From positions 5,539,519 through 5,603,518 of the forward strand of contig NZ_KB911581.1 in NCBI RefSeq assembly GCF_000383595.1: 64,000 bases of DNA, given 5' to 3'. Below the pieces are notes generated by a model that did no database searches, was not told where the DNA came from, and saw nothing but the letters and a program-made list of their open reading frames with translations. The translations under genes and the position numbers were made by a program. Source of the DNA: Streptomyces bottropensis ATCC 25435. Its GTDB lineage: Bacteria; Actinomycetota; Actinomycetes; Streptomycetales; Streptomycetaceae. Below are positions 1 through 64,000 of this stretch, one piece after another (positions within the stretch are counted from its first letter, which is position 1; each line of letters starts with the position of its first letter).

Positions 1-384
1 CAGAACCACGACGGTCTCTCCCGCAGCAAAATCCGGTGCGGTGAACGACCAGGCAGGCGCACCGTTCTGGTTGATCGTCAGTTGGGGTGCATGCGTGAAG
101 ACGGCCCCTGGTTGCAGCGGATCAGCGCTCGCTACGATCACCACCTGGTGCACGTCGGAGGGCAGGCGGGGCAGGTCCGCGGTGACCGCCGGGCCGGCGA
201 CCGACACACCGTCCTGAGTCGGATGATTGTAGAAGACGAGGTCGTTGTCGCTTCGGACCTTGCCATCCGGTCCGAGCAGCAACGCCGACACGTCCACCGC
301 AAGCCCCTGCACTGCCACGGACAAGACCGTCGACGCCGTCGCCAGTGCCGTGTTCTCGCCCTTGCGCAGCGATGTCGTCTGCAT
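1..384 (-). CDS. TerD-family stress protein (partial, cut by window edge)
   Basis: The amino-terminal 128 codons of a TerD/CABP-family protein are present; the rest lies outside the window. This family consists of small calcium-binding cytoplasmic stress proteins, first linked to tellurite resistance, and it is strongly expanded in streptomycetes. The family start MQTTSLRKGENTAL is visible, followed by VDVSALLLGPDGKVRSD and a further acidic SDNDLVFYN stretch, which contain the likely calcium ligands. The ATG at 384 is preceded by AAGGGGGA at good spacing, which fixes the start. No other ter gene is visible, so it may be a stand-alone TerD paralogue. Confidence 0.9.
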   Translation of the reverse strand, partial: MQTTSLRKGENTALATASTVLSVAVQGLAVDVSALLLGPDGKVRSDNDLVFYNHPTQDGVSVAGPAVTADLPRLPSDVHQVVIVASADPLQPGAVFTHAPQLTINQNGAPAWSFTAPDFAAGETVVVL

Positions 385-665
385 CCCGGTCCCCCTTGAT
401 CAGTGGAAAGACACGGTAGTCACCCACACGCCCAACTGTCGCCGCTTTGATCGGAATTAGCCCCAGCAGCACACGCCGAAACGGCGCCGTCTGCGGGCTC
501 TCGACTTTCCTGCGCGATTCTCGAGGGCATGTCGTCCGTGACGCATCAGCGCTCGAAAGACGCCTCATCTGTCCGCAGGTTCACCGGCGGGCACACCCCA
601 GCTCTGTGACCGCCGCCTGACACAGGCAACACGCTGCGGCCCGACGGGCATCGCGAGCATGCGTC

Positions 666-1643
666 CTACGCATCGGCATGGACCACAACGTCGCATCCCT
701 CGGCTGCCACCACGAGGACTCCTTGCTCTTCACCGGACGGCAGTGAGGCACGGCGCACTCGGGTTTCCCACTGCGCTGGCCACAAGGTCGTTGCATCCCA
801 CAGAATTCCCTCCAGGGGCACGTCATCCAACTTCGCATTGGTGAGGTCTGCTCCGACGAAGTCGTTGCTGGCCCGCTCGACTTCTGCGACAGCCTTGACC
901 AGCGCGTCGGCGTACTCGCAGCTTTGGACCAGATCGTCGATGAGGTCCTGGGCAACCACCTCGACACCGAACAGGTAGGCGCGTCCGGTCGCCACGAGGG
1001 CGGCGACAGAAGGAGCCAGTTCCTCATCCACGAGTTCCCGGATGTTGTGGAGTTCATCGGCGAGGCGCTCGGCCGGATCGGCGAGTGCGGACTCGACTGC
1101 GTCGAGATAGTCCAGGCCGGTGACGGCGGCCTGGGACCGATACAGTGCAGGCTGCTGGGACATGCCCTCCAGGTGCTTGCGGAGTTGTTCCACCGCAGTG
1201 TCGGCGCGGCTCAGCGGCTGTGCGCTATCGCCCGCGAGTTCACACAGGTCCTGGACGATACGGACAGCGGTACGCACCGCCTCTGCCAGGTCGAGAGGCC
1301 AGTAGTTGCGGACCAGGCGGAGCGCCTCTTCGCGGTACTTCACCCGGATTGTTGCAGGGCGGCGGGCCAGCGGGCCCCGGGCTCCCAGACGTGCTTGGAG
1401 CGCGGAATCGCGCTGAGCGGCATCGGCGTCCCGGGACAGACGGCGGCTGACAGCCGTCCCCGTGGCGCGGTGGGTCGTAGCCAGTAGGCGGTCCAGTGCA
1501 AGGTCCGGGGTACGCAGTTCGGGCGGCCCGCCATGGGCGTTGAGGCGGTCGACCACGGCAATGCCCAGTCGACGGTGCGCAGTTGTCAGCAGGGCGTCGA
1601 GGGGGTCGTTCCCTTCCGCTGCGCGGGGATCGCTGCCCATCAC
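666..1643 (-). CDS. Hypothetical helical protein with pentapeptide-like tail
   Basis: I do not recognise a specific family for this 325-residue protein. Most of it is predicted to be charged and helical. Near the C terminus, a short run (FVGADLTNAKLDDVPLEG) has the A(D/N)LXX rhythm of pentapeptide repeats, followed by a segment of the kind often appended to such repeats in streptomycetes (ILWDATTLWP). The start overlaps the stop of the upstream sigma-factor gene by four bases (ATGA). The two are therefore translationally coupled, and this protein may be a target or modulator of that factor. Function is unknown. Confidence 0.6.
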   Translation of the reverse strand: MMGSDPRAAEGNDPLDALLTTAHRRLGIAVVDRLNAHGGPPELRTPDLALDRLLATTHRATGTAVSRRLSRDADAAQRDSALQARLGARGPLARRPATIRVKYREEALRLVRNYWPLDLAEAVRTAVRIVQDLCELAGDSAQPLSRADTAVEQLRKHLEGMSQQPALYRSQAAVTGLDYLDAVESALADPAERLADELHNIRELVDEELAPSVAALVATGRAYLFGVEVVAQDLIDDLVQSCEYADALVKAVAEVERASNDFVGADLTNAKLDDVPLEGILWDATTLWPAQWETRVRRASLPSGEEQGVLVVAAEGCDVVVHADA

Positions 1644-2224
1644 GCCTTCCTCCTCTCGTTGGTGAACCGGCCCTCGAGCCGCAGGCCTTGCTTGAGTGCG
1701 GCTCTCGCGCGGGCCAGGTTCTGGCGGACGGCCGCCTGGGTGGTACCCATGGCGCGTGCGCTTTCCTCAGTGGTGAAACCGTCCAGATGCCAGGCCATCG
1801 CGGCACGTTGCTTGGCCGGCAGCTGATGTAGTAGAGAGATCACCTGGCGTTCCTCCTCCCCTAGTTCGGCGGCGTGAGCCGGCGTCTGCCAGCGCAGGCT
1901 GGGCTGCGGTTCCGGCAGGTCCGCACAGGTCTCTTCGAGTTTCACCTGCTGGCTCACCCAGAACCGCCAGGCCACCGTGCGCAGCCAGGCGCGGGGGTAG
2001 GTGATCGTGACGCCTGGCGCGCACATCTGGGTGAAGGCGTCCTGCGCGGCATCCTGGGCCTCTGTCCAGGACGCTCCTTGCAAAAGCAGGAAGCGGACCA
2101 GGGCGGGATACTGCTCGTCGTGCAGGGCACCGGCGAGCTTGATACCCGGCAGCGGGGTGGCATCTGCCTCCAGCGGCTCGGCAAGGTGCAAGTCAGTGCT
2201 GACGGAGTCGTCCATGCTCGCCAC
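1640..2224 (-). CDS. ECF-type sigma-70 family RNA polymerase sigma factor
   Basis: This ~194-residue protein has the two-domain ECF layout. A region-2-like segment (residues ~35-90: YPALVRFLLLQGASWTEAQD, then FTQMCAPG and PRAWLRTVAWRFWV) is followed by a region-4 helix-turn-helix (residues ~130-180: LHQLPAKQRAAMAWHLDG, then TTEESARAMGTTQAAVRQNL). It should direct RNA polymerase to a small set of promoters. A GTG at 2224 preceded by GGAG is the preferred start; an ATG at 2215 is the alternative. It overlaps the small gene upstream and the hypothetical gene downstream, giving a three-gene operon. No anti-sigma factor is evident unless the small membrane protein acts as one. Confidence 0.8.
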   Translation of the reverse strand: MASMDDSVSTDLHLAEPLEADATPLPGIKLAGALHDEQYPALVRFLLLQGASWTEAQDAAQDAFTQMCAPGVTITYPRAWLRTVAWRFWVSQQVKLEETCADLPEPQPSLRWQTPAHAAELGEEERQVISLLHQLPAKQRAAMAWHLDGFTTEESARAMGTTQAAVRQNLARARAALKQGLRLEGRFTNERRKA

Positions 2225-2441
2225 CCCCGCTCCGGCCGGCGGGCTCCGCCTCGCGGCCGCCGCGGTAAGAGGCGGATGTTGCGGACCGCCCGCTGATGCA
2301 GCGAACCCGCTCGGTCTGTGCCGTCTCGCTGATGCGCGCTATCTCCACGGAGACGTTCAACCTTCGCTGAGCGATCTTCACTATGGCGTTGATGACACTG
2401 ACGGCCACGGTCACCACCGCTGCGGTGATCACAGGCTCCAT
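2193..2441 (-). CDS. Small protein with one N-terminal hydrophobic helix
   Basis: An 82-residue reading frame begins MEPVITAAVVTVAVSVINAI, a single strong hydrophobic helix, followed by a basic and polar tail. The ATG at 2441 has GGAAAGG nearby. The frame ends inside the start region of the sigma gene, so the two overlap by about 30 bases. The likely role is a membrane-anchored partner of the sigma factor, but this is inferred only from position. The C-terminal half overlaps the sigma ribosome-binding region and is of low complexity, so the true end is less sure than the start. Confidence 0.45.
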   Translation of the reverse strand: MEPVITAAVVTVAVSVINAIVKIAQRRLNVSVEIARISETAQTERVRCISGRSATSASYRGGREAEPAGRSGGGEHGRLRQH

Positions 2442-2980
2442 TCCGCACCTTTCCCTTTTCCGTACGGGCTTTTCGCCCGCTCTCACGCGCCCCGCGCACC
2501 TCAACAGTGCGATTTCCCCTAGGAGTTGTGACATCTGCCTGGTCACGAGGCTGCCCCCGCGCGGAAAGGCGGCCGCAGAGGCAGGGCGGCAGCACACCGC
2601 CATCCGAATGGGTGCGCCTTCTGTGCGCGCCGAGGACAGGCGTCGGACGGGAGGGCTGTGGCAGGAGACGGAGCGCCGTGGGGGTGATCCGGTGTGTGCG
2701 GGGCAGCGGTCTGCCTCCGGTCACTGATACGGCCAGAACTCGTTCGTCATCACTTTCATCTGTGCCTGCATCAGGTGGACCAGCCAGACGCGCAGATTCA
2801 CCCGGGCCGGCTTGTCTGGTCTGCTGTCGCGCCATTGAGTGCCCCGAGCACGCACAGCGTCTCGCTGCACAAGGCCAGTTCCGACGCTCCCGCCTCGGCT
2901 ATCGACTGATCCCGTCCGCGCCGAGGGCCATCCTCATCCGTGCAAGGGTGCAGCAGGCAGCTGCAAGGTGCACGTCCCCT
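2442..2980. other. Intergenic stretch without a supported gene
   Basis: About 540 bases lie between the sigma operon and the Cys-rich gene. Every open frame here is a GC-driven frame with no family resemblance and no convincing ribosome-binding site. The sigma-operon promoter should lie in the first 150 bases. I see no repeat or strong hairpin. Confidence 0.5.
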
Positions 2981-4000
2981 TCACTGCGGAGTCGGCAGGA
3001 CCCAGTGAAGGTCTTCCGTATCGGCGGAAATCCGCCAGGCGTTCAGCAGCCCTGCTGTCGTCATCTGCTGGAGTACGTGGGGCAGTTCCTCGGGTTGGAT
3101 ACCGCATTGGTGGGCTGTCCGGTCGGCGTCGTTCAGTCCGTGGCCGGTTTCGGAATGGCTGTGTGCCGCGAGATAGACCCTTACTACTTGCGGCAGCGGA
3201 CCGAGTCCCCCTGCCTGACCCCGGCAACTGGCGCGCAGCGCCCAGTCAGCTGCGTGACAGCGGTCGGTGCGGGTGGGCGCCTGGCCGAGCAGCCCCGCGT
3301 CCAGTAGCACGGCAGCGACTTTGCCGGTGGCGTGGTCGGGGATCCGGCGCAGCCATCGCGCTTGTTCCAGTTCCCGCCAGGGGGTCGGGTCGGAGCCGAG
3401 CCGGAAGCTGCGCAGCAGGCCCGCGGGAAGGCTGACCTGCATGCTGGCGCTTATGCGCAGTGCGCACTGCAGGGCGATAAGCCGGGTGGCGGGTGAGGTC
3501 CCGGCCGGGAGCGCGGCAGCCAGATAGCTGAGCATGTCCCGGACTCTGGTTTGCCTGTCCGGCTCGCTGCGCCGCTGCCGTCGGCGGCGGGGGCGGAGGG
3601 TGGCTGGCGTCTGTCGGGGGGTGGGCAGGGCGGTGTCGGGTACGACGGCGGCGTGGGCTGTCGCTGCGGCGCAGGCGGTGCAGGTGTCGGTGAGTCGCCA
3701 TACGCGGCCGCCGTGTTCGCAGGCGAGGAGCAGGCGGATGGGGCCGGCGCAGCCGCGGTGGCGGCGGTGCCAGTGGCAGCCGCGTTCGTGGCACTGGCAG
3801 GTCCTCAGGTGGGGCGGGAGGGTGTCGCTGCGGGCGTGGCGTGCGAGGTGGGCGAGGGCGGCCGCGCGGGCGGATACGGCGGGGATGGGGCTGGCGTCGC
3901 GGGGGCACTGCCGGCAGGTGAGAACGAGTCCGCCGGTGTGTGAGCGCAGCTCCACGGTCCAGGCGCGTGGGGTCGCGGGGCATGGTGCGCGCAGCCTCAT
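2981..4000 (-). CDS. Cys/His-rich hypothetical protein
   Basis: I do not recognise this ~339-residue protein. The N-terminal 120 residues are rich in Cys and His (for example LTCRQCPRD, TCQCHERGCHWHRRHRGC, TDTCTACAA), which suggests two or three zinc-binding knuckles. A basic linker (PRRRRQRRS) follows, and the second half is helical. The start at 4000 is chosen because GGAGGG lies close upstream of it; a longer frame exists but has no such site. It is divergent from the XRE regulator at 4167, and the shared spacer carries three copies of a 17-bp motif, so it is probably regulated by that protein. DNA or RNA binding is plausible but unproven. Confidence 0.55.
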   Translation of the reverse strand: MRLRAPCPATPRAWTVELRSHTGGLVLTCRQCPRDASPIPAVSARAAALAHLARHARSDTLPPHLRTCQCHERGCHWHRRHRGCAGPIRLLLACEHGGRVWRLTDTCTACAAATAHAAVVPDTALPTPRQTPATLRPRRRRQRRSEPDRQTRVRDMLSYLAAALPAGTSPATRLIALQCALRISASMQVSLPAGLLRSFRLGSDPTPWRELEQARWLRRIPDHATGKVAAVLLDAGLLGQAPTRTDRCHAADWALRASCRGQAGGLGPLPQVVRVYLAAHSHSETGHGLNDADRTAHQCGIQPEELPHVLQQMTTAGLLNAWRISADTEDLHWVLPTPQ

Positions 4001-4070
4001 GGGCGGGTGGCCCTCCTTATCGGTGCCTCCGCTGGTGTCCGTCCGGGAAGGGGCGGCGGCGGACACCGTA

Positions 4071-4152
4071 GTGCAGACCTCTGCCCTTCAGTTGTCGCTA
4101 CCACCTGGGCAAATAGGGCAGAGGTCTGCACTGACAGGGCAGGGGTCTGCAC
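4071..4152. promoter_or_regulatory. Three-copy 17-bp operator motif between divergent genes
   Basis: The motif AGGGCAGAGGTCTGCAC occurs on the - strand at 4071-4087, on the + strand at 4115-4131 (exact), and again on the + strand at 4136-4152 with one change (AGGGCAGGGGTCTGCAC). The copies sit between a Cys-rich gene reading left and an XRE-family gene reading right. That is the usual place for an autoregulatory operator. Confidence 0.7.
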
Positions 4153-4166
4153 CGTCGGATAGTCGG

Positions 4167-4430
4167 GTGACGATCTTGCCGCCCGATCCGGACCTCAACG
4201 CGCTGCGGCTGGAGCTCGCGCGCCTGCGGGCGGTGCGCGGGTGGACGTATGACGAGCTCGCCGCCCGCAGTGGCCTGGCCAGGCGCACGGTCATCGAGAT
4301 CGAGCAGGGCCGCACCATCGGCACCCTGAAGACCTGGCACGCTCTCGCGCACGCCCTGGGGACTCCGTTCGAGCAGCTCTTCGGCACGCTGTGCCACGAC
4401 CATGATCTTCCCGGATCCGCCGACGGCTGA
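4167..4430 (+). CDS. XRE-family helix-turn-helix transcriptional regulator
   Basis: This 87-residue protein is essentially one Cro/C1-type DNA-binding domain: LRLELARLRAVRGWTYDELA is followed by ARSGLARRTVIEIEQGR (recognition helix) and TLKTWHALAHALGTPFEQLF. The GTG start at 4167 lies just after the third copy of the 17-bp motif. A longer upstream frame runs through the operator and is not credible. It probably represses its own promoter and that of the divergent Cys-rich gene. Confidence 0.85.
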   Translation: MTILPPDPDLNALRLELARLRAVRGWTYDELAARSGLARRTVIEIEQGRTIGTLKTWHALAHALGTPFEQLFGTLCHDHDLPGSADG

Positions 4431-4588
4431 CGGCTTCCCAAGGGTTGCCGCGGATCACCTGATGCAGCGACGGCGAAACGAACGTTCAGGCGTCTCTTCG
4501 CACACCAGTAGCCTCATAAAGGGCCGACCGGGCGACGTGGCGGCGCCAGTTCCGCAGGTGCGGCGTGTTGGCTGGCAGGTTCACGCGT

Positions 4589-5473
4589 ATGCGCTCCACT
4601 CCCTCGTCTTCTGCCCGGCACTGGGACGGCAGCCCCGTCACCGCCCCAGCCCTTCGTTCTTTGCGGGTGAACCCTGGCGGCACCAGCCGGCTGCTGCGCT
4701 GCGGCCAGCACAGCCGTTGCCGTGAGTGCGGCAACCGGATCGAGTGGTACCACCGCAGCGCCCTGCGGATGGTCCGTCTGCACCCGCGCGAACTCCCCGC
4801 CGCCCGGGTACCTGCCGACTGCCGCTGGCACGTCAGTTCCGGCATCGCCCACCCAGCCGGGGACGGCAGCAGCTGGTGCCGCATCCCGCACGCCCTGCTC
4901 TGCCCCGCCAGGGACACTCCCGCGGCAGCCGGGCTGGGAGCGCTGCGCAGAGCGCTCGCGGTGAACACCCGGCGCCTGATCGACGCCGGCACCTTCGTCC
5001 CGCCCGCCGCCCCGCCGGACGGGGCAGTCCCGCAGCAGGCCGTGTGCCGGCCGGCCCGGCCTGTGGTGCAGTTGCTGTACGTCCGCTACCTGGCCGACCG
5101 CCCGGTGGAGGAGATCCAGTGCGTGGCCCTGACCCGGCGCCGCGGCCGCTGTTCCCGCCCGGTCCTCGCTCCCCACATCCCGGCCGGCACCTGGACCTTG
5201 ATGCCCGCCACCTCCTCCGCCACCGGCCAACTGGCACTGCCCGCCGACATGATGGCCGTCTACGACCTCAGCGGCCTTTCCTACGCCGAGCAGCTGCGCT
5301 GGCGCGCCCAGCACTGCCCCCAGCACGCAGCCACAGCCGCCGCACCCGACCTGACCGTGCCGGACTGGGAGCCCTTCGACGCCCTCCTGCACCGTGAGCA
5401 CATCCACACCCGGCTGCCCACCCACAGCCGCTCCGGGCCCTCGGGCTGCGCGCGGAAGGCGGCCCGGCCGTGA
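4589..5473 (+). CDS. DUF6083-type protein
   Basis: The ~294-residue protein begins its conserved part with CGQHSRCRECGNRIEWYHR followed by LHPRELP. I associate this pattern with DUF6083 proteins of streptomycetes: a CxxC-containing N-terminal module of unknown function, often found with regulators and on plasmids. A later Cys pair (GRCSRPVLAPHIP) may complete a metal site. The start is uncertain: ATG at 4589 is taken, and one at 4565 is possible. Its stop overlaps the next start by four bases. Biochemical role is unknown. Confidence 0.6.
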   Translation: MRSTPSSSARHWDGSPVTAPALRSLRVNPGGTSRLLRCGQHSRCRECGNRIEWYHRSALRMVRLHPRELPAARVPADCRWHVSSGIAHPAGDGSSWCRIPHALLCPARDTPAAAGLGALRRALAVNTRRLIDAGTFVPPAAPPDGAVPQQAVCRPARPVVQLLYVRYLADRPVEEIQCVALTRRRGRCSRPVLAPHIPAGTWTLMPATSSATGQLALPADMMAVYDLSGLSYAEQLRWRAQHCPQHAATAAAPDLTVPDWEPFDALLHREHIHTRLPTHSRSGPSGCARKAARP

Positions 5474-5961
5474 CACCCGTGACGCGACACCATGCCGTCG
5501 AGATCCTCCTGACCCGGCCCCTGTCCCCCGGTGAACTCAAGCGCGCCCGGAGGGCCGTGCCGCTGGCCGCGAATGCCGACCGCACCCGGCTGATGGCTGT
5601 GCAGGACGCCCGCAGCCCGGCCCACGCCCTGCACCGGCTGCGGCGCCGCCTGGGCTCACGGCTGCCCATCGACGTGCTGAGCACGCACTACCCGGACCGC
5701 AAAGGGCAGGTGCGGCTCAATTTCGCGTTCAGCCGGAGCGATGATGCCGCCGTCCGGCAGGCAGCGGCCTGCCGGGGCCTGCGGCCCGGGGAGTTCCTCA
5801 GCCGGCGCGTGACCGCGGCCCTCGCTGAGCGGGAGCGGCAGCGCCTTCGCGTGCTGGAGGACCGGCTGCAGGTCCTGCTGGCCGACCACGCCCTCGAAGA
5901 AGTGCTGACCTGCGCCGTCCATGCCCTCAGCCGGCGCCGCCGTTCACCGGCGGCACCGTAA
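5470..5961 (+). CDS. Hypothetical basic helical protein
   Basis: This 163-residue, Arg-rich protein is not assigned to a family. The region around residues 95-120 (DDAAVRQAAACRGLRPGEFL, then SRRVTAALAERERQRLRVLE) resembles a ribbon-helix-helix or other small DNA-binding fold followed by a helix, but this is only an impression. It starts with GTG inside the stop of the DUF6083 gene (GTGA overlap), so the two are coupled and probably act together. Confidence 0.5.
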   Translation: MTPVTRHHAVEILLTRPLSPGELKRARRAVPLAANADRTRLMAVQDARSPAHALHRLRRRLGSRLPIDVLSTHYPDRKGQVRLNFAFSRSDDAAVRQAAACRGLRPGEFLSRRVTAALAERERQRLRVLEDRLQVLLADHALEEVLTCAVHALSRRRRSPAAP

Positions 5962-6019
5962 CGCCCCCTTTCCTGTGAGGGTTCCCTGGCTGAAGGAAGC
6001 CCGGGGGCTCCTCGTCTTC

Positions 6020-7510
6020 ATGCTCGCTGCGGAGTCTTCGTTGCCTACGCCCACCGATGAACAAATCCACGCCACCGACGCCTTCCGCGCCGGCCGCCAC
6101 CTCGTCCTGCAAGCCGGCGCCGGCACGGGCAAGACGGCCACCCTCGTCATGCTCGCCGCCGCCACCAGCCGCCGCGGCCGCTACCTCGCCTTCAACAAGA
6201 GCATCGCCCTCGACGCCGCGGCCCGCTTCCCGCGTACCGTGCACTGCAAGACCGCGCACGCCACCGCCTACGCGGCCCTCGGCCACCGCTACACCCACCG
6301 CCTCAACAGCCCCCGTCAGCCCGCCTGGAAGACCGGCCAGGCGCTCGGCATCACCCGGCCCGTCCGCATCGGCGAGCACGAGATCAGCGCCAGGTCGCTG
6401 TCCAACACCGTGCTGCGCACCGTGACCCGCTTCTGTTACTCCGCCGACCGCACCCTGGCCCGCCACCACGTCCCCACACTGCGCCGTCTGGGAACACCCG
6501 CCGAACACGCCCAGCTCGCCGAGGCGGTCCTGCCGTTCGCCCGCCGCGCCTGGGTCGACCTGCACAGCCCCGACCAGGGAGTGGTCCGCTTCGAGCACGA
6601 CCACTACCTGAAGATGTGGGCCCTGACCGAACCGCGCATCGGCGCCGACTTCCTGCTCCTGGACGAGGCCCAGGACACCAACCCCGTGCTGGAACAGGTC
6701 TTCTCCGCCCAGCGCGACCATACGCAGCTCGTCCTGGTCGGCGATTCCGCCCAGGCCATCTACGGCTGGCGCGGCGCCCGCGACGTGATGACCGGCTTCG
6801 ACGCCACGCACCTCACCCTCACGCGTTCCTTCCGTTTCGGCCCTCTGATCGCCGACCAGGCCAACCGGTGGCTCGAGCTCGCCGAGGCACCCATCCGTCT
6901 GACCGGCAGCGACACCGTCCCCGCCACGGTCGGAGGCCTCGACCGTCCGGACGCGGTGCTGTGCCGCACCAACATCGGCGCCATGACCGAAGTCATGCGC
7001 CTGCTGGCCGACGGCCGGCGCGTCGCCCTGGCCCGCGGCGCACAGGCGCTGGCCGCGCTGGCAATCGCCGCCCGCGACCTCAAAGAAGGCCGCCCCACCG
7101 CCCATCCCGAACTTGTCCTCTTCAGCTCCTGGGGCGAGCTGCAGGAGTATGCCGAACACGACCCCGCAGGCCGTGACCTGCAGCCCTTCGTCAACCTCGT
7201 CGACACCCACGGCCCCGACGCCATCCTCACCGCGATCAACCAGCTCACCGACGAGGAAGACGCCGACGTCACCGTCTCCACCGCCCACACCGCCAAAGGC
7301 CGCGAATGGCCCACCGTCAGAATCGCCGACGACTTCCCCCCGCCCAAGGACACCGACCAGCACGACGTCCAGGGCCGCCCCGTCCCCGAACCCGTCAACG
7401 ACACCGACGCCCGCCTCGCCTACGTCGCCGTCACCCGCGCCCGCCACCACCTCGACCTCGGCGGCCTCTCCTGGATCAACACCCACCCCACCACAGCGAG
7501 CGCGGGCTGA
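6020..7510 (+). CDS. UvrD/Rep-like superfamily 1 DNA helicase
   Basis: The ~496-residue protein has SF1A helicase motifs in order: Q-motif region (PTPTDEQIHATDAF), Walker A LQAGAGTGKTATLV, motif II FLLLDEAQDTNP, motif III LVLVGDSAQAIYGWRGA, motif V TVSTAHTAKGREWPTV and motif VI LAYVAVTRARHHL. It is therefore an ATP-dependent 3'-5' translocase, shorter than UvrD (~720 residues) and without the large 1B/2B insertions. ATG at 6020 starts just ahead of the Q-motif; the longer frame upstream overlaps the preceding gene and is less likely. Similar short helicases are common on Streptomyces plasmids and in defence islands. Confidence 0.85.
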   Translation: MLAAESSLPTPTDEQIHATDAFRAGRHLVLQAGAGTGKTATLVMLAAATSRRGRYLAFNKSIALDAAARFPRTVHCKTAHATAYAALGHRYTHRLNSPRQPAWKTGQALGITRPVRIGEHEISARSLSNTVLRTVTRFCYSADRTLARHHVPTLRRLGTPAEHAQLAEAVLPFARRAWVDLHSPDQGVVRFEHDHYLKMWALTEPRIGADFLLLDEAQDTNPVLEQVFSAQRDHTQLVLVGDSAQAIYGWRGARDVMTGFDATHLTLTRSFRFGPLIADQANRWLELAEAPIRLTGSDTVPATVGGLDRPDAVLCRTNIGAMTEVMRLLADGRRVALARGAQALAALAIAARDLKEGRPTAHPELVLFSSWGELQEYAEHDPAGRDLQPFVNLVDTHGPDAILTAINQLTDEEDADVTVSTAHTAKGREWPTVRIADDFPPPKDTDQHDVQGRPVPEPVNDTDARLAYVAVTRARHHLDLGGLSWINTHPTTASAG

Positions 7511-7727
7511 AACGACGCCTGCACCACCGATCTCATTGAGGTGCAACGCCTTGAGGGCTACTCGTCGTCAGCGTCCTGATCAGCCAATGGAGTTGCTCCC
7601 AGCCTGCACCCACCGGGAAGACCGTCTCGGCGCTCGCGTCGCCACCACCGGCCCTGACCGGGAGCTCGCCGTTGGCAGGCCACCGCCGGGGTTCATCATC
7701 AGGTGCCGGTGATCAGTCAGCCCTGGG

Positions 7728-8807
7728 CTACTGCGCGTACCGTTCCAGGTAGATGGAGGTGAACACGGCGACCTTGGCACGCAGGGCCCATGGGTCGAAG
7801 GGCTTGCTGATGTAATCGACGGCGCCAGCGGCGTAGCCGCGGGCCGAGTGCTCCGCGTCGACGCCCATCGCGGTCAGGAAGATGATCGGGACGTCGCGGG
7901 TGCGGGGGCGGCGTTTGATGTGGGCGCAGGTCTCGTAGCCGTCCATCTCCGGCATCTGCACGTCCATGATGATGACCGCGAAGTCGTCGTGGTCCAGCAG
8001 AGCCTTGAGGGCTTCCCGGCCGGAGGAGACGGTGATGAGTTCCTGGTCGAGTGTGGACAGGACCGCGGTCATCGCGAGCAGGTTGTCCGGCTGGTCGTCG
8101 ACGACGAGGATCTTGGGCATGCCCTGTGGCGTCGCGGGCAGTACAGCCGCCGGAGCAGCCTGCTCGACGGCGTCGAGCTGGCGTTCGAGCAGATCGCAGC
8201 GGTCCTCCGCCGCGGCACGCTGAGCCTGGGCCTTGTTGAGGTCCGTCCGCAGCCGCTCGACTTCCTGCTGGAGCTCGTCACGCTCGGCGATGAGCCCCGA
8301 GATATCCGGGTGTGCCGCCGCAAGTTCGTCTGCCCGCTTCTGCTCCGTGATGCGGTCGGCCTCGAGCTGGTTGAGCCGTGTCTCGAGGTCGGCGATGCGC
8401 TGAGTCCTGTCCAGCAGCGCGTCGCCCAGGACGTCGCCGCGGATGCTTGACCGCCGGGAGACATGGTCGGCGTCGGCGAGTTGCTGCTCGAGGATCTGCA
8501 CGGCGTGTCTGGGTGAGGACGCGGCGTCCACAGCCAGCCCGTACAGGCCTCGAACGAGTTCGATGGCCTCGGTGGTGACTGCGGTCCCCCGGTGCTCGGC
8601 AACATCCGCGAACAGGTCGTTGATCATCTGCCACGGCGGTAACCGGGTGCCGTTGAGATAGCGTGAAACGGTACCCGGGTCGATTCGACGGCGCGCGGCA
8701 TACCGTCGGACGGACACCTGCAGGCCCTCGAACAACTCCCGCAGGGCCAGGGCCAGCGCGCGTGAGGCGTCGTTGAGGTCCTCCCCCAAAGGCCGCAACT
8801 CAGCCAT
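7728..8807 (-). CDS. HTH - coiled coil - receiver domain regulator
   Basis: The 360-residue protein is built in reverse order for a response regulator. An N-terminal Cro-like helix-turn-helix (VSVRRYAARRRIDPGTVSRY, then LNGTRLPPW) is followed by a long coiled coil (about residues 130-225, heptads of Leu and charged residues) and a C-terminal CheY-like receiver. The receiver shows the acidic pair in ILVVDDQPDN, the phospho-acceptor Asp in VIIMDVQMPEMDGYE, and the Lys of DYISKPFD. No histidine kinase is nearby, so the phosphodonor must be encoded elsewhere. The ATG at 8807 overlaps the end of the upstream membrane-protein gene by 8 bases, so they form an operon. Confidence 0.75.
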   Translation of the reverse strand: MAELRPLGEDLNDASRALALALRELFEGLQVSVRRYAARRRIDPGTVSRYLNGTRLPPWQMINDLFADVAEHRGTAVTTEAIELVRGLYGLAVDAASSPRHAVQILEQQLADADHVSRRSSIRGDVLGDALLDRTQRIADLETRLNQLEADRITEQKRADELAAAHPDISGLIAERDELQQEVERLRTDLNKAQAQRAAAEDRCDLLERQLDAVEQAAPAAVLPATPQGMPKILVVDDQPDNLLAMTAVLSTLDQELITVSSGREALKALLDHDDFAVIIMDVQMPEMDGYETCAHIKRRPRTRDVPIIFLTAMGVDAEHSARGYAAGAVDYISKPFDPWALRAKVAVFTSIYLERYAQ

Positions 8808-9048
8808 CGCTTCCCTCCTCACCGGCACCGGTTCCAGCAGGAGCCAGCGGCGGGTGCGTGGGCCCGTCAGGGGCGATGAGGCGGTTGAAGAAAGGGACGG
8901 AGATCCCCACGACGGCGAGACCCGCGAGCACACTGCGCGGCGTTTCTTCCCCCGACCACGCCGTGAGTGCACCTGCTGCCGCGCCGGCGAGCACAGCGAG
9001 CAGGAACACCAATGTCGATCTCAACGACAGCAAGGAGCGGTCCACCAC
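8800..9048 (-). CDS. Small two-helix membrane protein
   Basis: The 82-residue protein has two hydrophobic helices (LVFLLAVLAGAAAGALTAW and VLAGLAVVGISVPFFNRLI) and a polar Gly/Pro-rich tail, with no recognisable domain. It overlaps the HTH-receiver gene and is probably co-translated with it. It may place that regulator at the membrane or sense membrane state. Its architecture resembles the small protein at 61171-61371, which lies next to another sigma-like gene. Confidence 0.6.
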   Translation of the reverse strand: MVDRSLLSLRSTLVFLLAVLAGAAAGALTAWSGEETPRSVLAGLAVVGISVPFFNRLIAPDGPTHPPLAPAGTGAGEEGSDG

Positions 9049-9527
9049 GAACTCCGATCATCCAACCCATCGCAAGGGAAGGGGACTTGTCCCCCAGCGG
9101 ATTGCGGGGGAAAGTCCAGAATGAGGGAACCGCGAGGTGTTGCAGACCGTGATCGGCGGACAATCGCGGCCGGATGTTCGGCTGCAACACCCCACGGTCT
9201 CCGCAGCGAGGAAGAGTGACTGGTCACGAGGCCGGTCCTGCCGAACGTTGCCTCATGTTTCCGTGCAACGGTGCCGGCTCCGGCAACACCGTCACACAGC
9301 CGTGAAGTGACCGCTGCACGGGCCCCGCCGGGCAGCGAGCGATATCCGCAGCACGGGAGACCGGCTGCACAAACCGGTTCCGAGGGGCCGGTTCGGGTCT
9401 CCGGAGACCAGCGCACGAGGCGGCTGGGGCTTTCGGAGCGCGCAAGCCCCGTTCACTCACCTGACCACCGCCCGCAGGGCCATCCGCGCGGGACGTGCCC
9501 CGAGCCCCTGACGACCTGAGGCTGGGT
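9049..9527. other. Intergenic stretch without a supported gene
   Basis: No convincing gene is visible. A 9-bp inverted repeat (GTGTTGCAG at 9137-9145, CTGCAACAC at 9181-9189) lies upstream of the membrane-protein operon and could be regulatory or chance. Confidence 0.4.
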
Positions 9528-10025
9528 TCAGTTGTGGTAGCGGATGTAGCCGTCGCCGTCGGCGTCGGATCCGCTCTTGGTGTAGGAGTGGACGTCCGCC
9601 CGGCTGCCGGAGGGCTTGTACAGGTAGATGGTGTCGCGGTCGTTGTTCCACAGGAAGTTGCAGTTGCCGCGGTAGACCACGTTGTACTTGTCGGAGTCGC
9701 CGCCGTGACCGCCACGCAGCTTCACATAGTCGCCGGGCTCAAGGTAGTGGTTGCCCGTGAAAGTGAAGCGGTTACCGGTGGCGTCCTCGACGGCGTAGCC
9801 CTTGAGGTTGACCGTCGCCGTGGAGGAGTAGTTCTTCACCGTCAGGTACTCGGCGGCCGTGTTGCCGGTGGAGCAGCTGTTGGAGTCCCTACCGGGTGCG
9901 TCGTACTGGACCCCGCGGATCTTGAGCGCCGAGCTGTACTCGGCCGCCTGAGCTGACACGGCAGGTACTAGGGCGGCGACAGCGCCCGCGGTGACGGCTA
10001 CGGCCAGGATGGAACGCTTACGCAA
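9528..10025 (-). CDS. Secreted lamin-tail-domain protein
   Basis: The 165-residue precursor has a Sec signal peptide (basic RKRS, hydrophobic ILAVAVTAGAVAALVPAV, then a SAQA cleavage site). The mature domain of ~135 residues carries a lamin-tail pattern: IRGVQYDAPGRDSN, EYLTVKNYSSTATVNLKGY and HYLEPGDYVKLRGG. Lamin-tail domains in bacterial exoproteins are immunoglobulin-like modules that often accompany nucleases, but here the domain stands alone. I chose the TTG at 10025 as the start because GGAGG lies 8 bases upstream; a GTG at 10043 would put that GGAGG inside the gene. Monocistronic. Confidence 0.8.
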   Translation of the reverse strand: MRKRSILAVAVTAGAVAALVPAVSAQAAEYSSALKIRGVQYDAPGRDSNSCSTGNTAAEYLTVKNYSSTATVNLKGYAVEDATGNRFTFTGNHYLEPGDYVKLRGGHGGDSDKYNVVYRGNCNFLWNNDRDTIYLYKPSGSRADVHSYTKSGSDADGDGYIRYHN

Positions 10026-10634
10026 GATGGTGCTCCTCCACACAGAACGGATGGTGCTGTACGTGGAGGACTGCGGTGAGTCTGCGGCAGTTGCACACCG
10101 GTGGTTCTGTCACCCGATCGAGTGGAAACCTTCGGGGTGCCGAGGCCGACCCCTCAAGCCCGCAGAAGCCGAGTCCCGTGTTGCAGGAATCCGCCTTCGG
10201 TCGCTGATGTCGAAGGTGGGACAGCCCCCGCCGCCCATAGTCGGCGGCGGCACGCCATACACGGCAGAAAGCACCTCCGCATGGTCGTGCTGGCTCACCG
10301 GGCCCCCTGGTAGCCAATGGCTAGTCTGCGGGACCCACGCCACGCGACCGGCAGCCCATCCCGGGCGGGCCCTGAGAGTTGCTTGTCTCTCCAGCGTCGC
10401 CCGCAGCACCGCTGAGCCGAACTGGTTCGGACGCCAGCGGGAGGGGCCTGGCTGGTGTGGAGCGGAGTGGTGGGTGATGCCGTAGTCGCGGGCGAAGTGG
10501 TTGGCTTCCATCGCCGATCCGGTCATCCGGTGCAGCCAGAACCCGTACGCCACCGGCACCCGCAACGGGCCCGCCACAAAGAATCTTGGCGGGGCTTCCA
10601 CAAGCTGTTTCCGAGCGCTGCAAAACAACGGAAT
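10026..10634. other. Intergenic stretch without a supported gene
   Basis: About 600 bases lie between the lamin-tail gene and the DUF2750 gene. The leftward frame at 10110-10628 has no recognisable domain and looks like GC-driven open frame or a decayed gene. The promoter of the lamin-tail gene should lie at its left end. Confidence 0.4.
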
Positions 10635-11000
10635 CTACCGGCCGTATGGTGGTTCACCAAGCGCGTGAATGAGACGATTTACCACTTCATCGACAGTGAA
10701 GTCCCACCCAGTCAGGTACTGTCCGCTCCAATTAATCCCTACCCGAAAATCATCCTTAGCCAGGTCCGGCAAAGCCGCGCTTCGCCAATGATCCAGCGGC
10801 ATTGAAACAGCACGAAATTGAGGACCCCATAGCCGAGCAGCGCGCTGCGCACGGGCCTCCGATGACCAGTAGGGGAATGCGGGCCGCCCAGAACTTGAGA
10901 CCGGCGTCGGACTGCCGTCATCATCCCGAACCCACCAAATGGTACGAGTTTGAACGATCTCGCGGAAGAAGGCCGCTGCCTGCGCCCCACTCGTGCTCAC
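10635..11000 (-). CDS. DUF2750-type protein, candidate immunity protein
   Basis: The 121-residue protein fits the DUF2750 pattern: an N-terminal helix, a WWVRDDDGSPTPV strand pair, FPYWSSEARAQRAARLW, and a MPLDHWRSAALPDLAKD helix before a C-terminal strand with VGINWSG. Proteins of this kind are often found beside polymorphic toxins as immunity candidates. Here it lies 82 bases downstream of the RHS toxin gene on the same strand, exactly where an immunity gene is expected. That role is inferred from position. Confidence 0.6.
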   Translation of the reverse strand: MSTSGAQAAAFFREIVQTRTIWWVRDDDGSPTPVSSSGRPAFPYWSSEARAQRAARLWGPQFRAVSMPLDHWRSAALPDLAKDDFRVGINWSGQYLTGWDFTVDEVVNRLIHALGEPPYGR

Positions 11001-11082
11001 TTGAATCCTCCTATACCGTCACGCCTTGAGGGAACGCTCGGCGCGGCGCCAGAGGGCGCTCGCGCCGCGCTCGTCCGCAGCG

Positions 11083-14000
11083 TTAGTAACCGGGTGGGAG
11101 CCTACGGTATCCGCCGGGATCCATAATCACATGATCCTTTGGCCATCGGGGTGTCAGCAACAAACCGCCATCCCGCTCGGGAATAGGTTCGTGGCTCAGC
11201 TCCATCGATTCCCACGATCCATCCTGACGCTGCCGCTGTGGCGCCGACCCCCGTTTCATGCGACCGATGTTCGCGGCACCGTATTGGTCTGCGGCACCCG
11301 GCTCCGCCGCTTCGTTCTTCCAAAATCGCTTACGCATGGTAGACAAGGATGGAGAGGCGCCATTCTTGCTGGGCTTGGAATAGTCTTCTCCCAATTTCCA
11401 ACGCCCACCACAGTTGCTGTTGTGTACGAGTACAGGTGTCTCACCTGCCAGCACATAGAACGTGTGCAAGCCGTCGACGGTGAGGTTGTAGGTGGTGGCC
11501 TGCTGACGGTAGGGCCGGCTTCCCGTAACGATGACCGTGTTGCCCTTGTCGGCGAGCAGGGTCATGCCGGGGGCGAGGTCGTCGGCTTCGATCCAGTCGT
11601 TTTCGGAGGGTGACCAGAAGGGGTGCTCGTGGGTTGCCGTGAGCTGTTCGATGCCGTTTTCGGTGGCGATGGAGAGTTCGTTGAAGCGCTTGTCGTCCCG
11701 TGTGACGATGAGGCGGGTGACTTCGCGGGCTCCGGACTCACCGGTTTCAGGGTCGGTTGCCTGGACCTTGTCACCGGGTTCGATGTCTTCGATGTCTTTG
11801 GTGGTTCCGTCGGCCATGAGGACGTCGGTGCCGGCCAGGAAGCATTTGGCGCAGGGGCTGCTTTTCGTACGCAGGCCGCCGAATCCGGAGCCTCCTGCTG
11901 GGCCTTCTCCGCCTTCGGCGGCGACCATGAAGCCGCCTGCCATCGCGACGCTCGTGCCCCATCGTGTCCCGTCTGGGCAGTTCAGCCCTGCCGCGACGCA
12001 GGCGTTGCCCTTCGCTCCGTTGACCGCCAGCGCGTCGGTTGGGCCGCTGCTGTCGGCGCAGGAGTCGCGGCCGTAGGTGCACAGCTCGTCGATCTTTTCG
12101 TAGAACGCTTCGGTGTAGATCTGTGCCTGGTCCCAGCCGACAGGGACGTGGACTGCGGGGTAGATGGTGACGTAGCCGTCGTTGTTGAGGTCGACTCCTG
12201 AATCGCCCTCCTGCTGCCACGATCCTCCGAGGATGGTCTCGCGCACCCACTGCTTGTGTTCTTCGCAGTGGTTGGTGCAGGAGCTGCCCTGGTCGGCGTC
12301 CATCAGGCCGCTGGGGTCGGAGCGGTTGACGGGGTCGTTGCTGCTGTAGCTGTAGGCGGAGAGGTTCTGTGGCCGGTACGGCGCACTGAGGGGGTCGGGG
12401 CTGAGGAAGCGTCCGAGGTAGGGGTCGTAGGCGCGGGCGCCGAGCAGGGACAGTCCGGTGCTGGTGTCTTCTGTCTTGCCGAGGAAGCCGTTGTCGGTGC
12501 CGGTGGGCAGGGTGCCGCTGCGTTCGTCGCCGAAGGGGGTGTAGCGGCGGCGGGTGGAGGTGCCGGTGGTGGCGTCGACGGCGATCTGGGTGGAGGCCTG
12601 GGTGTCGGCCATCAGGTAGGTGAGTCTGCCGTTGGTGGCGGTGGTGCCTTCGGTGGTGCGCATGGCGACGGTGGCACCGCCGCTGGTGTAGTGGCGGGTT
12701 GCGGTGACGGTGGTGCCGTCGGTGCGCAGTTCGGTGCCGCCGAGTGAGGCAATGGCTTCGCTGGGGGTGGTGCGGACGAGGAGGTTGCCGTCGGCGTCGT
12801 AGGCGTAGCGGGTCAGTTCGCTGCCGCTGGCTTTGGTGGTCTTGACCGTGGCCAGCTGGGCGAGTTTGGTCCAGGTGTAGTCGATGGTCGTTGCTGTGCC
12901 GGTGGCAGGTTGTTCGATGCGTTTGAGCATCGTGCCGTTGTCGTCGTAGGTGAGGGTGTCGGTGCGGGTGGTGGTGCTGCCGGTCTTGTGGAGGATTTTG
13001 CGGATGCCGTGGGGCCAGTTGGCGTTGGCGGTGGTCCAGGTGCCGGCGTCGTCGTATCCGGGGTAGAGGTAGTCGCGCAGGGCGGCGGTGCCGGCGGTGT
13101 TGGTGTCGGTGACGGACTGCAGGTTGCCCATGCGGTCGTAGGTGTAGGCGCTCTGGTAGGGGGCGGTGCCCTGGTTGTTGGTGGTGGTCTGTGCGGAGTT
13201 CGCGCAGACCAGGGTGTGGGTGAAGGCGCTGGTCAGGCGGCTCTGGTCGTCGTAGCGGAAGCACTGCGACTGGGCGGTCTGGCCGGTGGCCTCCTCGCGC
13301 AGTTCGGTGATCCGGCCGGACAGGTCGTAGCGGTAGGTGTCCTTCTGCCTTTCGGTGATCAGTTCGTTGACGTTGGTGGTCGTGGCGATGGAGGTGAGCC
13401 GGCGGGTGCCGTTGCTGTCGTCGTAGCTGTAGGCGCGTTGGGCGTTGGTGCCGGTGCCGTCGAAGTCGGCTCCGTAGGTGCGTCCGGTGAGGCGGTCGTA
13501 GGAGTCGTAGGCGGTGTCGTCGATGTAGACGGCCGCGCCCAGGGTGCTGGTGAGGCGGTCCGGTCGGCCGTAGGTGTCGTAGGTGGTGGTCACCGTCTCA
13601 GCGGCGAGGCCTCCCGCGGCCGGGTAGGTCGCCTTGGTGAGATGGTCGGCGGCGTCGTAGGCGAACGACGTCGTGTAAGTGCCGGCCAGGCCACTGACCG
13701 CGGCGGGGAGGGTGACCGTGCTGCTCAGGGGGCGGCCGCGGGTGTCGAAGGATCCGGTGCTGGTGGTGTAGGTGTTGCCGGCACTGTCGCGGCTGGTGGT
13801 GGAGGTGATCTGGCCCTTGCCGTTGGGGACGCCCAGGCCGTCCCAAAGCCAGGCGGCGAGTTCGTCCGAGCCGCTGGCGACGGCCGTCTTGCGACCGAGG
13901 TTGTCGTAGCCGTAGGTCAGGACGGTCTTGCCGCCGTTGCTGGTGGTCTGGCTGATCTGCCCGTTGACGTCGTACTCGGTCGTCGAGGTGCCCGCGTCGG

Positions 14001-14223
14001 GGTCGTCGACGGTGCGGCGCTGCCCGGCCCAGTCGTAGGTGTAGAAGGTGTTGTTGCCCCGGGGGTCGGTGATCTGGCTTCGTAGGTGTTCGTTGACTCC
14101 GTTTGTCGGCGGGTTCTGACTCCACCTCGCGGCCGGAGAGTCTCGTTTGGTAGGTGAGAAGTGACTCCACTTTGCGTGGTGCCGACGAGGGGGTGCCTCC
14201 TCGATCATCACCTGGGAGGGCAT
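11083..14223 (-). CDS. RHS-repeat / HINT polymorphic toxin, 5'-truncated
   Basis: Most of the protein is YD/RHS repeats (for example ITDPRGNNTFYTYDWAGQRR), ending at the RHS core signature YDPYLGRFLSPDPLS. A HINT autoprotease domain follows (CFLAGTDVLMADGT, later TATHEHPFWS and the end VLVHNSNC). A ~105-residue toxin tip closes it, with MELSHEPIPERDGG and WPKDHVIMDP, a His-rich nuclease-like pattern of the HNH/GH-E kind. The first ~45 codons before the first repeat (about 14090-14223) look non-coding, and no N-terminal signal or delivery region exists, so the gene is cut off at its 5' end. It may survive as an orphan tip cassette with the DUF2750 gene. Confidence 0.8.
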   Translation of the reverse strand: MPSQVMIEEAPPRRHHAKWSHFSPTKRDSPAARWSQNPPTNGVNEHLRSQITDPRGNNTFYTYDWAGQRRTVDDPDAGTSTTEYDVNGQISQTTSNGGKTVLTYGYDNLGRKTAVASGSDELAAWLWDGLGVPNGKGQITSTTSRDSAGNTYTTSTGSFDTRGRPLSSTVTLPAAVSGLAGTYTTSFAYDAADHLTKATYPAAGGLAAETVTTTYDTYGRPDRLTSTLGAAVYIDDTAYDSYDRLTGRTYGADFDGTGTNAQRAYSYDDSNGTRRLTSIATTTNVNELITERQKDTYRYDLSGRITELREEATGQTAQSQCFRYDDQSRLTSAFTHTLVCANSAQTTTNNQGTAPYQSAYTYDRMGNLQSVTDTNTAGTAALRDYLYPGYDDAGTWTTANANWPHGIRKILHKTGSTTTRTDTLTYDDNGTMLKRIEQPATGTATTIDYTWTKLAQLATVKTTKASGSELTRYAYDADGNLLVRTTPSEAIASLGGTELRTDGTTVTATRHYTSGGATVAMRTTEGTTATNGRLTYLMADTQASTQIAVDATTGTSTRRRYTPFGDERSGTLPTGTDNGFLGKTEDTSTGLSLLGARAYDPYLGRFLSPDPLSAPYRPQNLSAYSYSSNDPVNRSDPSGLMDADQGSSCTNHCEEHKQWVRETILGGSWQQEGDSGVDLNNDGYVTIYPAVHVPVGWDQAQIYTEAFYEKIDELCTYGRDSCADSSGPTDALAVNGAKGNACVAAGLNCPDGTRWGTSVAMAGGFMVAAEGGEGPAGGSGFGGLRTKSSPCAKCFLAGTDVLMADGTTKDIEDIEPGDKVQATDPETGESGAREVTRLIVTRDDKRFNELSIATENGIEQLTATHEHPFWSPSENDWIEADDLAPGMTLLADKGNTVIVTGSRPYRQQATTYNLTVDGLHTFYVLAGETPVLVHNSNCGGRWKLGEDYSKPSKNGASPSLSTMRKRFWKNEAAEPGAADQYGAANIGRMKRGSAPQRQRQDGSWESMELSHEPIPERDGGLLLTPRWPKDHVIMDPGGYRRLPPGY

Positions 14224-14269
14224 AGAAAATACGGCCGCCCGATCCTTCCGCCCGTGCGATCATCACAAG

Positions 14270-14740
14270 GTGACCAAGATCGTTCCAGGCCGCTTGCGGG
14301 CCGCAGAGGCAAGCGACTGCGCCCAACTTCTGCATCTTTGGGCACTTTTGTTTGACGATGGTGGCACGCCGCGGGAGAAGCCCTGGTCGGGCCACGCACG
14401 TGAGTGGTTCACGCGCCATGTCGAGGATTCTCGCCAGGCCCGGTTCCCTGTGATCGAGGTAAACGGACAGCTTGTAGCTACGGCCATCGGCACCCTGGAG
14501 CTCGGCGTGCCCAACCCTCAGTGCATTCGGGGGCGCACCGTGCGCCTCGCGAACGTCATCACTCTGCCCGAGCATCGCGGCCACGGTCACGGAACGATGC
14601 TCGTACTGGACATCGTGGCGTGGGCCCGTTCGATTGCCGCCGACCGTGTCGATCTGAGCGCCACTCCCACGGGTCAGCGCATCTACGAAAAGCTCGGATT
14701 CACGGTGACCTCAGCCCCACGCATGAAACTCGTTCTCTAA
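14270..14740 (+). CDS. GNAT-family N-acetyltransferase
   Basis: The 156-residue protein has the GNAT fold signatures: N-terminal GRLRAAEASDCAQLLHLW, a central strand FPVIEVNGQLVATAIGTLEL, and the acetyl-CoA pyrophosphate loop VITLPEHRGHGHGTMLVL (R/Q-x-x-G-x-G/A type). The GQRIYEKLGFTV terminal signature follows. It should acetylate a small molecule or protein amine; the substrate is unknown. It reads away from the RHS gene and stops just before the IS21 remnant. Confidence 0.8.
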   Translation: MTKIVPGRLRAAEASDCAQLLHLWALLFDDGGTPREKPWSGHAREWFTRHVEDSRQARFPVIEVNGQLVATAIGTLELGVPNPQCIRGRTVRLANVITLPEHRGHGHGTMLVLDIVAWARSIAADRVDLSATPTGQRIYEKLGFTVTSAPRMKLVL

Positions 14741-14755
14741 CGTGCAGCTCCGGTG

Positions 14756-15550
14756 TCAGCCGGCGGCCTGCTGTTCTGCGCGGGCTCGGGTGGCTGCCAG
14801 CCGGTAGGAGTCGGTGCCGGTCTCGATGATGTTGCCGCCGAACGTCAGCCGGTCGACGATGGCCGCGCAGAGCCTCGGGTCGGTGAACGTCTTGGTCCAT
14901 CCTCCGAAGGATTCGTTGGAGGCGATGGCCACGCTGTTCTTTTCCTCCCGTTCCGTCAGAACCTGGAACAGCAGTTCGGCGCCTCGCCGGTCGAGCTCCA
15001 TGTAGCCCAGCTCGTCGATGCAGAGAAGGTCGACGCGTCCGTAGCGGGCGATGGTCTTGGCCAGTAGCTTCTCGTCGGCGGCCTCCACGAGTTCGTTGAC
15101 GAGCTTGGTGGCCAGGACGTATTTAACCCGGTACTCGTGCATCGCGGCCTCGGTGCCCAGCGCGATGAGCAGGTGGGACTTGCCGGTTCCGCTGTCGCCG
15201 ATCAAGCAGAGCGGCAAGCCTTTCTTGACCCAGTCGCACTGGGCGAGGGTGTGGATCGTTGCCGGGTCGATGACGGGGTTGGCGTCGAAGTCGAACTGCC
15301 GGATCGACTTCTCGCGCGGGAAGCCGGCCGCCTTGATCCGCCGCTCCGAGCGCCGGCGGGCCCGGTCGTCGCATTCGGCCAGCAGCAGCTCGGCCAGGAA
15401 CCCGCGGTAGGTCATCTGGTCCCGGACCGCGGCCTCGGCCAGGTCGGGGTACTGGTTTCGGATGGTGGGCAGCCGGAGCATCCGGCATGCCTGGTCCACT
15501 GCGGTGTCGGCGGCCTGTTCGGTCAGTCCGCGGTTGCGCTTGACGGTCAC
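14756..15550 (-). CDS. istB: IS21-family helper ATPase IstB
   Basis: The 264-residue protein is the AAA+ partner of the IstA transposase. Walker A is CLIGDSGTGKSHLLIALG, Walker B is VDLLCIDELGYMELD, and the DnaC/IstB-like sensor region SNESFGGWTKTFTDPRLCAA follows, with family-typical length. It starts 16 bases after the istA stop, the usual istA-istB arrangement. The protein looks intact, but its transposase is split, so the element should be unable to move unless IstA is supplied in trans. Confidence 0.9.
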   Translation of the reverse strand: MTVKRNRGLTEQAADTAVDQACRMLRLPTIRNQYPDLAEAAVRDQMTYRGFLAELLLAECDDRARRRSERRIKAAGFPREKSIRQFDFDANPVIDPATIHTLAQCDWVKKGLPLCLIGDSGTGKSHLLIALGTEAAMHEYRVKYVLATKLVNELVEAADEKLLAKTIARYGRVDLLCIDELGYMELDRRGAELLFQVLTEREEKNSVAIASNESFGGWTKTFTDPRLCAAIVDRLTFGGNIIETGTDSYRLAATRARAEQQAAG

Positions 15551-15566
15551 GGTGCCTCTTCCTGGG

Positions 15567-16622
15567 TCATGTCTGGCCGTCGGCGGGACGCCGGCGGAAT
15601 CGCAGCAGCTGGTCGTAGGCGGCCACCGACGGCAGCGGCCTGGGATCGGGCGGCAGTGCGGCCAGGCGCCGCTCGGTCAGCGAGGTCACCGTCGCCCCGC
15701 CGTCCACCCTGCGCCGCGGCGCGCTGTCCTGGTCGGTGGGCTGTTCGCTGCCCTGGTCGGCCTCGCCCCACTTGCGGGCCTCCAGGGCGACCGCGTCGGC
15801 GGTCAGCGCGCCGGCCCGCAGCGCGGTCGCGATCCCGGCCACCACGTGTTCGTGGACCATGTGCCGGTGCAGCAGCAGGACCGCGATCAAGGCGCGGGTG
15901 CCCTCGGCGTCGCCGTGGGCCTTGCAGGCCGCCTGCCACCAGGCGTCGTGGACCGGGGTGAACTTGCCCGCCGATCTGGCCTGGTCCAGTGCGGTCGCGC
16001 CAGGCAGGGCGCCTGGTTTGCGGACCAGGGCCTCCAGGTAGTGGTCCAATTCCAGGCGGGAGCCGCCCTTGGCGATCAGCCGCTCGTGGCGGGCGACTTC
16101 CCTGTGCGCGTCGTAGACCACGAGCTCCGAGGCGTGCAGCACGACCCGCACCATCCGGCCGATCAGCCGCACCGGCACCGAGTAGTGGTTGGTGCGGACA
16201 CTAACCTGGCCGTAGCGGTTCACCCGCAGCGAGGAGACCAGTCCGGTCTCGAAGTCCTCCTCGGGCAGCGCGACCAGCAGCGGGCGCTCGATGGCGAACA
16301 TCTCACCGATGGTCAGCGCCCGCTGCATGATCCGGCGGGCGTCGTCCTCCTGGTCCCAGCGCTCGACCATCATGTTCAGCTCGGCCAGCGAGGCGACCTT
16401 CGGGACGGGGACCAGGTGGTTCCTGCGGAACCAGCCGATCTGCCCTTCGACGCCGCCCTTCTCGTGGGCGCCCTCGATGCCCGGATTGCAGTAGAAACTA
16501 TTGATCGAGAAGTGCGAGCGGAACGCCGTCCACCGGTCGCTTTCCACCCGGCCCCGGGTGTGGCCCTGCACCTGGCTGACCGCGGCGCGGAGATTGTCGT
16601 AGCGGACCTTCCCGCGCGGCAC
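15567..16622 (-). pseudogene. istA: istA, 3' part (C-terminal ~350 residues of the transposase)
   Basis: This frame carries the second half of the IstA DDE transposase. It resumes with GVPRGKVRYDNLRAAVSQ and includes the catalytic Glu region NPGIEGAHEKGGVEGQIGWF, followed by the C-terminal DNA-binding and IstB-interaction region (YGQVSVRTNHYSVPVRLIG). The N-terminal half with the helix-turn-helix and first catalytic Asp lies 3.3 kb away at 19976-20615. The disruption is recent enough that both halves keep clean coding sequence. Confidence 0.85.
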
Positions 16623-17016
16623 CCCTCTAATATGCGGGTCTCGTTGTCAAGTCATCGTCGAATCGAGGGAGAGTCTCGCGCTGGAGGCGTTCATCTACTC
16701 CCAGATTCGGCCAGTCCAGGATGCGGCTGGCGAGACCGGGGACACGTTCTGCGCGTTGCGTTCCCTGGAAATCTTGGTCTGCGACTCGGCAGGACTGATG
16801 CTCGCACTCCTCGACCGGGGCGGGCTTGGCCAGGAGGAGCGGTCCACCATGCTCCGTGAATGGAACCGGCTGTGGACCACCGCAAGCTGGTGGAACTATC
16901 GCGACGGATACGACAGCGACCGCTGGAATCGACTGGAGCATGTGGACGCCCCTGCCGAAGCCTCACACCATGCCGAGATTGCACGAGCTCAGGCAGCCGC
17001 TGGGGAGGTCCCGTGA
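16623..17016 (+). pseudogene. 3' fragment of an unknown gene
   Basis: An open frame enters from the istA junction without any start codon of its own. It reads RESLALEAFIYSQIRPVQ, then LEILVCDSAGLMLALLDRGG and REWNRLWTTASWWNYRDGYD, and stops at 17016, 40 bases before the convergent recombinase gene. The composition looks like real protein but the 5' end is missing. It may be passenger DNA of the Tn554-like element or a gene cut by an earlier event. No family recognised. Confidence 0.35.
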
Positions 17017-17055
17017 GGTGGGCAACTGTCGTACGAACTTGGCGAGTCGACACAG

Positions 17056-18887
17056 TCAGGAGGCTTCTCCGTCGAGTCGGCTGAGGAGTCCGTCGAAGAT
17101 CTGCTCGCGTGCGACCTGTCCCTTGGCCGCCGCGTCGTCTCGCTGGCGTTCGAGGGTGGGCCGGAACTCGATCGTGGTGACGAAGAAGGTGCAGGACTCG
17201 CAGATCGACTCGAAGTGGCAGTCCATCTCGACGGGGCGAGCGCAGTAGCCGTTGCCGAGCATCCGGCGGTGCATCTCCCGCCTGAGCTTGGTCATCTCCG
17301 TTCCCTCGGCGTCGGCCGGCAGCTGGCGCGGGGCGTCGTAGAGTGCCTCGACCTTCTCCGAGACGGCGAAGTACTCGTCGGCAACGGTCCGGTCAGCGAT
17401 CCGCGCGTAAACGCGTGTCATGGACAGTGACTTGTGTCCCAGGAGTGCGGCGATGGCCTCCAGGGACATGCCTCGGTTGATCGCCTGGGTGGCCAGAGTA
17501 TGGCGCAGTTGGTGCGGGGTGACCCTGCCCAGTCCGGCCCGCTCGGCGGCCTTGCGGACGGCGGCCTCAATGCGGGAGGCATTGACCGGGCGGCCGTGGT
17601 CGGTGAACAGCAGGTTCGAGCGCAGGCCCTCGGGGCGGTGCAGCAACCAGTCGTCCAGCAGCGCCTTCAGCTGCGGATGCAGGGGAACATAGCGGTCGGT
17701 GTGCATCTTGCCGACCGGGACACGGAGCCAGTAGGCGGAGCCGATCTGCACGACCGCATCGATGGTGAGGCCGAGCATCTCGCTGCGTCGCATCCCAGTG
17801 CGGGCGAGAATTTCGATGGCCAGGCGGGCGAATACGGATCAGGATCCTTGCGAGCGGCGGACAGAAGTTTGGCGGCCGCGGCGTCGTCGAGGAAGCGCGG
17901 CAGTGGCTCGTCCGCGATCGGGAAGTCGCTGTCGAACACCAGCTGGCGAGGTGGCCGGTCGGCGGTGTCCCATTCGTCGAGGCGGCGGAGAAAGCCGCGG
18001 ACTTTGCTCAGGCGGTCGCGGACGGTGTGCCGGTGCAGCGGGCCTCCGCGGGCGGCCGGCCGCTCCAGCAGCCACTGTCGGTAGCGTTCGACGTGTCGCC
18101 GCTTGAGCTCGGCGACGCAGCTGACGGCCGCGTCTTCGGCGGCGACCAGCAAGGCGAACTCTCGCAGCGTCAGCTCGGCGTTCTTCACCGTGCCCGGCCG
18201 CAGCGTCCCGGCGATCTGCTGCAGATAGTGCTGCATCGTCTCCGCCATCCTGGCCGGGACGCGGGCCCATTCGCGGGCTCGCATGTCGGCCCGGTCCGGG
18301 GTGCGTCGGCGCGGGAGCTGGTCGGTCAACTCGCAGTGGAACAGAGTGGCTTCGAGGTTGAACAGGGCGGTCGACAGGGCCTTGACGCCGCGGTTGGGGA
18401 TGCGGCGTGCGGCGTCCAGCAGAAGGCGGCGTCCCTCGTCCCAGTCGCGTTGCTGCAGTTCGTGGGGCTGGTTGGCGAACAGTGCCACGAAGTGACCCAG
18501 CAGGTTGAACTGGGTCATGGCCACTGTGTCGCGAAAGCCGAGTGTGCGGGCGGTCTCCATGAACCGCAGGTGCAGTTCCGGCTCCGTGCGGGCGAGTACG
18601 ATCCCCAGTCGCGGGCGCCGGGCGACCAGGTAGTCCGCGCCCGGCTGCATCCGTCCCGTGACCGCAAGCCAGCTGATGAACCGGTGGGTCTCGTGGTTGA
18701 AGGCGAGCTGACGTTCCAGTGGCAGGCGACAGAAGTCGGTCAGGTCAGGCACTGCGGCAAGCAGTGCCCGGGCACCCCAGCGGACCTTGTGGTCGGTGTT
18801 CATGCCCTGCGCGGCCCGGTGGGCGAGGTAGAACTCGACCAGGTCCGGGCGCACTATCGGCAGGGCCGCGGCGCGGGCCCGGCGCAT
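17056..18887 (-). pseudogene. TnpB-like tyrosine recombinase, frameshifted
   Basis: This would encode a ~610-residue tyrosine recombinase similar in layout to Tn554 TnpB. A long N-terminal region (RPDLVEFYLAHRAAQGMN) is followed by a SAM-like core-binding domain and a catalytic domain with ARTGMRRSEMLGL (Arg I), HQLRHTLATQAINRG (HxxR) and LLGHKSLSMTRVYARI (His and Tyr). The N-terminal part runs from ATG 18887 (TGATG overlap with the upstream gene) to about 17840, where a one-base shift moves the coding frame. Catalytic coding resumes at VFARLAIEILARTGMRRS. A C-terminal Cys cluster (CHFESICESCTFF) is seen. As read, the protein is broken. Confidence 0.75.
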
Positions 18888-19909
18888 CAGGACTCCGCTC
18901 GGTCGGCGTCGATCGCGGCACTGGCCTCCAGGTACTGCTCGACGAGCCAGCTGTTCGCGAGGTGGATGTAGACGCGGGTCGACTCGATGGAGCGGTGTCC
19001 GGCCTGGGCCTGTACCGCTTCCAGAGCCATGCCTGCCTCCCGCAGCCGCGTCAGGCAGGTGTGCCGGAGCTGATGGCATGTCAACTTCGGTAGTCCGGTT
19101 CGTCTTCGGACTCCGTCGAGGATCTCGTCGAGACCGTCGGCGGAGAGCGGCCGGCCGCGGGTCGGCCCGCGCAACACCACGAACAGCTGGTCGTGGTCCA
19201 CGGGTGGACGCTCACGGTCCAGGTAGTCGCCGACCGCGCTGAAGAACTGCGCGGAGACGGGTATCAGGCGCTGGTGCCCGCCCTTGCCCTCGCTGATGAA
19301 GACCCGACGCTCGCCCGGTGAGAGGTCACCCAGGCGCAGGCCGAGGACCTCGCAGCGGCGCAGCCCGCCCAGCAGCATCGCCAGGATCATCGCCCGGTCC
19401 CGTGCGGTGTTCAGGGCGCCGAGGACCGCCTCGACCTCGGTCGGCCCGAGGACGCGTGGGAGGGTGCGAGGCGTGCGCAGCAGAGGTGCCCCGCGGGTGC
19501 CACTGCGGCGGCGGTTGGCCAGTCCCGTCGGCACCGGGTTGCGGTCGACAGCGAGGTCGTCGCGGGTCATCAGGTAGCCGAACAGCCCAGAGACGCTGGC
19601 GAGCCGGCGCTTGATGGTCCGGGCTGAGAGTCCGGCTTCACCGTCTTCGAGCCGGACGACCTTCGGGCCTTGACGCGGCTTCTTCTGCGCGGTGATGAAC
19701 GCGAAGATGTCTGCGGTGACGACGTCGGCCGGCTCCTTGGGCACCACCGAGAAGAAGACCTTCAAGTCGTAGGCGGTGGCCAGCAGGGTGTTCGGCCTGC
19801 AGCGGGCCGCCACGAACTCCAGGTAGTCGTCGACCAGGACGTGGCCGAGCGATGCAGCAGGGTTGCCCGCGGCATCAACACGTCGTACCAACTCCGGCTG
19901 CCAGGCCAT
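18887..19909 (-). CDS. TnpA-like tyrosine recombinase
   Basis: The 340-residue integrase-family protein shows a SAM-like N-terminal domain (LVDDYLEFVAARCRPNTLLA) and a complete catalytic set: LLGGLRRCEVLGLRLGDL (Arg I), HQLRHTCLTRLREAG (HxxR) and QAGHRSIESTRVYIHL (His and nucleophilic Tyr). It resembles Tn554 TnpA in size and in being followed with overlap by a TnpB-like gene. I used ATG 19909 because the longer frame extends into the istA junction. It is probably active, although its partner is frameshifted. Confidence 0.8.
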   Translation of the reverse strand: MAWQPELVRRVDAAGNPAASLGHVLVDDYLEFVAARCRPNTLLATAYDLKVFFSVVPKEPADVVTADIFAFITAQKKPRQGPKVVRLEDGEAGLSARTIKRRLASVSGLFGYLMTRDDLAVDRNPVPTGLANRRRSGTRGAPLLRTPRTLPRVLGPTEVEAVLGALNTARDRAMILAMLLGGLRRCEVLGLRLGDLSPGERRVFISEGKGGHQRLIPVSAQFFSAVGDYLDRERPPVDHDQLFVVLRGPTRGRPLSADGLDEILDGVRRRTGLPKLTCHQLRHTCLTRLREAGMALEAVQAQAGHRSIESTRVYIHLANSWLVEQYLEASAAIDADRAES

Positions 19910-19975
19910 CCGAGCTCCTCGACGGGAGCGACCATCCTGACGGGCAACACGAGATCGAGGAAGAGTTGTCACCCA

Positions 19976-20615
19976 CATAACCGTCGAAGTAGCGGAAGGC
20001 CGCGACGTGCGCCTCGGTCCACGCGTGCTGGTCCAGGTTCAGGACCGGGCGGACGAACATGTGCCGTGAGCAGGGCAGTACCATCACGAACGCCCAGACG
20101 CGGTGCCGTTTGCCGGTGCGGGGGTTGGTCCACTGGCCCAGGAAGCCGTAGTCGATCTGGGCCTCCTCGCCAGGCTCGACCTCGTCGCGCAGGACGGTGA
20201 CCTGTGAGCGGCTCACCTCGTCGGGCAGTGTGGCGTGCACCCAGCGGCGGAACGAGGAGACCGACACCTTCAGTTTGTGCTCGTCCCGCAGCCGCTGGTG
20301 GATCGTGGAGACCGTCACCGTTCCCAGCAAGTCCTTGATGTAGTCGCGGTGTTGGTCGATGTCGGACCAGGTGACCTGCCGCAGTCTCCTGTCGACGAGG
20401 CCGGGGAACCAGCCTTCGATCAGCCCGGCCCAGTCGGCCTCGGTCATCGGCGGCCCGCCCGGGGTGATCCCGGACGCCTCCGCCGGCGCCAGGTACTTCC
20501 TGACTGTCTTGCGGTCCACCCCCAGCGACGCGGCCAGCGCGCTCTTCGAGCGGCCCGCGTACCAGTGGACGTAGATCTCGGTGATGTCGACCACGACGAA
20601 CGTTCTCCTTGCCAT
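19976..20615 (-). pseudogene. istA: istA, 5' part (N-terminal ~213 residues of the transposase)
   Basis: This is the first half of the IS21-type transposase. It has the start VVDITEIYVHWYAGRSKSAL, the helix-turn-helix AASLGVDRKTVRKYL, a second HTH (STIHQRLRDEHKLKVSVSSF), and the first catalytic Asp region EEAQIDYGFLGQW. It ends at AAFRYFDG where the Tn554-like element begins. The start may be a GTG a few codons inside, with AAGGAGA upstream. Together with 15567-16622 it gives one full IstA. Confidence 0.85.
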
Positions 20616-20824
20616 CCGGGCTGCCCATCGGCGTTCGGGACCCACCGGGCGAGGGCCATCCGCAGCTCCGCGATGACCAGGTCCCTCGATCCCGAACTCC
20701 GCCGTACCCATGGCCAATCAGGAGGATTCAGAATAGAAGTCGCATATCTAGCAAACCGCCCCATCTGCTGAAAATCTGGTGCCAGTGACGCCGCCTCGTG
20801 TGACGCAGCCACTCCAAAGCATTT

Positions 20825-20868
20825 GATGCAAAGATTTCATTGCAAGCATTGCTTTGCATCGCTATCTT
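20825..20868 (+). promoter_or_regulatory. Promoter and operator of the ArsR-type gene
   Basis: TTGCAA (20840-20845) and TATCTT (20863-20868) are 17 bases apart, a good -35/-10 pair. A 9-bp inverted repeat (GATGCAAAG at 20825-20833, CTTTGCATC at 20852-20860) overlaps it. The -10 box ends 7 bases before the ATG at 20876, so the transcript is predicted to be leaderless. Repressor binding to the repeat would block polymerase. Confidence 0.6.
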
Positions 20869-20875
20869 TGTAGGC

Positions 20876-21460
20876 ATGAACGAGCCCCAGGACTCGCACG
20901 TCCGCAATCTCGATGCCCGATCCCTGCGTGGGCTCGCACACCCACTGCGCATGCAACTGCTGGACGCCCTGCGCTTCGGTGGCCCGGCCACCGCGTCTCA
21001 ACTCGCCGAAAAGCTGGGCGAGTCAAGCGGTGCGACCAGCTACCACTTGAGGCAGCTCGCCATTCACGGGTTCATTGAGGACGCTCCCGAGCGCGGCAAG
21101 GGCCGGGAGCGGTGGTGGAAGGCGGTCCACAAGGGCCTGCGCTTCGACGACGCACTGCTCACGGATGCCAGTCCGGACGTGCGCGGGGCCGCCGACATGT
21201 ACCTCCACGAGATCGCCACCACCCAGACCCGGGACCTGTCGACCTGGCTTGGCAACCGCCAGGCATGGCCGGAGGAATGGAACCGCACCTGGGACATGAG
21301 CAGCGCGACACTGCGGCTGACGCCCGAACTGACACGGGAACTCGTCGAGAAGATGCACGCGCTCGTCGACACCTACCGCGACCGGGCCACCGACGAGGAC
21401 GACGCCAACACCGCCCAGGTACGCATCCACACACACGCGTTCCCCCTCACCACGGAATGA
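20876..21460 (+). CDS. ArsR-like winged-helix transcriptional regulator
   Basis: The 194-residue protein has an N-terminal winged helix: RSLRGLAHPLRMQLLDALRF, then GPATASQLAEKLGESSGATS and YHLRQLAIHGFIEDAPERGK. A ~110-residue helical C-terminal domain follows (TWLGNRQAWPEEWNRTWDMS) of the kind seen in larger ArsR-family regulators with effector-binding tails. No Cys metal motif is present, so it is not a classical metal sensor. It probably represses itself and the coupled small gene through the palindrome at 20825-20860. Confidence 0.85.
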   Translation: MNEPQDSHVRNLDARSLRGLAHPLRMQLLDALRFGGPATASQLAEKLGESSGATSYHLRQLAIHGFIEDAPERGKGRERWWKAVHKGLRFDDALLTDASPDVRGAADMYLHEIATTQTRDLSTWLGNRQAWPEEWNRTWDMSSATLRLTPELTRELVEKMHALVDTYRDRATDEDDANTAQVRIHTHAFPLTTE

Positions 21461-21672
21461 AAGGCCACAGCCCGATGCACCCCGAGCACCACCTTGCCCT
21501 GCACCATGCCCGCGCCGCCGAACTCCGCGCCGAAGCCGACGCGTACCGTCTCGCCGCAGCGGCCCGGCACCCACGGCACCCCCGGGACCTCCGTACCCGT
21601 CTCGGCTGGGCCCTCGTGGAAGTCGGCCTGCGACTGGCCGCCGCCCCCAAGGCGGCAGCCGCCATCCCTTAG
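21457..21672 (+). CDS. Small His/Ala-rich protein coupled to the ArsR-type gene
   Basis: The 71-residue protein starts with ATG inside the regulator stop (ATGA overlap) and reads MKGHSPMHPEHHLALHHARA, then AELRAEADAYRLAAAARH and RLGWALVEVGLRLA. It is probably a helical pair; streptomycete regulators of this type are often followed by such short proteins. Its His-rich start might bind metal. Function unknown. Confidence 0.5.
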   Translation: MKGHSPMHPEHHLALHHARAAELRAEADAYRLAAAARHPRHPRDLRTRLGWALVEVGLRLAAAPKAAAAIP

Positions 21673-21758
21673 CGCCGTTCGCGACCGCCGTCCCCGTGGG
21701 GAAACATGACCGCGCGGATGGGGAATTAGCTGACGCCGAACCCGCCTGAGGTGGCGAA

Positions 21759-22319
21759 TTGCATGACCGTCGACACCAAGTCCTCACCATCCGGGACGAG
21801 GACCGCACCGGGTACGAGCGGACGAAGTTCCGACACCGGATCGACGCCGACCGCGACGGCTGCCACACCCGCTCGGAGGTCTTGATCGAGGAGGCCGTCA
21901 CCGCCCCCGAACAGGGCGTCAACTGCGCGCTGAGCGGCGGCATCTGGTACTCGCCGTACGACAGCATCACCTTCGACCAGGCCCGTGCTCTCGACATCGA
22001 CCACCTGGTCCCCCTCGCCGAGTCCTGGGACTCCGGCGCCTCCAGCTGGACCGCCGGCGAACGCCAGGCCTACGCCAACGACCTCGACGACCCCCGCGCC
22101 CTCATCGCCGTCTCCGCCTCCAGCAACCGCTCCAAGGCGGACCAGGACCCGACCACCTGGCAGCCGCCGGCCGAGGGCTACCGGTGCACGTACGCCACCG
22201 ACTGGACCGCGATCAAGACCCGCTGGGCTCTGGCCGTCGACCCGGCCGAACAGGCCACACTCACCGACGTTCTCGACAGCTGCCCAGAGGCGGTCATCGA
22301 GGTCACCCGCGCCCGCTAA
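21759..22319 (+). CDS. HNH-family (DUF1524-like) nuclease domain protein, probably 5'-truncated
   Basis: The protein matches the family of actinobacterial HNH proteins containing the pattern RTGYERTKFRHRIDADRDGC, TRSEVLIEEAV and ALDIDHLVPLAESWDSGA, where the DIDHLVPL His is catalytic. ASSNRSKADQDPTTWQP follows. Normal family members are secreted and start with a signal peptide ~40 residues earlier. Here an in-frame stop lies at 21747 and only a TTG start is available, so the signal-peptide part has been lost. It could still be made as a cytoplasmic protein but is more likely a remnant. Confidence 0.6.
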   Translation: MHDRRHQVLTIRDEDRTGYERTKFRHRIDADRDGCHTRSEVLIEEAVTAPEQGVNCALSGGIWYSPYDSITFDQARALDIDHLVPLAESWDSGASSWTAGERQAYANDLDDPRALIAVSASSNRSKADQDPTTWQPPAEGYRCTYATDWTAIKTRWALAVDPAEQATLTDVLDSCPEAVIEVTRAR

Positions 22320-22382
22320 CCGCTCCCGGCTCGTCTCAGGCGGCGTCGGCGATCTTTTCCGTCCGGGATTCGTTGCACAGGC

Positions 22383-22559
22383 ATGACGCCGCACAACGCC
22401 TGGTCGAGGGCGGAGCAGTGCGCCGAAGAGCTCGCCGACACCGCCTGCCATCTCGCCGACACATCCAGGCCGGATGCCTGAAGCAGGGAGGCCAAGGACG
22501 ATGCCCTGGAGGCGATCGACACCCTCGCCCAAGCGCTGTCGACACTCGGACCTGAGTAG
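22383..22559 (+). pseudogene. Small hypothetical gene with an internal TGA
   Basis: Reading from ATG 22383 gives MTPHNAWSRAEQCAEELADT and DTSRPDA, then TGA at 22479. The same frame continues with SREAKDDALEAIDTLAQALS and ends TLGPE. The two parts together look like one ~58-residue helical protein interrupted by a nonsense codon. This rests only on amino-acid composition. Confidence 0.3.
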
Positions 22560-22663
22560 GTGTTTTTGAAGGTGGGCAGAGGACTGAGGCTCCGCAAAAA
22601 GGGATTCAGGGTTGAGTAGTGGCTCGCGTAGGGTTCCCCAGTTGCGAGCTGAAAAGGTGGGTC

Positions 22664-23656
22664 GTGGACGTGGCACCTCGGGAAGTGATGCGGGACCAGC
22701 TGGCGGGGGCGGCCCGGGCCGCACTGGGGGGCGGTCGGCAGCTGGAGGCGGTCGAGCGGCTCACCGGCGGCACCACGAAGGGCGTGTACCGCCTCACGAT
22801 GAACGACGCCACGACGGCAGTCGCCTATCTGTGGGAGAAGTCGGAGAACTACTGGCCAGCGGATGAGGGCGATGGCGACCTCACCGACCCGTTCTCGCCC
22901 GGTGTCGGACTTGACCTGTTCGAGGCCAGCCACGCGCGCCTGGCCTCGCTCGGCCTGCGGGTCCCCGAGGTCCACTTGGTCGACCGGGACCGCACTCACT
23001 ACCCGGCCGACCTGGCGATCGTGGAGGACTTCCCTGGCGAGGACCTGATGGACCTGTTCAACCGCGACCCGCGCGCCGCAGAGCCGACGATGGCCCGCCT
23101 CGCCGACGCCCTGGCGGCGATGCGACGCCATCGAGCGCCGTCGTTCGGCAAGGTGGCCCAGATCGACAAGGGAGGAAGGTCCAAGGCGGCGTCGTGTGAG
23201 GAGGCAGCGCTTGGGTTCGCGCTGCGCTGCCTCGCTGAGGCGGCGTCCCGTGACCGGAGGATCGCGGACGCCCGCGGCAGGCTGGAGGAACGGCTGCGTG
23301 AACTCGCCGCGGAGGTGCGGCCGCGTGCCGAGTACTCGGTCGTCCATGGCGAGCTGGGGCTGGACCACGTGCTGGTGGACCGTGCCGGTAACCCGGTCGT
23401 GATCGACTTCGAGGAGTTGCTGTACTTCGACGTCGAGTGGGAGCACGTGTTCCTGCGGCTCCGCCACTCCGAGGACCAATACCGGCGGTTGGCGGTGGAG
23501 GACCTCGACGAGGACCGACTCGCCCTCTATAAGCTCACCCAGCACCTGTCCCTGACGGCGGGGCCGCTCCGGTTGCTCGACGGAGACTTCCCCGACCGGG
23601 CGTTCATGCAGGGGATTGCCGAGCACCACTTGAACCAGGCGCTGGCGCTGGTCTGA
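22664..23656 (+). CDS. Aminoglycoside phosphotransferase-like kinase
   Basis: The ~330-residue protein has the APH/choline-kinase fold. It has an N-lobe with AVERLTGGTTKGVYRLTMND (nucleotide-binding loop), a catalytic loop YSVVHGELGLDHVLVDRAGN (HGD-like; here HGE, so the usual catalytic Asp is replaced by Glu) and the metal-binding motif PVVIDFEELLYFDVEWEHV (DFE instead of DFD). The two changes suggest an altered or lost activity, or a different substrate. The substrate cannot be told. The start is one of several GTG codons (22619, 22664, 22670). No operon partner is seen. Confidence 0.7.
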   Translation: MDVAPREVMRDQLAGAARAALGGGRQLEAVERLTGGTTKGVYRLTMNDATTAVAYLWEKSENYWPADEGDGDLTDPFSPGVGLDLFEASHARLASLGLRVPEVHLVDRDRTHYPADLAIVEDFPGEDLMDLFNRDPRAAEPTMARLADALAAMRRHRAPSFGKVAQIDKGGRSKAASCEEAALGFALRCLAEAASRDRRIADARGRLEERLRELAAEVRPRAEYSVVHGELGLDHVLVDRAGNPVVIDFEELLYFDVEWEHVFLRLRHSEDQYRRLAVEDLDEDRLALYKLTQHLSLTAGPLRLLDGDFPDRAFMQGIAEHHLNQALALV

Positions 23657-23668
23657 GGTTGTTGGTCA

Positions 23669-24499
23669 TCAGGGGGACATACTTGGCTTTTTTTTATCCC
23701 AGTCGGTGCGGGGGCTTTTGCGGGTGAGGCGTCGGGTCATCATGGTGATGAGCGCCCAGTTCAGGTGGCCTTCGGAGTGCTGGGGCAGCCGTTCGTAGTC
23801 GCGCGCGTTGCGACGCGCGTTCATGCACCAGCCGATCGTGCGCTCGACTTTCCAGCGACGGGGCAACACGACGAAGCCCTTGACCCCTTTGGGCCGGGAG
23901 ACGATGCGCAGGGTGAGCCAGAGGCGGTCGCGGGCCCAGTCCACGAGTTCGCCGGCGTAGCCGCGGTCGGCCCAGACCTGGGTGATCTGTGGCTGGGTGA
24001 GGCGCAGGCGCCAGAACACGTCGCGGGCGGCGTCGCGGTCCTGGATGTCGGCGGGCGTGACCGTGATCATCACGGGCAGGCCGAGCGTGTCCACGGTGAT
24101 ATGTCGCTTGCGGCCGTTGATTTTCTTCGCGGCATCGTAACCGCGGCTGTCCTTCCCAACAGTGGAGGCTCCCTTGACCGACTGGGAGTCCACGATCAGC
24201 GTCACCGGGTGGGGGCAGCGGCCCTTTCTGGTACGGATCCTCCGGCGGAGCTGGTCACAGATGTAGGTGACGACCCCGGCCCGGTTCCACCTCCAGAAAA
24301 ACCCGTAAACCGTCTCCCAGGGTGGAAAATCTGCAGGCAGAGCCCGCCACTTCGCACCGTTGTCGACGATGTAGCGGATGCCGTCGACGATCTCCCGCCG
24401 CGACCACTTCTCCGGGTGACCGCCGGTCGTGGTCTGGCAGGCCGGGATGGGCAGCAGGGGTTCGAGAAGGGCCCATTCGGCGACAGAGGTTGAAGCCAT
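23669..24499 (-). CDS. IS5-family transposase
   Basis: The 276-residue DDE transposase has an N-terminal segment LLEPLLPIPACQTTTGGHPE, followed by REIVDGIRYIVDNGAKWRAL. Its catalytic Asp regions are VTLIVDSQSVKGASTV and VWADRGYAGELVDWARDRL, and the last acidic motif is RRWKVERTIGWCMNARR. The frame is intact and of normal length. The element ends are less clear: GGGGGACATACTTGGCT near 23675 and a similar inverted sequence ending near 24524 are candidates. Confidence 0.85.
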   Translation of the reverse strand: MASTSVAEWALLEPLLPIPACQTTTGGHPEKWSRREIVDGIRYIVDNGAKWRALPADFPPWETVYGFFWRWNRAGVVTYICDQLRRRIRTRKGRCPHPVTLIVDSQSVKGASTVGKDSRGYDAAKKINGRKRHITVDTLGLPVMITVTPADIQDRDAARDVFWRLRLTQPQITQVWADRGYAGELVDWARDRLWLTLRIVSRPKGVKGFVVLPRRWKVERTIGWCMNARRNARDYERLPQHSEGHLNWALITMMTRRLTRKSPRTDWDKKKPSMSP

Positions 24500-24779
24500 G
24501 GGCTACCACAGCCACGATGAGGTCCCAGACGAGCTGCGCGAAGCGGCACTTTCCCGCCCCTCCGTACCCCGCGCGGTCACGGATCAGGAGCACGTGGCCC
24601 TCACCGAGATCGAGCTGTGCGGTGACCTGATCATGGCAGCGGCCAGCGAGCCGGGTGAACGGCTCAGCTGGGACCGCATCGACGAGGTACTACGCGTGCG
24701 AAACGACGAGAACGATCAGGCCGCTCCATCCACCGCACACAGTGAAGGCACAGACCGAGCCCAAACGACGCGATGCTGA
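24498..24779 (+). CDS. Hypothetical small acidic protein next to the IS5 element
   Basis: A 93-residue frame starts at the edge of the IS5 transposase gene: MGYHSHDEVPDELREAALSR, then DQEHVALTEIELCGDLIMAA and ERLSWDRIDEVLRV. This helical pattern resembles short streptomycete proteins of unknown function. The first ~10 residues may come from the insertion sequence, so the gene may have lost its own start. Confidence 0.4.
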   Translation: MGYHSHDEVPDELREAALSRPSVPRAVTDQEHVALTEIELCGDLIMAAASEPGERLSWDRIDEVLRVRNDENDQAAPSTAHSEGTDRAQTTRC

Positions 24780-24962
24780 CCGCGAACAGTCGGATGCCCG
24801 GGCTCTGGTAGCAGTAGACCCTGCTGCAGCTGTGCAAGGACCCCGCAAGGGGAGCCTGGAACATAGCCGGTCGGGTTGGTGACCTCCGCAGGCGAACCCA
24901 CCGACGCCCAGATACCGGCCCCAACCACAGCGCCGGCACCCGGTCTGACGCCGGGACACGAG

Positions 24963-24973
24963 TCATGTAAAGT
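24963..24973 (+). promoter_or_regulatory. CRISPR leader motif of array A
   Basis: TCATGTAAAGT lies 42 bases before the first repeat of array A. The identical 11-mer lies at 45517-45527, 47 bases before the first repeat of array C. Conservation at the same position marks both as leader sequences. Confidence 0.55.
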
Positions 24974-25014
24974 CAGGGGAGCGTGCTGATCTTCAAAATC
25001 CCAGCTCAGCAAGG

Positions 25015-25415
25015 GTATTCCCCATACGCGTGGGGGTCTATCCCTTTTCGCCCGTCTCTACAGCGACCAGTTCCGGGTATTCCCCATACGCGTGGGGGTC
25101 TATCGTACCGAGCTCTGCGCACAGGCCAGACTCACTGAGTCTTCCCCACCGCGTTGGGGGTCATCCCCCCGCCAGCAGGGATCCGGCAGGGTGTTTGGGT
25201 CTTCCCCACACACGGTGGGGCACCAGCCCAAGGCGTGCGCGTCGGCACGGGCAGTCCAAGGATCGAGCGACGCCACCCATGGCGCGGTCAGCAAAGCTGT
25301 CGGCGGCACTCGCCCAGCAGCCCACTTCACTTCTTCCTGCCCTGCGGCAGCAGCACCTCAGTTCCCTCCGCCAGTGGTCACCACCAGGTTGTTCCCCACG
25401 TCGGTTGTGGTTGCC
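25015..25415 (+). CRISPR. CRISPR array A: 4 recognisable type I-E-like repeats plus decayed remnants
   Basis: 29-bp repeats start at 25015, 25077, 25139 and 25199, with 31-33-bp spacers. The first two share GTATTCCCCATACGCG followed by TGGGGGTCTATC. The third and fourth are increasingly changed (CCGCGTTGGGGGTC; ACACACGGTGGGGC). A strongly decayed copy (GTTCCCCACGTCGGTTG) lies at ~25391, three periods further on. Repeat type, period (~61) and leader match arrays B and C, so it belongs to the same type I-E family, though it is 6 kb beyond the transposase genes. An IS5-type element is inserted at its far end. Confidence 0.75.
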
Positions 25416-25419
25416 CTAA

Positions 25420-26320
25420 GGGGTGCTTTCAGAAAGCCGGGTGCTTGCGGGCGAGTGTCATGCAGTGGGCGAGTTGAAGGAAGGCGTCGTGCATGTCGTC
25501 ACGTGCTTCCCAGCGGGTTCGTAGGCGGCGTGGGCCGTGGAGCCAGGCGATGGCGGACTCGGCGACCCATCGGACTTTGCCCAGGCCCGAGCCGTGTGGC
25601 TGGCCGCGTCGGGCGATCTTCGGGGTGATGCCGCGCTCGCGCAGGCGGCGGCGGTAGATGTCGTAGTCGTAGCCGCGGTCGGCGTATAACGTGCGGGGCT
25701 TGCGCCGCGGCCGGCCCCGCTTGCCCCGCACCGGCCCAAGGCTGTCGATCAGCGGCAGCAGCTGGGTGACATCGTGGCGGTGACCGCCGGTCAGCGACAC
25801 CCGCAGAGGAGTGCCACGGGCGTCGGTCAGCACGTGATGCTTCGAGCCCGGCCGGGCACGGTCAACCGGACTCGGCCCGACTTTTGGGCTGCTTCGCCCC
25901 CGCTTGGCCTGCACATGAGAGGCGTCGATGGTGGCGCGCGAGAAGTCGAGACGGTCCGCCGCCCGCAACCCGTCCAACAGCACCCGCTGGAGCTCCTCCC
26001 ACACCCCGGCCTCCTGCCACTCGGCCAGCCGCCGCCAGCAGGTAGGACCGGAACCGAACCCCAACTCCTGCGGCAAGAACTCCCACTGGACACCGGTGTA
26101 GAGGACGAACAGCACGCCTTGGAGTGTCTTGCGGTCATCGATCCGCTTGCGCCCCGGGTACCGGAACCGCCGCTCATGCTTCGGCAACAGCGGCTCGATC
26201 ACCGCCCACAACTCGTCACTGACCTCCCACGGCTTCCGCCGCGCCATGGTCACACCCCACAAAAGACGGGATCCCATACATCTCCACCGTGCCACAACAC
26301 GATCTTTCTGCAAGGACCCC
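25420..26320 (-). mobile_element. IS5-type insertion sequence 1 with TAA target duplication
   Basis: Imperfect inverted ends GGGGTGCTTTCAGAAAG (25420-25436) and its counterpart at 26304-26320 flank a complete transposase gene. TAA occurs directly outside both ends (25417-25419, 26321-26323), fitting a 3-bp duplication. Confidence 0.8.
25429..26247 (-). CDS. IS5-family transposase (IS 1)
   Basis: The ~272-residue DDE transposase in one frame starts MARRKPWEVSDELWAVIEPL, followed by LPKHERRFRYPGRKRIDD and FVLYTGVQWEFLPQELGFGS. Catalytic regions are SRATIDASHVQAKRG, LYADRGYDYDIYRRRL and VRWVAESAIAWLHGPRR. The ATG at 26247 matches the normal family start; a longer frame extends into the element end. 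It lies immediately beyond CRISPR array A and beside a second element of the same superfamily. Confidence 0.85.
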   Translation of the reverse strand: MARRKPWEVSDELWAVIEPLLPKHERRFRYPGRKRIDDRKTLQGVLFVLYTGVQWEFLPQELGFGSGPTCWRRLAEWQEAGVWEELQRVLLDGLRAADRLDFSRATIDASHVQAKRGRSSPKVGPSPVDRARPGSKHHVLTDARGTPLRVSLTGGHRHDVTQLLPLIDSLGPVRGKRGRPRRKPRTLYADRGYDYDIYRRRLRERGITPKIARRGQPHGSGLGKVRWVAESAIAWLHGPRRLRTRWEARDDMHDAFLQLAHCMTLARKHPAF

Positions 26321-26323
26321 TAA

Positions 26324-27208
26324 GAGGTCCTAACAGAAGTTGTTGATCAAGTGACTTTCGACTTAGGTGGTCGTTGGTCTGGCCGTGGGGAAGCGTCAGT
26401 CGCGGCCGTGGATCGTGTCGGACGAACTGTGGTCGCTCATCGAGCCGTTACTGCCCGAGCCGGGGCCGAAGCTGGTGGCGGGCCGGCCGCGGGTGCCGGA
26501 CCGGCAAGCCCTGTGCGGGATCCTGTTCGTGCTGCACACGGGCATCCAGTGGGAGTACCTGCCCCAGGAGCTGGGCTTCGGCTCGGGCATGACCTGCTGG
26601 CGGCGCCTGGCCGCCTGGAACGAGGCCGGTGTGTGGGAGAAGCTGCACGTGGTGCTGCTGAAGAAGCTGCGGTCGGCGAAGCAGCTGGACTGGTCGAGGG
26701 CGGTGATCGACTCCTCCCACGTGCGGGCGGCCCGACGGGGCCCAAAAGCGGTCCCAGCCCGGTCGACCGTGCACGGCCGGGCAGCAAGCACCACGTCCTT
26801 GTCGACGGGCAGGGCATCCCGCTCGCGGTGTCGCTGACCGGCGGCAATCGCAATGACGTCACTCAGCTGATCCCGCTGCTGGACAAGATTCCACCCGTGG
26901 CCGGCACGGTCGGGCGGCCGCGGAGACGGCCGGACATGCTCTTCGCGGACCGCGGCTACGACCATGACAAGTACCGGCGACTGTTGCGGAAACGCGGCAT
27001 CCGGCCCGCGATCGCCGAACGGGGCCAGCCACACGGCTCCGGCCTGGGCATCTTCCGCTGGGTCGTCGAGCGCACCCTCTCCTGGCTCCACGGCTTCCGC
27101 CGCCTGCGCATCCGCTGGGAACGACGCGACGACATCCATGAAGCCTTCCTCGGCCTCGCCACCTGTCTCATCACCCACCGACACGTCCAACGCCTTTGTT
27201 AGGACCTC
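26324..27208 (+). mobile_element. IS5-type insertion sequence 2 sharing a TAA with IS 1
   Basis: Inverted ends GAGGTCCTAAC (26324-26334) and GTTAGGACCTC (27198-27208) enclose a frameshifted transposase gene. TAA flanks both ends (26321-26323, 27209-27211). The left TAA is also the right duplication of IS 1, so the order is TAA-IS1-TAA-IS2-TAA. Confidence 0.85.
26367..27202 (+). CDS. IS5-family transposase made by -1 frameshift (IS 2)
   Basis: Two overlapping frames encode one transposase. The first gives QSRPWIVSDELWSLIEPLLP and SRAVIDSSHVRAARRGPK. The second carries on with SGPSPVDRARPGSKHHVLVD, MLFADRGYDHDKYRRLL and FRWVVERTLSWLHGFRR, the remaining catalytic parts. The join lies at CCCAAAAG (26741-26748), where C-CCA-AAA is a classical -1 slippery heptamer. 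Programmed frameshifting is known in this IS5 subgroup, so the gene is probably functional rather than mutated. Confidence 0.8.
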
Positions 27209-27211
27209 TAA

Positions 27212-27577
27212 ACGAACGAGGGTGCCGGTCGAGCCCTGCTTCGTGGACTTATTCGGGACTCCGGGGCAACCGGCCCATACGGTTGGGTTGGTTGTGGCGG
27301 GGTGTTCGTTGTTCGACACCTCTGGGAGGGTGGACGTGCCAGCTGCTCCCCAGGTGGGTTACCGGCCGTGGTATCACGATTGCTGCCGGTGCCGTGTTCA
27401 ACGGCACTCAAGATGCCTATGTGGGCGGTGAGTTGAAGGCATGCTGTGTGCCGACGGATTCGGACGCATGCCGGCGGGGTCGGGGTGTTCGTTGGCGGCG
27501 ACACCTTGCCGATGAGGAGGGCATGCGAAGGCCCTCCCGACGATCTCTTGGCCGAGTCCGGGAGGGCCGTGCAGCGC
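27212..27577. other. Intergenic stretch upstream of the DUF6431 gene
   Basis: No gene is recognised. After removal of the two IS elements this DNA joins CRISPR array A. The left end of the Mu/Tn7-like transposon must lie here or further left, but I could not identify it. Confidence 0.4.
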
Positions 27578-28165
27578 ATGGAGGCGCCGGTGCTCACGGT
27601 AGAGGCGGACGCGGCCCGGATCGAGGCCAGGTTGTTGTCGGGCGAGGTCGAGTGCCCGGATTGCGGGGGTGTGCTCGCGCCATGGGGGTGGGCGAGGCAT
27701 CGCGTGCTGCGGGACACGGACGGTGTCGTGCGGGTGCGGCCGCGGCGGGCCCGGTGCTCGGGCTGCGGGGGTTCGCATGTGCTTCTCCCGGTGTTCGTAC
27801 TGGTCAGGCGGGTGGACTTGGCGGACGTGATCGGGACCGCACTGGTGGCGAAAGCGGCCGGTTCGGGTGCGAGGACGATCGCGGCCCTGTTGGGGCGGCC
27901 GGTGGAGACGGTGCGGGGCTGGCTGCGACGGTTCGAACAACAGGCTGAGCACGTTCGCGTGTACTTCACGGTGCTGCTGGTCGACACCGGGCCCGATCCC
28001 ATCCCGCCCGCCGCGTCGGCGAGCCGGTTCGCGGACGCGGTGGCGGCCGTGGTCGGAGCATGGAAGGCCGCGGTCTCACGCTGGGCGGATGTCGGCGAGG
28101 TGTCGCCATGGCAGCTGGCCTCCGCGGCGAGCCGGGGCCAGTTGCTGTCGCCGAGCTGGCCTTGA
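27578..28165 (+). CDS. DUF6431-type zinc-finger / HTH protein of the transposon
   Basis: The ~195-residue protein has a zinc ribbon formed by ECPDCGGVLAPWGWARH and RARCSGCGGSHVLLPV (two CxxC pairs). A helix-turn-helix follows (ARTIAALLGRPVETVRGWLR) with a helical tail. I associate this combination with DUF6431 proteins, which accompany DDE transposase/ATPase pairs in actinobacteria. ATG at 27578, with GGGAGG upstream, is preferred. It probably binds transposon ends or regulates the transposase. Confidence 0.65.
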   Translation: MEAPVLTVEADAARIEARLLSGEVECPDCGGVLAPWGWARHRVLRDTDGVVRVRPRRARCSGCGGSHVLLPVFVLVRRVDLADVIGTALVAKAAGSGARTIAALLGRPVETVRGWLRRFEQQAEHVRVYFTVLLVDTGPDPIPPAASASRFADAVAAVVGAWKAAVSRWADVGEVSPWQLASAASRGQLLSPSWP

Positions 28166-28261
28166 TCGCCGATCAACACCAACTGCCCCTGATCTTCGCG
28201 GTGTTGTTCCTGACAGCCTCGGCGGGCCCATGACCGTGACGAGACGGTGAGGAAGGTGGAC

Positions 28262-29647
28262 GTGCCGAAGAGAGATGACGACGAGGCAGCCCGGACGGAG
28301 AGAGCCCGGCGGATCGGCCTGTTCCGCTACATGCTCATCCGTGAGGCCGCCGACCCGGGCCTGACCGGCCGTCAGCGTGGTGCTCTGGTGCGCAAACTGG
28401 CCCAGCAGGAGCACATCGACGCCGACGGCCGGCCGGTGCGGATCACCCGGTGGACGCTGGACCGCTGGATCCTGGAGTGGCGCCAGGGCGGCTTCGACGC
28501 GCTGGTGCCCTCCCCGCGTCAGTCCCAGCCCCGCACCCCGCCCGAGGTGGTCGAGCTGGCGATGGCCCTGAAGAAGGAGAACCCGGACCGCACGGCCGCA
28601 CAGGTCAGAAGGATTCTGCGAGCCCAGCTCGGCTGGGCGCCGGACGAGCGCACGCTGCAGCGGATGTTCCACCGCACCGGCCTGGTCGCGCTCAGGACGG
28701 CCAAGCCCGCCCACGCTTTCGGCCGGTTCGAGGCCGACCGGCCCAACGAGCTCTGGGTGGGCGACGCGCTGCACGGGCCGCGGATCGACGGCCGCAAAAC
28801 GTACTTGTTCGCCTTCCTGGACGACCATTCACGGGCAGTGGTCGGGCACCGCTGGGGCTTTATGGAGGACACCGTCCGCCTGGCCGCCGCCCTGCGTCCC
28901 GCGCTCGCCGCCCGCGGTGTCCCGCAGTACATCTACGTCGACAACGGGAGCGCTTTCGTCGACTCGTGGCTGCTGAGGGCCTGCGCGAAACTCGGCATCA
29001 AGCTGGTGCACTCCGCCCCCGGACGCCCCGAAGGACGCGGGAAGATCGAGAGGTTCTTCCGCACCGTGAACGGCGAATTCACCGTCGAGATCGCCTCCGA
29101 CAAGGGCGAGGTCGGCCGGGAGATCAAGGACCTCGCGGAGATGAACCGCCTGTTCACCGCCTGGGTCGAGAACATCTACCACCGCCGTGTCCACAGCGAG
29201 ACCAGACAGGAACCGCTTCAGCGGTGGATGGCCGCGGCCCCCTTCCCCGTCCCGCGGCCGGCGGACCTGGCCGAAGCCTTCCGCTGGTCCGAGCACCGCC
29301 GGGTCGCCAAGACCGCGACCGTCTCGCTGCACGGCAACCGCTACCAGGTCGAACCCGAACTGGTCGGCCACAAGGTCGAGCTGGTCTTCGACCCCTTCGA
29401 CCTGACCTTCCTGCGGGTCCGCCTCGACGGCAAGGACGCGGGCACCGCCACCCCGTTCCAGATCAACCGGCACTCCCACCCCAAGGCCAGGCCCGAGATC
29501 CCCGCCGAGGAACCCAAGCCGGCCACCGGCATCGACTACCTCGGCCTGGTCGACAACGCCCACTCCAACCACCTCGGACAGAAGATCAACTACGCGGCAC
29601 TGGCCGAGCCGCCCGCCGAGAGCCTCGACCTAACCGACCAGGGCTGA
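28262..29647 (+). CDS. rve/DDE transposase (Mu/TniA/TnsB-like)
   Basis: The ~461-residue transposase has N-terminal HTH regions (RITRWTLDRWILEWRQGGFD; TAAQVRRILRAQLGWAPDE). A retroviral-integrase core shows catalytic Asp in ELWVGDALHGP, Asp in YIYVDNGSAFVDSW and Glu in EGRGKIERFF. A C-terminal beta-barrel-like part (KTATVSLHGNRYQVEPELVG) follows. The GTG at 28262 with AGGAAGG upstream is preferred over GTG 28247. It is distinct in sequence from the DDE transposase at 32387-33973, so two different systems lie side by side. Confidence 0.85.
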   Translation: MPKRDDDEAARTERARRIGLFRYMLIREAADPGLTGRQRGALVRKLAQQEHIDADGRPVRITRWTLDRWILEWRQGGFDALVPSPRQSQPRTPPEVVELAMALKKENPDRTAAQVRRILRAQLGWAPDERTLQRMFHRTGLVALRTAKPAHAFGRFEADRPNELWVGDALHGPRIDGRKTYLFAFLDDHSRAVVGHRWGFMEDTVRLAAALRPALAARGVPQYIYVDNGSAFVDSWLLRACAKLGIKLVHSAPGRPEGRGKIERFFRTVNGEFTVEIASDKGEVGREIKDLAEMNRLFTAWVENIYHRRVHSETRQEPLQRWMAAAPFPVPRPADLAEAFRWSEHRRVAKTATVSLHGNRYQVEPELVGHKVELVFDPFDLTFLRVRLDGKDAGTATPFQINRHSHPKARPEIPAEEPKPATGIDYLGLVDNAHSNHLGQKINYAALAEPPAESLDLTDQG

Positions 29648-29651
29648 GCCC

Positions 29652-29876
29652 ATGGCCAGGCCCTCCACCAGCGGCAACTGGACCGCCTTCCTGGCCGAGC
29701 TGCACGGCTTCTTCGAGGTCTGCGACGCCTGCGTCGACCAGGCGCTGGCCGCCCACTTCGGCTTCGACACCGCCGTCGACTGGATCACCGTCTCGCTGGA
29801 GCTGTTCACCGAACACCTCCAGGCCCCACCCGACCAGCCCTCACCTGCGAACTTCCCGGAGAATCACCGTGATTGA
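29652..29876 (+). CDS. Small helical protein between transposase and ATPase
   Basis: The 74-residue acidic helical protein (SGNWTAFLAELHGFFEVCDA, VDQALAAHFGFDTAVDWI) begins 4 bases after the transposase stop, and its end overlaps the ATPase start. Position in the operon suggests an accessory factor linking transposase and ATPase. No family recognised. Confidence 0.6.
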   Translation: MARPSTSGNWTAFLAELHGFFEVCDACVDQALAAHFGFDTAVDWITVSLELFTEHLQAPPDQPSPANFPENHRD

Positions 29877-30681
29877 GAAACTGCAGGCCCACTACGGGTT
29901 CGAGCGCATGCCCTTCGGCCGCAACCTCGCGCCGGGCATGCTGCACCGGCACGACTCCCACAACCAGGCCGTCGCCCGCATCTCCTGGTGCATCGCCGAA
30001 CGCTCCATCGGCGTGGTCACCGGCGAGGTCGGCGCCGGCAAAACCGTCTCCGTCCGCACCTGCCTGGACGCCCTCGACCCGTCGAAGTACACCGTCATCT
30101 ACATCCCCAACCCGCTGATCGGGGTCCGCGGCATCCACGAGGAGATCGTGGGCGCCTTCGGCCAGACCCCCTCTCACCTGGGCTCCCGCCTCGCCGTCCA
30201 GACGGCCAGGGCCCTGCTGTCCGAGCGGGAGGAGCGCGGACGCACCCCCGTCCTCGTTCTGGACGAGGCCCACCTGCTCTCCTACGAACAGCTGGAAACC
30301 GTCCGTATGCTCACCAACCAGGGCATGGACCAGGACTCCCCACTGTCCTGCCTGCTGGTCGGCCAGCCCACCCTGAGACGGACCATGAAGCTCGCCGTCC
30401 TGGCCGCTCTGGAGCAGCGGACTGCTCTGCGTTACACGATGCCGGGCATGACCTCGACCGAGACAACCAGCTACGTCGCCCACCACCTGAAGATCGCCGG
30501 GCGCCCGGACCAGCTGTTCACCGAGGACGCCCTCACGCTGATCCACACCACCTCGCGCGGCTATCCCCGGGCGGTCAACAACCTTGCCCTGCAGGCCCTG
30601 GTCGCCGCGTTCGCCACCGGCAAGAACCTCGTCGACGAGGCCGCCGCCCGCGCGTCCGTGAGCGAGGTGGTCGGCGACTGA
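29869..30681 (+). CDS. ExeA/TniB-like AAA ATPase of the transposon
   Basis: The 270-residue ATPase starts IEKLQAHYGFERMPFGRNL. Walker A is VVTGEVGAGKTVSVRTCLD, Walker B is VLVLDEAHLLSYEQLE, sensor 1 is LSCLLVGQPTLRRTM, and a sensor 2-type TTSRGYPRAVNNLALQAL follows. ATPases of this type act as MuB/TnsC-like target-selection proteins for DDE transposases. The GTG at 29869 lies within the preceding small gene, as usual for coupled translation. Confidence 0.85.
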   Translation: MIEKLQAHYGFERMPFGRNLAPGMLHRHDSHNQAVARISWCIAERSIGVVTGEVGAGKTVSVRTCLDALDPSKYTVIYIPNPLIGVRGIHEEIVGAFGQTPSHLGSRLAVQTARALLSEREERGRTPVLVLDEAHLLSYEQLETVRMLTNQGMDQDSPLSCLLVGQPTLRRTMKLAVLAALEQRTALRYTMPGMTSTETTSYVAHHLKIAGRPDQLFTEDALTLIHTTSRGYPRAVNNLALQALVAAFATGKNLVDEAAARASVSEVVGD

Positions 30682-30763
30682 GATGTCCGTTTCACACTTC
30701 CCGGTGTCCCGCCGGTCTCAGAGCACACGTGGATGTCAGTGCGTTGAGCTAACGTCACGCGGC

Positions 30764-31246
30764 ATGAGTGATCAACAGCATGAGGTCATCGTCCGCCGTG
30801 CCCAGCCAGCCGATGTGGATGGCCTGGTCGCATGCAGCAGCGCGCTGTTTGCCGAAGATGCCGGGACGAGAGATCCGAGCGTCGACGTGAGTTGGCCTCG
30901 CGAGTTCGGACCTGCACGTTTCGCTGCCGGCATAGACGACCCGACCAGGCTCCTTCTCGTCGCGGACTGCGACGGGCAGGTCGTCGGACACCTCACCGGG
31001 TCCGTGGCTGAAGGATCTGCGATGAGGCCGGTCAAGGTCGCGACGCTCGTGAGCATGTATGTCCAGCCGGCCCACCGCCGCGGCGGGCTCGGAGCACGTT
31101 TAGTCGCGCAGTTCTCGGCCTGGGCGAAGGAAGCGGGGGCCGAACTCGCCGAGGTGACCGCGTACTCCAGCAACGCCGATGCGATCCGCTTCTACGAACG
31201 GAACGGTTTCGCGAGTCAGTCAGTGACGTTGCAGACCGCTTTGTGA
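30764..31246 (+). CDS. GNAT-family N-acetyltransferase
   Basis: The 160-residue protein has EVIVRRAQPADVDGLVAC at the N terminus, LLLVADCDGQVVGHLTGSVA, the acetyl-CoA loop VSMYVQPAHRRGGLGARLV and the terminal SNADAIRFYERNGFASQ. All are classic GNAT features. The ATG at 30764 is the start that fits family length. A strong hairpin follows at 31269-31306. It separates the two convergent transposition modules and may be cargo of either. Substrate unknown. Confidence 0.8.
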   Translation: MSDQQHEVIVRRAQPADVDGLVACSSALFAEDAGTRDPSVDVSWPREFGPARFAAGIDDPTRLLLVADCDGQVVGHLTGSVAEGSAMRPVKVATLVSMYVQPAHRRGGLGARLVAQFSAWAKEAGAELAEVTAYSSNADAIRFYERNGFASQSVTLQTAL

Positions 31247-31268
31247 GATCAGGCCGCAGCCGGCATCG

Positions 31269-31306
31269 CGGCCCGGGGATCGGCGCTCGCGCTGATCCCC
31301 GGGCCG
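31269..31306 (+). terminator. Hairpin terminator after the GNAT gene
   Basis: CGGCCCGGGGATC (31269-31281) and its exact complement (31294-31306) form a 13-bp stem with a 12-base loop, starting 23 bases after the GNAT stop. There is no T-run, as is common in streptomycetes. Confidence 0.75.
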
Positions 31307-31451
31307 AACCACCGGCACCTCGCCGAAGAAAACGACACCTTGCCGACGACCGCCCCGCCAGGATGCCCACCGGCGGGGCTTCGCCGTCACACCCCGTCGG
31401 CATCGTGAACGCCGCCTTCGTCGGCATTTTCAGCGCCGGGCAACACCGGTG

Positions 31452-31480
31452 CCGCACCGCCAGCTCCGGTGGCGGTGCGG
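31452..31480. terminator. Hairpin in the convergent space after the TnsC-like gene
   Basis: CCGCACCGCC (31452-31461) pairs with GGCGGTGCGG (31471-31480), about 45 bases beyond the end of the leftward cas/transposase operon. It is the probable terminator of that operon. Confidence 0.55.
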
Positions 31481-31523
31481 ATGTGCCCAGACGCCGGGGA
31501 GGCGTGTATGTGGGAATGCTTCT

Positions 31524-32390
31524 TCAGTCGGGGTGACGTTGGGTGGGGTCGAGGCGGCTGAGGACGGCGCGCACAAGGTCCCGGCTGTAATGAGGTAGCG
31601 GTGCGGCTGCGCTGTGTGGGGTGGGCGGGTTCGTCGGACCTGTCCTATCGGCCTCCTGTGGGCCGGGGCCGTCGTGCTGTTCCCAGAGCAGGTAGGTGAT
31701 TTTGGCCCACTGGCGGAAGTTGCCGTGGCAGGCGACGTCGTCGATCCACAGCAGTTCGTCGGTGGGTACGTGTGCCCACAGCGGGTGGTACTCGGGGATG
31801 ACGGTGAGGACTTCTGCGGGTGTGAGGGGCTTGTAGCGCTGCCAGACGAGGATGCGGGAATCCAGCGCCGGACGGTTCTTGATCTTCTGGTAGCAGGTTT
31901 CGGCTCCGACCAGGACGACGGCGAGGCGGGTGTCCTCGTCGTCCCAAAGCTCGCGGATGAATTCGAAGGCCCGGGTGTCCAGCCACTGCGCTTCGTCGAC
32001 GACCAGGACGCGCGAGGTCTCTGACAGTGCTTCCTTGAGCATGGCTTCGCAGCGGGTGCTGTTGAGGGGGGCCTCGCCCGGTAGGTCGAGCTTTTTGTAC
32101 AAGGCGGCGCGTAGGGCCTGGATTTTGGCGGAGCCGACTTTCATGCGGAGCGTGGTGTGGGGAGCGAGGTCGTCGAGGTGGCTGTTGACGGCGAAGGTTT
32201 TGCCCAGGCCGACGCCGCCGTGGACGCACATGATGGCGCCCTTGCCGGCGTCGGCGTTGAGGGTGGTGACGAGGTTGGCGTAGGTCTCTGCGCTGGCCTG
32301 GGTCAGCATGGCGCGGGCGCCGGGCAGGCCCATGTAGTGATAGTTGGGGTCGGTGGCCGGCTGGCTCTTGGGCGTGGTCGGGTGGGTCAC
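31524..32390 (-). CDS. TnsC/MuB-like AAA+ ATPase in the cas operon
   Basis: The 288-residue ATPase is encoded last in the type I-E operon. Walker A is VHGGVGLGKTFAVNSHLDD (residues 57-75), Walker B is SRVLVVDEAQWLDT (Asp-Glu at 132-133), and AVVLVGAETCYQKIKN is the sensor 1 strand. It is close in size to MuB/TniB and lacks the long extensions of Tn7 TnsC. Such ATPases form filaments on target DNA and recruit the DDE transposase. The GTG start overlaps the transposase stop (GTGA), so the two are coupled. Its place after cas6e, where cas1-cas2 normally stand, implies a role in choosing the target together with Cascade; this is inference. Confidence 0.85.
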   Translation of the reverse strand: MTHPTTPKSQPATDPNYHYMGLPGARAMLTQASAETYANLVTTLNADAGKGAIMCVHGGVGLGKTFAVNSHLDDLAPHTTLRMKVGSAKIQALRAALYKKLDLPGEAPLNSTRCEAMLKEALSETSRVLVVDEAQWLDTRAFEFIRELWDDEDTRLAVVLVGAETCYQKIKNRPALDSRILVWQRYKPLTPAEVLTVIPEYHPLWAHVPTDELLWIDDVACHGNFRQWAKITYLLWEQHDGPGPQEADRTGPTNPPTPHSAAAPLPHYSRDLVRAVLSRLDPTQRHPD

Positions 32391-33973
32391 TGGGTCTCCT
32401 GGGGTTTGGGGTCGGAGAGGGGTTTTGTCCAGCGGGTGGAGTCGGGCTTGGGCCGGTTGAGGAGGTCGGGTCGGGCTTCGGCGTGCAGGTCTGCTTCCGG
32501 TGTCTGCAACTCGCGCAGCTGGGCAGATGCTTGGCTGCCGGTGAGCCGGTTGAGGGGCTCGGGCGCGGCGGCGATGCTGGTGGCGGCGTAGCGGGGGTTG
32601 GCGTTCTTGCGGGCCCGGCGGGCTTTGGCGGCGTAGCGGTCGGCTTCGCGTCGGCGGGCGTTGCGTAGTGCGCGGGATTGCCGGGGGCTCATCTCGTCGC
32701 TGCGGAAGGCGGAGCCGCGGTAGGTGAGGGTGTGAGCGTCGTAGAGTTCGACGCGGTGGTAGTGGTGGGGTTCGTGGCGCAGGCGGACCATCTCGCCGGC
32801 GCTTGAGTGGCCGTGCATCCAGTCGCCGACGTAGTAGGCGCTTTTCCAGCGGACGCCCTTGCTGGTGATCTTCCGGGGTGGGCCGGCGTCGGTGAGGGTG
32901 TAGGTGTGCAGGTCGGCGGGGTCGAGGGTGTCGATGGGGGTGAGGTCGGCGTGCCAGGCTTGGGCGGGGGTGCACCGGTGGAGGCGGGCAATGGTGTGGT
33001 CGTTGTTCCACCAGTCCACCCAGTCCAGGACGACGGTGATGAAGGTTTCGTAGTCGAGGAGGTCGTCCAGGGCCCACAGGGGCTGGCCGCGGCGGTCGCG
33101 ACGGCTTCGGGGGGTGTGGGCGTAGCCGGGCAGTCCTTTGAACAGCATGTGCTTGGCGGCGCCGTTGATGGCTTCGACGGTGCCTTTGAGGTGGGGGCTG
33201 TAGGGCGGCAGGACGATCAGTTCGGTGCCGAACTTTTTGAACGCCTCGTCCACGCACTTGCCCAGGAAGTCACGGCCGCGGTCGGTGCGGATCTTGCGGG
33301 GGATGCCGCCGAAGGGCCGGTGGTGATCCGTGCAGAGGATGGCGTCGCGGGCGGCGGCCAGGATGGCGTCCTGGCTGGGCTGGTGGGGCGTGATGGCCAG
33401 CCCGCAGATGACGGCGGTGGTGTGGTCGATGAACCAGGTGATCCAGGGTTTACGGCGGCGCCCGTCGACGTTGACGAAGACGCTGGCTTCGACATGGTCC
33501 GTCTCCCAGACGTCGTTGCGGTTGCCGTGGGGGCGCAAGGCGTGCACATCGTGTCGGCGGCGGGCGGCTTCACCCCCTCTGAGGGCGACACGCTGGCCGG
33601 GGCTGAGTTCCCGGTCTACGGCGCGGTAAAAGGTTGCCTGGGATACGCGGGGCGGGTTGCCAAAGATGCCGTCGGCGACGAGTTCGCGGTAGGTAGCTGC
33701 GGCGTTGCCGTTCCATCGGGCCAGGGCTTCATGCATGGCCGGCGTGAGGGTGAAGTGGCGGCGGCCTTGGGGGGTGTAGGTGCCGTGGTGGGCGTCGGCG
33801 TTGTCCATCCATCGGCGCACCGTGCGCCAGTGGACGTCGAACCCGGCGGCGACGGTACGGACATCGTGGTGAGCGAGGCGGTCTGCGGCGCGCAGGCGCA
33901 GCAGTCGGCGTACGGCGGCAGCGCGCAGGGAGGTGAGGTCGTAGGGGCCGGTGGGTGGTGGTAGGGCTGGCAC
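32387..33973 (-). CDS. TnsB/MuA-like DDE transposase in the cas operon
   Basis: The ~528-residue transposase has an N-terminal helix-turn-helix (VRTVAAGFDVHWRTVRRWMD), an integrase core and a C-terminal beta-barrel (WKSAYYVGDWMHGHSSAGEM). The core holds catalytic Asp159 (DVWETDHVEASV), Asp231 (RKIRTDRGRDFLGK) and Glu267 (HLKGTVEAINGAAK). The basic tail (KARRARKNANP) may contact the ATPase, as in MuA and TnsB. All three catalytic residues are present. The frame is open upstream without ATG; GTG 33973, 47 bases after the cas6e stop, is the best start, with AAGGAAG upstream. No TnsA-like endonuclease is encoded nearby, so replicative (cointegrate) transposition would be expected. Confidence 0.85.
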   Translation of the reverse strand: MPALPPPTGPYDLTSLRAAAVRRLLRLRAADRLAHHDVRTVAAGFDVHWRTVRRWMDNADAHHGTYTPQGRRHFTLTPAMHEALARWNGNAAATYRELVADGIFGNPPRVSQATFYRAVDRELSPGQRVALRGGEAARRRHDVHALRPHGNRNDVWETDHVEASVFVNVDGRRRKPWITWFIDHTTAVICGLAITPHQPSQDAILAAARDAILCTDHHRPFGGIPRKIRTDRGRDFLGKCVDEAFKKFGTELIVLPPYSPHLKGTVEAINGAAKHMLFKGLPGYAHTPRSRRDRRGQPLWALDDLLDYETFITVVLDWVDWWNNDHTIARLHRCTPAQAWHADLTPIDTLDPADLHTYTLTDAGPPRKITSKGVRWKSAYYVGDWMHGHSSAGEMVRLRHEPHHYHRVELYDAHTLTYRGSAFRSDEMSPRQSRALRNARRREADRYAAKARRARKNANPRYAATSIAAAPEPLNRLTGSQASAQLRELQTPEADLHAEARPDLLNRPKPDSTRWTKPLSDPKPQETQ

Positions 33974-34020
33974 GGGTGTTCGGGTGGCTTCCTTGGGGTG
34001 GTGGGCGTCGGGGCGGTGGG

Positions 34021-34728
34021 TCAGGCGGGGGCGAGGGTGAGCAGGCCGGCACCGTAGGGCTTGCCGCGGCCGATGCCGGTGAGTAGGGCGCGGCTGAGCT
34101 GGTGGGGGTCGGTGATGGTGGCCAGGCCGTCGAAGCGGGTCAGTGCGTGCATGGGGCCGGGAGAGTGGGCTTGTTCGCCGGGCTTGTGGGCGCGGCGTGT
34201 GCGGGGGAAGCGAGCGGGGGTGATGTCGGTGGTGGCCAGGGTGAGGCCGGCTTGGTGGGCGCGGCGCTGCCACCAGGCGAGGGCGTCGTCGCCGTAGAGC
34301 GCGACGATTTTTCTGCCGTGCTTGTTGTCGACGGGGTGGTGGTCGTCCAGGACGCGGCGGACGGCGCTGGCGTTGGCGGTGATGCGGTAGCGCACCGCTC
34401 GGCCGGGGGTCAGGGCCTGGAACATGGGGTGCAGGGGTCGGGTTTCGGCGGTGCCGTAGTGGTGGGGCAGGCGGGTGAGGTCGGGCGGCTGGTGGGACTG
34501 GACGAGCAGGGTGGGTGGGGTGTCGTCGGTGGCGTCTTCCAGGCGGAAGAGCAGGCCGGCCTGCTGCCGGGGGTTTTCGCCGAGGTCGTCGGGGGCCAGG
34601 AGCATCACGCTCTTGTGCAGGCTGACGGCGTCGGCCAGGTCACGGCGGGCGGCCGGGCTGCGGCGGTTGAGGCGGATCCGGGTCAGTGTCGCTGTGGTGG
34701 CGAGGGCGGCGGTTGGGGTGCTGGTCAC
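34021..34728 (-). CDS. cas6e: Cas6e, CRISPR RNA endonuclease
   Basis: The 235-residue type I-E processing nuclease cleaves the precursor RNA within each repeat and stays bound to the 3' hairpin. Visible are the N-terminal ferredoxin-like start (TLTRIRLNRRSPAARRDLAD), His38 in SLHKSVMLLAPDD (the position of the general acid/base in Cas6e), and the C-terminal Gly-rich loop GIGRGKPYGAGLLTLAPA. The GTG start overlaps the cas5e stop (GTGA). All features expected for activity are present, so the hairpin repeats in the three arrays are likely substrates. Confidence 0.9.
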   Translation of the reverse strand: MTSTPTAALATTATLTRIRLNRRSPAARRDLADAVSLHKSVMLLAPDDLGENPRQQAGLLFRLEDATDDTPPTLLVQSHQPPDLTRLPHHYGTAETRPLHPMFQALTPGRAVRYRITANASAVRRVLDDHHPVDNKHGRKIVALYGDDALAWWQRRAHQAGLTLATTDITPARFPRTRRAHKPGEQAHSPGPMHALTRFDGLATITDPHQLSRALLTGIGRGKPYGAGLLTLAPA

Positions 34729-35516
34729 GGGGTGGCGTCCTGGCGGATGTAGGCGGTCAGTTCGGTGAGTGCGGGCGGCGGGGCGTACAGGGCGGCGGGC
34801 AGGGGTTCGGTGGTGTGCCAGGTGCGGCGGGTCTTGTGGAAGCGCCGTGTGGGAGTGAAGTCATGGGGGACATCGGCGACTTCGCGTTCGCTACGCGCGG
34901 CAGGCACGTGGGAGGGCGGGTGTTCCCAGACGAAGGCGACAGGCACGGTGGCCTGGTCTGCGCGGGGTGGTGTGGTGAGGCTGAGCGGGACGTGGTGGAG
35001 GAGTTCACCGACGGGGTCGGGGCGCGGGCCGCCGAGGACGAGGGGTTCGTTGGGGAGGCAGGCGCGCCGGCCGAGGTAGGGGCCGAAGGCGGGTTGTTCG
35101 AGCCGCTGAGTGAGGTGTTCCAGGAACGGGTCGGGTCCTTGGACGGCGAGGGTGAAGACGGCGTCGGCGAGGTAGACCCGTTTGGTGATGAGGGTGGACT
35201 TCTCGCGGGGGCGGTAGGCGCCGCTGCTGGTGCGCAGGCCTTGGCGGTGCGGGCGGCCGCCGCCGACGGTGTGGTAGTCGGTGTGCCGGGTGCCGGGGCG
35301 GTCGACGCGGACGGTGAACGTCAGGTCGGTGTAGGGGGTTTTGCCGGTGGCCGGGTCGGGGGCGAGGGCTTCGTTGCGGGGGCGTGCGTCGGCGGCGGCG
35401 AACAGGCCGATGAGGGCCGAGCGGGAGGGGAAGGGGAGAGTGTCGCGGTAGTGGAAGGCGGCGTGTTCTCCGAACGACATCAGCGGTGCGGCCAGGCGCA
35501 GCAGGATGCCGTTCAT
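34725..35516 (-). CDS. cas5e: Cas5e, Cascade 5'-handle-binding subunit
   Basis: The 263-residue protein is a typical type I-E Cas5: GILLRLAAPLMSFGEHAAFH, YRDTLPFPSRSALIGLFAAA, a central thumb-like part (TDYHTVGGGRPHRQGLRTSS) and TKRVYLADAVFTLAVQG. It caps the 5' handle of the CRISPR RNA and contacts Cas8e. The start at 35516 overlaps the cas7e stop (ATGA); a much longer open frame upstream is an artefact of GC bias inside cas7e. Confidence 0.9.
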   Translation of the reverse strand: MNGILLRLAAPLMSFGEHAAFHYRDTLPFPSRSALIGLFAAADARPRNEALAPDPATGKTPYTDLTFTVRVDRPGTRHTDYHTVGGGRPHRQGLRTSSGAYRPREKSTLITKRVYLADAVFTLAVQGPDPFLEHLTQRLEQPAFGPYLGRRACLPNEPLVLGGPRPDPVGELLHHVPLSLTTPPRADQATVPVAFVWEHPPSHVPAARSEREVADVPHDFTPTRRFHKTRRTWHTTEPLPAALYAPPPALTELTAYIRQDATP

Positions 35517-36703
35517 ACGGGGGTACCGGTGGGCAGGGCCGCGTTTTTGGTGAGGGCGTCGATGAGGTCGTCGAGGCCGGCGTGGGCGGTGCCGAGGTGG
35601 TCGACGGGGCCGGGGTGCAGGGTGGCGTAGCCGCAGCCGACGAGGCGGCGGGTGCCCAGCAGCCGGTTCAGCCCGGCGGCGTGCTCGGACAGGGCTGTGA
35701 CGGCGGGGGCGGTGTAGCCGCCGCCGGGGGCGTGCTTGACGGGCTGCTCGAAAGCGGCGGCGTAGGAGACGGGGCGGCGGTCGCGGATCGTGTAGTGGAC
35801 CAGGTGGGGGTAGGTGTGCGGGGCGGTGGAGGTCTTCTTCGCGCCGGGCATGACGTCGATGAAGGCGTCGGCGAACAGGCGCAGCAGGTGCAGAGCCTGT
35901 TCGTGGTCGCCGTTCAGGTTGCGGGTCAGTTCGGTGAGGTTGACCGTGGCGTAGCGGTAGAGCAGGCCGGTGGTGAAGAACGCGGTCTGCAGGTGGGCGC
36001 TGCCGGCCTCGTTCGGGGCTGCCCAGTCCTCGACGGCGGTGAAGTAGTCGGGCTGGGGTGAGCTGGCGTGGACGGTGAAGGCGGGTGCCATCTGCACGGC
36101 GCCGTCGACGTGGGCGTCGGGCACCTCGGCGAGCATGCGGCCGAAGAGGTTGATGGTCGCGGTGCGCCGGCGGATCACGGAAGCAACCCTGGGCGTGGGC
36201 AGGACGGCCTCCGCCTTGGGCTTCTTGCGGGTGCCCTTGGCCGGGGCGGTCTGTGCGGCGGTTTCCTTGGCGAGGGCTTCTTCGAGGTGCGGGCGGTGTT
36301 CGGTGCACAGGTCGGTGAGGTCGTCGAGGACGTCGCGCGGCAGGTAGAGGGTGGCCGAGGTGATGCCGCGCTGGTTTTCCTCGGTCTTGAGGCCTTCCGT
36401 GGTGGCCGAGCGCACGATCTGGGTTCCTGCGAAGGCGGCCAGGTCGGGGGGCCAGCCGGCCGCGCGCAGGGCGTCGGCCACCCGCAGGGGCAGCATGCGG
36501 GTGCGGGCGGCGTGCTCGTCCAGGACGTCCTCCAGGCGCAGGCGCACGGCCCGCTTCCAGGACTGCGAGGACACCAGGGCGCGGACTACGCCGCCCAGTT
36601 GCAGGGTCTTGGGCAGGTCGTCCTCTCCTCGGTTGAGGAGGGAGGCGGGCAGCGGGTGCAGGATGTGGAAGTCGGCGTAGCGGGCGGGGGCGTAGGCGGT
36701 CAT
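35513..36703 (-). CDS. cas7e: Cas7e, Cascade backbone subunit
   Basis: The 396-residue protein starts with YADFHILHPLPASLLNRGED followed by LPKTLQLGGVVRALVSSQSW and KRAVRLRLEDVL, the conserved RNA-binding N terminus of type I-E Cas7. The central part includes MQMAPAFTVHASSPQPDYFT-like VDGAVQ regions and a C-terminal helical part (FADAFIDVMPGAKKTSTA). Six copies line the guide in E. coli Cascade. A linker rich in Lys, Thr and Ala (TAPAKGTRKKPKAEA) near residues 145-160 is longer than usual and may mark an insertion. It starts 2 bases after the cas11 stop, so it is tightly coupled. Confidence 0.9.
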   Translation of the reverse strand: MTAYAPARYADFHILHPLPASLLNRGEDDLPKTLQLGGVVRALVSSQSWKRAVRLRLEDVLDEHAARTRMLPLRVADALRAAGWPPDLAAFAGTQIVRSATTEGLKTEENQRGITSATLYLPRDVLDDLTDLCTEHRPHLEEALAKETAAQTAPAKGTRKKPKAEAVLPTPRVASVIRRRTATINLFGRMLAEVPDAHVDGAVQMAPAFTVHASSPQPDYFTAVEDWAAPNEAGSAHLQTAFFTTGLLYRYATVNLTELTRNLNGDHEQALHLLRLFADAFIDVMPGAKKTSTAPHTYPHLVHYTIRDRRPVSYAAAFEQPVKHAPGGGYTAPAVTALSEHAAGLNRLLGTRRLVGCGYATLHPGPVDHLGTAHAGLDDLIDALTKNAALPTGTPV

Positions 36704-36704
36704 G

Positions 36705-37367
36705 TCACTGCTCCTTGGATGTCAGGGTGTGCAGGGTGAGGAAGTAGTTCTCGCGCCAGCGGGCGGCGGTCTCGAGGTGGTCGTCGTCCCACCAGGCCAG
36801 GTCCTCCAGCAGGACGGCGAAGTCGAGGCGGGCGGCGCCGCGGCTGTTCAGGTGGCCGGTCAGCGTCCACAGCCTCGGGTGCAGCAGCGAGGTGTCGAGC
36901 CGGGTGAGGGTTTTGACGCGGTTGGTCATGGTGGCTTCTTTGAAGCCGTAGCGGGCCACGGCGATGGCGAGGTGGGTGCCGAGATCGGGACGGCGGCGCC
37001 AGGGCCGCTCAGCCGTGCTCGCCGCCGGTGCCGGACCCGACGGGTTGGATGCTGGAGCGGTGTTCGCGGTCGGTGTGGTGGCGTCCTGGTCCTTGCCGGG
37101 GGCAGGCTGTTCCGGCTGGTAGGGGCCTTCTTCGTGGGGCAGGTCGGGGTGCAGGGCGATGAGTGCGGCCACGGTGTAGTGGGCGCGGCGTGCTCCGAAG
37201 CCGGCGATGTGCCGGGTGAGGTGCTCGGGCATCCGGGAGCACTCTGCGACGGGCCGTCCGAAGCCCGAGTTGAGGTCGGCGCGGATGCCGTTGACCGCGC
37301 ACAGGGTGATGACCTGGTGGACGAAGTCGTCGTAGTGGGCGCGGCGTTGCGCGGTGGTGACGGGCAT
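36705..37367 (-). CDS. cas11: Cas11 (Cse2), Cascade small subunit
   Basis: The ~220-residue protein fits Cse2: a basic helical N-terminal half (RRAHYDDFVHQVITLCAVNG; IRADLNSGFGRPVAE) and a C-terminal half ending LLEDLAWWDDDHLETAARW and RENYFLTL. The two are joined by an unusually long Pro/Ala linker (about residues 80-115), which is absent from E. coli Cse2 (160 residues). It stabilises the displaced target strand. ATG 37367 is used because the frame upstream of it is not conserved-looking. It lies directly between cas8e and cas7e, as in standard I-E operons. Confidence 0.85.
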   Translation of the reverse strand: MPVTTAQRRAHYDDFVHQVITLCAVNGIRADLNSGFGRPVAECSRMPEHLTRHIAGFGARRAHYTVAALIALHPDLPHEEGPYQPEQPAPGKDQDATTPTANTAPASNPSGPAPAASTAERPWRRRPDLGTHLAIAVARYGFKEATMTNRVKTLTRLDTSLLHPRLWTLTGHLNSRGAARLDFAVLLEDLAWWDDDHLETAARWRENYFLTLHTLTSKEQ

Positions 37368-37428
37368 AGGGGCGGCAGCCTCCGAAGGCGGCAAGAAAGA
37401 GTGGGCAGAGGGATGTGGTGAGGGAGGA

Positions 37429-39051
37429 TCAGCGGCTGCGCAGGCGCAGCTGGGCCAGGGCGGTGGCGACGGCTTCCGCGGCGCGGAAGTGCTGGGCGAT
37501 CGCCGGGCGGGTAGCGGTGCGCAGGGCGTCGATGGCGTCCGCGGCGAACGCCGCGCGGGCGCTGCGGGCGGGTTCGTTCAGCAGGTTCCAGAAGGTGGCC
37601 TCGGCGCGGGGCCAGTACAGGGTGCGGGCGCTGCGGGTCCAGGGCGGCAGGTGGCGGGGGCTGCCGGCGTTGGTGGTCTGCTTCCAGGCTTCCTGGGAGA
37701 GGCGGTCGAGGTGGGCGCCGATCTCTTCGGCGGCCTTGCGGCATGCGGCGATCCGCTCGGCCGCGGCTGGGTCGCATTCCTGCATCCAGGGCCAGATCGG
37801 CGGGGTCAGGGCTGTGTACCAGGTGCGGTTGGTGGTCTTGCCGTCCTGGTCGAATCCGTAGACCCGCACCCGCAGGGCGGCGCGCAGGTCGGGGGGCAGG
37901 TCGTTGAGGGTCGTGAAGGCGTCGGGTCGCTGGACGGTGTAGCGGCCTTTTCCGCTCTTTGCCTGGGTGCCTTTGCGGTCGTCCTCGTCGCCCGCCAGCA
38001 GCAGCGCGTCCAGGTCGCGCCACAGGGCCCGGTCGGCGTCCGCGCGGCGTGGTCGGTGGCGTCGGGTGACCGGTTCGTCCGCATGGAAGTGATGGATGAG
38101 GTACGGGTCGAGGGCCGGGAGTTTCTTCTGGGTGGCCCAGGTCAGGTAGGCGTCGGTCACGTGGCGTCCGTCCGGTGCGGGGATGAGGAGGACGGCGTGA
38201 CGCGAGCGGCCGGTCAGCAGACGGCCCGGTGAGGACACCGGCGGCGGCGCGGTATCGGGGTCCGGGCCCTCGACGGGGTCACCGTCGTCGTCGGGGTCGG
38301 GGTGGGGCAGCGGTTCCTCCCACGGGCAGTGGTCCACTGTGTCCGGCCAGGACGAGTCGGGCTTGGGGATGCCGGCCAGGAGGGTCTCGTACAGGGTCCG
38401 GCCCAGGGGGTGGAAGGACAGACTCGAGCGCAGTGGGCCGGCTTTAGCCCGGTTGAGGGAGCGATCGCCTACGGTGCGCACGGACCATTGTCCGGCCGCG
38501 CCGTAGTAGTGGTGGATGAGCATGTGCCACAGCGCCTGGGCGCTGGGCACCGGCTGCGGGTCGGTGTCCGTATGCGGGCTGAGCCAGGAAAGGTTGTTGC
38601 CCTCGGGACGGCCGAAGACCAGCTTGTTGACGCCGGCGCGTTGCGGGCACTGGCTGGCCAGTCTCGGGTCTTGCAGGAACGGCCGCGCCGGGTGGAACAG
38701 GTCCCAGATGTAGGCGTCGAAGTAGGCGTGAACGGCGTCGGGGTCGAACCCGGCGGGATGCGCCAGTAACTCCCTTCGGCGGGCAGCCCACTGACGTGCC
38801 GTCATGCGCCCCGGTCCTCGTGCGTCCAGGCCGCTGACCCGTGCGGCCATGACCACGAGTAGGCGCAAGACGGCAGATGCCGTCGGCGGGACGGGAAGTG
38901 CCAGGTCCTTGATGAGGTGGGCGCGCAGCAGCACGTCCCGCCATCCCAGCTCCTCCTGGTGCCCGTCCGGGAAGAGGACGGGAATACACGGTTCTTTGTC
39001 GGTCTCAAAACGCGGGGAAGACACACAGGATCCATTGCAGGGTGCGAACAA
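37429..39051 (-). CDS. cas8e: Cas8e (Cse1), Cascade large subunit
   Basis: The 540-residue large subunit recognises the protospacer-adjacent motif and, in ordinary type I-E systems, recruits Cas3. The family start (CIPVLFPDGHQEELGWRDVL) is followed by LRLLVVMAARVSGL, DAYIWDLFHPARPFLQDPRL, GKTTNRTWYTALTPP and the C-terminal four-helix bundle (AGSPRHLPPWTRSARTLYWP). Length is normal. Nothing is fused to it and no TniQ-like domain is present. It is the first gene of the leftward operon ending in the transposase ATPase. Confidence 0.9.
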   Translation of the reverse strand: MFAPCNGSCVSSPRFETDKEPCIPVLFPDGHQEELGWRDVLLRAHLIKDLALPVPPTASAVLRLLVVMAARVSGLDARGPGRMTARQWAARRRELLAHPAGFDPDAVHAYFDAYIWDLFHPARPFLQDPRLASQCPQRAGVNKLVFGRPEGNNLSWLSPHTDTDPQPVPSAQALWHMLIHHYYGAAGQWSVRTVGDRSLNRAKAGPLRSSLSFHPLGRTLYETLLAGIPKPDSSWPDTVDHCPWEEPLPHPDPDDDGDPVEGPDPDTAPPPVSSPGRLLTGRSRHAVLLIPAPDGRHVTDAYLTWATQKKLPALDPYLIHHFHADEPVTRRHRPRRADADRALWRDLDALLLAGDEDDRKGTQAKSGKGRYTVQRPDAFTTLNDLPPDLRAALRVRVYGFDQDGKTTNRTWYTALTPPIWPWMQECDPAAAERIAACRKAAEEIGAHLDRLSQEAWKQTTNAGSPRHLPPWTRSARTLYWPRAEATFWNLLNEPARSARAAFAADAIDALRTATRPAIAQHFRAAEAVATALAQLRLRSR

Positions 39052-39291
39052 AAGAGGGACTTCAGGGAAGATTCGTGCGCCGGGGCGGGAATTCTGCGCA
39101 CGCTATGACGCCGGGGGCGCATCAGGGCGGCAGGAAAGAGAAGGAAGGGGAGACTGTCAGGGCGCGGGCCGGGTCAGGCCACACCGACGTGCCGCCCCGG
39201 CTACACGGGGACACCAAGGGTGTGGTGCACACAGCGCAGCAGGCAGGGCGCGCGAGACCGGACTCGAACGTCAGTCCGGCTCCGCGTTTCC

Positions 39292-39320
39292 ATATTAGCT
39301 ATAGACAAGCAGCTTCCGAA
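39292..39320 (-). promoter_or_regulatory. Possible promoter of the cas8e-to-tnsC operon
   Basis: On the - strand, TTCGGA (39320-39315) and TAATAT (39297-39292) are 17 bases apart within an AT-rich island (about 39290-39380) that stands out from the GC-rich surroundings. It lies 240 bases before cas8e. The -35 match is weak. Confidence 0.35.
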
Positions 39321-39417
39321 CCACATAGTTCAGCCGAAAATTACCGGTCGGTTCCCCTTTTTTGAACGTAAGTCATTTCCGGACCGCACTCCTCAATCCG
39401 TGCCGACGGTGCGACAA

Positions 39418-39537
39418 CTGTCACTTCTCATTTCAGTGTCACCGCCGGTTCTCGCTCAGATGTCAGGCATTCCTGTCTGGCCCCAGCTAGCGGCAGGGTG
39501 GCATCGGATGAGAAGCCCTGGCGGCCTGGGATGAGAA
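39418..39537 (+). repeat. Composite motif module L (candidate transposon end or operator)
   Basis: It lies between cas8e and cas3. Two motifs read right (TTCTCATTTCAGTGTCAC at 39425-39442; TTCTCGCTCAGATGTCAG at 39449-39466) and two read left (TGAGAA ends at 39514 and 39537; TTCTCATCCGATGCCAC and TTCTCATCCCAGGCCGC). The first 58 bases match module R in inverted orientation at 40/58 positions; over the first 27 the match is 23/27. Motif positions are the same to within 2-3 bases in both modules. Confidence 0.65.
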
Positions 39538-39659
39538 TTCGCCGCCTTCTGTCTTCTGGCATCGCGCTGCTGCGTGCCTCGGGCAGGAAGATCCGGCCTT
39601 CCTGCAGCGGCGATGCCCGTGAGGGGAGTTCGGGCGGGCGGTGTGAGGCGGGAAGCGGC

Positions 39660-42521
39660 TCAGTCTTCGGTGTGGACGAGTCCCAGGGCGTCGTCGAGGT
39701 GCAGACGGTGCCGGCCGAAGCGCACCGGCCGGGAGGGGTCGCCGGCGTCCTGCGGGAGCAGGACGAGGTCGGCGAGGAGGGCGTGGCTGCGCCAGGAGGC
39801 GGGGATGTGGTGGTCTCTTGTGCGGCCGGCGACCCAGGCGGCGGGGACGGGCAGGGTGTGCTGGAGGATCGTGCGGATCTGGGCGGTGGTCGGTTTGCGG
39901 TGCTCGGGCAGCGGCCGGGTGCCGGCCGCGTCCAGAGTGAGGCGGCCGCCGGACATGCGGTAGACGGGCAGGAGACGGCGGGGCATGGCGCCCAGGCGGG
40001 TGGCGGCCTCGCGGGGGTGCAGGTTCTGGCGGTGCAGGTCGGACAGCGAGAGGGTGTCGTGCCAGGCCGGCACGAGGTGCAGGGCACTGTGGTGTTCCTC
40101 GGTGCGGGTGCGGGCCTGGTGCAGGGTGTGGCTGCGGCGCAGGGCGGCGTCGGTGCGGGCGAGGGCGTCGGCGTCTCCGTGTACGGCTTCCACGAGCTGC
40201 TGCACGTCGTCGGGCAGGGTGAGCGGCTGCTCGGGCCGTCGGGCGAGGTAGGCGGCGGTGGCGAGCGGCAGGAACGGGGAGTCCAACGGGCGCCAGGCGG
40301 GCGGCAGGAGGGTGCGGCCGCGGTGGTCGGTGGGCTCCAGGACGATCAGGCGGGGGACGTCGCCGCAGAGCCAGTCGGGCCGCTTGATGTGGTCGAAACG
40401 CCACAGGCGGCCCAGGCGTTGCAGGAGGGTCTGCAGGGGGGCCAGGTCGCTGACCATGACGTCAACGTCGACGTCCAGGCTCATGTCCAGCAGGCTGGTG
40501 GTGATGACCACCAGCCTTCGAGGGCGCTCGCCGGTCGCCGACAGGGCGGTGCGGACGCGGCGGGTGAGGGCCTCACGTTGGAAGCCCGGCAGGCGGGCGT
40601 GCAGCAGGAGCAGCTGGCCGTCGGGGCCGCCGTCCGGCCAGTTGAGGGCGGTTGTCAGGTGTGCGTAGGTGGTCTGGGCGTCGGCCATGGTGGCGCAGTA
40701 GACGGCCGCGCAGCCGCCCGAGCGGGCGACGGGGGCGATCTCCTGGGTGATGCGCCCCAGTCGGCTCTCGCGGGCCGGGGCGTCCTCGGGGTCGGTGCAG
40801 GAGGGGTGGCGCACCGGGTGGAGACGGAGGTCGGCGCGGCGGCGGTGGCGGTCGGCGTGGGCGTCGGCCGCGGCTGGGTCGATGCGGGTGAGGGAGGCGT
40901 CTGAGGCGGCGGCGTAGAGCCAGCCCGGGTAGGGGGGCCGGCAGTCCAGGTGGGCTGTTGCGGGGTGCGGGTGGCCGGCGCCGTCGAGATAGCTGCGCAC
41001 GAGCTGGCTGCTGATGTGGCCGGGCAGAGTCGCGGACAGCAGCACCACGGGGCAGCCCAGGGCGCCGAGCCAGTGCAGCAGCCGGGACAGTGTCTGCCGC
41101 ATGAACGGGGGCAGGGCGTGGACTTCGTCGACGATGACGGTCCGCCCGCACAGGGCCAACATGCGCAGGGCGCTGAAGCGGACCGGAAGGGCGGCCATGA
41201 GGGCCTGGTCGTGGGTGGCGACGGTGAACTGGGCCAGCAGGGCCCTGTCCCAGCCGCGCAGCCAGCCGTCGGGCACCGTGACGCGTTCTTCGGGCCGCTC
41301 CCCCGCAGTCGGCCTGCCCTCATCACCGTAGCCGTCGTCGCTGTCGGGCCAGTAGGCGTCGCTGGTGGAGGGTTCACGGGCGGCCAGGCGGTGGTCGGTG
41401 TAGGCGGTGTTGTTGTAGCTGTGACTGTGGACCAGGGAGACCGGGGCGTGCTCGGGATGGTGGGCCGCAACGTAGGCCTCGAGGAGGTCGTAGGCGGCAT
41501 CCGTGGTGGCCATGGTCGGCAGCAGCCACAGAATGCCTGAGGTGTCACCGGAGGCGTTGAAGATCCGTGCTGCTTCCAGCGCGGTGACGCTCTTTCCGCC
41601 ACCGGTGGCATCGGTGACCACCAGGATGCCGGGCCCCTTCTCCCCCACCACGGCGGGCAGTTGCCCGATCATCGAGGCCTGCAGGGCGTTCGGCCGCTCC
41701 AGGCCGCCGTGCGCCTGGGTGAACGGCACCTGCGGCAGAGTGATACGGACAAGCCCGGACTCCTCGACCACGCCGGGAGCGTCCCGGACGGCCAGGGAAA
41801 AGTGCTCGCCGGCGCCAAAGGCCGGCGCCTGGGCCTTGGGCAGCCAGTAGTGGCGCTGGCTGGCCAGCCGGTCCGCGATGACGCCGACCCCGGTGATCAG
41901 CACGGCCGCCGGCACCGACACGTCCGAGGGCACCGCGGTGGCGCCGGTCAGATGACGCAACAGGGCGAAGTAGCGGCGGCGCACGTCCTGCCAGGCCGAC
42001 CCGCCCAAGGCGAGGTTGACTCGAGATGCCTTGGCTGCGCCATCGATGTCGACCTGCAGGAACCGGCCGTGATGGCCGCCCAGGATCTGCGCAATCAACA
42101 CACCGGGGCTGTCGGAAGTGTCCGCCGGATAGCCTGCCTCGGCCAGCAGGTGCAGCACACTGTGCATGGACGCCCGCTCATGCGGCATACGCCGCCAGTT
42201 ACCGGTGTCGCTGCGCAGGGTGTCACTGACCCGGGCCCAGGGATGCGCCTCCTGTTCCTGGAACGCGGACAACTTGCCCAGATCGTGCAGGCCAGCGATG
42301 AACATCACCTGGCAGCGCGCCTGAGCCAGAGTGAGCCCCAGTCCGGCGGCGATCAGCCGGCGCTGGCCGCGGGTCAGGTACCCGTCCCAGACCGCACCCG
42401 CGAGCGCCGCGACATCCAGCAGATGGAACAGCAGCGCATACACCGCCCGCTCTCCGCGGTCGAACTTGCCCCACGGCGACAGGTTGATTCCGTCGCGCCG
42501 GGCATCCTCCCGCACCCCCAC
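39660..42521 (-). CDS. cas3: Cas3, HD nuclease-helicase of type I-E
   Basis: The 953-residue protein has an N-terminal HD nuclease domain (LLFHLLDVAALAG; His79-Asp80 in FIAGLHDLGKLSAF; RASMHSVLHLLAEAG; His-His at 150-151 in ILGGHHGRF). An SF2 helicase follows: Walker A VTDATGGGKSVTALEAARIF, motif II VIVDEVHALPPFM, motif III VVLLSATLPGHI, motif V SLDVDVDVMVSDL and motif VI LLQRLGRLWRFD. Length and order are normal and no key residue is missing. In ordinary systems it degrades DNA marked by Cascade. It is transcribed in the same direction as cas8e but set apart by 608 bases containing module L. Confidence 0.92.
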   Translation of the reverse strand: MGVREDARRDGINLSPWGKFDRGERAVYALLFHLLDVAALAGAVWDGYLTRGQRRLIAAGLGLTLAQARCQVMFIAGLHDLGKLSAFQEQEAHPWARVSDTLRSDTGNWRRMPHERASMHSVLHLLAEAGYPADTSDSPGVLIAQILGGHHGRFLQVDIDGAAKASRVNLALGGSAWQDVRRRYFALLRHLTGATAVPSDVSVPAAVLITGVGVIADRLASQRHYWLPKAQAPAFGAGEHFSLAVRDAPGVVEESGLVRITLPQVPFTQAHGGLERPNALQASMIGQLPAVVGEKGPGILVVTDATGGGKSVTALEAARIFNASGDTSGILWLLPTMATTDAAYDLLEAYVAAHHPEHAPVSLVHSHSYNNTAYTDHRLAAREPSTSDAYWPDSDDGYGDEGRPTAGERPEERVTVPDGWLRGWDRALLAQFTVATHDQALMAALPVRFSALRMLALCGRTVIVDEVHALPPFMRQTLSRLLHWLGALGCPVVLLSATLPGHISSQLVRSYLDGAGHPHPATAHLDCRPPYPGWLYAAASDASLTRIDPAAADAHADRHRRRADLRLHPVRHPSCTDPEDAPARESRLGRITQEIAPVARSGGCAAVYCATMADAQTTYAHLTTALNWPDGGPDGQLLLLHARLPGFQREALTRRVRTALSATGERPRRLVVITTSLLDMSLDVDVDVMVSDLAPLQTLLQRLGRLWRFDHIKRPDWLCGDVPRLIVLEPTDHRGRTLLPPAWRPLDSPFLPLATAAYLARRPEQPLTLPDDVQQLVEAVHGDADALARTDAALRRSHTLHQARTRTEEHHSALHLVPAWHDTLSLSDLHRQNLHPREAATRLGAMPRRLLPVYRMSGGRLTLDAAGTRPLPEHRKPTTAQIRTILQHTLPVPAAWVAGRTRDHHIPASWRSHALLADLVLLPQDAGDPSRPVRFGRHRLHLDDALGLVHTED

Positions 42522-42712
42522 CGAATGCTCCCGCTCCGCTCTACGTCAACCCACCCTGGAATCAGGGGTGTTTCACCCATCCTGCCGCATGTAGAGCATC
42601 TCCCCCGGTACGCGGCCTTGGGAGGTCAGGGTGTAGCCTACGATTCGATCTCACCGGTTTCCTCATCCCGTGAGGGTGCACCCCTGCTGGTCATCAGGCC
42701 GCTCAGGAACCT

Positions 42713-43168
42713 GTGTTTCCCCACAGCGTGGGGGTCTTTCCAGCAGTGCGGCGAGCTGTGCCATTCGCAGGCCGTCTTCCCCACACGCGTGGGGGGGTTC
42801 GTCCGCGCCGGTGAACACGACGAGGCCACATTCGACGTCTTCCCCACACGCGTGGGGTCTGTCCGCCGTCCGCGACCGTCACCACACCGATGCTGGGTCT
42901 TCCCCACGTGCGTGGAGGTCTGTCCAGGGTGTTGATACTGCCGAAGGTCCGCACAACGTCTTCCCCATACCCGTGGGGGTCTGCCATCGTCCAAGGTGAG
43001 GCCGACGGCGGGGTCCACGGCTTTTCTACCCTCACGTGGGGGTCCGTCCTGCAGCACGTCACCGTTCTCGCCCAATCTGCCGTCTTCCCCACACGTGTGG
43101 GGTCGTCCCACCCCGTAGTCCTTCTGCGTCTTCTTCGTGATGCCTTCCACACGCGTGGGTTCACCGCG
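42713..43168 (+). CRISPR. CRISPR array B: 8 degenerate type I-E-like repeats
   Basis: 28-31-bp repeats start at about 42713, 42774, 42837, 42897, 42958, 43020, 43082 and 43140, with a 60-63-bp period and ~32-bp spacers. The consensus is GTCTTCCCCACACGCG followed by TGGGGGTCTGTCC, with a CCCCAC/GTGGGG stem. Only a few copies are close to consensus; the sixth (TTTTCTACCCTCACG) and the last (TGCCTTCCACACGCG) are strongly changed. It lies divergently just upstream of cas3. The spacers appear unrelated to one another. Confidence 0.9.
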
Positions 43169-43443
43169 GCGTCCTGGCCAGCCTCGAGACGCAGCGCGCC
43201 CGCGCCCTCGTTCTCATCGGCCGCCCCGCCGCGCAGCCCGGGATTCCGCAGGACACCGTCAACGGCGTGCTGCGTACCGTCGACAGCCATCTGGGCCGCA
43301 TCGGGGTGCTGACGTACCAGGAGTTCCTGGACCACACCGAACGCGCACTCGGGAATGATGCAGCCAGCTGAACTGCATGGTGCCGCTGGGCAGGGCAGGC
43401 GAAGCGCGGACGACCCCACAGACAACGAAAGGGCAGGGAAGTC

Positions 43444-44133
43444 ATGGTCGAGATGAGCCCGCAGCAGGCGCGGGAGTTCTGGAAGGCACTGATGGACAAC
43501 GCGTCCTCGCTGGTCACCGACGCCCACACGCTGCTGACGGCAGGGTCCTTCGGGCGGGCGCGGTCCCTCACCGTCCTCGCGCAGGAGGAACTCGGGAAAG
43601 CACTGTGGATCTATGACGCCTTCCAAACCGCCTGGAGCCAGGGCGATGGAATGTCACGGACGGTGGACGCGCTGGCTCAGCACGGGCGAAGCCACACGAA
43701 GAAGTACCTTGCGTCCGTCGTCTTCGGAGACGAACTCGCCGAGTTCTGGGGTGACTACAGTGCCGTGCCCGGGGAGGGATCGGGCTATGCGGCATGGGAG
43801 GAAGCGCACCGCAAAGGCCAGGAGGAGGCCGAGTTCGCCGCCGGTGAGGCCAACCTTGCCAAGCAGCAGGGCTTCTACGTGGATCGCGGCGCGGATGGCA
43901 CCGTCTCCTCCCCGACGGACATGGAAGCCGGCACCACGGCGGACGACCTGCAAACGGCCGCGCGCGTGATCGAGATGCTGCTCATCAGCGACCACAACCG
44001 CATGAAATCGGCTGCTACGCCGTATGACAGCACGCACGCCCAGCAGTTTCGGCTGCTGCCCATCTCCCACCCGGATGACTGGGCAGCATCCTCCGACGGG
44101 CCCGACCGTCCGGTCGAATACAGCGGCGAGTAG
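43444..44133 (+). CDS. AbiV-family abortive-infection protein
   Basis: The 229-residue protein shows the AbiV pattern of a helical HEPN-like fold: FWKALMDNASSLVTDAHTLL, then GSFGRARSLTVLAQEELGKA and LWIYDAFQTAW, with a second helical half (DLQTAARVIEMLLISDHNRM). AbiV proteins block phage growth by stopping translation in Lactococcus. It lies between arrays B and C, on the + strand, with GGGCAGGGAAG upstream, and may be defence cargo of the CRISPR-transposase locus. The catalytic residues of HEPN nucleases (RxxxxH) are not obvious. Confidence 0.7.
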   Translation: MVEMSPQQAREFWKALMDNASSLVTDAHTLLTAGSFGRARSLTVLAQEELGKALWIYDAFQTAWSQGDGMSRTVDALAQHGRSHTKKYLASVVFGDELAEFWGDYSAVPGEGSGYAAWEEAHRKGQEEAEFAAGEANLAKQQGFYVDRGADGTVSSPTDMEAGTTADDLQTAARVIEMLLISDHNRMKSAATPYDSTHAQQFRLLPISHPDDWAASSDGPDRPVEYSGE

Positions 44134-44216
44134 CCCCCAACGCGCGCGTGGGTCCGCTCCGTCCGGCGGCGCCAGCACCGGACTGCCCCGGTTCCCGGGG
44201 ATGCCTCCCGGGCGAG

Positions 44217-44960
44217 TCAGAAGCTGTCCGATCGCACACGGTCGGTTCCGGTGCGAGCTCGCTGCGCCGCAAGGCTAGGTCGCCTCGCGGTACTTGTCCC
44301 GGCTCCATCGCGTCGTGGAGGGGAGGGTTTGCGGCCCACCGGCCCGGGGCCGACCGCTCCGGACTGCCGCAGCAGTTTCCGCGCCGCCCGCTCAATCATC
44401 TGTACTGGGTCCTCGACGTCACGGAAATCGAACCACTCGCCGCCCAGGGCTCGTACGGCAAAGCGTTCGTGCAGGCGTTCCTCCAGCCAGCCACCACCGC
44501 AGGAGGTCCACCGCACGACCAGCGGTGAACCGGAACCGGACTGCAGTGTCTTACGCCGCACAGGAACGTCCTTGGACACGCCGATCTTGACGGCCTTCGG
44601 ATCTACCTGCGAGGACACGGCATAAACCAAGCGGTCGTCTCGGTCTTCCTGGCCAGGGGGAGCATCACGCTGCACGAGTCCGCCCAGGTCCTGGTCGTAG
44701 AGTTCCTCTCCACGCTCAAACTCCTCCCTCAGTTCCCCTACGGTCTCCTCCAGTACACCGCGCACCTCGCCAGCACTCACCGCTCCCCGGTCAATCAGCT
44801 CCAGCATCTCCATGACCGCCAGCATGTCTATCTCCGTGCGGGGTTCAGGCTTGGCTTGCGGGGCGCGGCCGCGCCTGTGCGCCACGGTCACGGTCAGCGA
44901 GACCTCGCGCAGCCAGTGATCATTGAAGCTGAAGTCGACGCTGAAACGTGCACCGCGCAT
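44217..44960 (-). CDS. GIY-YIG (T5orf172/MUG113-like) nuclease-domain protein
   Basis: The ~247-residue protein has a central GIY-YIG-type domain: LVYAVSSQVDPKAVKIGVSK, DVPVRRKTLQSGSGSPLVV, and LEERLHERFAVRALGGEWFD with EWFDF (the terminal motif of T5orf172 domains). The N-terminal ~110 residues form an acidic helical segment (EMLELIDRGAVSAGEVRGVL). The C-terminal tail is basic and Ser/Arg rich. It stands between arrays B and C, divergent from array C. It may be a homing-type nuclease, a repair factor or defence cargo. Confidence 0.65.
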   Translation of the reverse strand: MRGARFSVDFSFNDHWLREVSLTVTVAHRRGRAPQAKPEPRTEIDMLAVMEMLELIDRGAVSAGEVRGVLEETVGELREEFERGEELYDQDLGGLVQRDAPPGQEDRDDRLVYAVSSQVDPKAVKIGVSKDVPVRRKTLQSGSGSPLVVRWTSCGGGWLEERLHERFAVRALGGEWFDFRDVEDPVQMIERAARKLLRQSGAVGPGPVGRKPSPPRRDGAGTSTARRPSLAAQRARTGTDRVRSDSF

Positions 44961-45516
44961 GACGCAAGTCCTTCCAGATCAGCCGCTGCCTGCGAAGGGG
45001 GCCCGGCAGGCTCTTCCTTGAAGGCACCGCACGTCCAGCGTGCGGACCGCGAGTATGGCAGCGAGGTCTGACAAACGACCGCGTCTGCAGGCATCGTCCC
45101 TGGACGCACTCCCGCGGGAGGCCGTTGCCACAGGCCCGGCAGCTGCGGGTGCATAAGGAGGAGCTCGGGCTCTGCTTCATGGCCGGCCAGAGGTCCGGGC
45201 GTCCCGCCATCCTGAGTTCAGGCCCCGCCAGGCCCCCCGTCTTGCCGGGATCCCCTTCACTACCGCTGCCGTCCCCGCGGCACCCTTGAGCGTGGCCGCA
45301 GGACTCGTATCCGTCTGGCTCCAGCCCGCACTTTCCGTTCAACGACTGCTGTCGGCTGCAGTCCCATAGGTCAGCCCGCGCCTAACGGATGAAACCCCGC
45401 AGGCAAGCACAACCGGCACGCTACCGATGATCCCAACACCCCTTGCCAGTAAGTCAGTTCAGGTCGAACGGCGACGGCAGCGCTCGCCGGCAGCGACTCT
45501 GATCAGCACGGCCAGC
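44961..45516. other. Intergenic stretch before array C
   Basis: No gene can be supported. Open frames here are GC-driven and lack start signals. The last ~60 bases are AT-richer and carry the leader motif of array C. Confidence 0.45.
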
Positions 45517-45527
45517 TCATGTAAAGT
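45517..45527 (+). promoter_or_regulatory. CRISPR leader motif of array C
   Basis: TCATGTAAAGT is identical to the sequence in front of array A (24963-24973) and has nearly the same distance to the first repeat. The segment that follows is AT-rich (GAGCAAAAGACAG, GGACAAAAATC). Confidence 0.55.
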
Positions 45528-45573
45528 GAGCAAAAGACAGTCGGCTTGTCTCCGAAACCGCAGGTGGACAAAA

Positions 45574-46365
45574 ATCTTCCCCGTACACGCGGGGGTCGTT
45601 CCTCAAGAACCACCGGGACCACTCGGAATCCTCCGTCTTCCCCGTACACGCGGGGGTCTTCCCAGCTCCTCACAGCTGCCGAGGGAGTAGTCGCCGTCTT
45701 CCCTTACGTCTGCGGGGTCTGCCGTTCGCCAACCGGGCACAGCTGTCCGTCGTCGCATTCCCCACACGCATGGAGATCGTTCCCTCTCATGCACCCAGGT
45801 AGCCCAGCTGGAGGTCTTCCCATATGTATGAGGGTCCATCGCGCAGCAGGTAGCGTGCCAGTGATTGAGGATTGCGCTCCCCACGCGTGCGCGGGGGGGT
45901 CCTTTCGGGCTGGATCCGCCTGACTACCCAAAACAGCCCTCTCCGTTCTTCAGAGCCCCAGGTCACGAAGAGTCTTCCCCACACGCGTGGGGGTCTGCCC
46001 GAAGCAGGCCGAGCTGCGCTGGAGCGCTTCGCGTCTTCCCCACCACGCGTGGGGGTCTGCCCACTGGCCGATGCACGCCGACCGCGGCGCCTTCATCTGC
46101 CGCACACGCGTGGGGGTCTTTCCTCTTCCTGTGCGTCACCGCGTTGGTCGCGAGTGTCTTCCCCACCCGCGTGGGGGTCTTTCCGCCCAGCCTACGCGGC
46201 ACCATTCGCCCGCGAGGCTTCCCCGCGCCCGTGGGGGTCTGTCCGCCGTGAACCCACCAGACCTCGCTCTGTGTTGGTCTTCCTCGCGCCCGCGGGGGTC
46301 TCTCCACGGTGACGCCTCCCCGGTCGTCCAGCCGCGCCTTTTCGCCACGCGCGTGGCGGTCAAGC
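45574..46365 (+). CRISPR. CRISPR array C: 13 degenerate type I-E-like repeats
   Basis: Repeats start at about 45574, 45635, 45696, 45755, 45814, 45874, 45972, 46033, 46095, 46156, 46216, 46277 and 46336. The usual period is 59-62 bases; one interval (45874-45972) is 98 bases, suggesting a lost or unrecognisable repeat. The first two share CCCCGTACACGCGGGGGTC; later ones have CCCCACACGCGTGGGGG or variants. Several copies keep the hairpin through paired changes, most clearly the last (GCCACGCGCGTGGC). The fourth to sixth are strongly diverged. Confidence 0.9.
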
Positions 46366-46479
46366 AATGAGGCGGGTATCTCAGCCCCTCACTCATGTCG
46401 AGCAGAGTCTCAGGATCGCCCCCAGCTCTCGCCCTGCAAGAACAAAAAGCAGCAGGTCAGATGACCAGTCTCTATGGCC

Positions 46480-46621
46480 TTCTCGTTTCAGTGCGCTGGA
46501 GATTCTCACGCAATGTCACTAAAGCCTTCTCACTCGCTGTCACCACTTCTCCGTCTTGAACAGCAAAGATGCATGACACCCAGATGACAACTACCGGTGA
46601 CACCGAAATGAAAAGTCGCAG
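46480..46621 (-). repeat. Composite motif module R (candidate transposon end or operator)
   Basis: It lies between array C and the RiPP cluster. On the - strand two motifs read inward (TTTTCATTTCGGTGTCAC from 46612; TTGTCATCTGGGTGTCAT from 46588). Three motifs read on the + strand (TTCTCGTTTCAGTGCGC at 46480, TTCTCACGCAATGTCAC at 46503, TTCTCACTCGCTGTCACC at 46527), with 23-24-base spacing. The arrangement mirrors module L, with one additional site. The sequence outside 46621 shows no similarity to that outside module L. Confidence 0.65.
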
Positions 46622-46936
46622 TGAAGGTGTCCGCCGGGTGGGCCGATCACCAGGCGATGGTCAGCGTGCGCAGTGCCGAGAGCCGCACGAGCGCCGAGTC
46701 TGCGATGAGCCTCCAGCCCCGTCCCTCGACCTGGGGCGTATGCGGATATGTGGGCGGCACGGACGCGTTCGCCGTCGTCCGACTCGCGCGGCGGATTCCC
46801 CGGATCGACTGACCCAGAGCTTCCCGCCCCTGCCTGGGCGGGCAGGCGGGACCCGCCGGTCCATAGCCCGAGGGCCCCGCAGCACCACCCGTGCGGGCAG
46901 CCGGCCCGCACCACCACAAGGAAGAAGGAAAAGCCC

Positions 46937-47044
46937 ATGGAAGCCAAGTCGCAGGCCGCCGCCAGGACCTCGACCACGCAGACGCCCGAGAACCTCGCCA
47001 CCGAAGAGGTGGTCATCGCGGTCGACGTCGACGACGAGGAGTAG
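46937..47044 (+). CDS. Candidate RiPP precursor peptide
   Basis: The 35-residue peptide begins MEAKSQAAARTSTTQTPENL and ends ATEEVVIAVDVDDEE. GAAGGAAA precedes the ATG at good spacing. It has no domain of its own, sits directly ahead of a TfuA-YcaO pair, and is followed by a hairpin. That is the classic layout of a ribosomal peptide precursor. It has no Cys, so thiazole formation is excluded; backbone thioamidation or amidine formation by YcaO, or methylation of acidic side chains, remains possible. Which part is the core is unknown; the acidic C terminus is the best guess. Confidence 0.6.
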   Translation: MEAKSQAAARTSTTQTPENLATEEVVIAVDVDDEE

Positions 47045-47067
47045 TCCTCACCACTAGTTCTCACCTG

Positions 47068-47107
47068 GGCGCCCTTCTCCGGCCGACGGTGGCCGGGGAA
47101 GGGCGCC
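47068..47107 (+). terminator. Hairpin between precursor and biosynthetic genes
   Basis: GGCGCCCTTCTCCGGCC (47068-47084) pairs with GGCCGGGGAAGGGCGCC (47091-47107), 16 of 17 pairs, with a 6-base loop. It probably works as an attenuator that makes the peptide message more abundant than the enzyme message, which is common in RiPP operons. Confidence 0.7.
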
Positions 47108-47131
47108 CGCCCTTTCGAGGAGGTTTCAGCA

Positions 47132-48370
47132 GTGATCCATGTATTTGCCGGGCCGACCCTGTCCCGGCCTGAGCCGTTACTGACGGCGCCGCAGGTACGG
47201 TCCCGGCCGCCGGTGCGGCACGGCGACCTGTTCCCCGAGTCGGTCCCCGACGGCGACACGGCGGTGATCATCGACGGGCTGTACCACCAAGCCCCCGCGC
47301 TGCGGCACAAGGAGATCATCGCGGCGATGGCCCGCGGAGTCCGGGTGATCGGGGCGGCGAGCATCGGCGCCCTGCGGGCGGCCGAACTCGCGCCGTTCGG
47401 GATGCGCGGCATCGGCACCATCTACCGCGGGTACGCCGTCGGCGCCCTCTGCGGGGATGACGAGGTGGCGGTGGGGCAGGCCCCGGACGGCCAGGAGGAG
47501 TCACTGACGTGGCCGCTGGTCAACCTCAGGTACGTCCTGAAGACGGCTGCCGCGCGCGGCATCGTCGGCCCGGAGCGGGCGGCCTGGCTCCTGGCGGCAC
47601 TGCGGGAGGTCTACTACCCGCAGCGCACCCGGGCCGCGGTGCGGGCCGTGTCCCGCAACTGCGGCGAGGAGCAGTTCGACCGGTGGCTGACCGAACGCCG
47701 CCGGCGCAACCCGCACTTCGGTGACCTCAAGCGGGCCGAGGCACTCAGCGCGGTCCGGGCCGCCCTGCGCAGCCCGCACCGCGGGGCCCCTGCCGAGGAG
47801 CCGACGGTATGGCGGACGGTGCACTTCCAGCGCTGGTCAAACACCTTCGCCCGCTCACGGGTTGACGGGCTAGACCTGGCCACCGAGGACCGGCTGATCT
47901 ATCAACAGGCGTTCGCCCCGGAGTTCACGCGGACGTGGACGGCCTACCTCGAACACCGCTCGCTGCGTCCCCAGCACGGGCCGGGGCTGCCGCTCGGCAC
48001 CCGGCTGCAGCAGGTCACCGGCGAGGGCGGGTCTCTCGCCGCGCATCAGGTGTTCCACCCGGCCATCGACCTACGCGACGAGGAGACCGTGGCCCTGCTG
48101 CTGGCCGAGGAGACACCCGAGGACCGCCAGGCGGTCGCCCGGTACGCCGAAGCACTGGAGAGGGTGCGCCGCAGTGTGGCGGGGTTCTCGACCGCGGCCG
48201 TGTGCGACGACCTCACCGGCCGCACGCTCCGGCAGATCTGGCGGTGCCCGGCCGGCGATTTCGACACCGTCGCGTCCGCCCGGGGACTGGTCAGCGGGGC
48301 CCGCGCCGTCGAGGCGGCGAAGCGGCTGATGCCCGGATTCATGGACGAGCGGACGGAGGCGGCCCGGTGA
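47132..48370 (+). CDS. TfuA-like protein
   Basis: The 412-residue protein shows the TfuA core: VIHVFAGPTLSRPEPLL, GDTAVIIDGLYHQAPALRHK, VRVIGAASIGALRAAELAPF and GIGTIYRGYAVGALCGDDEV. TfuA proteins act with YcaO enzymes in trifolitoxin biosynthesis and in thioamide formation, where they help deliver sulfur. The C-terminal ~200 residues (EEQFDRWLTERRRRNPHFGD) are an extra helical region beyond the ~190-residue core. The GTG at 47132 has GAGGAGG upstream. Its stop overlaps the YcaO start. Confidence 0.85.
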   Translation: MIHVFAGPTLSRPEPLLTAPQVRSRPPVRHGDLFPESVPDGDTAVIIDGLYHQAPALRHKEIIAAMARGVRVIGAASIGALRAAELAPFGMRGIGTIYRGYAVGALCGDDEVAVGQAPDGQEESLTWPLVNLRYVLKTAAARGIVGPERAAWLLAALREVYYPQRTRAAVRAVSRNCGEEQFDRWLTERRRRNPHFGDLKRAEALSAVRAALRSPHRGAPAEEPTVWRTVHFQRWSNTFARSRVDGLDLATEDRLIYQQAFAPEFTRTWTAYLEHRSLRPQHGPGLPLGTRLQQVTGEGGSLAAHQVFHPAIDLRDEETVALLLAEETPEDRQAVARYAEALERVRRSVAGFSTAAVCDDLTGRTLRQIWRCPAGDFDTVASARGLVSGARAVEAAKRLMPGFMDERTEAAR

Positions 48371-49518
48371 GGAGCGATGACGACATGGTGGTCCTGCCGG
48401 GCACCCTGCGGGCCCGGGGCCCCGAGGAGACATGGCAGGCCCTGACCCCGTATCTGCCGGGGTTCGGGATCACCCGCGTGGCCCGGCTGACCGGCCTGGA
48501 CTGCATCGGAGTGCCGGTGTGGACAGCGATCCGGCCCGCCTCCCTGACCCTGGCCACCTCCCAGGGCAAAGGCCTCACCGACGGCCTGGCGCGGCTGTCG
48601 GCGGTCATGGAGGCCATCGAGCTGTGGCACGTGGAGCAGCCCCTGCCCATCGTCGCGGCCGGCCCGGCTGCCGAGGTCGCCCCCGCCTGCCCTGTCGCCG
48701 ATCTGCCGCTGACCGTCCCCCACAGCGCGGACGATCTCGCCCGCATCGTGTGGGAGTGGACGCCCGGCACCCATCTGATCAGCGGCGAGCCAGCTGTGGT
48801 GCCGGTCGATCTGGTCCGCCGCCGGGCCCAGCGGCCCGAGTGGGCCCCTGATCTGCTGCGGGCGACCAGCACCGGCCTGGCGTGCGGCAGCACCCGCGAC
48901 GAGGCCCTCTTGCACGCGCTGTACGAGGTCGTCGAGCGCGACGTGCTGTACCGGGACGGGTGGAGCGGCGGCGGGCGGAACCGGATGCTGATCGCCCCGC
49001 ACACCGTCACCGACCCCGACGCCCGGGAGGTGATCAACCGGATCCTCGACGCGGGAATGGGCCTGGAACTCTTCCTCGTCGACGGCCCGTACGGGCTGCC
49101 GGTGTGCGTGGCCTACCTGTGGTCGGAGGACCACCCGCAGGTGTTCGCGGGCGGCGGCTGCCACGCCAGTCCCGGCATCGCGGCCACCCGCGCCCTGACC
49201 GAGGCCGCCCAGTCCCGCGCGGCCGTCATCGGCGGCACCCGCGACGACCTGCCCAGCGACAGCCCCGATTTCGGCACCCTGCCGCACCGGCAGGCCACGG
49301 CACGCTCGGCAATGCCGTGGCCGCACGCGACAGCCCACTTCCCCCCGCCCGGCGGCGGGTTCACCGGCCACATCGAGGAGGTGGCCGAGCGGATCGAGAT
49401 CGTCACCGGACACGACCCGGTGGTCCTGGACCTGTCCGCGCCGGGCCTGCCCGTCCACACGGTGCAGGCCGTCTGCCCCGGCACCCGCTCACGGATCAGG
49501 AGGGCGATGCCCCGATGA
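48367..49518 (+). CDS. YcaO-domain enzyme (ATP-dependent backbone modification)
   Basis: The 383-residue YcaO enzyme shows TLATSQGKGLTDGLARLSAV followed by MEAIELWHVEQP (ATP-binding S-x-GKG and the EAIE acidic pair) and ACGSTRDEALLHALYEVVER. The acidic metal ligands of DEALLHALYEVVERD and a C-terminal Pro-poor end are typical of TfuA-linked members. YcaO enzymes phosphorylate the amide oxygen and let S, N or a Cys/Ser side chain attack. GTG 48367 overlaps the tfuA stop (GTGA), and its own stop overlaps the methyltransferase start. Confidence 0.88.
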   Translation: MRSDDDMVVLPGTLRARGPEETWQALTPYLPGFGITRVARLTGLDCIGVPVWTAIRPASLTLATSQGKGLTDGLARLSAVMEAIELWHVEQPLPIVAAGPAAEVAPACPVADLPLTVPHSADDLARIVWEWTPGTHLISGEPAVVPVDLVRRRAQRPEWAPDLLRATSTGLACGSTRDEALLHALYEVVERDVLYRDGWSGGGRNRMLIAPHTVTDPDAREVINRILDAGMGLELFLVDGPYGLPVCVAYLWSEDHPQVFAGGGCHASPGIAATRALTEAAQSRAAVIGGTRDDLPSDSPDFGTLPHRQATARSAMPWPHATAHFPPPGGGFTGHIEEVAERIEIVTGHDPVVLDLSAPGLPVHTVQAVCPGTRSRIRRAMPR

Positions 49519-50393
49519 CACACCCCACCACACACCAGCCCGCACCCCTGCCGCCCACCGAAGACCCGGCGGACCACTTCGACGCCTTCCACGCCGCCCG
49601 GGCCCGCACCGATCTCGTCGCCCGCCTGTACGAGGCGGCGATGGGCGAGGACTACCCGCACGAGGTCAACGCCTCCAGCTCGTGTGACTGGCCCCTGCTG
49701 GGACTGATGACGACCCGGCTGCGGATGCGTCCCGGGCAGACGCTCGTGGACGCGGGATGCGGCATCGGCGGGATCGGGCTGTGGCTGGCCCGCGCCCTGA
49801 ACGCCCGCCTGGACGGCATCGACATCTCACCCGTCGCCCTCGCCCGCGCGACCAGGCGCCGCAGCCGGTTCGTGCCCGCCGACCGCGCCGCCTTCCACGT
49901 CGCCTCCCTCGACGCAACCGGCCTGCCCGACCGTCATGCCCACGGCATCGTCTGCGTCAACGCCCTCTCTTTCACCCAGGACCGCGGCGAGGCGGTCCGC
50001 GAGCTGGGCCGCATCCTCGCGCCCGGCGGCCGCCTCACCCTCACCCGGTCCCTGCGCCAGGGCGCCGAGCCCGTGTGGGAGGAGCAGGCCCGTGCGGCCG
50101 GCCTCACCGTGGAGCACGTTGACGAACGCCCTGGCGAGCCGGCCATGTGGGAGCGGCTCTACCGGCTGTGGCTCGTGCACGCCGACGACCTGCACCGCGA
50201 ACTCGGCGACCAGGCGCAATTCATGCTCCACGAGGCGCACCGGATGCTGCCCGCCCTGCCCGGCCGTCGTGCGGTTCTGCTGACCCTGCGACGCCCCCCG
50301 ACACCGCACGTCGAGGACGAGGGGGCCGATAGGATGCCCGAGCCCGGCCGCCTCGCGGAGGGCGCTGTGACCAGCGAGAGGACCCCGCAGTGA
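49515..50393 (+). CDS. SAM-dependent methyltransferase
   Basis: The 292-residue class I methyltransferase carries motif I LVDAGCGIGGIGLWLARAL, the acidic end of the second strand (LDGIDISPVALARATRR), VCVNALSFTQDRGEAVRELG and RILAPGGRLTLTRSL. It resembles the ubiE/gamma-tocopherol-type small-molecule methyltransferases. In this cluster it may methylate the peptide or a small precursor. The ATG at 49515 overlaps the YcaO stop (ATGA). Confidence 0.85.
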   Translation: MTHPTTHQPAPLPPTEDPADHFDAFHAARARTDLVARLYEAAMGEDYPHEVNASSSCDWPLLGLMTTRLRMRPGQTLVDAGCGIGGIGLWLARALNARLDGIDISPVALARATRRRSRFVPADRAAFHVASLDATGLPDRHAHGIVCVNALSFTQDRGEAVRELGRILAPGGRLTLTRSLRQGAEPVWEEQARAAGLTVEHVDERPGEPAMWERLYRLWLVHADDLHRELGDQAQFMLHEAHRMLPALPGRRAVLLTLRRPPTPHVEDEGADRMPEPGRLAEGAVTSERTPQ

Positions 50394-51403
50394 GCCAGCG
50401 CAAGCACAGCCGCGCGGCGGTGTTCTCGGCAGGGTCCTGGGGCACGGCCGTCGCAAAGATCATGGCGGACGCCGGCAGCCGGGTCACCGTGCACGCCCGC
50501 CGCCCCGAGATCGCCGACGCGATCAACATCCGGCACCGCAACCCGGCCTACTTCCCCGAGACCGAGCTTCCCGCCCTGCTCACGGCAACGACCGAGCCGG
50601 CGGCCGCCCTGGACGGCGCGGACTTCCTGGTCCTGTCCATTCCCGCGCAGGCTCTGCGCGAGAACCTGACCGCGTGGGCGCCGCTCATCGGGCCGGACAC
50701 GGTGGTGGTGTCGCTGATGAAGGGCATCGAGACCGCAAGCGGAAAGCGGGCCAGCGAGATCATCGCCGAGGTGACCGGCATCGGCGCGGAGCGGATCGCG
50801 GTGCTGTCCGGGCCGAACCTGGCAGGCGAGATCATGCAAGGCCAGCCGGCCGCCGCCACCGTCGCCTGCCCGGACGCTACCGTCGCCCGACGCGTCCAGA
50901 CGGCCTGCCTCACCCCGTACTTCCGGCCCTACACCAGCACCGACGTCGTCGGCTGCGAGATGGGCGGCGCGGTCAAGAACGTCATCGCGCTCGCCGTGGG
51001 CATCGCGGCCGGCATGGGCATGGGCCACAACGCCACCGCCATGCTCATCACCCGCGGACTGGCGGAGACCACCCGCCTGGCCGTGGCCATGGGCGCCAGC
51101 CCGGTCACCCTCGCAGGCCTGGCCGGACTCGGCGACCTCGTCGCCACCTGTTCCTCACCGCGTTCACGCAACCGCACCTTCGGCACCCACCTGGGCCAGG
51201 GCATGAGCGTCGAGGAGGCCACGGCCGCCACCCGGCAGACCACCGAAGGCGTCAAGTCCGCAGGGGCCGTCCTCGAACTCGCCCGCGCCCACGGCGTCGA
51301 GATGCCGATCACGGACATCGTCTGCGCACTCCTACACGAGAAGGTCACGCTCGATGAGGCCGCCGCCGCACTCATGCAGCGGCCCCCCAAGCCCGAGCAC
51401 TGA
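50390..51403 (+). CDS. NAD(P)-dependent glycerol-3-phosphate dehydrogenase-like protein
   Basis: The 337-residue protein is of GpsA type: a Rossmann start (AAVFSAGSWGTAVAKIMADA), LVLSIPAQALRENLTAWAPL, VSLMKGIETASGKRASEIIA, VLSGPNLAGEIMQGQPAAAT, the catalytic Lys region CEMGGAVKNVIALAVGIAAG and LAGLGDLVATCSSPRSRN. All family residues appear present. Housekeeping GpsA makes sn-glycerol 3-phosphate. As the fourth gene of a coupled RiPP-type operon it is probably a specialised paralogue that reduces or supplies a phosphorylated C3 unit. That role is inferred. Confidence 0.85.
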   Translation: MSQRKHSRAAVFSAGSWGTAVAKIMADAGSRVTVHARRPEIADAINIRHRNPAYFPETELPALLTATTEPAAALDGADFLVLSIPAQALRENLTAWAPLIGPDTVVVSLMKGIETASGKRASEIIAEVTGIGAERIAVLSGPNLAGEIMQGQPAAATVACPDATVARRVQTACLTPYFRPYTSTDVVGCEMGGAVKNVIALAVGIAAGMGMGHNATAMLITRGLAETTRLAVAMGASPVTLAGLAGLGDLVATCSSPRSRNRTFGTHLGQGMSVEEATAATRQTTEGVKSAGAVLELARAHGVEMPITDIVCALLHEKVTLDEAAAALMQRPPKPEH

Positions 51404-51469
51404 CCCCCGGCGACCCTCGCGCGGCGCCCCTCACCACGTCACCCTCCCCATCACGGAGACCCCTTTCCC

Positions 51470-51823
51470 ATGCACGCCACATCTGTGCTGTCCGCTGTCC
51501 AACTCGCCGTCACCGCCGCCCTCGTCGGATGGATGCTCACCGGGTTCACGAGCCTGCCCGGCAGGTGGCTGCGCTGGAGAATGTTCTGCCGCGCCCGCTT
51601 CACGATCATCACCCTCGACGGCACCAGGAACGGCCGCACCGAACCGGTGAACCCCTACCACTACCTCTCCCCGGGCAGCTTCCTCCTCAGCCCCGAGCGG
51701 CTCCAGACGATCATCAACCACCTGACCCGCACCGGCGGGTACGACCGCATCGACGGCCGCGGACGAGTCCTCTGCGCGCAGGGCGAGCAGCCGATCGAGG
51801 TGACCGACAGTGTGGTTCGTTGA
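51470..51823 (+). CDS. Small single-pass membrane protein
   Basis: The 117-residue protein has one N-terminal membrane helix (LSAVQLAVTAALVGWMLTGF) and a soluble tail (FTIITLDGTRNGRTEPVNPY; YLSPGSFLLSPERLQTIINH). Its end overlaps the start of the HTTM-like gene by 14 bases, so they are translated together and probably form a complex. Family not recognised. Confidence 0.6.
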   Translation: MHATSVLSAVQLAVTAALVGWMLTGFTSLPGRWLRWRMFCRARFTIITLDGTRNGRTEPVNPYHYLSPGSFLLSPERLQTIINHLTRTGGYDRIDGRGRVLCAQGEQPIEVTDSVVR

Positions 51824-52664
51824 CGCCCTCGCCTCCGGCTTCCAGCACCCCACCGATCCCGGACGGCTCCACTTGTTCCGCATCCTCTACGGCACCGTCT
51901 GTACCCTGCGGTTCGCCCTCTCCTTCGGCCAGGACGGATGGGACCGGTTCACCCCCGGCTCGCTCAGCACCCACACCGCCGAGCAGCGCTACGGCCCCGC
52001 ACGGGCCCGGTGCCTGACCGGCGCCTACCGGCCCGTGCTGATCGCCCGCACGGCCGCGGCCGCCGCCCTCGCAGCGGGCCTGGCGCCCCGGGCAGCGCTC
52101 GTGATCGTCCTGGCCGGTACCGCGATGGAACTGTGCTACCTCAAAAGCCCCAACGCCGTGCGCTACACCCTGCTCACCGGCGGCTGCCTCCTCGTCGCCG
52201 GCGACCTCGGCCACGGCCCGACAATCGAGCACGGCTCCAGCACGGCCAACACCTGGGCACTGTGCCTCCTCGTACTGATCACCACAGACGTCTACTGGAA
52301 CAGCGCCTGGCACAAACTCACCTCCCCACAGTTCCGCACCGGCCTCTACCTGGCCCAATGGGTCCACACCTACACCCAGGTCAAAGACCGGCTTCCCTAC
52401 CGGAGCCAGCACGCCATCCCCGCCCCCGTCCGCCGCCACATGGGCAACCTCACCAGCCGGGACGTCCGCCTGTGGCGCCTGGTGGCCACGACCGTCATCA
52501 CCGCGGAAATCGCCCTGCCCCCCGCCCTGCTCATCGAACAGACCACGCCCTACGCCATCGCCACCGGCATCACGATGCACATCGCCTTCACCTGCCTCAA
52601 ACCCCGCCAACTCATCACCTTCTCCGGCCTCACCACCGGCACCTACACAGCCTTCGCCCCCTGA
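51810..52664 (+). CDS. HTTM-type (vitamin K-dependent carboxylase-like) membrane protein
   Basis: The 284-residue multi-pass membrane protein has four or more helices (VLIARTAAAAALAAGLAPRA; ALVIVLAGTAMELCYL; TWALCLLVLITTDVYW; VTTVITAEIALPPALLIEQ). The pattern VYWNSAWHKLTSPQFRTGLY is characteristic of HTTM proteins related to gamma-glutamyl carboxylase. Such proteins occur in several natural-product clusters; carboxylation or quinone-linked redox chemistry has been proposed for the family. The acidic peptide upstream makes a modification of Glu or Asp imaginable. It is the last gene before a strong palindrome. Confidence 0.7.
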   Translation: MWFVDALASGFQHPTDPGRLHLFRILYGTVCTLRFALSFGQDGWDRFTPGSLSTHTAEQRYGPARARCLTGAYRPVLIARTAAAAALAAGLAPRAALVIVLAGTAMELCYLKSPNAVRYTLLTGGCLLVAGDLGHGPTIEHGSSTANTWALCLLVLITTDVYWNSAWHKLTSPQFRTGLYLAQWVHTYTQVKDRLPYRSQHAIPAPVRRHMGNLTSRDVRLWRLVATTVITAEIALPPALLIEQTTPYAIATGITMHIAFTCLKPRQLITFSGLTTGTYTAFAP

Positions 52665-52717
52665 GCTTGGCGTTTAACGTTGCAGGTCACCCGACCTGCA
52701 ACGTTAAACGCCAAGCT
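52664..52717. terminator. 24-bp-stem palindrome at the end of the RiPP operon
   Basis: AGCTTGGCGTTTAACGTTGC plus AGGT (52664-52687) is exactly complementary to 52694-52717, with a 6-base loop CACCCG. It starts inside the stop codon of the HTTM gene. Such long T-free hairpins are typical streptomycete terminators. Here the stem is AT-richer than the surroundings, which also fits a protein-binding site. Confidence 0.8.
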
Positions 52718-52730
52718 GAGTGCCCTGCGC

Positions 52731-54110
52731 GGGTCTGTCAAACGAGCGGTGTAACCAGGGTGGTTGGAGTTACTGGCGGGCTGCGGAGAGTCGGCCGTCG
52801 AAGGTGATGTCGAAGGCGTTGAGGGCGGTCTTCCAGCGCATGGTCCAGCGGGCCTGGCCCTTGCCGGTGGGGTCCAGCGACATGATGGCCATGTAGACGC
52901 ACTTCAATGCGGCCTGCTCGTTCGGGAAGTGGCCGCGGGCCTTGACCGCCCGCCGGATCCTGGCGTTCACGGACTCGATCGCGTTGGTGGTGCAGACGAT
53001 ACGGCGGATCTCGGTGTCGAAGCGGAGGAACGGCGTGAACTCCTCCCACGCGTTCTCCCAGAGCCGCACGATCGCCGGGTACTTCTTGCCCCAGGCATCG
53101 GCGAACTCGGCGAACCGGTCGAGGGCAGCCTCCTCGGTCGCCGCGATGTAGACGGGCTTGAGGACGCGGGCGATCTTGTCCCAGTCCTGGCGGGCGGCAT
53201 AGCGGAAGGAGTTCCGCAGCAGGTGGACCACACAGGTCTGGACCGTGGTGCGGGGCCAGACGGTCCCGACGGCGTCGGGCAGGCCCTTGAGACCGTCGCA
53301 GACGAGCATGAGGACGTCGTTGACGCCGCGGTTCTTGATCTCGGTGAGGATGTGCATCCAGTGCTTGGCGCCCTCGCCGCCGTCGCCGGCCCACAGGCCC
53401 AGGATGTCCCGCCGGCCCTCGACAGTGACAGCCAGGGCCACGTAAATGGGCCTGTTGGCCACCGCCCCGTCACGGATCTTCACGTGGATGGCGTCAATGA
53501 AGATCACGGGATAGACGGCATCGAGCGGTCGGTTCTGCCATTCGGCCATGCCCTCGAGAACCTTGTCGGTGATCGTGGAGATGGTCTGCCGGGACACCTC
53601 GGCTCCATAGACCTCGGCAAGGTGGGCCTGGACCTCACCAGTCGTCAGCCCCTTCGCGGACAGTGAGATGACCATCTCGTCGACGCCTGACAGACGCTTC
53701 TGCCGCTTCTTGACGATCTTCGGCTCGAACGAGCCTTCACGGTCGCGTGGCACGGCTATCTCCACCGGGCCGACGTCCGTGAGCACGGTCTTGGCCCGGG
53801 TGCCGTTGCGGCTGTTGCCGCCGTTCTTCCCGGCCGGATCGTGCTTGTCATAGCCGAGATGGTCGGTGATCTCACCCTCGAGAGCGGACTCCAGCAGCCG
53901 CTTCGTCAGCTGCTGGAGCAGCCCGCCCTCACCGGTCAGCTGCAGGCCCTCGGCCTGAGCCCGGCCCACCAGCTCGTCAATGAGCCGGTCGTCCACAGAC
54001 TTCGCCGACGCCGCCTCAGACGGCTCGCCGGGTTCAACCTCGGTCACGTTGTCGCTGGTCATCGATGCATCTTCCTTGATCAGGAGTTACACCGAACGTT
54101 TTACAGTCCC
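52731..54110 (-). mobile_element. IS256-family insertion sequence with 8-bp target duplication
   Basis: 25-bp inverted ends (52731-52755, GGGTCTGTCAAACGAGCGGT...; 54086-54110) match at 21/25 positions. CCCTGCGC occurs directly outside both (52723-52730 and 54111-54118). The element is 1,380 bases long with one intact transposase gene, so insertion is recent. Confidence 0.92.
52770..54062 (-). CDS. IS256 (Mutator-type) transposase
   Basis: The 430-residue DDE transposase is full length: N-terminal VGRAQAEGLQLTGEGGLLQQ, RNGTRAKTVLTDVGPVEIAV and PRDREGSFEPKIVKKRQKRL. Catalytic Asp lies in YPVIFIDAIHVKIRDG, the second Asp in VLMLVCDGLKGLPDAV and the Glu region in IVCTTNAIESVNARIRR; the WPRTTVQTCVVHLLRNSFRY motif is intact. 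No mutation is visible, so the element is probably active. Confidence 0.95.
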   Translation of the reverse strand: MTSDNVTEVEPGEPSEAASAKSVDDRLIDELVGRAQAEGLQLTGEGGLLQQLTKRLLESALEGEITDHLGYDKHDPAGKNGGNSRNGTRAKTVLTDVGPVEIAVPRDREGSFEPKIVKKRQKRLSGVDEMVISLSAKGLTTGEVQAHLAEVYGAEVSRQTISTITDKVLEGMAEWQNRPLDAVYPVIFIDAIHVKIRDGAVANRPIYVALAVTVEGRRDILGLWAGDGGEGAKHWMHILTEIKNRGVNDVLMLVCDGLKGLPDAVGTVWPRTTVQTCVVHLLRNSFRYAARQDWDKIARVLKPVYIAATEEAALDRFAEFADAWGKKYPAIVRLWENAWEEFTPFLRFDTEIRRIVCTTNAIESVNARIRRAVKARGHFPNEQAALKCVYMAIMSLDPTGKGQARWTMRWKTALNAFDITFDGRLSAARQ

Positions 54111-54118
54111 CCCTGCGC

Positions 54119-54692
54119 TGATAGGGGCCCGCCAAGGAATCTCGGCTGGTGCTTTACGAATGGGTGCAACTCTCCCAATAGGGTGACGTTGCATGGGCAA
54201 GGCTGCTTTGATGGGGCGAGCATCGGGTATGCCAGCGCAGCACTGCGCTGGTAACCGGACGGGTACTGCCGTCTCGCGGGCGCTGCCGGGGAAGGGACAG
54301 ACAGTCGTGACCCCCCGAGATCACTCCCTGGGGCGTGGCCTCAGCCGCAGGTTGAGGCAGCGAAGGGCTACCAGTCTCGCAAGGTGCACTGCCGCCACGA
54401 GCCCCGCTTGTCGCCCGAGGCACTCGCGGGTCACACATAGTCGCTGGTCAGCTGGCTTAAGCAGTGCCCTGGGCAAGGCCCCCGCCCTGCCTGCCGCGCC
54501 TTCGCGATTGTCAGTGCCCGCCTCTATCCTGGTTGGCGTAGGGGGCGGTCGTAGACTGCAGATTTCTGCGACTGAAAGCCTGTTGCCAGGACAGGATAGA
54601 GACAGGGGGAGAGTCGTTGGAGACGGTGTCCGCGCTGCTGCAGGGGGCGCACGTGTGGGCACGCAGAGGGAGAGGCCAAGGAGGTGACGCGG
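54119..54692. other. Intergenic stretch between IS256 and the ImmA/IrrE gene
   Basis: No gene is supported. The rightward frame at 54193-54687 shows Arg/Ala-rich GC-driven composition and no motif. The promoter of the ImmA/IrrE gene probably lies in the last 100 bases, which are somewhat richer in A and T. Confidence 0.4.
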
Positions 54693-55862
54693 GTGAGCAA
54701 TGAGGCCGCAACCTTTGATGCCCGCGCGCTGAGCAGCCTGCTCTCCCGTAACGACGTCACTCCGTCTGTGTTGATAGAGCTCTTCGGATCGCCTGAGATC
54801 GGGGATGAGCTGCTGCAAGGCAAGCGTCTTCCTTCCCGGCGGGAAGCATCGCTCCTAGGGGCGCTGCTGGGAGTGGATCCCACCGTCCTGACGGGCGCGA
54901 AGAAGCCTTCACTTGGCGTGAGTCTGCGTCTGGGTACTGCGGAAGTCGAACACGATGTGGTCGAGCCGGTCGAACATGCCATGAAGCTTCTGGCAGCCGA
55001 TCGACTGGCCGAGCATTGGGGCTTCACTACACCGACTGAAGACCTTTCCCGCTTTCCTGTGTCAAGAAGGCTGTACAAGCCGAAGGAAGATGGCAAGACG
55101 ACTGCCGTCCGGCTAAGGGCTCAGCTCAATCTGGATCCGTTCGAGCCGATCGAGGATCTTACAGGCTTCGTTGAGGGCCTGGGGTGCCTGGTGGAATATC
55201 GGCCTTTGCCCACGAACGTTCACGGCATTTCAGTTCCAGAAAGTCGCGGGAGTCGCAAGACCTGGGCGATTCTCATTAATTCGAACGACTACTGGGCGCT
55301 TCAGCGATTCACACTTGCGCACGAACTGAGCCATGTCCTGTATCAGGACAGTGGGCAATTCATCATTGATCGGGCGCAGAATTCTCATGCCATTCCAGAG
55401 ATCATCGCAGACTCTTTTTCTCGCCACTTCCTATTCCCGGAAGATGCACTGGAGGAAATTCTGGAGAAGCATGGCCCAGCGAAGGACCTGTCGGATGTGA
55501 ACCAGGTCGTCGTCGATATCATGCTCTCCTACGGGATAAGCCGGCAGGCCACACTCAAGGCGCTGAGGGAGTCGCCGTACCCGCTGACGCCCTCGGACTC
55601 GCTGCTGGATCAGTGCGAGGACCTGGCGGTCGCGTCGATGATGGCCAGCGTGGGAGCTGGTGCAGCGTGGGCTCAGATGGCGGAGGCCGAGGGCCGACGG
55701 TACGCCTCACCCCGGCTGACCGACCACGTTCTGGCCGCGTTCGCGGGCAACGTCGTAAGTCTGCCGACGGTAGCCGACGTGATCGCGGACGGGGACGAGG
55801 GGGAGGCCGCGCGGCAGTTGAGCGCCGCGGGGTGGGACCTCGCCGCGACGCCAGAGCGGTAG
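54693..55862 (+). CDS. ImmA/IrrE-family metallopeptidase with N-terminal helical domain
   Basis: The ~389-residue protein has the zinc-peptidase motif in QRFTLAHELSHVLYQDSG (HExxH), with the third ligand probably in the EIIADSFSRHFLFPEDAL helix. ImmA/IrrE enzymes cleave regulators, such as phage or DNA-damage repressors, to switch on genes. The N-terminal ~80 residues (SSLLSRNDVTPSVLIELFG; GDELLQGKRLPSRREASLLG) resemble an XRE-like helical domain, suggesting a regulator-protease fusion. The GTG at 54693 is chosen because AGGAGG lies 11 bases upstream. It is convergent with a PIN-domain gene. Confidence 0.8.
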   Translation: MSNEAATFDARALSSLLSRNDVTPSVLIELFGSPEIGDELLQGKRLPSRREASLLGALLGVDPTVLTGAKKPSLGVSLRLGTAEVEHDVVEPVEHAMKLLAADRLAEHWGFTTPTEDLSRFPVSRRLYKPKEDGKTTAVRLRAQLNLDPFEPIEDLTGFVEGLGCLVEYRPLPTNVHGISVPESRGSRKTWAILINSNDYWALQRFTLAHELSHVLYQDSGQFIIDRAQNSHAIPEIIADSFSRHFLFPEDALEEILEKHGPAKDLSDVNQVVVDIMLSYGISRQATLKALRESPYPLTPSDSLLDQCEDLAVASMMASVGAGAAWAQMAEAEGRRYASPRLTDHVLAAFAGNVVSLPTVADVIADGDEGEAARQLSAAGWDLAATPER

Positions 55863-55879
55863 CGGGCTGGGCTAACGCG

Positions 55880-56686
55880 TCAACGGTCACCGCAGAAGTG
55901 GCACACACCGGCGAGGGCGCGGCACCGGAAGGCGGAGGAGTCGGCCGGACGGACGTCGGCGGGCAACGTGCCGAAGTCGACCGTCATCTCGTTGAACGCT
56001 GTCAGGAGGTCTTCTTCCTTCATGTCCGGGTTCTCGCAGGCCAGTTCGGCGAGGATGTCGCGCAGGTTCCGCGCGGACACCCCCTGCCGCCATGCCACCC
56101 GGCTGGCGCCCCCGTCGTTGGTCAACACGATGGCTGTACCACCGGCCTTGATGATGTCGGTGGCGACGAGGATGCTCTCAATCTCGCCGTTATGGCGCTT
56201 CGCCCTGTCCGCATCGACGGGACGCCACACCGTACCCCGCCGCTCCGCCGCGGCGCGGTCGAGCTCCCGGAGCTGTTGCTGCACCGTGGACTCCAGCTCG
56301 GCCGACTCCTCGGAGGGCTCGAGCACGGTGATGGTCTTGTCGTCGAGCTTGGCGACGAGGCGGTCCGCACAGGCGCCCATCAGCACCAGGTTCCGGCGTG
56401 CACGGGTGACCCGCGGGACCCGCGCGATCTTGCGGATCTCTTCCTCGACCGCCGTGGCCACGGCCACCGTCTCCCCGTAGGACTCGAGAAACATCTCCAG
56501 GTACTTCGGGCGGTGGGCCAGGGCGTAGAGCATGCCGGTATCCGCCAGAGCAGTGGTGACGGGACGACGACGCCGGGGAAGTGACGGATCGACCGCGTAC
56601 CGACGCGCCGGCGGCAGGGACGGCCGGGGCCGAAGGTTCGCGCCGCGGGGCAGCATCCCCCCGGGGGTGGGTAGCGGCCTATCCAA
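55880..56686 (-). CDS. PIN-like domain protein
   Basis: The protein has a PIN nuclease pattern starting at about residue 45: TTALADTGMLYALAHRP (first acidic residue), VAVATAVEEEIRKIARV (second), NGEIESILVATDIIKAGGTA (third) and IVLTNDGGASRVAWRQGVSA (fourth). The first ~40 residues are Pro/Arg-rich and the true start may be downstream. A C-terminal tail with CRALAGVCHFCGDR may bind zinc. It sits tail to tail, 17 bases from the ImmA/IrrE gene. It could be a toxin whose partner is the ImmA-type protein, but PIN/ImmA pairs are not a standard toxin-antitoxin type. Confidence 0.65.
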   Translation of the reverse strand: MDRPLPTPGGMLPRGANLRPRPSLPPARRYAVDPSLPRRRRPVTTALADTGMLYALAHRPKYLEMFLESYGETVAVATAVEEEIRKIARVPRVTRARRNLVLMGACADRLVAKLDDKTITVLEPSEESAELESTVQQQLRELDRAAAERRGTVWRPVDADRAKRHNGEIESILVATDIIKAGGTAIVLTNDGGASRVAWRQGVSARNLRDILAELACENPDMKEEDLLTAFNEMTVDFGTLPADVRPADSSAFRCRALAGVCHFCGDR

Positions 56687-56784
56687 CTACCCTCCCGTAA
56701 CGCACTCGTACGACCTCGTGCCGATATGCTCCTCACGCAAGCCTAGCCCTCTGCCGGTCTGCCGTGCACGTGTTCTCCGTGGGG

Positions 56785-58434
56785 CTACTCGGACAAGCCC
56801 GTCTGCAGGCCAGTGCACGGCTCGTCATACACATGCGACTGCTCGCCAACACTGCTCTGGGCGTCCGCCGCGTCAGGGCACCACCGCCTGACGGGACACC
56901 AGGTGCACTGACGTCCGGGTGACGGGGACCATGCAGCGTCCCGAATCCAGGAACTGGCCCGCTGGCGGACCTCGGCCCGCGCCATGCGGACCACGTCCTG
57001 ATCACGCTCCAAATCCCAGGAGAACACCCGTGTCTCCTCTGGAGTGATCACCTCTAGTTCAATTTTGGGAAGTCCTTTGGATTCACCGAAGGCATCTTTC
57101 GCGGTGAAGGCTATATTGATCAGCCAAGGGACCGGAAAGAAGCGATCGAAGGCGTCACTCTCGTCTGCAGGCATCTGCGTTGTCGTCTTAGTTTCGCGTA
57201 CGAAAATTCTTCCGCTCGCGTCTCGGTAAACCAGATCAGGCTGGGAAGCGATCACCACGTCCGCGTTTTCATCGTATCCGTAGACCGAGGGTTCGACCGA
57301 AACAACTTTGGCACCATCATCGGACAATGGACACGAACGAGCATGCGCGATAAGGAACTCACGCACCTTGCCATATTCTTCTGCAGTGAGGGTTCCCGTG
57401 AATACCCCGGTCTGGCCGTAAGGCGCGACGTCCTGATCGGTACACCTGGTGCCGCGCGCGTGAGCTTGAGCAAGCCACCTATGGATGGCGCGGCCACGGT
57501 CCGACGCGTCCGACGAGGTGTTGTCCGCTGGCAGCCTGAACTCCGACTCGAGATACCAGCGGGAGGGGCATTTCAAGTACAGCTCGAGATCGGCAGCGCT
57601 CACCGAGCGGGTGTGCGTACCCGGCCGTCGCTGGCCAAGACAGCCCGAAAGGTCCTGCAGGCTGGGACAGCACCCCGCCAGCTTGCACTTCTGGCACGGC
57701 TGACCGGGGCGGTAGCCGACGGGCTCGACGAGGCCCCTGATAACAGGGCGTCCATGCGCCTCGTAGCGCGCGCGGACCTCATCCGGCGTGCCCTCGAAGA
57801 CGACCGCGGTGGAGCCGTCGAACAAGCCGACCTCAACGACACGGATCCTCGTAGGCGGCATCCGCATCGGCACGCCGTTAGCGATGTAGGCGGCGACCGT
57901 CGCCCAGCGATCATGTTCCTCGGTGCTGCCGCGGGCCTTCTTCACGCGCAGTCGTCGGACCTCCCGCACTCCGTCGGCGCTGCAGTACAAGGTCGCCCAG
58001 ACGATGACCTCTCTGCCCTGCCCGCCGATGACGGGGTCAAAGGCGACGAACCGCATCTCCCCGTACTGCGCAGCGAGTTCATCGTGCGCGTCCAGATACT
58101 GCTCCACCGCGTGCGCAACGTACCTTCTCAGCCCCGGATGGAGATCGGCACACTGTGCCATCTGCTCGCGGAGGGCTTCCTGCAACCCTTCCCAGGTGGC
58201 GGTGCGCTCATCACGGTGGAGCGCAACGATGATCTTCCGGATCACTCCGAGCATGAGCGGATCGTCGCCGTAACGTCGCTCCCAGCCGACCGCGGTGAAG
58301 CGTCGACGAGCCTTGGCCGCCGAGAAGACACCGCAGCGGGCGGCGTAGCTCTCCGCGTCAGAGGCCCATACCCGAAGGGCCCCCTCATAGCGGCTGAGCT
58401 GCTCCCGCGGGTCCAGGGTCGACACTGACCACAC
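56785..58434 (-). CDS. PD-(D/E)XK nuclease with Fe-S cluster (RecB/Cas4-like)
   Basis: The 549-residue protein has a C-terminal nuclease domain: LYLKCPSRWYLESEF (first Cys), VVIASQPDLVYRDASGRI (active-site Asp), FVRETKTTTQMPADES (E-x-K), and CTWCPVRRWCPDA (three further Cys). This is the arrangement of RecB/AddB/Cas4-type exonucleases with a 4Fe-4S cluster. The N-terminal ~270 residues include a second Cys cluster (CQKCKLAGCCPSLQDLSGC) and are otherwise unassigned. It is probably co-transcribed with the SsgA-like and sigma genes upstream. Confidence 0.8.
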   Translation of the reverse strand: MWSVSTLDPREQLSRYEGALRVWASDAESYAARCGVFSAAKARRRFTAVGWERRYGDDPLMLGVIRKIIVALHRDERTATWEGLQEALREQMAQCADLHPGLRRYVAHAVEQYLDAHDELAAQYGEMRFVAFDPVIGGQGREVIVWATLYCSADGVREVRRLRVKKARGSTEEHDRWATVAAYIANGVPMRMPPTRIRVVEVGLFDGSTAVVFEGTPDEVRARYEAHGRPVIRGLVEPVGYRPGQPCQKCKLAGCCPSLQDLSGCLGQRRPGTHTRSVSAADLELYLKCPSRWYLESEFRLPADNTSSDASDRGRAIHRWLAQAHARGTRCTDQDVAPYGQTGVFTGTLTAEEYGKVREFLIAHARSCPLSDDGAKVVSVEPSVYGYDENADVVIASQPDLVYRDASGRIFVRETKTTTQMPADESDAFDRFFPVPWLINIAFTAKDAFGESKGLPKIELEVITPEETRVFSWDLERDQDVVRMARAEVRQRASSWIRDAAWSPSPGRQCTWCPVRRWCPDAADAQSSVGEQSHVYDEPCTGLQTGLSE

Positions 58435-58641
58435 CCCCTATTGCGTGGACCATCAGGAGTTCCTGCAGACGCCGCAGTATAAAACCGGCACGGAGCATGG
58501 GGGTTTCGGTTTGACAGCGGCGACTTCGTCGCAGCACCAGGTCCACGGTGCGCATAGCGCACCCCGGACGCTGCTGCTCCCCGCCGTCACGCCGCCATCA
58601 TGCAACGCTGTGCCTTGGGCCAACGAGCTGTACTGGGTTGC

Positions 58642-60105
58642 CTAATCACACCGGCCGGGCCGTGCCAGCTCTCCTATCGTCGTCTCCAAAGAGTTGAGCG
58701 CTGGTAGGAGATGTGCATGCTCCGCGCCGTAGGCAACCATGTTGCTGCCGGCTTCGAGGAACGCTCGTACGTCGGCATACTCAGCGGACAGCAGTGCAGA
58801 TCCCTCCGGCGAGGAGAGCCGAAGAAAAACCCGTGGCCGTCCTCGCTTCCCAACGTCGGGCCAGACACTGACGTCGCCGAGCCCGTTTCTGCGTTCCAGG
58901 CCGTCTCTCAGGAGGTCCCTGGCAAAAATCCACACCGTTTCGCCCTGGTCGTCTGCCCGAAAGCGTGCTTCCACTGCGTAGGGGTCAGATACGCGATATG
59001 TCAGCCGGGTGTGCAAGCTTGAGGTCAGCGCCAGTGACTCGCGTTCCTCGATGTGGAGCAACATAGGCAGTTCGGCAGACAGTTCGTGCACCCCGCCAAC
59101 CAGCGTCTGCCGCAGCGTCATTCCGCCTGAGGCGGCCGGTTGCCTCCGGTCCCGACCTGTTCTGCTGCTGTCTCGGGCGCAGCGAGGGTGTTGAGGCGCA
59201 GCACCTGTCTTCGGAAGCAGCAGTCCGCCGCCGACCGCCGTGTAAGCGCAGGTGGTGAAGCGCGCGATGTGGAGGCGTGCGGCCGGTGCAGGATGCACAA
59301 GAAGCCCCGTGGGTGTGGCACTGAACAAGGGCTGCGCGGGATGCGCCCATGGCTCGATCATGTGCCGCAGGTTCTGCAGTCTCTGCTGTTTCCGCCCCGC
59401 CCATGCCCAGCCGAGCGTGTGGAGTGTAGGGGATGCGTGCATCTGGATGTCCGGCGCGAGAAGCTGCATTGCCTGTCGGCATGCATCGGTGAAGGAGGGG
59501 ATCGCCTGTGGTTCACCGCTTGGGCTGCGCAGCACGGAGACCAGCATGTCGTGCCATGGCTGCGTGTCCTGGCGCCTGGAGAAGATCACCGTCCCGTCGC
59601 CACGAGGGATGCCGCGTTGTGCTCTGCCTGACCTGACGGCTTCGTCGAATCCGCCCGTCGGCCTCAGTGTGCTGCGGAGTAGGTCGGCTGCCGAGGGATC
59701 CATCCAGAAGCGTGGTGCAAGTAGTTGGCGTCTGCTGCCGAGGCTGAGGTGCCGATAGGCGAGGAGAGCAGCCAAAACCGCGCTCTTGCCGGTGCTCGTT
59801 GCCCCGATCAGGATCCCGCAGCGCAATAGCTGGACTTCCTGCGCTGCCTCTTCCGCATCCGTGGGCGCGGCAGGGCGGCTGTCGGCTTCGTCGTCCGGCT
59901 GCGGGTATGAGGTGTTGTCGGGCATGCCGAGCGACTTCGGTGGCCGGCTGGCAGCGTGCGCCATACGGCGCCGGGCGGTGGCGGGAATGTCGCCGGTGGT
60001 GGCGACGACGTGCGGGGCTCCCAGGCTGGAAGCGTCGAGCAGCGCGTCGAATTCTTCATCGGTCGCAGCGAGGTGGTCCATGGGTTCGCCCTTCCGGACG
60101 GTCAT
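58642..60105 (-). CDS. P-loop / SsgA-like domain fusion protein
   Basis: The 487-residue protein joins two parts not normally found together. The N-terminal half has Walker A GILIGATSTGKSAVLAALLA (P-loop ~101-108). The C-terminal ~130 residues fit the SsgA-like sporulation proteins of streptomycetes: LTYRVSDPYAVEARFRADDQ, GETVWIFARDLLRDGL, GDVSVWPDV and ALLSAEYADVRAFLEAGSN. SsgA-like proteins control septum placement and cell-wall remodelling during sporulation and are usually stand-alone. ATG 60105 overlaps the sigma-like gene stop (ATGA). Confidence 0.7.
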   Translation of the reverse strand: MTVRKGEPMDHLAATDEEFDALLDASSLGAPHVVATTGDIPATARRRMAHAASRPPKSLGMPDNTSYPQPDDEADSRPAAPTDAEEAAQEVQLLRCGILIGATSTGKSAVLAALLAYRHLSLGSRRQLLAPRFWMDPSAADLLRSTLRPTGGFDEAVRSGRAQRGIPRGDGTVIFSRRQDTQPWHDMLVSVLRSPSGEPQAIPSFTDACRQAMQLLAPDIQMHASPTLHTLGWAWAGRKQQRLQNLRHMIEPWAHPAQPLFSATPTGLLVHPAPAARLHIARFTTCAYTAVGGGLLLPKTGAAPQHPRCARDSSRTGRDRRQPAASGGMTLRQTLVGGVHELSAELPMLLHIEERESLALTSSLHTRLTYRVSDPYAVEARFRADDQGETVWIFARDLLRDGLERRNGLGDVSVWPDVGKRGRPRVFLRLSSPEGSALLSAEYADVRAFLEAGSNMVAYGAEHAHLLPALNSLETTIGELARPGRCD

Positions 60106-60947
60106 CGTGCTCCCCCTTCCCCGAGGTCGGACTTCTCGGCCAGGTCGGTGAGGATGCGGGCGCGGAGTCGGCCGATGCGGCCTTCCAGCGCCTTCTCGGT
60201 CAGCCCGACCTCGGCGGCGGCCTGCTGCTGGGTGTGGCCCAGCGCGCGCAGGGCGAGTCCTCTGCGGACCTTGGTATCGGTGATGTACGGGAGGATGCGC
60301 TTGATTTCGTCGTGGGTGGCTGCGGCGTAGAAGGGGTCGGTAGCGCGCTGATCGGGGATGTCCCGGTCGCTGGACGCTCCGTCGTCGCTTGGGGGCAGGA
60401 CCAGTTCAGCCTGCCCCAACTGCACGCCGCGGAACCAGCGGATATAGACGGTGCGGAAGGAGCGAATGGAGGCGCCGACGAAGTAGGTGGCCAGGCTGGC
60501 GCCGCCGTACGGGTTCCACTTGCCGCGGATGAGACCGTGCTCGAGGAACAGGTCCAGGCCGGCGACGACGGTCTCGGTGGCGACCTCGGAGCGGGCGTCG
60601 GCGTCCCAGTCGGGTGCGGTCATGTGAAGCGGGACGGGCCGGCCGGCTCGCCGGGACTGGGCGAAGATCTCGCCGGTACCCGTCCACTTGTTGATGGTCA
60701 GCCACCCGTACTCCATCAGCCGGGTGGTGGTCTTCTCGTAGCGCGGGCCCTGGAAGTTGTCGGCGCGCAGGATGTCGACGATGCGGACCTCTGCGGCACG
60801 GCGCGCAAGGCGGCCAGCTTCGTCGGAAGGGGTGGCGGCGAGTGTGTTCTCCAGGCTCAACAGGCCTGCGGTGCTGAGCTCCTCGAGCTCTTGGTCCTCC
60901 CGCAAGAGGCCCTGAAGGGCATCCCCCAGGCACATCTCATCCGGCAC
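60102..60947 (-). CDS. Sigma-70-like (ECF-type) transcription factor
   Basis: The ~281-residue protein shows a C-terminal region-4-type helix-turn-helix (LPYITDTKVRRGLALRALG, then HTQQQAAAEVGLTEKALEGR and IGRLRARIL). A central helical part has features of region 2 (VVAGLDLFLEHGLIRGKW; GASLATYFVGASIRSFRTVY). The N-terminal ~80 residues are extra. GTG at 60947 is preceded by AAGGGAG, a better start than the longer frame. It heads an operon with the P-loop/SsgA fusion and probably the nuclease, and it is divergent from a small membrane protein. Confidence 0.65.
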   Translation of the reverse strand: MPDEMCLGDALQGLLREDQELEELSTAGLLSLENTLAATPSDEAGRLARRAAEVRIVDILRADNFQGPRYEKTTTRLMEYGWLTINKWTGTGEIFAQSRRAGRPVPLHMTAPDWDADARSEVATETVVAGLDLFLEHGLIRGKWNPYGGASLATYFVGASIRSFRTVYIRWFRGVQLGQAELVLPPSDDGASSDRDIPDQRATDPFYAAATHDEIKRILPYITDTKVRRGLALRALGHTQQQAAAEVGLTEKALEGRIGRLRARILTDLAEKSDLGEGGAR

Positions 60948-61170
60948 ACTCGCTCCCTTGCGCTCTGCCGCCCCCGTGGGCCCGCTTTTCAGCCTGTCGC
61001 AGAGGTCATAGGCCCCGGCTGCACCTCTCCCCTCGCCCAAACCAAGAGAAAATTATGAGACTCACGTCACACCCTGGTGGGCGGGGGGAAAGCGGCGGCT
61101 GATGGCTAGAGCATTCACGACCACACGCCCCGCCCGGGGCGAAATGCCACCAAGAGAAGCGGACTTCACC

Positions 61171-61371
61171 ATGACCCACGACACCCAGCAGCCCGCCGGC
61201 CAGCCGCTCCTCGGACTGCGCAGCGCCATCGTGCTGATGCTCGGCGTCCTCACCGGCACTGGTGCCGGCGTGCTGACCTACCTCGCCCAGAGCTCGCTGC
61301 CCGCCGCCGGCCTCGCCGCGGGTGCCGGCTTCGGAGTCGGCGTGATGTTCTTCCACGCCATCATCGGCTGA
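61171..61371 (+). CDS. Small two-helix membrane protein
   Basis: The 66-residue protein (MTHDTQQPAGQPLLGLRSAI) has two hydrophobic helices (IVLMLGVLTGTGAGVLTYLA; GLAAGAGFGVGVMFFHAII) and no other feature. ATG 61171, with AGAGAAG upstream, is preferred over an upstream start. It resembles the membrane protein at 8800-9048 in layout. It is divergent from the sigma-like gene and followed by a strong hairpin. Confidence 0.6.
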   Translation: MTHDTQQPAGQPLLGLRSAIVLMLGVLTGTGAGVLTYLAQSSLPAAGLAAGAGFGVGVMFFHAIIG

Positions 61372-61385
61372 CCTCGCCGCGAACC

Positions 61386-61439
61386 GGGGGGTCTTGGGGG
61401 CAGCAGCCGAGTCTGCGACTGCCGCCCCCAAGACCCCCC
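61386..61439 (+). terminator. 16-bp-stem terminator
   Basis: GGGGGGTCTTGGGGGC (61386-61401) and its exact complement (61424-61439) form a strong hairpin with a 22-base loop, 15 bases after the stop of the small membrane protein. Confidence 0.85.
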
Positions 61440-61558
61440 GTCTTGACGGCTGTCTGAGCCACTTGCAGGCGAAATGCCGCAGGTTCGGCTGACAAAGGTG
61501 ACCAAGGCGACCACACTCTGTGTCTAACAGATCATCAGACGTATCGGGGGATGCCGCT

Positions 61559-63643
61559 GTGCCGGTGAACGCGGTGAGTGCGGGGAGAGTGCGGATCGCG
61601 GCGGTGAACGCGGACGACGAGCAGCTGCTGGCCGCTGTCATCGGCCTGGGCGACCGCAATCGCAAGACGCTGGGGTTTTTGCCGCACGCGGCGTTCCGGC
61701 AGGCCGCGCAGGCCGCCACGTTGCTGGCCGCCGTCGAGGGCAGTCGACTGGCTGGCTACGCCCTGTACGGCCTGCCCGGCGACCGGGTCCGCCTGACGCA
61801 CCTGTGCGTCGACGACCACTACCGCGGCCAGGGCATCAACGCGGAGCTGGTCAACGCCATCTCCGAACGGCATGCCGACCGGCTGGGCATCACACTCAAG
61901 TGCCGCAAGAACTACGGCCTCGAGAAGATGTGGACCCGGCTGGGCTTCCAGATGCGCACGGAGGTCGCCGGCCGCGGCCAATCACGTGAACCACTGGTGG
62001 TGTGGTGGCGCAGCCACGGCCATCCCGACCTGTTCACCGACATCGAGTCGCCGGCGCTGGTGACAGCAGCGATGGACTGCAACATCTTCGCCGACCTGCA
62101 CAGCTCGCTCCCACGAAACGGCGCGCAGGAAACCAAGGCCCTGGCCGCCACCTGGCTGGTGGACCTGCTCAAACTGGTCGTTCTGCCACAGCTCGTCGCC
62201 GAGATCCATAACAGCGGCCATGCCGCCGAACGCAAGGTCCAGATCCATGCGCTGATGGGCTATCACCACCCTGAACTCGAACAGATCGACGAGGACCAGG
62301 TCCTCAGGAACTTGATCGAGGCAGCCTGGGAAGACCTGGGCATCGAGCTGCCCCGCACGCCCAATGACAGCGCAGATCTTGCCTATGTCGTCCAGGCCCA
62401 CGCCGCAGGCGTGCAACTGCTGGTGACCCGCGATGAAGGTCTGATCGCCCTCAGCCCTGTGGCGGAGAAGGTGTGCGGGGTGCGGATTTTGGGGCCGACC
62501 GACAGCGTGCTGGCCATCGATGAACTGACCCGCGCGCAGGCCTACCAGCCTGGCAGCCTGCTAGGTACTGCCATGACCACGGCAGCGGTCGCCGCCGGCC
62601 AGGAGCAGCAGCACTTGGTCTTCCTCAACAAGCCCGCCGGCGAGAAGCAGAAGGCCTTCAAAAAGCGGCTGCGGGACTTCGCCGCCCTGCCGGGCCGGTG
62701 GATTCGCCAGCAGATCACCGACCAGGACGGTCGGCTGCTGGCCACCTACTGCCACGAGATCCGCGACGGCGAACTGCACGTCTCGCTGCTGCGCGTGGAC
62801 GAGCAGCATGCGCTCGGCGCCACTTTGGCCCGGCAGCTTCTGTTCCTGCTGCGGCAGCGCTGCCGCACCGAGGGCGTCGAAATCCTCCGTCTGAGTGATC
62901 CCCATTTGCAGCGGACAGTCCGGGCGGCCGCCGAGGAGGACGCCTTCCGCCCGGCCGGCGACAGAAGCCTCGTCGCGCTCGTCCTGGACCGGCTCACCGA
63001 CACTCCAGCCCTCGACGCCCACGCGGCCGAACTCGCCGAACGGCTCGATCTGACGCTGCCTCCGCTCACCGCTCCGTTACCTGCCACCGCCGCGTCCGCA
63101 GTCGAACACGCCTGGTGGCCCGTGAAGATCACCGACGCCGAGCTGCCCACCTTCCTCATTCCCGTCCAGCCGCGCTGGAGCTACGAGCTGTTCGGCTACC
63201 CCGAAGGACTCCTCGCGCGCGACCACAACCTCGGCCTCAGCCGCGAGCACGTCTACTACCGTGCCCCGCTCCCGCGCGGGGAGAGCGCCCCGGCACGCAT
63301 CCTCTGGTACGCCAGCAGCGACGACACCATGAAAGTGTCCGCTGTCTTTGCCTGCTCCAGACTCGAGCAGTGCGTCATCGACGACGGCGAGCGCCTTTAC
63401 GGGCAGTTCAAGCACCTCGGCGTCTACCGTCGCAAAGACGTGCTGGAAACTTCCGAGAAGTACGCGGGCCAGGCGATGGCCCTGCGCTTCTCCGACACCG
63501 CACTGTTCCCATCCACGGTGTCCCACCGGCGACTTGTCGAACTCGGTGCCAGGCACGGGCAGAAGGTCAACGTACAGTCGGTCTCCAAGATCTCACCCGA
63601 CCTGCTCCGCGCCCTGTACGAGGAAGGCCACCGACTGCGGTGA
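61559..63643 (+). CDS. GNAT - PIN - C-terminal domain fusion protein
   Basis: The ~694-residue protein combines an N-terminal GNAT acetyltransferase (LTHLCVDDHYRGQGINAELV, CRKNYGLEKMWTRLGFQM) with a PIN domain. In the PIN part the acidic residues lie in VTAAMDCNIFADLHSS, TPNDSADLAYVVQAHAAG and LLVTRDEGLIALSP. A ~350-residue C-terminal part follows; its end (HLGVYRRKDVLETSEKYAGQ; ALRFSDTALFPSTVSHRRLV) looks like an RNA-binding ASCH/EVE-linked region. The GTG at 61559 with GGGGGA upstream is preferred over GTG 61520. It overlaps the ASCH gene by four bases, so the pair is coupled. The set suggests RNA modification and cleavage. Confidence 0.75.
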   Translation: MPVNAVSAGRVRIAAVNADDEQLLAAVIGLGDRNRKTLGFLPHAAFRQAAQAATLLAAVEGSRLAGYALYGLPGDRVRLTHLCVDDHYRGQGINAELVNAISERHADRLGITLKCRKNYGLEKMWTRLGFQMRTEVAGRGQSREPLVVWWRSHGHPDLFTDIESPALVTAAMDCNIFADLHSSLPRNGAQETKALAATWLVDLLKLVVLPQLVAEIHNSGHAAERKVQIHALMGYHHPELEQIDEDQVLRNLIEAAWEDLGIELPRTPNDSADLAYVVQAHAAGVQLLVTRDEGLIALSPVAEKVCGVRILGPTDSVLAIDELTRAQAYQPGSLLGTAMTTAAVAAGQEQQHLVFLNKPAGEKQKAFKKRLRDFAALPGRWIRQQITDQDGRLLATYCHEIRDGELHVSLLRVDEQHALGATLARQLLFLLRQRCRTEGVEILRLSDPHLQRTVRAAAEEDAFRPAGDRSLVALVLDRLTDTPALDAHAAELAERLDLTLPPLTAPLPATAASAVEHAWWPVKITDAELPTFLIPVQPRWSYELFGYPEGLLARDHNLGLSREHVYYRAPLPRGESAPARILWYASSDDTMKVSAVFACSRLEQCVIDDGERLYGQFKHLGVYRRKDVLETSEKYAGQAMALRFSDTALFPSTVSHRRLVELGARHGQKVNVQSVSKISPDLLRALYEEGHRLR

Positions 63644-64000
63644 ACACCCCCGAACGAGCCCTGCTGCTCTCGCTCCACCCGCGGTTCGCCACAGCCATCC
63701 TCACCGGCACCAAGACCGTCGAACTACGGCGCCAACGCGTCGCCGTCCCCCCCGGCACACCGGTAATCATCTACACCACCTCACCCGTCATGGCACTGAC
63801 CGGAACAGCCCGCCTGACCGGCGTGGACACCGCCGCCCCCGGACAGATCTGGCGCCGCCACCGCAAGAACTGCGGCATCAGCAAAGCCGAATACACCGCC
63901 TACATGGACGGCGCAGCCCGCGCCTCCGCCCTCCTGTTGGACTCCCCCCGCCCGCTGTCCAGCCCGGTCCCCCTCGACCACCTCCGCACCACCAGCGCCT
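63640..64000 (+). CDS. ASCH-domain protein (partial, cut by window edge)
   Basis: The first 120 codons encode an ASCH domain: ERALLLSLHPRFATAILTGT, KTVELRRQRVAVPPGTPVII and YTTSPVMALTGTARLTGVD. ASCH domains bind RNA or cleave modified nucleosides and are often found beside toxins. The GTG at 63640 lies in the stop of the GNAT-PIN gene (GTGA). The protein runs beyond the window. Confidence 0.8.
   Translation, partial: MNTPERALLLSLHPRFATAILTGTKTVELRRQRVAVPPGTPVIIYTTSPVMALTGTARLTGVDTAAPGQIWRRHRKNCGISKAEYTAYMDGAARASALLLDSPRPLSSPVPLDHLRTTSA

What the first reader, a model, noticed from the sequence alone, without database searches (positions are those of the whole stretch)
31524..42521. Type I-E CRISPR-Cas operon in which a TnsB/TnsC-like transposase pair replaces cas1-cas2
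Seen: the order cas8e-cas11-cas7e-cas5e-cas6e is followed, on the same strand and 47 bases after cas6e, by a DDE transposase (Asp159, Asp231, Glu267) and an AAA ATPase joined by a GTGA overlap. Standard I-E operons have cas1-cas2 in exactly this slot; neither is found anywhere in the window. Known: CRISPR-associated transposons that have been worked on belong to types I-F, I-B, I-D and V-K. I have a vague, unverified memory of a survey that mentioned Mu-type transposases linked to CRISPR loci, so novelty must be checked. Inference: Cascade with crRNA may guide insertion through the ATPase, or the transposase may have taken over spacer or DNA integration.
Basis: partly seen in the sequence, partly recalled or inferred. 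Interest (0 to 1): 0.95.

Follow-up and report, generated by a model that had tools for sequence, protein, structure and literature searches.

The report
CRISPR operon fused to telomeric transposon
A Streptomyces CRISPR system carries a transposase pair where its memory-making genes should be; this arrangement is already known (variant I-E5), but here I find its likely transposon end, show that its guides aim at linear plasmids and rival chromosome-end transposons, and find a branch whose DNA-shredding enzyme is dead.

Summary
In detail: a complete I-E effector operon (cas3-8-11-7-5-6) is followed at 47 bp by a DDE transposase (TnsB/MuA-like) and a MuB/TnsC-like ATPase, with no cas1-cas2. The fixed eight-gene order recurs in about 25 Streptomycetaceae, and transposase and Cas8 each form one clade. 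It is not new: it was reported in 2019 and is classified as I-E5 (2025), linked to telomeric transposons.

What I add (computed): (1) A cluster of TTCTC-N-TGTCA sites just beyond the array, in the window and four relatives, looks like the transposon end; the tnsC side faces the chromosome end. (2) Spacers match linear plasmids and tnsC/tniB/tniA genes of rival telomeric transposons, with an AAN PAM. (3) The last repeat base copies the PAM base, a Cas1-Cas2 trait, although cas1 is undetected in 19 of 23 genomes. (4) Two related strains have lost the Cas3 nuclease ligands but keep helicase, Cascade, arrays and transposase. (5) DNA just outside the element is enriched for relatives' targets (exploratory).

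Best reading: a telomere-linked transposon carrying a working RNA-guided effector. RNA-guided insertion is plausible but unproven; spacer integration by the transposase is disfavoured.

The parts
39660..42521 (-). cas3 (HD nuclease + helicase), active-site motifs intact
   Evidence: PF18019, PF22590, PF18395; HD ligands and six helicase motifs present
37429..39051 (-). cas8e
   Evidence: PF09481 9e-55, TIGR02547
36705..37394 (-). cas11 (Cse2)
   Evidence: PADLOC Cas11e 4e-103
35513..36703 (-). cas7e
   Evidence: PF09344 6e-91
34725..35513 (-). cas5e (start approximate)
   Evidence: TIGR01868 1e-43
34021..34728 (-). cas6e
   Evidence: PF08798 4e-45
32387..33973 (-). TnsB-like DDE transposase, D159 D231 E267
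   Evidence: rve and Mu-transpos_C; profile to ShCAST TnsB 2.6e-23; fold to ShCAST TnsB and MuA
31524..32390 (-). TnsC/MuB-like AAA+ ATPase
   Evidence: AAA_22; profile to MuB 8.9e-8; fold to MuB filament then ShTnsC
42713..43110 (+). CRISPR array 1, 7 degenerate repeats, about 61-nt pitch
45574..46366 (+). CRISPR array 2, degenerate repeats, about 61-nt pitch with gaps
25015..25227 (+). CRISPR array 3, on the far side of the operon
46480..46622 (.). candidate transposon end: TTCTC-N-TGTCA sites at 46503 and 46527 (24-bp pitch) plus degenerate inverted copies to 46620
   Evidence: 4 exact sites in window vs 0.18 expected; aligned with two relatives; seen in G091 and G254 too
39417..39470 (.). 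second copy of the end-like sites, inverted, between cas3 and cas8
   Evidence: 54-nt inverted repeat with 46569-46622; sites 39425 and 39449; also in L072 and L079
43050..43081 (+). spacer matching Streptomyces plasmids 31/32, PAM AAC
46306..46337 (+). spacer matching plasmid genes incl. Tad-domain genes, PAM AAC; near-identical spacer in Streptomyces sp. CB01373
25044..25076 (+). spacer matching plasmid P4-type primase genes (88.9-93.8%)

Best explanation
The locus is an I-E5 element: a Tn7/Mu-like telomeric transposon that took over a whole I-E effector and array and has no cas1-cas2 of its own. Shown by computation: the operon is conserved and co-inherited; one transposon-end-like cluster of repeated sites lies beyond the array, and the tnsC side faces the nearer chromosome end in the oriented replicons examined, so the second boundary may be the telomere; guides match linear plasmids and rival telomeric transposons with a 5'-AAN PAM; Cas3 is intact in most members but has lost its HD ligands in one branch. 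Inferred: Cascade with crRNA binds the target, TnsC (MuB-like) assembles there and recruits TnsB held at the transposon end, so the element inserts into targeted linear replicons; intact Cas3 also lets the same guides destroy the target. Spacers were probably supplied by Cas1-Cas2 acting in trans, not by TnsB.
For: Order fixed in about 25 loci. TnsB clade 29/29 at 100/100, Cas8 clade 32/32, Mantel r 0.86-0.95. TnsB profile and fold nearest ShCAST TnsB, TnsC nearest MuB/TnsC. End-like cluster beyond the array in window, HM190 and S. stelliscabiei, then found in G091 in sequence fetched afterwards, and in diverged G254; no other cluster among 2.3 Mb of fetched sequence apart from the cas3-cas8 intergenic copies. 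Cas-free sister elements sit near the ends of linear plasmids. Protospacers in plasmid genes with AAN in 12 of 13; five spacers from four strains hit tnsC of cas-free sister elements, reversed-spacer control 0; three more hit tniB/tniA-type genes. Targets cluster near chromosome ends, unlike spacers of the canonical array in the same genome. Cas3 HD ligands lost with helicase, TnsB and TnsC motifs kept in MnatMP-M17 and SID12488, arrays retained. Element flanks hold 4 protospacers of the collected spacer set in 12 kb versus 4 in 637 kb elsewhere.
Against: No TniQ in the genome, the usual link between Cascade and TnsC in known CASTs. Cas3 is intact in 20 of 22, which would cut targeted DNA rather than spare it for insertion. 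Flank protospacers lie 0.4-2.3 kb from the end, not at the fixed short distance of known CASTs (from memory), and orientation differs in one of four. I-E5 loci lie 46-335 kb from replicon ends where measurable, much further than cas-free relatives. The telomere join in this genome was not found. No empty site or target-site duplication of the element was seen.
Confidence: 0.45

Rival explanations
1. CRISPR is cargo. TnsB/TnsC move the element without RNA guidance, perhaps to telomeres, and the I-E effector serves only as defence of the element and host against linear plasmids and competing telomeric transposons.
For: Intact Cas3 in 20 of 22; spacers match plasmids and rival tnsC/tniB genes with a PAM and do not closely match the element's own tnsC, 18-23 of 32-33; no TniQ in the own genome.
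Against: The HD-dead branch keeps arrays, Cascade and transposase, hard to explain if interference were the only benefit; strict co-inheritance of tnsBC with cas; flank enrichment.
Confidence: 0.32
2. TnsB/TnsC are an alternative adaptation module that integrates new spacers in place of Cas1-Cas2 (the proposal credited to Faure 2019).
For: cas1 undetected in 19 of 23 I-E5 genomes, yet arrays differ between close relatives and S. stelliscabiei has a run of near-identical repeats; TnsBC stand in the cas1-cas2 slot.
Against: Spacers are mostly 32 nt and the last repeat base equals the PAM's third base in 16 of 19 (AAC with C, AAG with G), the signature of Cas1-Cas2 I-E acquisition; a DDE transposase gives short target duplications, not a 29-nt repeat copy (established knowledge); a cas1-cas2 pair exists in trans in this genome.
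Confidence: 0.12
3. The locus is a decaying relic: an old transposon-CRISPR fusion no longer active here.
For: Repeats in the window are degenerate (up to 9 of 29 mismatches), whereas 20 of 21 repeats of the canonical array in the same genome are identical; a 4-kb transposon has inserted next to tnsC.
Against: All eight genes are open with intact catalytic motifs, and TnsB is 97% identical to that of S. stelliscabiei; window spacers still match current plasmids at 88.9-97%.
Confidence: 0.1

Closest known systems
CRISPR-Cas variant I-E5 (2025 classification, PMC12669027; telomeric transposons of Hsieh 2025)
   Same: I-E effector with active Cas3, no TniQ/TnsD, association with telomeric transposons
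   Different: Nothing that excludes membership. Added here: candidate end sequence, AAN PAM, target classes, HD-dead branch
CasMu-I and CasMu-V (Altae-Tran 2023, PMC10910872)
   Same: MuA/MuB-like pair joined to a CRISPR effector
   Different: I-A or V effectors with interference lost (no cas3, or inactivated Cas12); here I-E with cas3
Tn7-like CASTs (I-F3, I-B2, I-D, V-K)
   Same: TnsB and TnsC homology; array next to a putative transposon end with repeated sites
   Different: No TniQ; Cas3 present; telomere as presumed second boundary
Canonical Streptomyces I-E
   Same: Effector genes; AAN PAM as reported for S. avermitilis (review PMC12231136)
   Different: tnsB-tnsC instead of cas1-cas2; degenerate repeats

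Membership tests
I-E5 | I-E effector operon with intact Cas3 HD | tested here: met
I-E5 | TnsB/TnsC-like pair in the operon, no cas1-cas2 in it | tested here: met
I-E5 | No TniQ/TnsD | tested here: met
   no TniQ in own genome, nor in 6 of 9 I-E5 genomes tested
I-E5 | Kinship to telomeric transposons | tested here: met
   cas-free sister TnsB near ends of linear plasmids
I-E5 | Located at or bounded by a telomere | tested here: inconclusive
   contig rotated to dnaA; telomere join not found; relatives 46-335 kb from ends
CAST (RNA-guided transposon) | Defined transposon ends | tested here: inconclusive
   one end-like cluster found; second end not found
CAST (RNA-guided transposon) | Interference-dead effector | tested here: not met
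   Cas3 intact in window; lost only in L090/L091
CAST (RNA-guided transposon) | crRNA-dependent insertion at fixed distance from protospacer | not testable with these tools
   flank protospacers at 0.4-2.3 kb are suggestive only
Adaptation module (Cas1-Cas2 replacement) | Spacer integration activity | not testable with these tools
   indirect evidence against

The most novel reading that the evidence does not exclude
I-E5 is a dual-output system: Cascade with AAN-PAM guides, without TniQ, recruits MuB-like TnsC and TnsB to insert a telomere-bounded transposon near guided sites in linear plasmids and rival telomeric transposons, while Cas3 destroys other copies; one branch has dropped the nuclease and become insertion-only.
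Probability: 0.3. Interest if true: 0.88.

Novelty: new member of a known kind. Interest (0 to 1): 0.58.

Why it matters
I-E5 is named but, in the reviews I could read, not tested experimentally. The PAM, target classes, candidate TnsB sites and a natural nuclease-dead branch give what is needed to ask directly whether a Cas3-bearing, TniQ-free system does RNA-guided insertion. Guides against tnsC, tniB and tniA genes would make it a CRISPR weapon in conflict between chromosome-end transposons.

Tried and rejected
Telomere search by the classic Streptomyces end sequence and by palindromes or large inverted repeats around the window: no join found. UvrD-HTH-DUF6083 trio as an I-E5 component: rejected, the helicase recurs in genomes without I-E5 and mostly near chromosome ends. 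Phage targets: none convincing for two arrays searched. Position just downstream of tnsC as the shared element end: rejected, the window's break there is an unrelated 4-kb insertion. The first CRISPR pattern missed the arrays of the HD-dead strains; found by repeats. First scan of tnsC targets timed out, redone. Contig G297:C33 was not the intended one. Hsieh 2025 and Faure 2019 full texts are not held.

Full report
Check of the observation. The DDE triad and the ATPase Walker motifs are invariant in relatives. Three arrays of about 61-nt pitch flank the operon and read on the plus strand, array 1 leading away from cas3.

Conservation. In 296 Streptomyces genomes the pair's homologues occur in 84, and most of the best matches follow cas5-cas6. 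A named-genome scan gave 43 relatives; the cas-linked ones are Streptomyces, Kitasatospora and Actinacidiphila, while cas-free ones are Nocardia, Dactylosporangium, Nonomuraea and others. Operon order does not vary where the contig is long enough. By Cas8 identity, 10 of 296 Streptomyces genomes carry this type. TnsB trees put all 29 cas-linked rows in one clade (100/100) against 31 cas-free rows; Cas8 trees put 32 of 32 in one clade beside canonical Streptomyces I-E; distances correlate at 0.86-0.95.

What the proteins are. TnsB is nearest to ShCAST TnsB by profile (2.6e-23) and fold, with MuA further down; the fold model is of moderate confidence (mean pLDDT 73.5). TnsC is nearest to MuB, with ShTnsC and VchTnsC close behind. 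TniQ is absent from the own genome. Cas3 has its HD ligands and six helicase motifs.

Known status. A review credits Faure 2019 with I-E in Streptomycetaceae lacking cas1-cas2 and carrying tnsB-tnsC, proposed as alternative adaptation (PMC12231136). The 2025 classification calls the telomeric-transposon CAST I-E5, lacking TniQ-TnsD, with active Cas3 HD and possibly dual function (PMC12669027). CasMu-I/V are the nearest Mu-type cases (PMC10910872). So the kind is known; this locus is a member. That the 2019 and 2025 descriptions mean the same system is my inference from their wording; the two primary papers were not readable here.

Telomere link. Cas-free TnsB homologues lie mostly within about 15 kb of the ends of linear plasmids. 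The own contig starts at dnaA, so a linear chromosome's ends would be joined mid-contig and the window may lie in an arm; the join was not found. The helicase of the trio at 2975-7513 recurs mostly near chromosome ends in other genomes. In HM190, G091, G254 and plasmid CP134205 the tnsC side faces the nearer end, at about 46, 102, 335 and 165 kb.

Candidate transposon end. Two TTCTC-N-TGTCA sites 24 bp apart lie 137 bp beyond the last repeat of array 2, followed by degenerate inverted copies; the window has 4 exact matches against 0.18 expected. HM190 and S. stelliscabiei carry the same block beyond their arrays. G091 sequence fetched afterwards has four sites just beyond its distal array, and diverged G254 has two upstream of cas3. 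A 54-nt inverted copy lies between cas3 and cas8 in the window, L072 and L079 but not in the other loci examined; it may be an operator or a second end.

Spacers. 109 spacers were collected from arrays of the window and eight other strains, mostly 32 nt. Their protospacers lie in Streptomyces plasmid genes with AAN upstream in 12 of 13 resolved cases. Five spacers from four strains hit tnsC of cas-free sister elements at 13-19 places each, none when spacers are reversed, while matches to I-E5 tnsC are only 18-23 of 32-33. Three more hit TniB or TniA-type genes, one beside TniQ. In whole genomes hits cluster near ends, for example 7.9, 8.5, 11.4, 15.1 and 32.6 kb; twenty spacers of the canonical array of this genome do not. 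The target-rich ends are also rich in mobile genes, so the clustering alone does not tell defence from homing.

Acquisition. The last base of the preceding repeat equals the third PAM base in 16 of 19 unambiguous cases (12 C, 4 G), as expected when Cas1-Cas2 copies a PAM base into the repeat (established knowledge of I-E). cas1 is undetected in 19 of 23 I-E5 genomes, several of them drafts; this genome has it in a canonical system nearby whose repeat differs. I therefore favour acquisition in trans.

HD-dead branch. In Streptomyces sp. MnatMP-M17 and SID12488, H, HD, HH and the last D of the Cas3 nuclease are R, RE, MG and G, while helicase, TnsB and TnsC motifs and arrays of 15-18 repeats remain. 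In MnatMP-M17 the cas8 match is split and one piece holds a stop, so decay there is not excluded. A function beyond nuclease interference would explain the pattern.

Flank enrichment (exploratory). Within 3 kb outside the candidate end, four elements hold 4 AAN-flanked protospacers of the collected set in 12 kb, against 4 in 637 kb elsewhere. One of them (window) suggested the test and is also one of the four counted elsewhere; the spacer sets overlap between strains; distances (0.4, 0.8, 1.6, 2.3 kb) are not fixed and one of four has the other orientation. It is a lead, not a proof.

Verdict.

Noticed in passing
window 27395-31445: A 4.05-kb insertion next to tnsC, ends TGTT...AACA, 9-bp duplication CCGGTGCCG, holding an rve/Mu-C transposase, an AAA ATPase and a GNAT gene. 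Relatives L073-L076 lack it at this site; a similar pair (62% and 56% identity) lies near the I-E5 of SID12488.
   Followed up: partly
L090, L091 (Streptomyces sp. MnatMP-M17, SID12488): Cas3 with H, HD, HH and D nuclease ligands lost but all helicase motifs kept, in an I-E5 operon.
   Followed up: yes
G000:C1 about 5668297-5679300 (L129): Separate canonical I-E system with cas1 and an array whose repeats are identical in 20 of 21 copies.
   Followed up: partly
window 46938-52000: YcaO/TfuA peptide cluster beside the element; an S. stelliscabiei I-E5 spacer matches its presumed precursor gene, which also occurs on an S. europaeiscabiei plasmid.
   Followed up: partly
window 43444-44960: AbiV-type HEPN gene and a T5orf172/MUG113 gene lie between arrays 1 and 2.
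   Followed up: no
window 2975-7513: HTH, DUF6083 and UvrD-like helicase genes recur near I-E5 loci; the helicase also occurs in other genomes, mostly near chromosome ends.
   Followed up: partly
G254:C1 10991017-10991448 (L146): A TniQ-family gene about 3 kb upstream of cas3 of a diverged I-E5 locus; could be a neighbouring transposon.
   Followed up: no
window 11083-14223: Large Rhs-repeat protein with a pretoxin HINT domain.
   Followed up: no
spacers of S. stelliscabiei (G296_26), HM190 (G301_2087), SID12488 (G265_1334) and window 42742-42773: Four strains carry near-equal spacers for one coding site that differ mainly at synonymous positions, as if acquired repeatedly from homologous genes.
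   Followed up: partly

Follow-up and report, generated by a model that had tools for sequence, protein, structure and literature searches.

A type I-E CRISPR locus with tnsB and tnsC in Streptomyces bottropensis as a probable CAST I-E5 telomeric transposon with a single specific end

Genes, arrays and paired modules of the locus

Between 31.5 and 46.6 kb of the window (the whole 64,000-nucleotide stretch of Streptomyces bottropensis DNA analysed here) lie Cascade genes and tnsB/tnsC on the minus strand, cas3, CRISPR arrays B and C, AbiV and a T5orf172/GIY-YIG-like gene (Table 1). Pfam profiles (Cse1, Cse2, Cas7, Cas5, Cas6e and Cas3_HD) identify a type I-E Cascade with an HD-containing Cas3, and the window TnsB matches solved TnsB chains in the PDB (E 4e-9). 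Here, as in the related loci, tnsB and tnsC stand in the place of the adaptation module, and cas1 and cas2 were not seen in the gene list of the locus. The TniQ profile PF06527 had no match in the genome, in a search whose control likewise matched nowhere. The leader of array A, to the left of tnsC, carries a TGTAAAGT box; since this array has a spacer in common with that of genome G107, we count it as part of the element body.

Several other features surround this core. A GNAT gene near tnsC has a separate pair, formed by a DDE transposase and an AAA ATPase (28247–30681), immediately to its left, and the left body of the element contains an RHS/PT-HINT polymorphic-toxin-like gene (11083–14223) with IstB nearby. 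Beside R, at 46938–48900, there is a RiPP-like cluster comprising a short acidic precursor and TfuA-like and YcaO-like ORFs. A second I-E locus of the same genome (G000:C1:5671591-5673087, L065) has no adjacent tnsB/tnsC.

Table 1 Coordinates of the features in the window
Position	Strand	Feature	Basis or remark
25010..25240	+	CRISPR array A, own leader, left of tnsC	one spacer common to G107
31524..32396	-	tnsC-like AAA ATPase	Pfam AAA_22; after tnsB in all I-E5 loci
32387..34273	-	tnsB-like DDE transposase, true start probably internal	Pfam rve and Mu-transpos_C; TnsB in PDB; TnsB in PADLOC
34021..39051	-	cas8e-cse2-cas7-cas5-cas6 operon, running into tnsB-tnsC	Pfam
39419..39540	+	L module, lineage-specific end-like cluster	between cas8e promoter region and cas3 stop
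39425..39442	+	L outer site 1	
39449..39466	+	L outer site 2	
39498..39514	-	L inner opposed site	
39520..39537	-	L inner opposed site	
39660..42521	-	cas3, full, with HD domain	Pfam, PADLOC
42714..43115	+	CRISPR array B	
42925..42958	+	Spacer against tnsB of TnsABC elements near linear-plasmid ends	AA PAM; G107 has a homologous spacer
45575..46366	+	CRISPR array C, own leader	trailer end toward R
46452..46459	+	GCAGGTCA box, array-proximal edge of R	also in G084 leaders
46480..46620	-	R module, putative only specific (right) end of telomeric I-E5 element	5'-TG at 46620, body leftward
46480..46497	+	R inner opposed site	
46503..46519	+	R inner opposed site, spacer 5	read directly, aligned to relative
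46527..46543	+	R inner opposed site, spacer 5	
46573..46590	-	R outer TnsB-like site 2	24 bp from site 1
46597..46614	-	R outer TnsB-like site 1	TTTTCATTTCGGTGTCAC
47025..47057	-	Protospacer outside R, matching S. stelliscabiei spacer (31/33)	AA PAM; PAM-distal side facing R

A sequence-only reading of this DNA had paired the modules L and R as inverted relatives with a common order of binding sites, and the pairing holds: L (39418–39475) and the reverse complement of 46564–46621 are identical at 40 of 58 bases, compared with at best 34 for 300 shuffles of L and 28–29 for the second-ranking position in the window. A site weight matrix built from 20 outer sites, all taken from other clades, ranks both outer sites of L and the outermost site of R as the top three of about 128,000 window positions (39423(+), 21.9; 39447(+), 19.2; 46595(-), 18.9). 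The consensus TTCTCA-N6-TGTCAC was rejected as sole evidence, its five matches in the window at up to two mismatches being near chance (2.7 expected); the significance is in the paired, 24-bp-spaced arrangement and not in the lone consensus. Nor is this a motif scattered like the sites of a general regulator, which the same reading had considered: allowing up to one mismatch, the core pattern occurs at 12 places in the whole 8.96-Mb genome (4 for a reversed control), and those in the window are the L and R places only. No second comparable site cluster was present in the 283 kb read around the window. Both modules terminate in the 5'-TG that had been proposed, and the exact ends are 39419 (L) and 46620 (R), each one base inside the original placement at 39418 and 46621. 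As for the two or three opposed inner sites, R has three (spacers 5 or 6) and L two. The flanks ACAAC (L) and GTGAA (R) are unlike, as had been stated, so that there is no 5-bp target duplication.

The R module and its insertion junction

The same gene set was first recognised in eight further loci, and a genome scan then added more. In 16 type I-E loci with tnsB and tnsC, an R-type module is located just past the last CRISPR array, and its elements follow a constant order: TG, four bases, a site, 24 bp, a second site, a gap, and two or three opposed sites 23–24 bp apart, often accompanied by TGACCTGC. The TG occupies the predicted base in all of these modules but one (L147, offset by one). 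This conserved layout agrees with the initial description of Mu/Tn7-like modules of putative TnsB sites.

The outer limit of the module can be read by comparison. The R modules of the window and of G107 are 81.5% identical, and the match ends at the terminal TG, at 46620–46621, beyond which the flanks are unrelated. In genome G134, R interrupts a sub-telomeric helicase-like (ttrA-like) gene with base precision, the homology to the target starting at the first base past the terminus, and the same target point is uninterrupted in 14 loci of other genomes. Nowhere in the G134 genome is the distal half of the interrupted gene to be found, as would be expected if the old chromosome end had been replaced. 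In addition, contigs of the draft assemblies of G044 and S. stelliscabiei end exactly at the terminal TG of R. No empty site was found for the window's own right flank, whose homologues begin 200 bp away. Judged by these alignments R is a true transposon end, which the sequence-only reading had offered as an alternative to a paired element.

Three relatives show further peculiarities. In G084 (L051, extended positions 35200–35310), an internal array is followed by a second, partial R-like module, which has just the inner sites and looks like a decayed older end; each array of this genome has its own leader. Outside the R end of G050, at a distance of about 480 bp, there is a conventional-looking I-E array that runs in the opposite orientation (L052, 17721–17999). 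In S. cadmiisoli (L018, 17736–20049), a DprA-like gene and a hypothetical gene come after tnsC.

Streptomycetaceae loci that combine I-E genes with tnsB/tnsC have been presented before as lacking detectable transposon ends, and an adaptation role was proposed for them (Faure 2019, as related in PMC12231136 and PMC8730458). On that proposal TnsB/TnsC would form an alternative module for spacer adaptation and R would be an element of the array leader or trailer, an arrangement in keeping with the position of R next to an array, with the fact that cas1/cas2 were not seen and with the GCAGGTCA box common to the leaders and R in G084. The proposal rested on the absence of ends, however, and an R end with a base-exact insertion has now been found. 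R was rejected as an array leader, since by the direction of the repeats it lies at the trailer. The arrays are moreover static: three homologous spacers are found between the window and G107 (86–92% identity) and 20 between G134 and BB1-1-1, and in these two comparisons no spacer gain was seen. Because the arrays are inherited and drift between species, their behaviour argues against an adaptation role, which we regard as scarcely credible. An end that can be placed to the base and that sits within a gene favours mobility, where the earlier reports had loci without ends and a transposase guessed to gain spacers.

The L module

The sequence-only reading drew the left limit of a 7.2-kb mobile unit at L, with the transposase outside. 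In such a unit (39419–46620), cas3, the arrays, AbiV and the GIY-YIG gene would be moved in trans by the neighbouring TnsB/TnsC, and the inverted modules with TG at both termini and a shared layout are compatible with this, as are the preservation of the L-R pair in HM190 (7.1 kb) and S. stelliscabiei (6.3 kb) and, weakly, the clustering of L differences outside the half-sites described below. The distribution of L speaks against it. L is restricted to three close relatives, being present in HM190 (Cas8e 94–95% identical) and S. stelliscabiei (Cas8e 99%), and is absent from CB01373, cf386 and G107, where other sequence fills the interval and cas3 and cas8e are still adjacent; CB01373 and G107 nonetheless carry R in the same place. 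L is therefore lineage-specific and not a boundary. Empty sites with a clean junction had been suggested as a check for both modules; the 14 uninterrupted loci supply them for the R end of G134. Furthermore, the segment outside L (cas8e-tnsB-tnsC) and the DNA left of tnsC are collinear with HM190 down to 5.511 Mb, at least 60 kb beyond L, while the outer flanks of R share nothing. With neither a target duplication nor a second copy in the 283 kb read, and because L is an extra cluster of only three close relatives, the 7.2-kb segment is probably not the mobile unit, and we give this arrangement very little credence.

L has also followed a different course from R. The window and S. stelliscabiei are 98.4% identical up to 42795, inside array B, and only 80% identical in R, so the segment from the arrays to R was exchanged between the two independently of L. 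Between the window and HM190, 1 of the 12 columns that differ in L falls in the half-sites, which make up 43 of 122 core positions (p about 0.04).

As an alternative, the sequence-only reading had named L an operator of the cas8e operon, by analogy with Mu, whose ends and operators share sites; TnsB would then act through L on cas8e-tnsBC. In favour of this, L is placed upstream of the operon, its half-sites are largely conserved, and a weaker cluster occupies the same interval in G044 (p 0.003). Against it, such sites are not enriched in the cas3-cas8e intervals of other I-E5 loci (median p 0.23) relative to conventional I-E loci that lack tnsB (0.18), and for this reason an operator as a general I-E5 trait was rejected; the distance from L to the start of cas8e is moreover about 370 bp, with a conserved promoter-like stretch in between. 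An operator function is accordingly rather unlikely in our estimation. Alternatively, L may be all that recombination or an abortive transposition has left of an R-type end, now dead, a reading that comes close to an even chance. It would explain a cluster that is lineage-restricted, solitary, about 70% like R and devoid of a target duplication, but would not predict half-sites that are mostly conserved, nor a matrix score as high as that of real ends. Overall, L is most likely a relic or spare copy of the end, or a TnsB-responsive control site, upstream of cas8e-tnsBC.

Telomere, spacer targets and related systems

Matrix scans found no second end in the 60 kb covered in G134 and G107, nor over the approximately 101 kb to the chromosome start of G107, and a left end beyond tnsC was rejected because the scan was empty over 60–100 kb. 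The element thus shows one specific end, conserved among the loci and exact in G134, with no partner in G107 up to the chromosome end. Linear assemblies always have tnsC on the side of the chromosome end and R on that of the interior, with R at 61 kb in HM190, 121 kb in G107 and 178 kb in G084. The contig that contains the window begins at dnaA, and the window, at 5.54–5.60 of 8.96 Mb, may therefore lie near the chromosome ends. Short ttrA-like fragments in opposite orientations are found in this genome at 5.395 and 5.450 Mb. A search for an archetypal telomere between 5.38 and 5.66 Mb returned only a 163-bp inverted repeat with copies about 7 kb apart, and the start of the HM190 record contains no telomere-like sequence.

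Elements with one specific end and a telomere as the second boundary were reportedly described in 2025 by Hsieh. We consider it very probable, from sequence comparison, that the window holds a CAST I-E5 telomeric transposon in which R is the sole specific end, the telomere the other boundary, and L no boundary at all. TnsB would bind R as the single specific end, and the opposite boundary would be the telomere beyond the tnsC side; upon insertion, the element would replace the distal part of a chromosome end, and its guide arrays would probably steer it to sub-telomeric genes.

The spacers point in this direction. Those of the I-E5 loci gave 44 spacer-length matches to ttrA-like loci and four telomeric TnsABC elements, compared with 2 for reversed and 2 for complement controls, and the PAM-distal side is telomere-ward in 35 of the 44, a count in which shared spacers are not independent. 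AA is found within three bases upstream of 16 of 23 distinct protospacers and downstream of none (background 4.5%), in agreement with the AAN PAM reported for the I-E system of S. avermitilis. In the flanks of R, all nine spacer-length matches face R (control 0). One of them can be followed in the window itself, where the protospacer of an S. stelliscabiei spacer lies 405 bp from the R end; the S. stelliscabiei element is near-identical to that of the window. This same spacer matches the 3' end of the RiPP-like precursor. CASTs usually insert roughly 50 bp from their target. Because the distances between spacer match and R end (216–2300 bp) exceed this value, the matches do no more than suggest RNA-guided insertion of the I-E5 element, and an RNA-guided takeover of telomeres is plausible.

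A more specific scheme, which we put forward tentatively and hold to be distinctly below an even chance, is that the I-E5 arrays guide the capture of the ends of rival telomeric elements, L being a second R-type end acquired in one lineage. The crRNAs would be directed against ttrA and the tnsABC genes of rivals, with the PAM-distal side telomere-ward; the R end would enter on the telomere side, and the rival would lose its distal end and telomere, those of the element taking their place. In this scheme, L could allow the array/cas3 segment to move without bridging to a telomere. The spacer data yield a testable rule, under which the guides target genes for sub-telomeric helicases and transposases, use an AA PAM and are polarised toward the telomere; if it holds, one mobile element captures chromosome ends from another under CRISPR guidance.

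The I-E5 variant of CASTs, or telomeric transposons, is described in PMC12669027, which cites Hsieh et al. (2025, Science, eadp1973), as lacking TniQ-TnsD and having an active Cas3 HD, and the R locus fits as a new member of this class. The traits in common are the I-E effector, HD-Cas3 and tnsB with tnsC, as well as the sub-telomeric position and single specific end that we propose here, and no TniQ was seen; the window lineage differs by the extra end-like module L. The loci of Faure 2019, as reported through PMC12231136 and PMC8730458, possess the same gene set without cas1/cas2 and come with no reported ends, whereas here the end is located and an insertion junction (G134) is read. The ends of Tn7 and of the I-F3, I-B and V-K CASTs resemble R in their arrays of TnsB sites, the 5'-TG and an array near one end, but these elements have two ends and TniQ, in contrast to the one end, opposed inner sites and intact Cas3 found here. 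Phage Mu has transposase sites in both orientations within one end, as R does, while the window element has no Mu repressor or head genes and a CRISPR effector instead. Finally, the TnsABC elements located 5–12 kb from the ends of Streptomyces and Kitasatospora linear plasmids (L134–L139) likewise have tnsB and tnsC near telomeres; they differ in encoding TnsA and a DNA-binding protein without CRISPR, and are themselves frequent targets of I-E5 spacers.

Follow-up and report, generated by a model that had tools for sequence, protein, structure and literature searches.

A type I-E5 locus of Streptomyces with an intact Cas3 beside a TnsB-like transposase, and guides of its family that match genes of other telomeric elements

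Among CRISPR-associated transposons (CASTs), those of type I-F3 use TnsA and lack Cas3. An initial annotation of the DNA analyzed here took the lack of Cas3 to hold for all known CASTs, a premise that is outdated: a CAST variety without TniQ-TnsD, named I-E5, in which the HD domain of Cas3 is active, is already described in the accessible text of PMC12669027. The same text ties I-E5 to telomeric transposons, citing Hsieh 2025 (Science eadp1973), and mentions that Cas3 is also active in some I-D CASTs. In addition, an I-E variant of the Streptomycetaceae that carries tnsB-tnsC was presented by Faure 2019, where the pair was proposed as an adaptation module, as related in the accessible part of PMC12231136.

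Judged by its gene content, the locus studied here is a new member of I-E5, a rare type, with an architecture that is already in print. It lies in a stretch of 64,000 nucleotides, referred to below as the window (G000:C1:5539519-5603518), on a Streptomyces chromosome record of 8.96 Mb. As the initial annotation had noticed, Cas3 is encoded beside a transposase: a minus-strand type I-E operon in the order cas3-cse1-cse2-cas7-cas5-cas6 is followed by the genes of a TnsB-like transposase and then a TnsC-like ATPase. The features of the window are as follows, with the arrays on the plus strand.

39660..42521, minus strand: cas3 (HD nuclease and helicase), 953 aa; Pfam and PDB matches, residues compared in 18 relatives
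37429..39051, minus strand: cse1/cas8e open reading frame, real start possibly more internal; Pfam CRISPR_Cse1, 187 bits
36705..37394, minus strand: cse2/cas11; Pfam CRISPR_Cse2, 41 bits
35513..36703, minus strand: cas7e; Pfam Cas_CT1975, 305.9 bits
34725..35519, minus strand: cas5e, start inferred (in-frame ATG); Pfam Cas_Cas5d, 119 bits
34021..34728, minus strand: cas6e; Pfam CRISPR_assoc, 155.3 bits
32387..33973, minus strand: TnsB-like DDE transposase, 528 aa, at the place of cas1-cas2; rve and Mu-transpos_C
31524..32390, minus strand: TnsC/TniB-like AAA ATPase, 288 aa, reading frame overlapping the stop codon of the transposase gene; AAA_22, 64.3 bits
31452..31480, no strand assigned: GC-rich hairpin directly 3' of the ATPase gene, kept in relatives (sequence and comparison)
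42713..43113, plus strand: CRISPR array adjoining cas3, 7 diverged repeats
45574..46369, plus strand: second CRISPR array, 11 diverged repeats
25015..25230, plus strand: third, small CRISPR array, 4 diverged repeats
2981..7510, no strand assigned: module of a 361-aa unknown protein, a DUF6083 protein, a 163-aa protein, and a UvrD-like helicase

Without TniQ, the initial annotation reasoned, target choice would need direct contact between Cascade and the ATPase; no obvious extra domain was apparent in the Cascade proteins of the window, as judged by their lengths. A HEPN_AbiV-like gene is located between two of the arrays (43444-44133), and the gene at 11083-14223 encodes a probable polymorphic toxin, an RHS-repeat protein that carries a pretoxin HINT domain. 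The DUF6083 module recurs next to many I-E5 loci and was absent from all sister-clade loci fetched. In other I-E5 elements (L050, L055, and L058), the DUF6083 gene is matched by a guide of the relative L051.

The initial annotation had described Cas3 as keeping its HD domain and helicase motifs, and every residue checked was indeed present. The protein contains the Pfam domains Cas3_HD (121.9 bits), Cas3-like_C_2, and Cas3_C, and it aligns over its full length with the Cas3 chains 6c66 and 4qqw (E 2e-111). The HD residues H33, H79, D80, H114, H150, H151, and D217, which we take to be metal ligands, align with those of both chains, and the helicase motifs I, II, III, and VI are represented by GxGK, DExH, SAT, and QRxGR, respectively. 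Conservation was compared among 18 Cas3 proteins, from 14 full-length loci together with the window, G091, G068, and G118. The core helicase residues were kept in all 18 and the complete set of seven HD residues in 16. All seven were replaced in the remaining two, which belong to a single lineage: L066 (Streptomyces sp. MnatMP-M17) and L067 (Streptomyces sp. SID12488). Pairwise dN/dS was 0.31 for the whole of cas3 and 0.17 for the HD part alone between these two strains; six other pairs of relatives gave 0.18-0.35 for the HD part and 0.18-0.28 for the transposase. The low values between these two strains and their intact helicase residues indicate that the loss of the HD site is real and restricted to one lineage, and is not a decay of the whole gene. 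Overall, Cas3 is intact here and, as the dN/dS values of the relatives indicate, under purifying selection.

The partner proteins are conserved as well. The catalytic residues of the transposase (D159, D231, and E267) are shared with relatives, its best PDB match is TnsB (E 1e-24), and the Walker A and B motifs of the ATPase were conserved in 18 of 18 proteins. A homologue of the transposase was found in 48 of 150 Streptomyces genomes, and cas5-cas6 directly preceded it in seven of the 30 loci returned. These seven Cascade-linked transposases made up one side of a branch among the 30, with a support of 100/99. A scan of species genomes yielded 79 loci, with Cascade genes directly before the transposase in 19; 14 of these encoded a full-length cas3, and the other five (L053, L055, L060, L065, and L082) were either cut by contig ends or damaged. 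The remaining transposases were located beside one or two ATPases, mostly without Cascade, and many were near chromosome ends. One I-E5 locus, L173, is carried by a linear plasmid (NZ_CP134205.1, 452 kb) from Streptomyces sp. BB1-1-1, and at L117 and L087 a different and more distant I-E system was found 3-8 kb from sister-clade transposase genes. That Cascade and the transposase are chance neighbors, or a decaying relic, would agree with the degenerate arrays described below and with the damaged look of L053, L055, and L082. However, the adjacency persists over about 40-87% transposase identity with invariant catalytic residues, and dN/dS is low for the cas3, transposase, and ATPase genes, so that this explanation is hardly credible.

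Neither TniQ nor TnsA had been recognizable to the initial annotation in the window, and profile searches extended both absences to the whole genome. TniQ (PF06527) had 0 matches here, where the same search was positive in 65 of 150 Streptomyces genomes, and TnsA (PF08722) also had 0, with two of the seven genomes searched being positive. Among the seven Cascade-linked genomes, TniQ was missing from G000, G091, G097, and G118, and in G034, G028, and G068 it was on another contig or megabases away. Similarly, no Cas1 profile match was found near the locus, and six of the seven genomes were without Cas1. The one Cas1 match in this genome belongs to a separate, canonical I-E system with near-perfect repeats and two arrays of its own, which lies about 74 kb past the window (fetched locus L049, G000:C1:5667001-5687000).

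With TnsB and TnsC encoded at the place of cas1-cas2, the pair could be an alternative spacer-adaptation module, the idea of Faure 2019 as conveyed in the accessible part of PMC12231136. The arrays of near relatives do differ: between the window and L050, the DNA of the cas region is 98% identical while the arrays are mostly different. On the other hand, the arrays of five I-E5 genomes had mean pairwise repeat identities of 0.69 (window), 0.71, 0.71, 0.76, and 0.76, as computed from repeats gathered with a profile that missed strongly decayed ones; the Cas1-bearing system that shares its genome with the window reached 0.996 and 0.986. Repeats as diverged as these indicate that spacers are not arriving with fresh repeat copies, and hence that the transposase is no ordinary adaptation module. 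Sister-clade transposase-ATPase pairs also exist without any Cascade, and a role in adaptation is very improbable. Spacers were often homologous in register between strains (61 pairs at shift 0 versus 9 at four other shifts), with no pairs found after shuffling. Covariation in the repeat hairpin was weak in the window (p 0.02) and not significant in four other arrays. A small remnant of two repeat-like units was observed downstream of the ATPase gene in L051 and L056, at about 12730-12820.

The boundaries of the element were searched for by comparison with relatives. Homology runs past the ATPase terminator and ends at differing points; on the ATPase side it reaches 31446 and resumes at 27394. 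The gap of 27395-31445 was considered as the end of the element and rejected, as it is a separate nested transposon, whose inverted ends (TGTT...AACA) enclose genes for a TniA-like rve protein, an AAA ATPase, and a GNAT acetyltransferase, and which is flanked by the 9-bp direct repeat CCGGTGCCG. The site without it was seen in the relatives L051, L052, L053, L054, and L056. The alignment of nine close relatives and an empty-site search in 26 genomes revealed neither ends of the element's own nor a target-site duplication or an empty site; with the right flank as query, the latter search returned mainly one conserved gene.

In this record dnaA is found at 1.2 kb, which indicates that the record is rotated; it is at 1.1 kb in G118 and central in G091 and G068. 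A tap gene precedes the window by 26 kb. The window is therefore most likely in a chromosome-end region and not in the interior. The link of the locus to telomeric transposons is indirect, through the sister-clade transposases often found near chromosome ends, the nearby tap gene, and the rotated record.

Of 329 spacers, 308 remained once the duplicates from two loci that had been fetched twice were removed. These were searched against 1.09 Mb of sequence from 96 fetched loci lacking an I-E5 array, at a cut-off of ≤6 mismatches. Matches to these other telomeric elements were found for 58 of the 308 spacers, or 44 of 261 spacer families, and for 0 of 308 after shuffling. One of AAG, AAC, AAT, or TAG was just upstream in 36 of the 44 target-bearing families, compared with 2.0% of positions, defining an AAN/TAG PAM. 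The target-bearing families were distributed as follows.

Terminal helicase-HA group: 13 families, one group member being TniQ-HA
TnsC: 7 families
TnsB: 7 families
Tap: 7 families (NCBIfam telomere_Tap, 1104.7 bits)
Tap-like: 4 families
TniB-like: 3 families
Other: 3 families

An assignment of target cluster 0 to TniQ was rejected, as its members are mostly terminal helicases with HA domains. Six matches of a first count (60 spacers) were attributed to remnants of arrays or to shared flank and discarded, namely L051_1, L053_1, window_3, window_6, L067_5, and L058_18; the later count is limited to loci without an I-E5 array, where window_6 recurs with another target. The matches followed the wobble phase in 34 of 36 PAM-bearing families, for which PAM supply explains a part (61% expected; p 5e-6 against that); these phases and the target counts were taken unmasked, as masking every sixth position favors one codon phase.

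The locus itself is spared, with the best spacer match there at 8-13 mismatches, and none of the 308 spacers matches its own flanks at ≤7 mismatches. In the window, one of 20 spacers was matched (6 mismatches, a TnsB-like gene, AAC), given which its own system may be ageing. None of the six spacers detected in G034 matches the intact sister-clade transposase of that genome at ≤9 mismatches. Spacer 11 of the window has a near match on its own chromosome (L143), and the family it forms with spacers of L050 and G091 matches an RNA ligase gene in G266 (L157); neither site has an AAN PAM, and both were set aside.

In a search of PLSDB, 60 Streptomyces plasmid records were matched by the L040 array; for one record, H25, the match is largely one of array homology. 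Among 18 rows checked, the distance from the match to a replicon end was at most 20 kb in 15 and at most 3 kb in 12, with matches on the terminal helicase of SLP2 and other plasmids and on a small gene after tap, which is annotated as a putative terminal protein in one record matched by L059. The arrays of L058, L059, L067, L042, and L035 also have matches on such telomere-proximal genes, among other, repeat-based matches. A plasmid search with L046:1380-8200 was discounted for a cold-shock gene inside the query. Searches against phages were negative with two of the window arrays and with L040 (E 0.1 or E 1), and L046 gave only a match at E of about 0.9. At the level of sequence, the guide matches of the family support an RNA-guided targeting of rival telomeres. 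No account of these targets was found in the literature searched, which did not reach Hsieh 2025; that work may already report the target set or the HD-dead lineage, and no priority is claimed for either.

In the favored reading, a transposon associated with telomeres would have taken over a type I-E effector (Cascade and Cas3), putting its own TnsB and TnsC genes in place of cas1-cas2, and the set of guides would be old and hardly renewed. We consider it somewhat probable that the locus is such an I-E5 element, with guides aimed at rival telomeres. This proposal builds on the gene content, the conservation of catalytic residues, the monophyly, the array decay, the target set with its PAM, and the avoidance of the element's own genes, all directly observed. 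Across the family, the genes that guides match lie close to the termini of other linear replicons: those for the terminal helicase, tap, tpg, and the tnsB/tnsC of rival telomeric transposons. Cascade bound at such genes may have two outputs. Cas3 could degrade the rival, a function that selection would have retained in most lineages, and TnsC-TnsB could be recruited for insertion near the rival's end. Cas3 might conceivably also clear cointegrates or open target DNA, as the initial annotation proposed. Against the proposal stand the missing element ends and empty site, the lack of guides to its own flanks, the single matched spacer of the window, and the G034 spacers that miss the sister-clade transposase.

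Pure interference would need the first output only: the I-E system would be working immune cargo that turns its guides and Cas3 against linear plasmids and telomeric transposons that compete with it and destroys them, while TnsB-TnsC only move the element. The retained HD domain in 16 of 18 Cas3 proteins, the low dN/dS, and guide matches that have an I-E type PAM, fall on the rivals' core genes, and spare the guides' own locus are all consistent with this reading. However, the HD-dead lineage keeps its helicase motifs, a low dN/dS, and as many matching guides (targets for 11 of 36 spacers versus 47 of 272 elsewhere), which suggests that guides remain useful without cleavage. Additionally, adaptation genes are gone and the TnsB-TnsC pair lies within the cas operon as one clade. 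In an exploratory comparison, 11 of the 13 families aimed at the terminal helicase group had their guides on the opposite strand from the gene (p 0.003 above PAM supply, uncorrected), and Tap guides shared the strand of the gene in seven of seven (p 0.048 above PAM supply, uncorrected), a bias that plain cutting would not need and that was absent from TnsB and TnsC guides. We regard pure interference as rather unlikely.

The strand bias also invites a bolder version of the targeting of rival telomeres. On linear plasmids, 11 of 16 guides are oriented with the PAM-distal side outward, those on TnsC and Tpg and one helicase guide being reversed, and a table of orientations among the matches listed within 20 kb of an end, compiled after part of the data had been seen, contains 97 outward and 39 inward rows. 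The I-E5 elements might be RNA-guided raiders of telomeres, in which TnsC-TnsB insert the element between target and telomere on the PAM-distal side, Cas3 removes the rival inward, and the HD-dead lineage is a helicase-only intermediate toward a Cas3-free CAST. This is a tentative idea, possible without being probable, and the orientation bias could alternatively result from strand-biased spacer acquisition.

I-E5 is an awkward case among CASTs, with a cutting enzyme beside an inserting one, and the HD-dead sister lineage with its working-looking guides provides a natural experiment that separates cutting from insertion. The target list supplies ready protospacers and a PAM for assays. Together, the data suggest that the competition for the ends of linear bacterial chromosomes is fought with CRISPR guides.

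Compared with known systems, the locus departs from canonical type I-E, which has cas1-cas2 in the locus, in that no Cas1 profile match lies nearby. Tn7-like CASTs of the I-F3 and I-B2 type need TniQ and TnsA, both absent here. Type I-F3 CASTs, which use TniQ unlike this locus, share with the I-E5 family the guides on conserved genes and the tolerance of wobble variation (PMC11406308, accessible text). CasMu-I likewise combines Cascade with Mu-type transposase genes, but it is of subtype I-A, has lost cas3, and contains CasMuC, according to the accessible text of PMC10910872. The Streptomycetaceae I-E variant, as far as it is described in the accessible part of PMC12231136, resembles the locus in its cas3-cas8e-cse2-cas7-cas5-cas6 order, tnsB-tnsC, and lack of cas1-cas2 and of terminal structures, while the repeat divergence found here speaks against the adaptation module proposed for it. 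The closest match is the I-E5 CAST, which shares the I-E Cascade, HD-intact Cas3, transposase genes, lack of TniQ, and the telomeric-transposon link; no architectural difference was found from its description in the accessible text of PMC12669027, to which the HD-dead sub-lineage and the survey of guide targets are added here.
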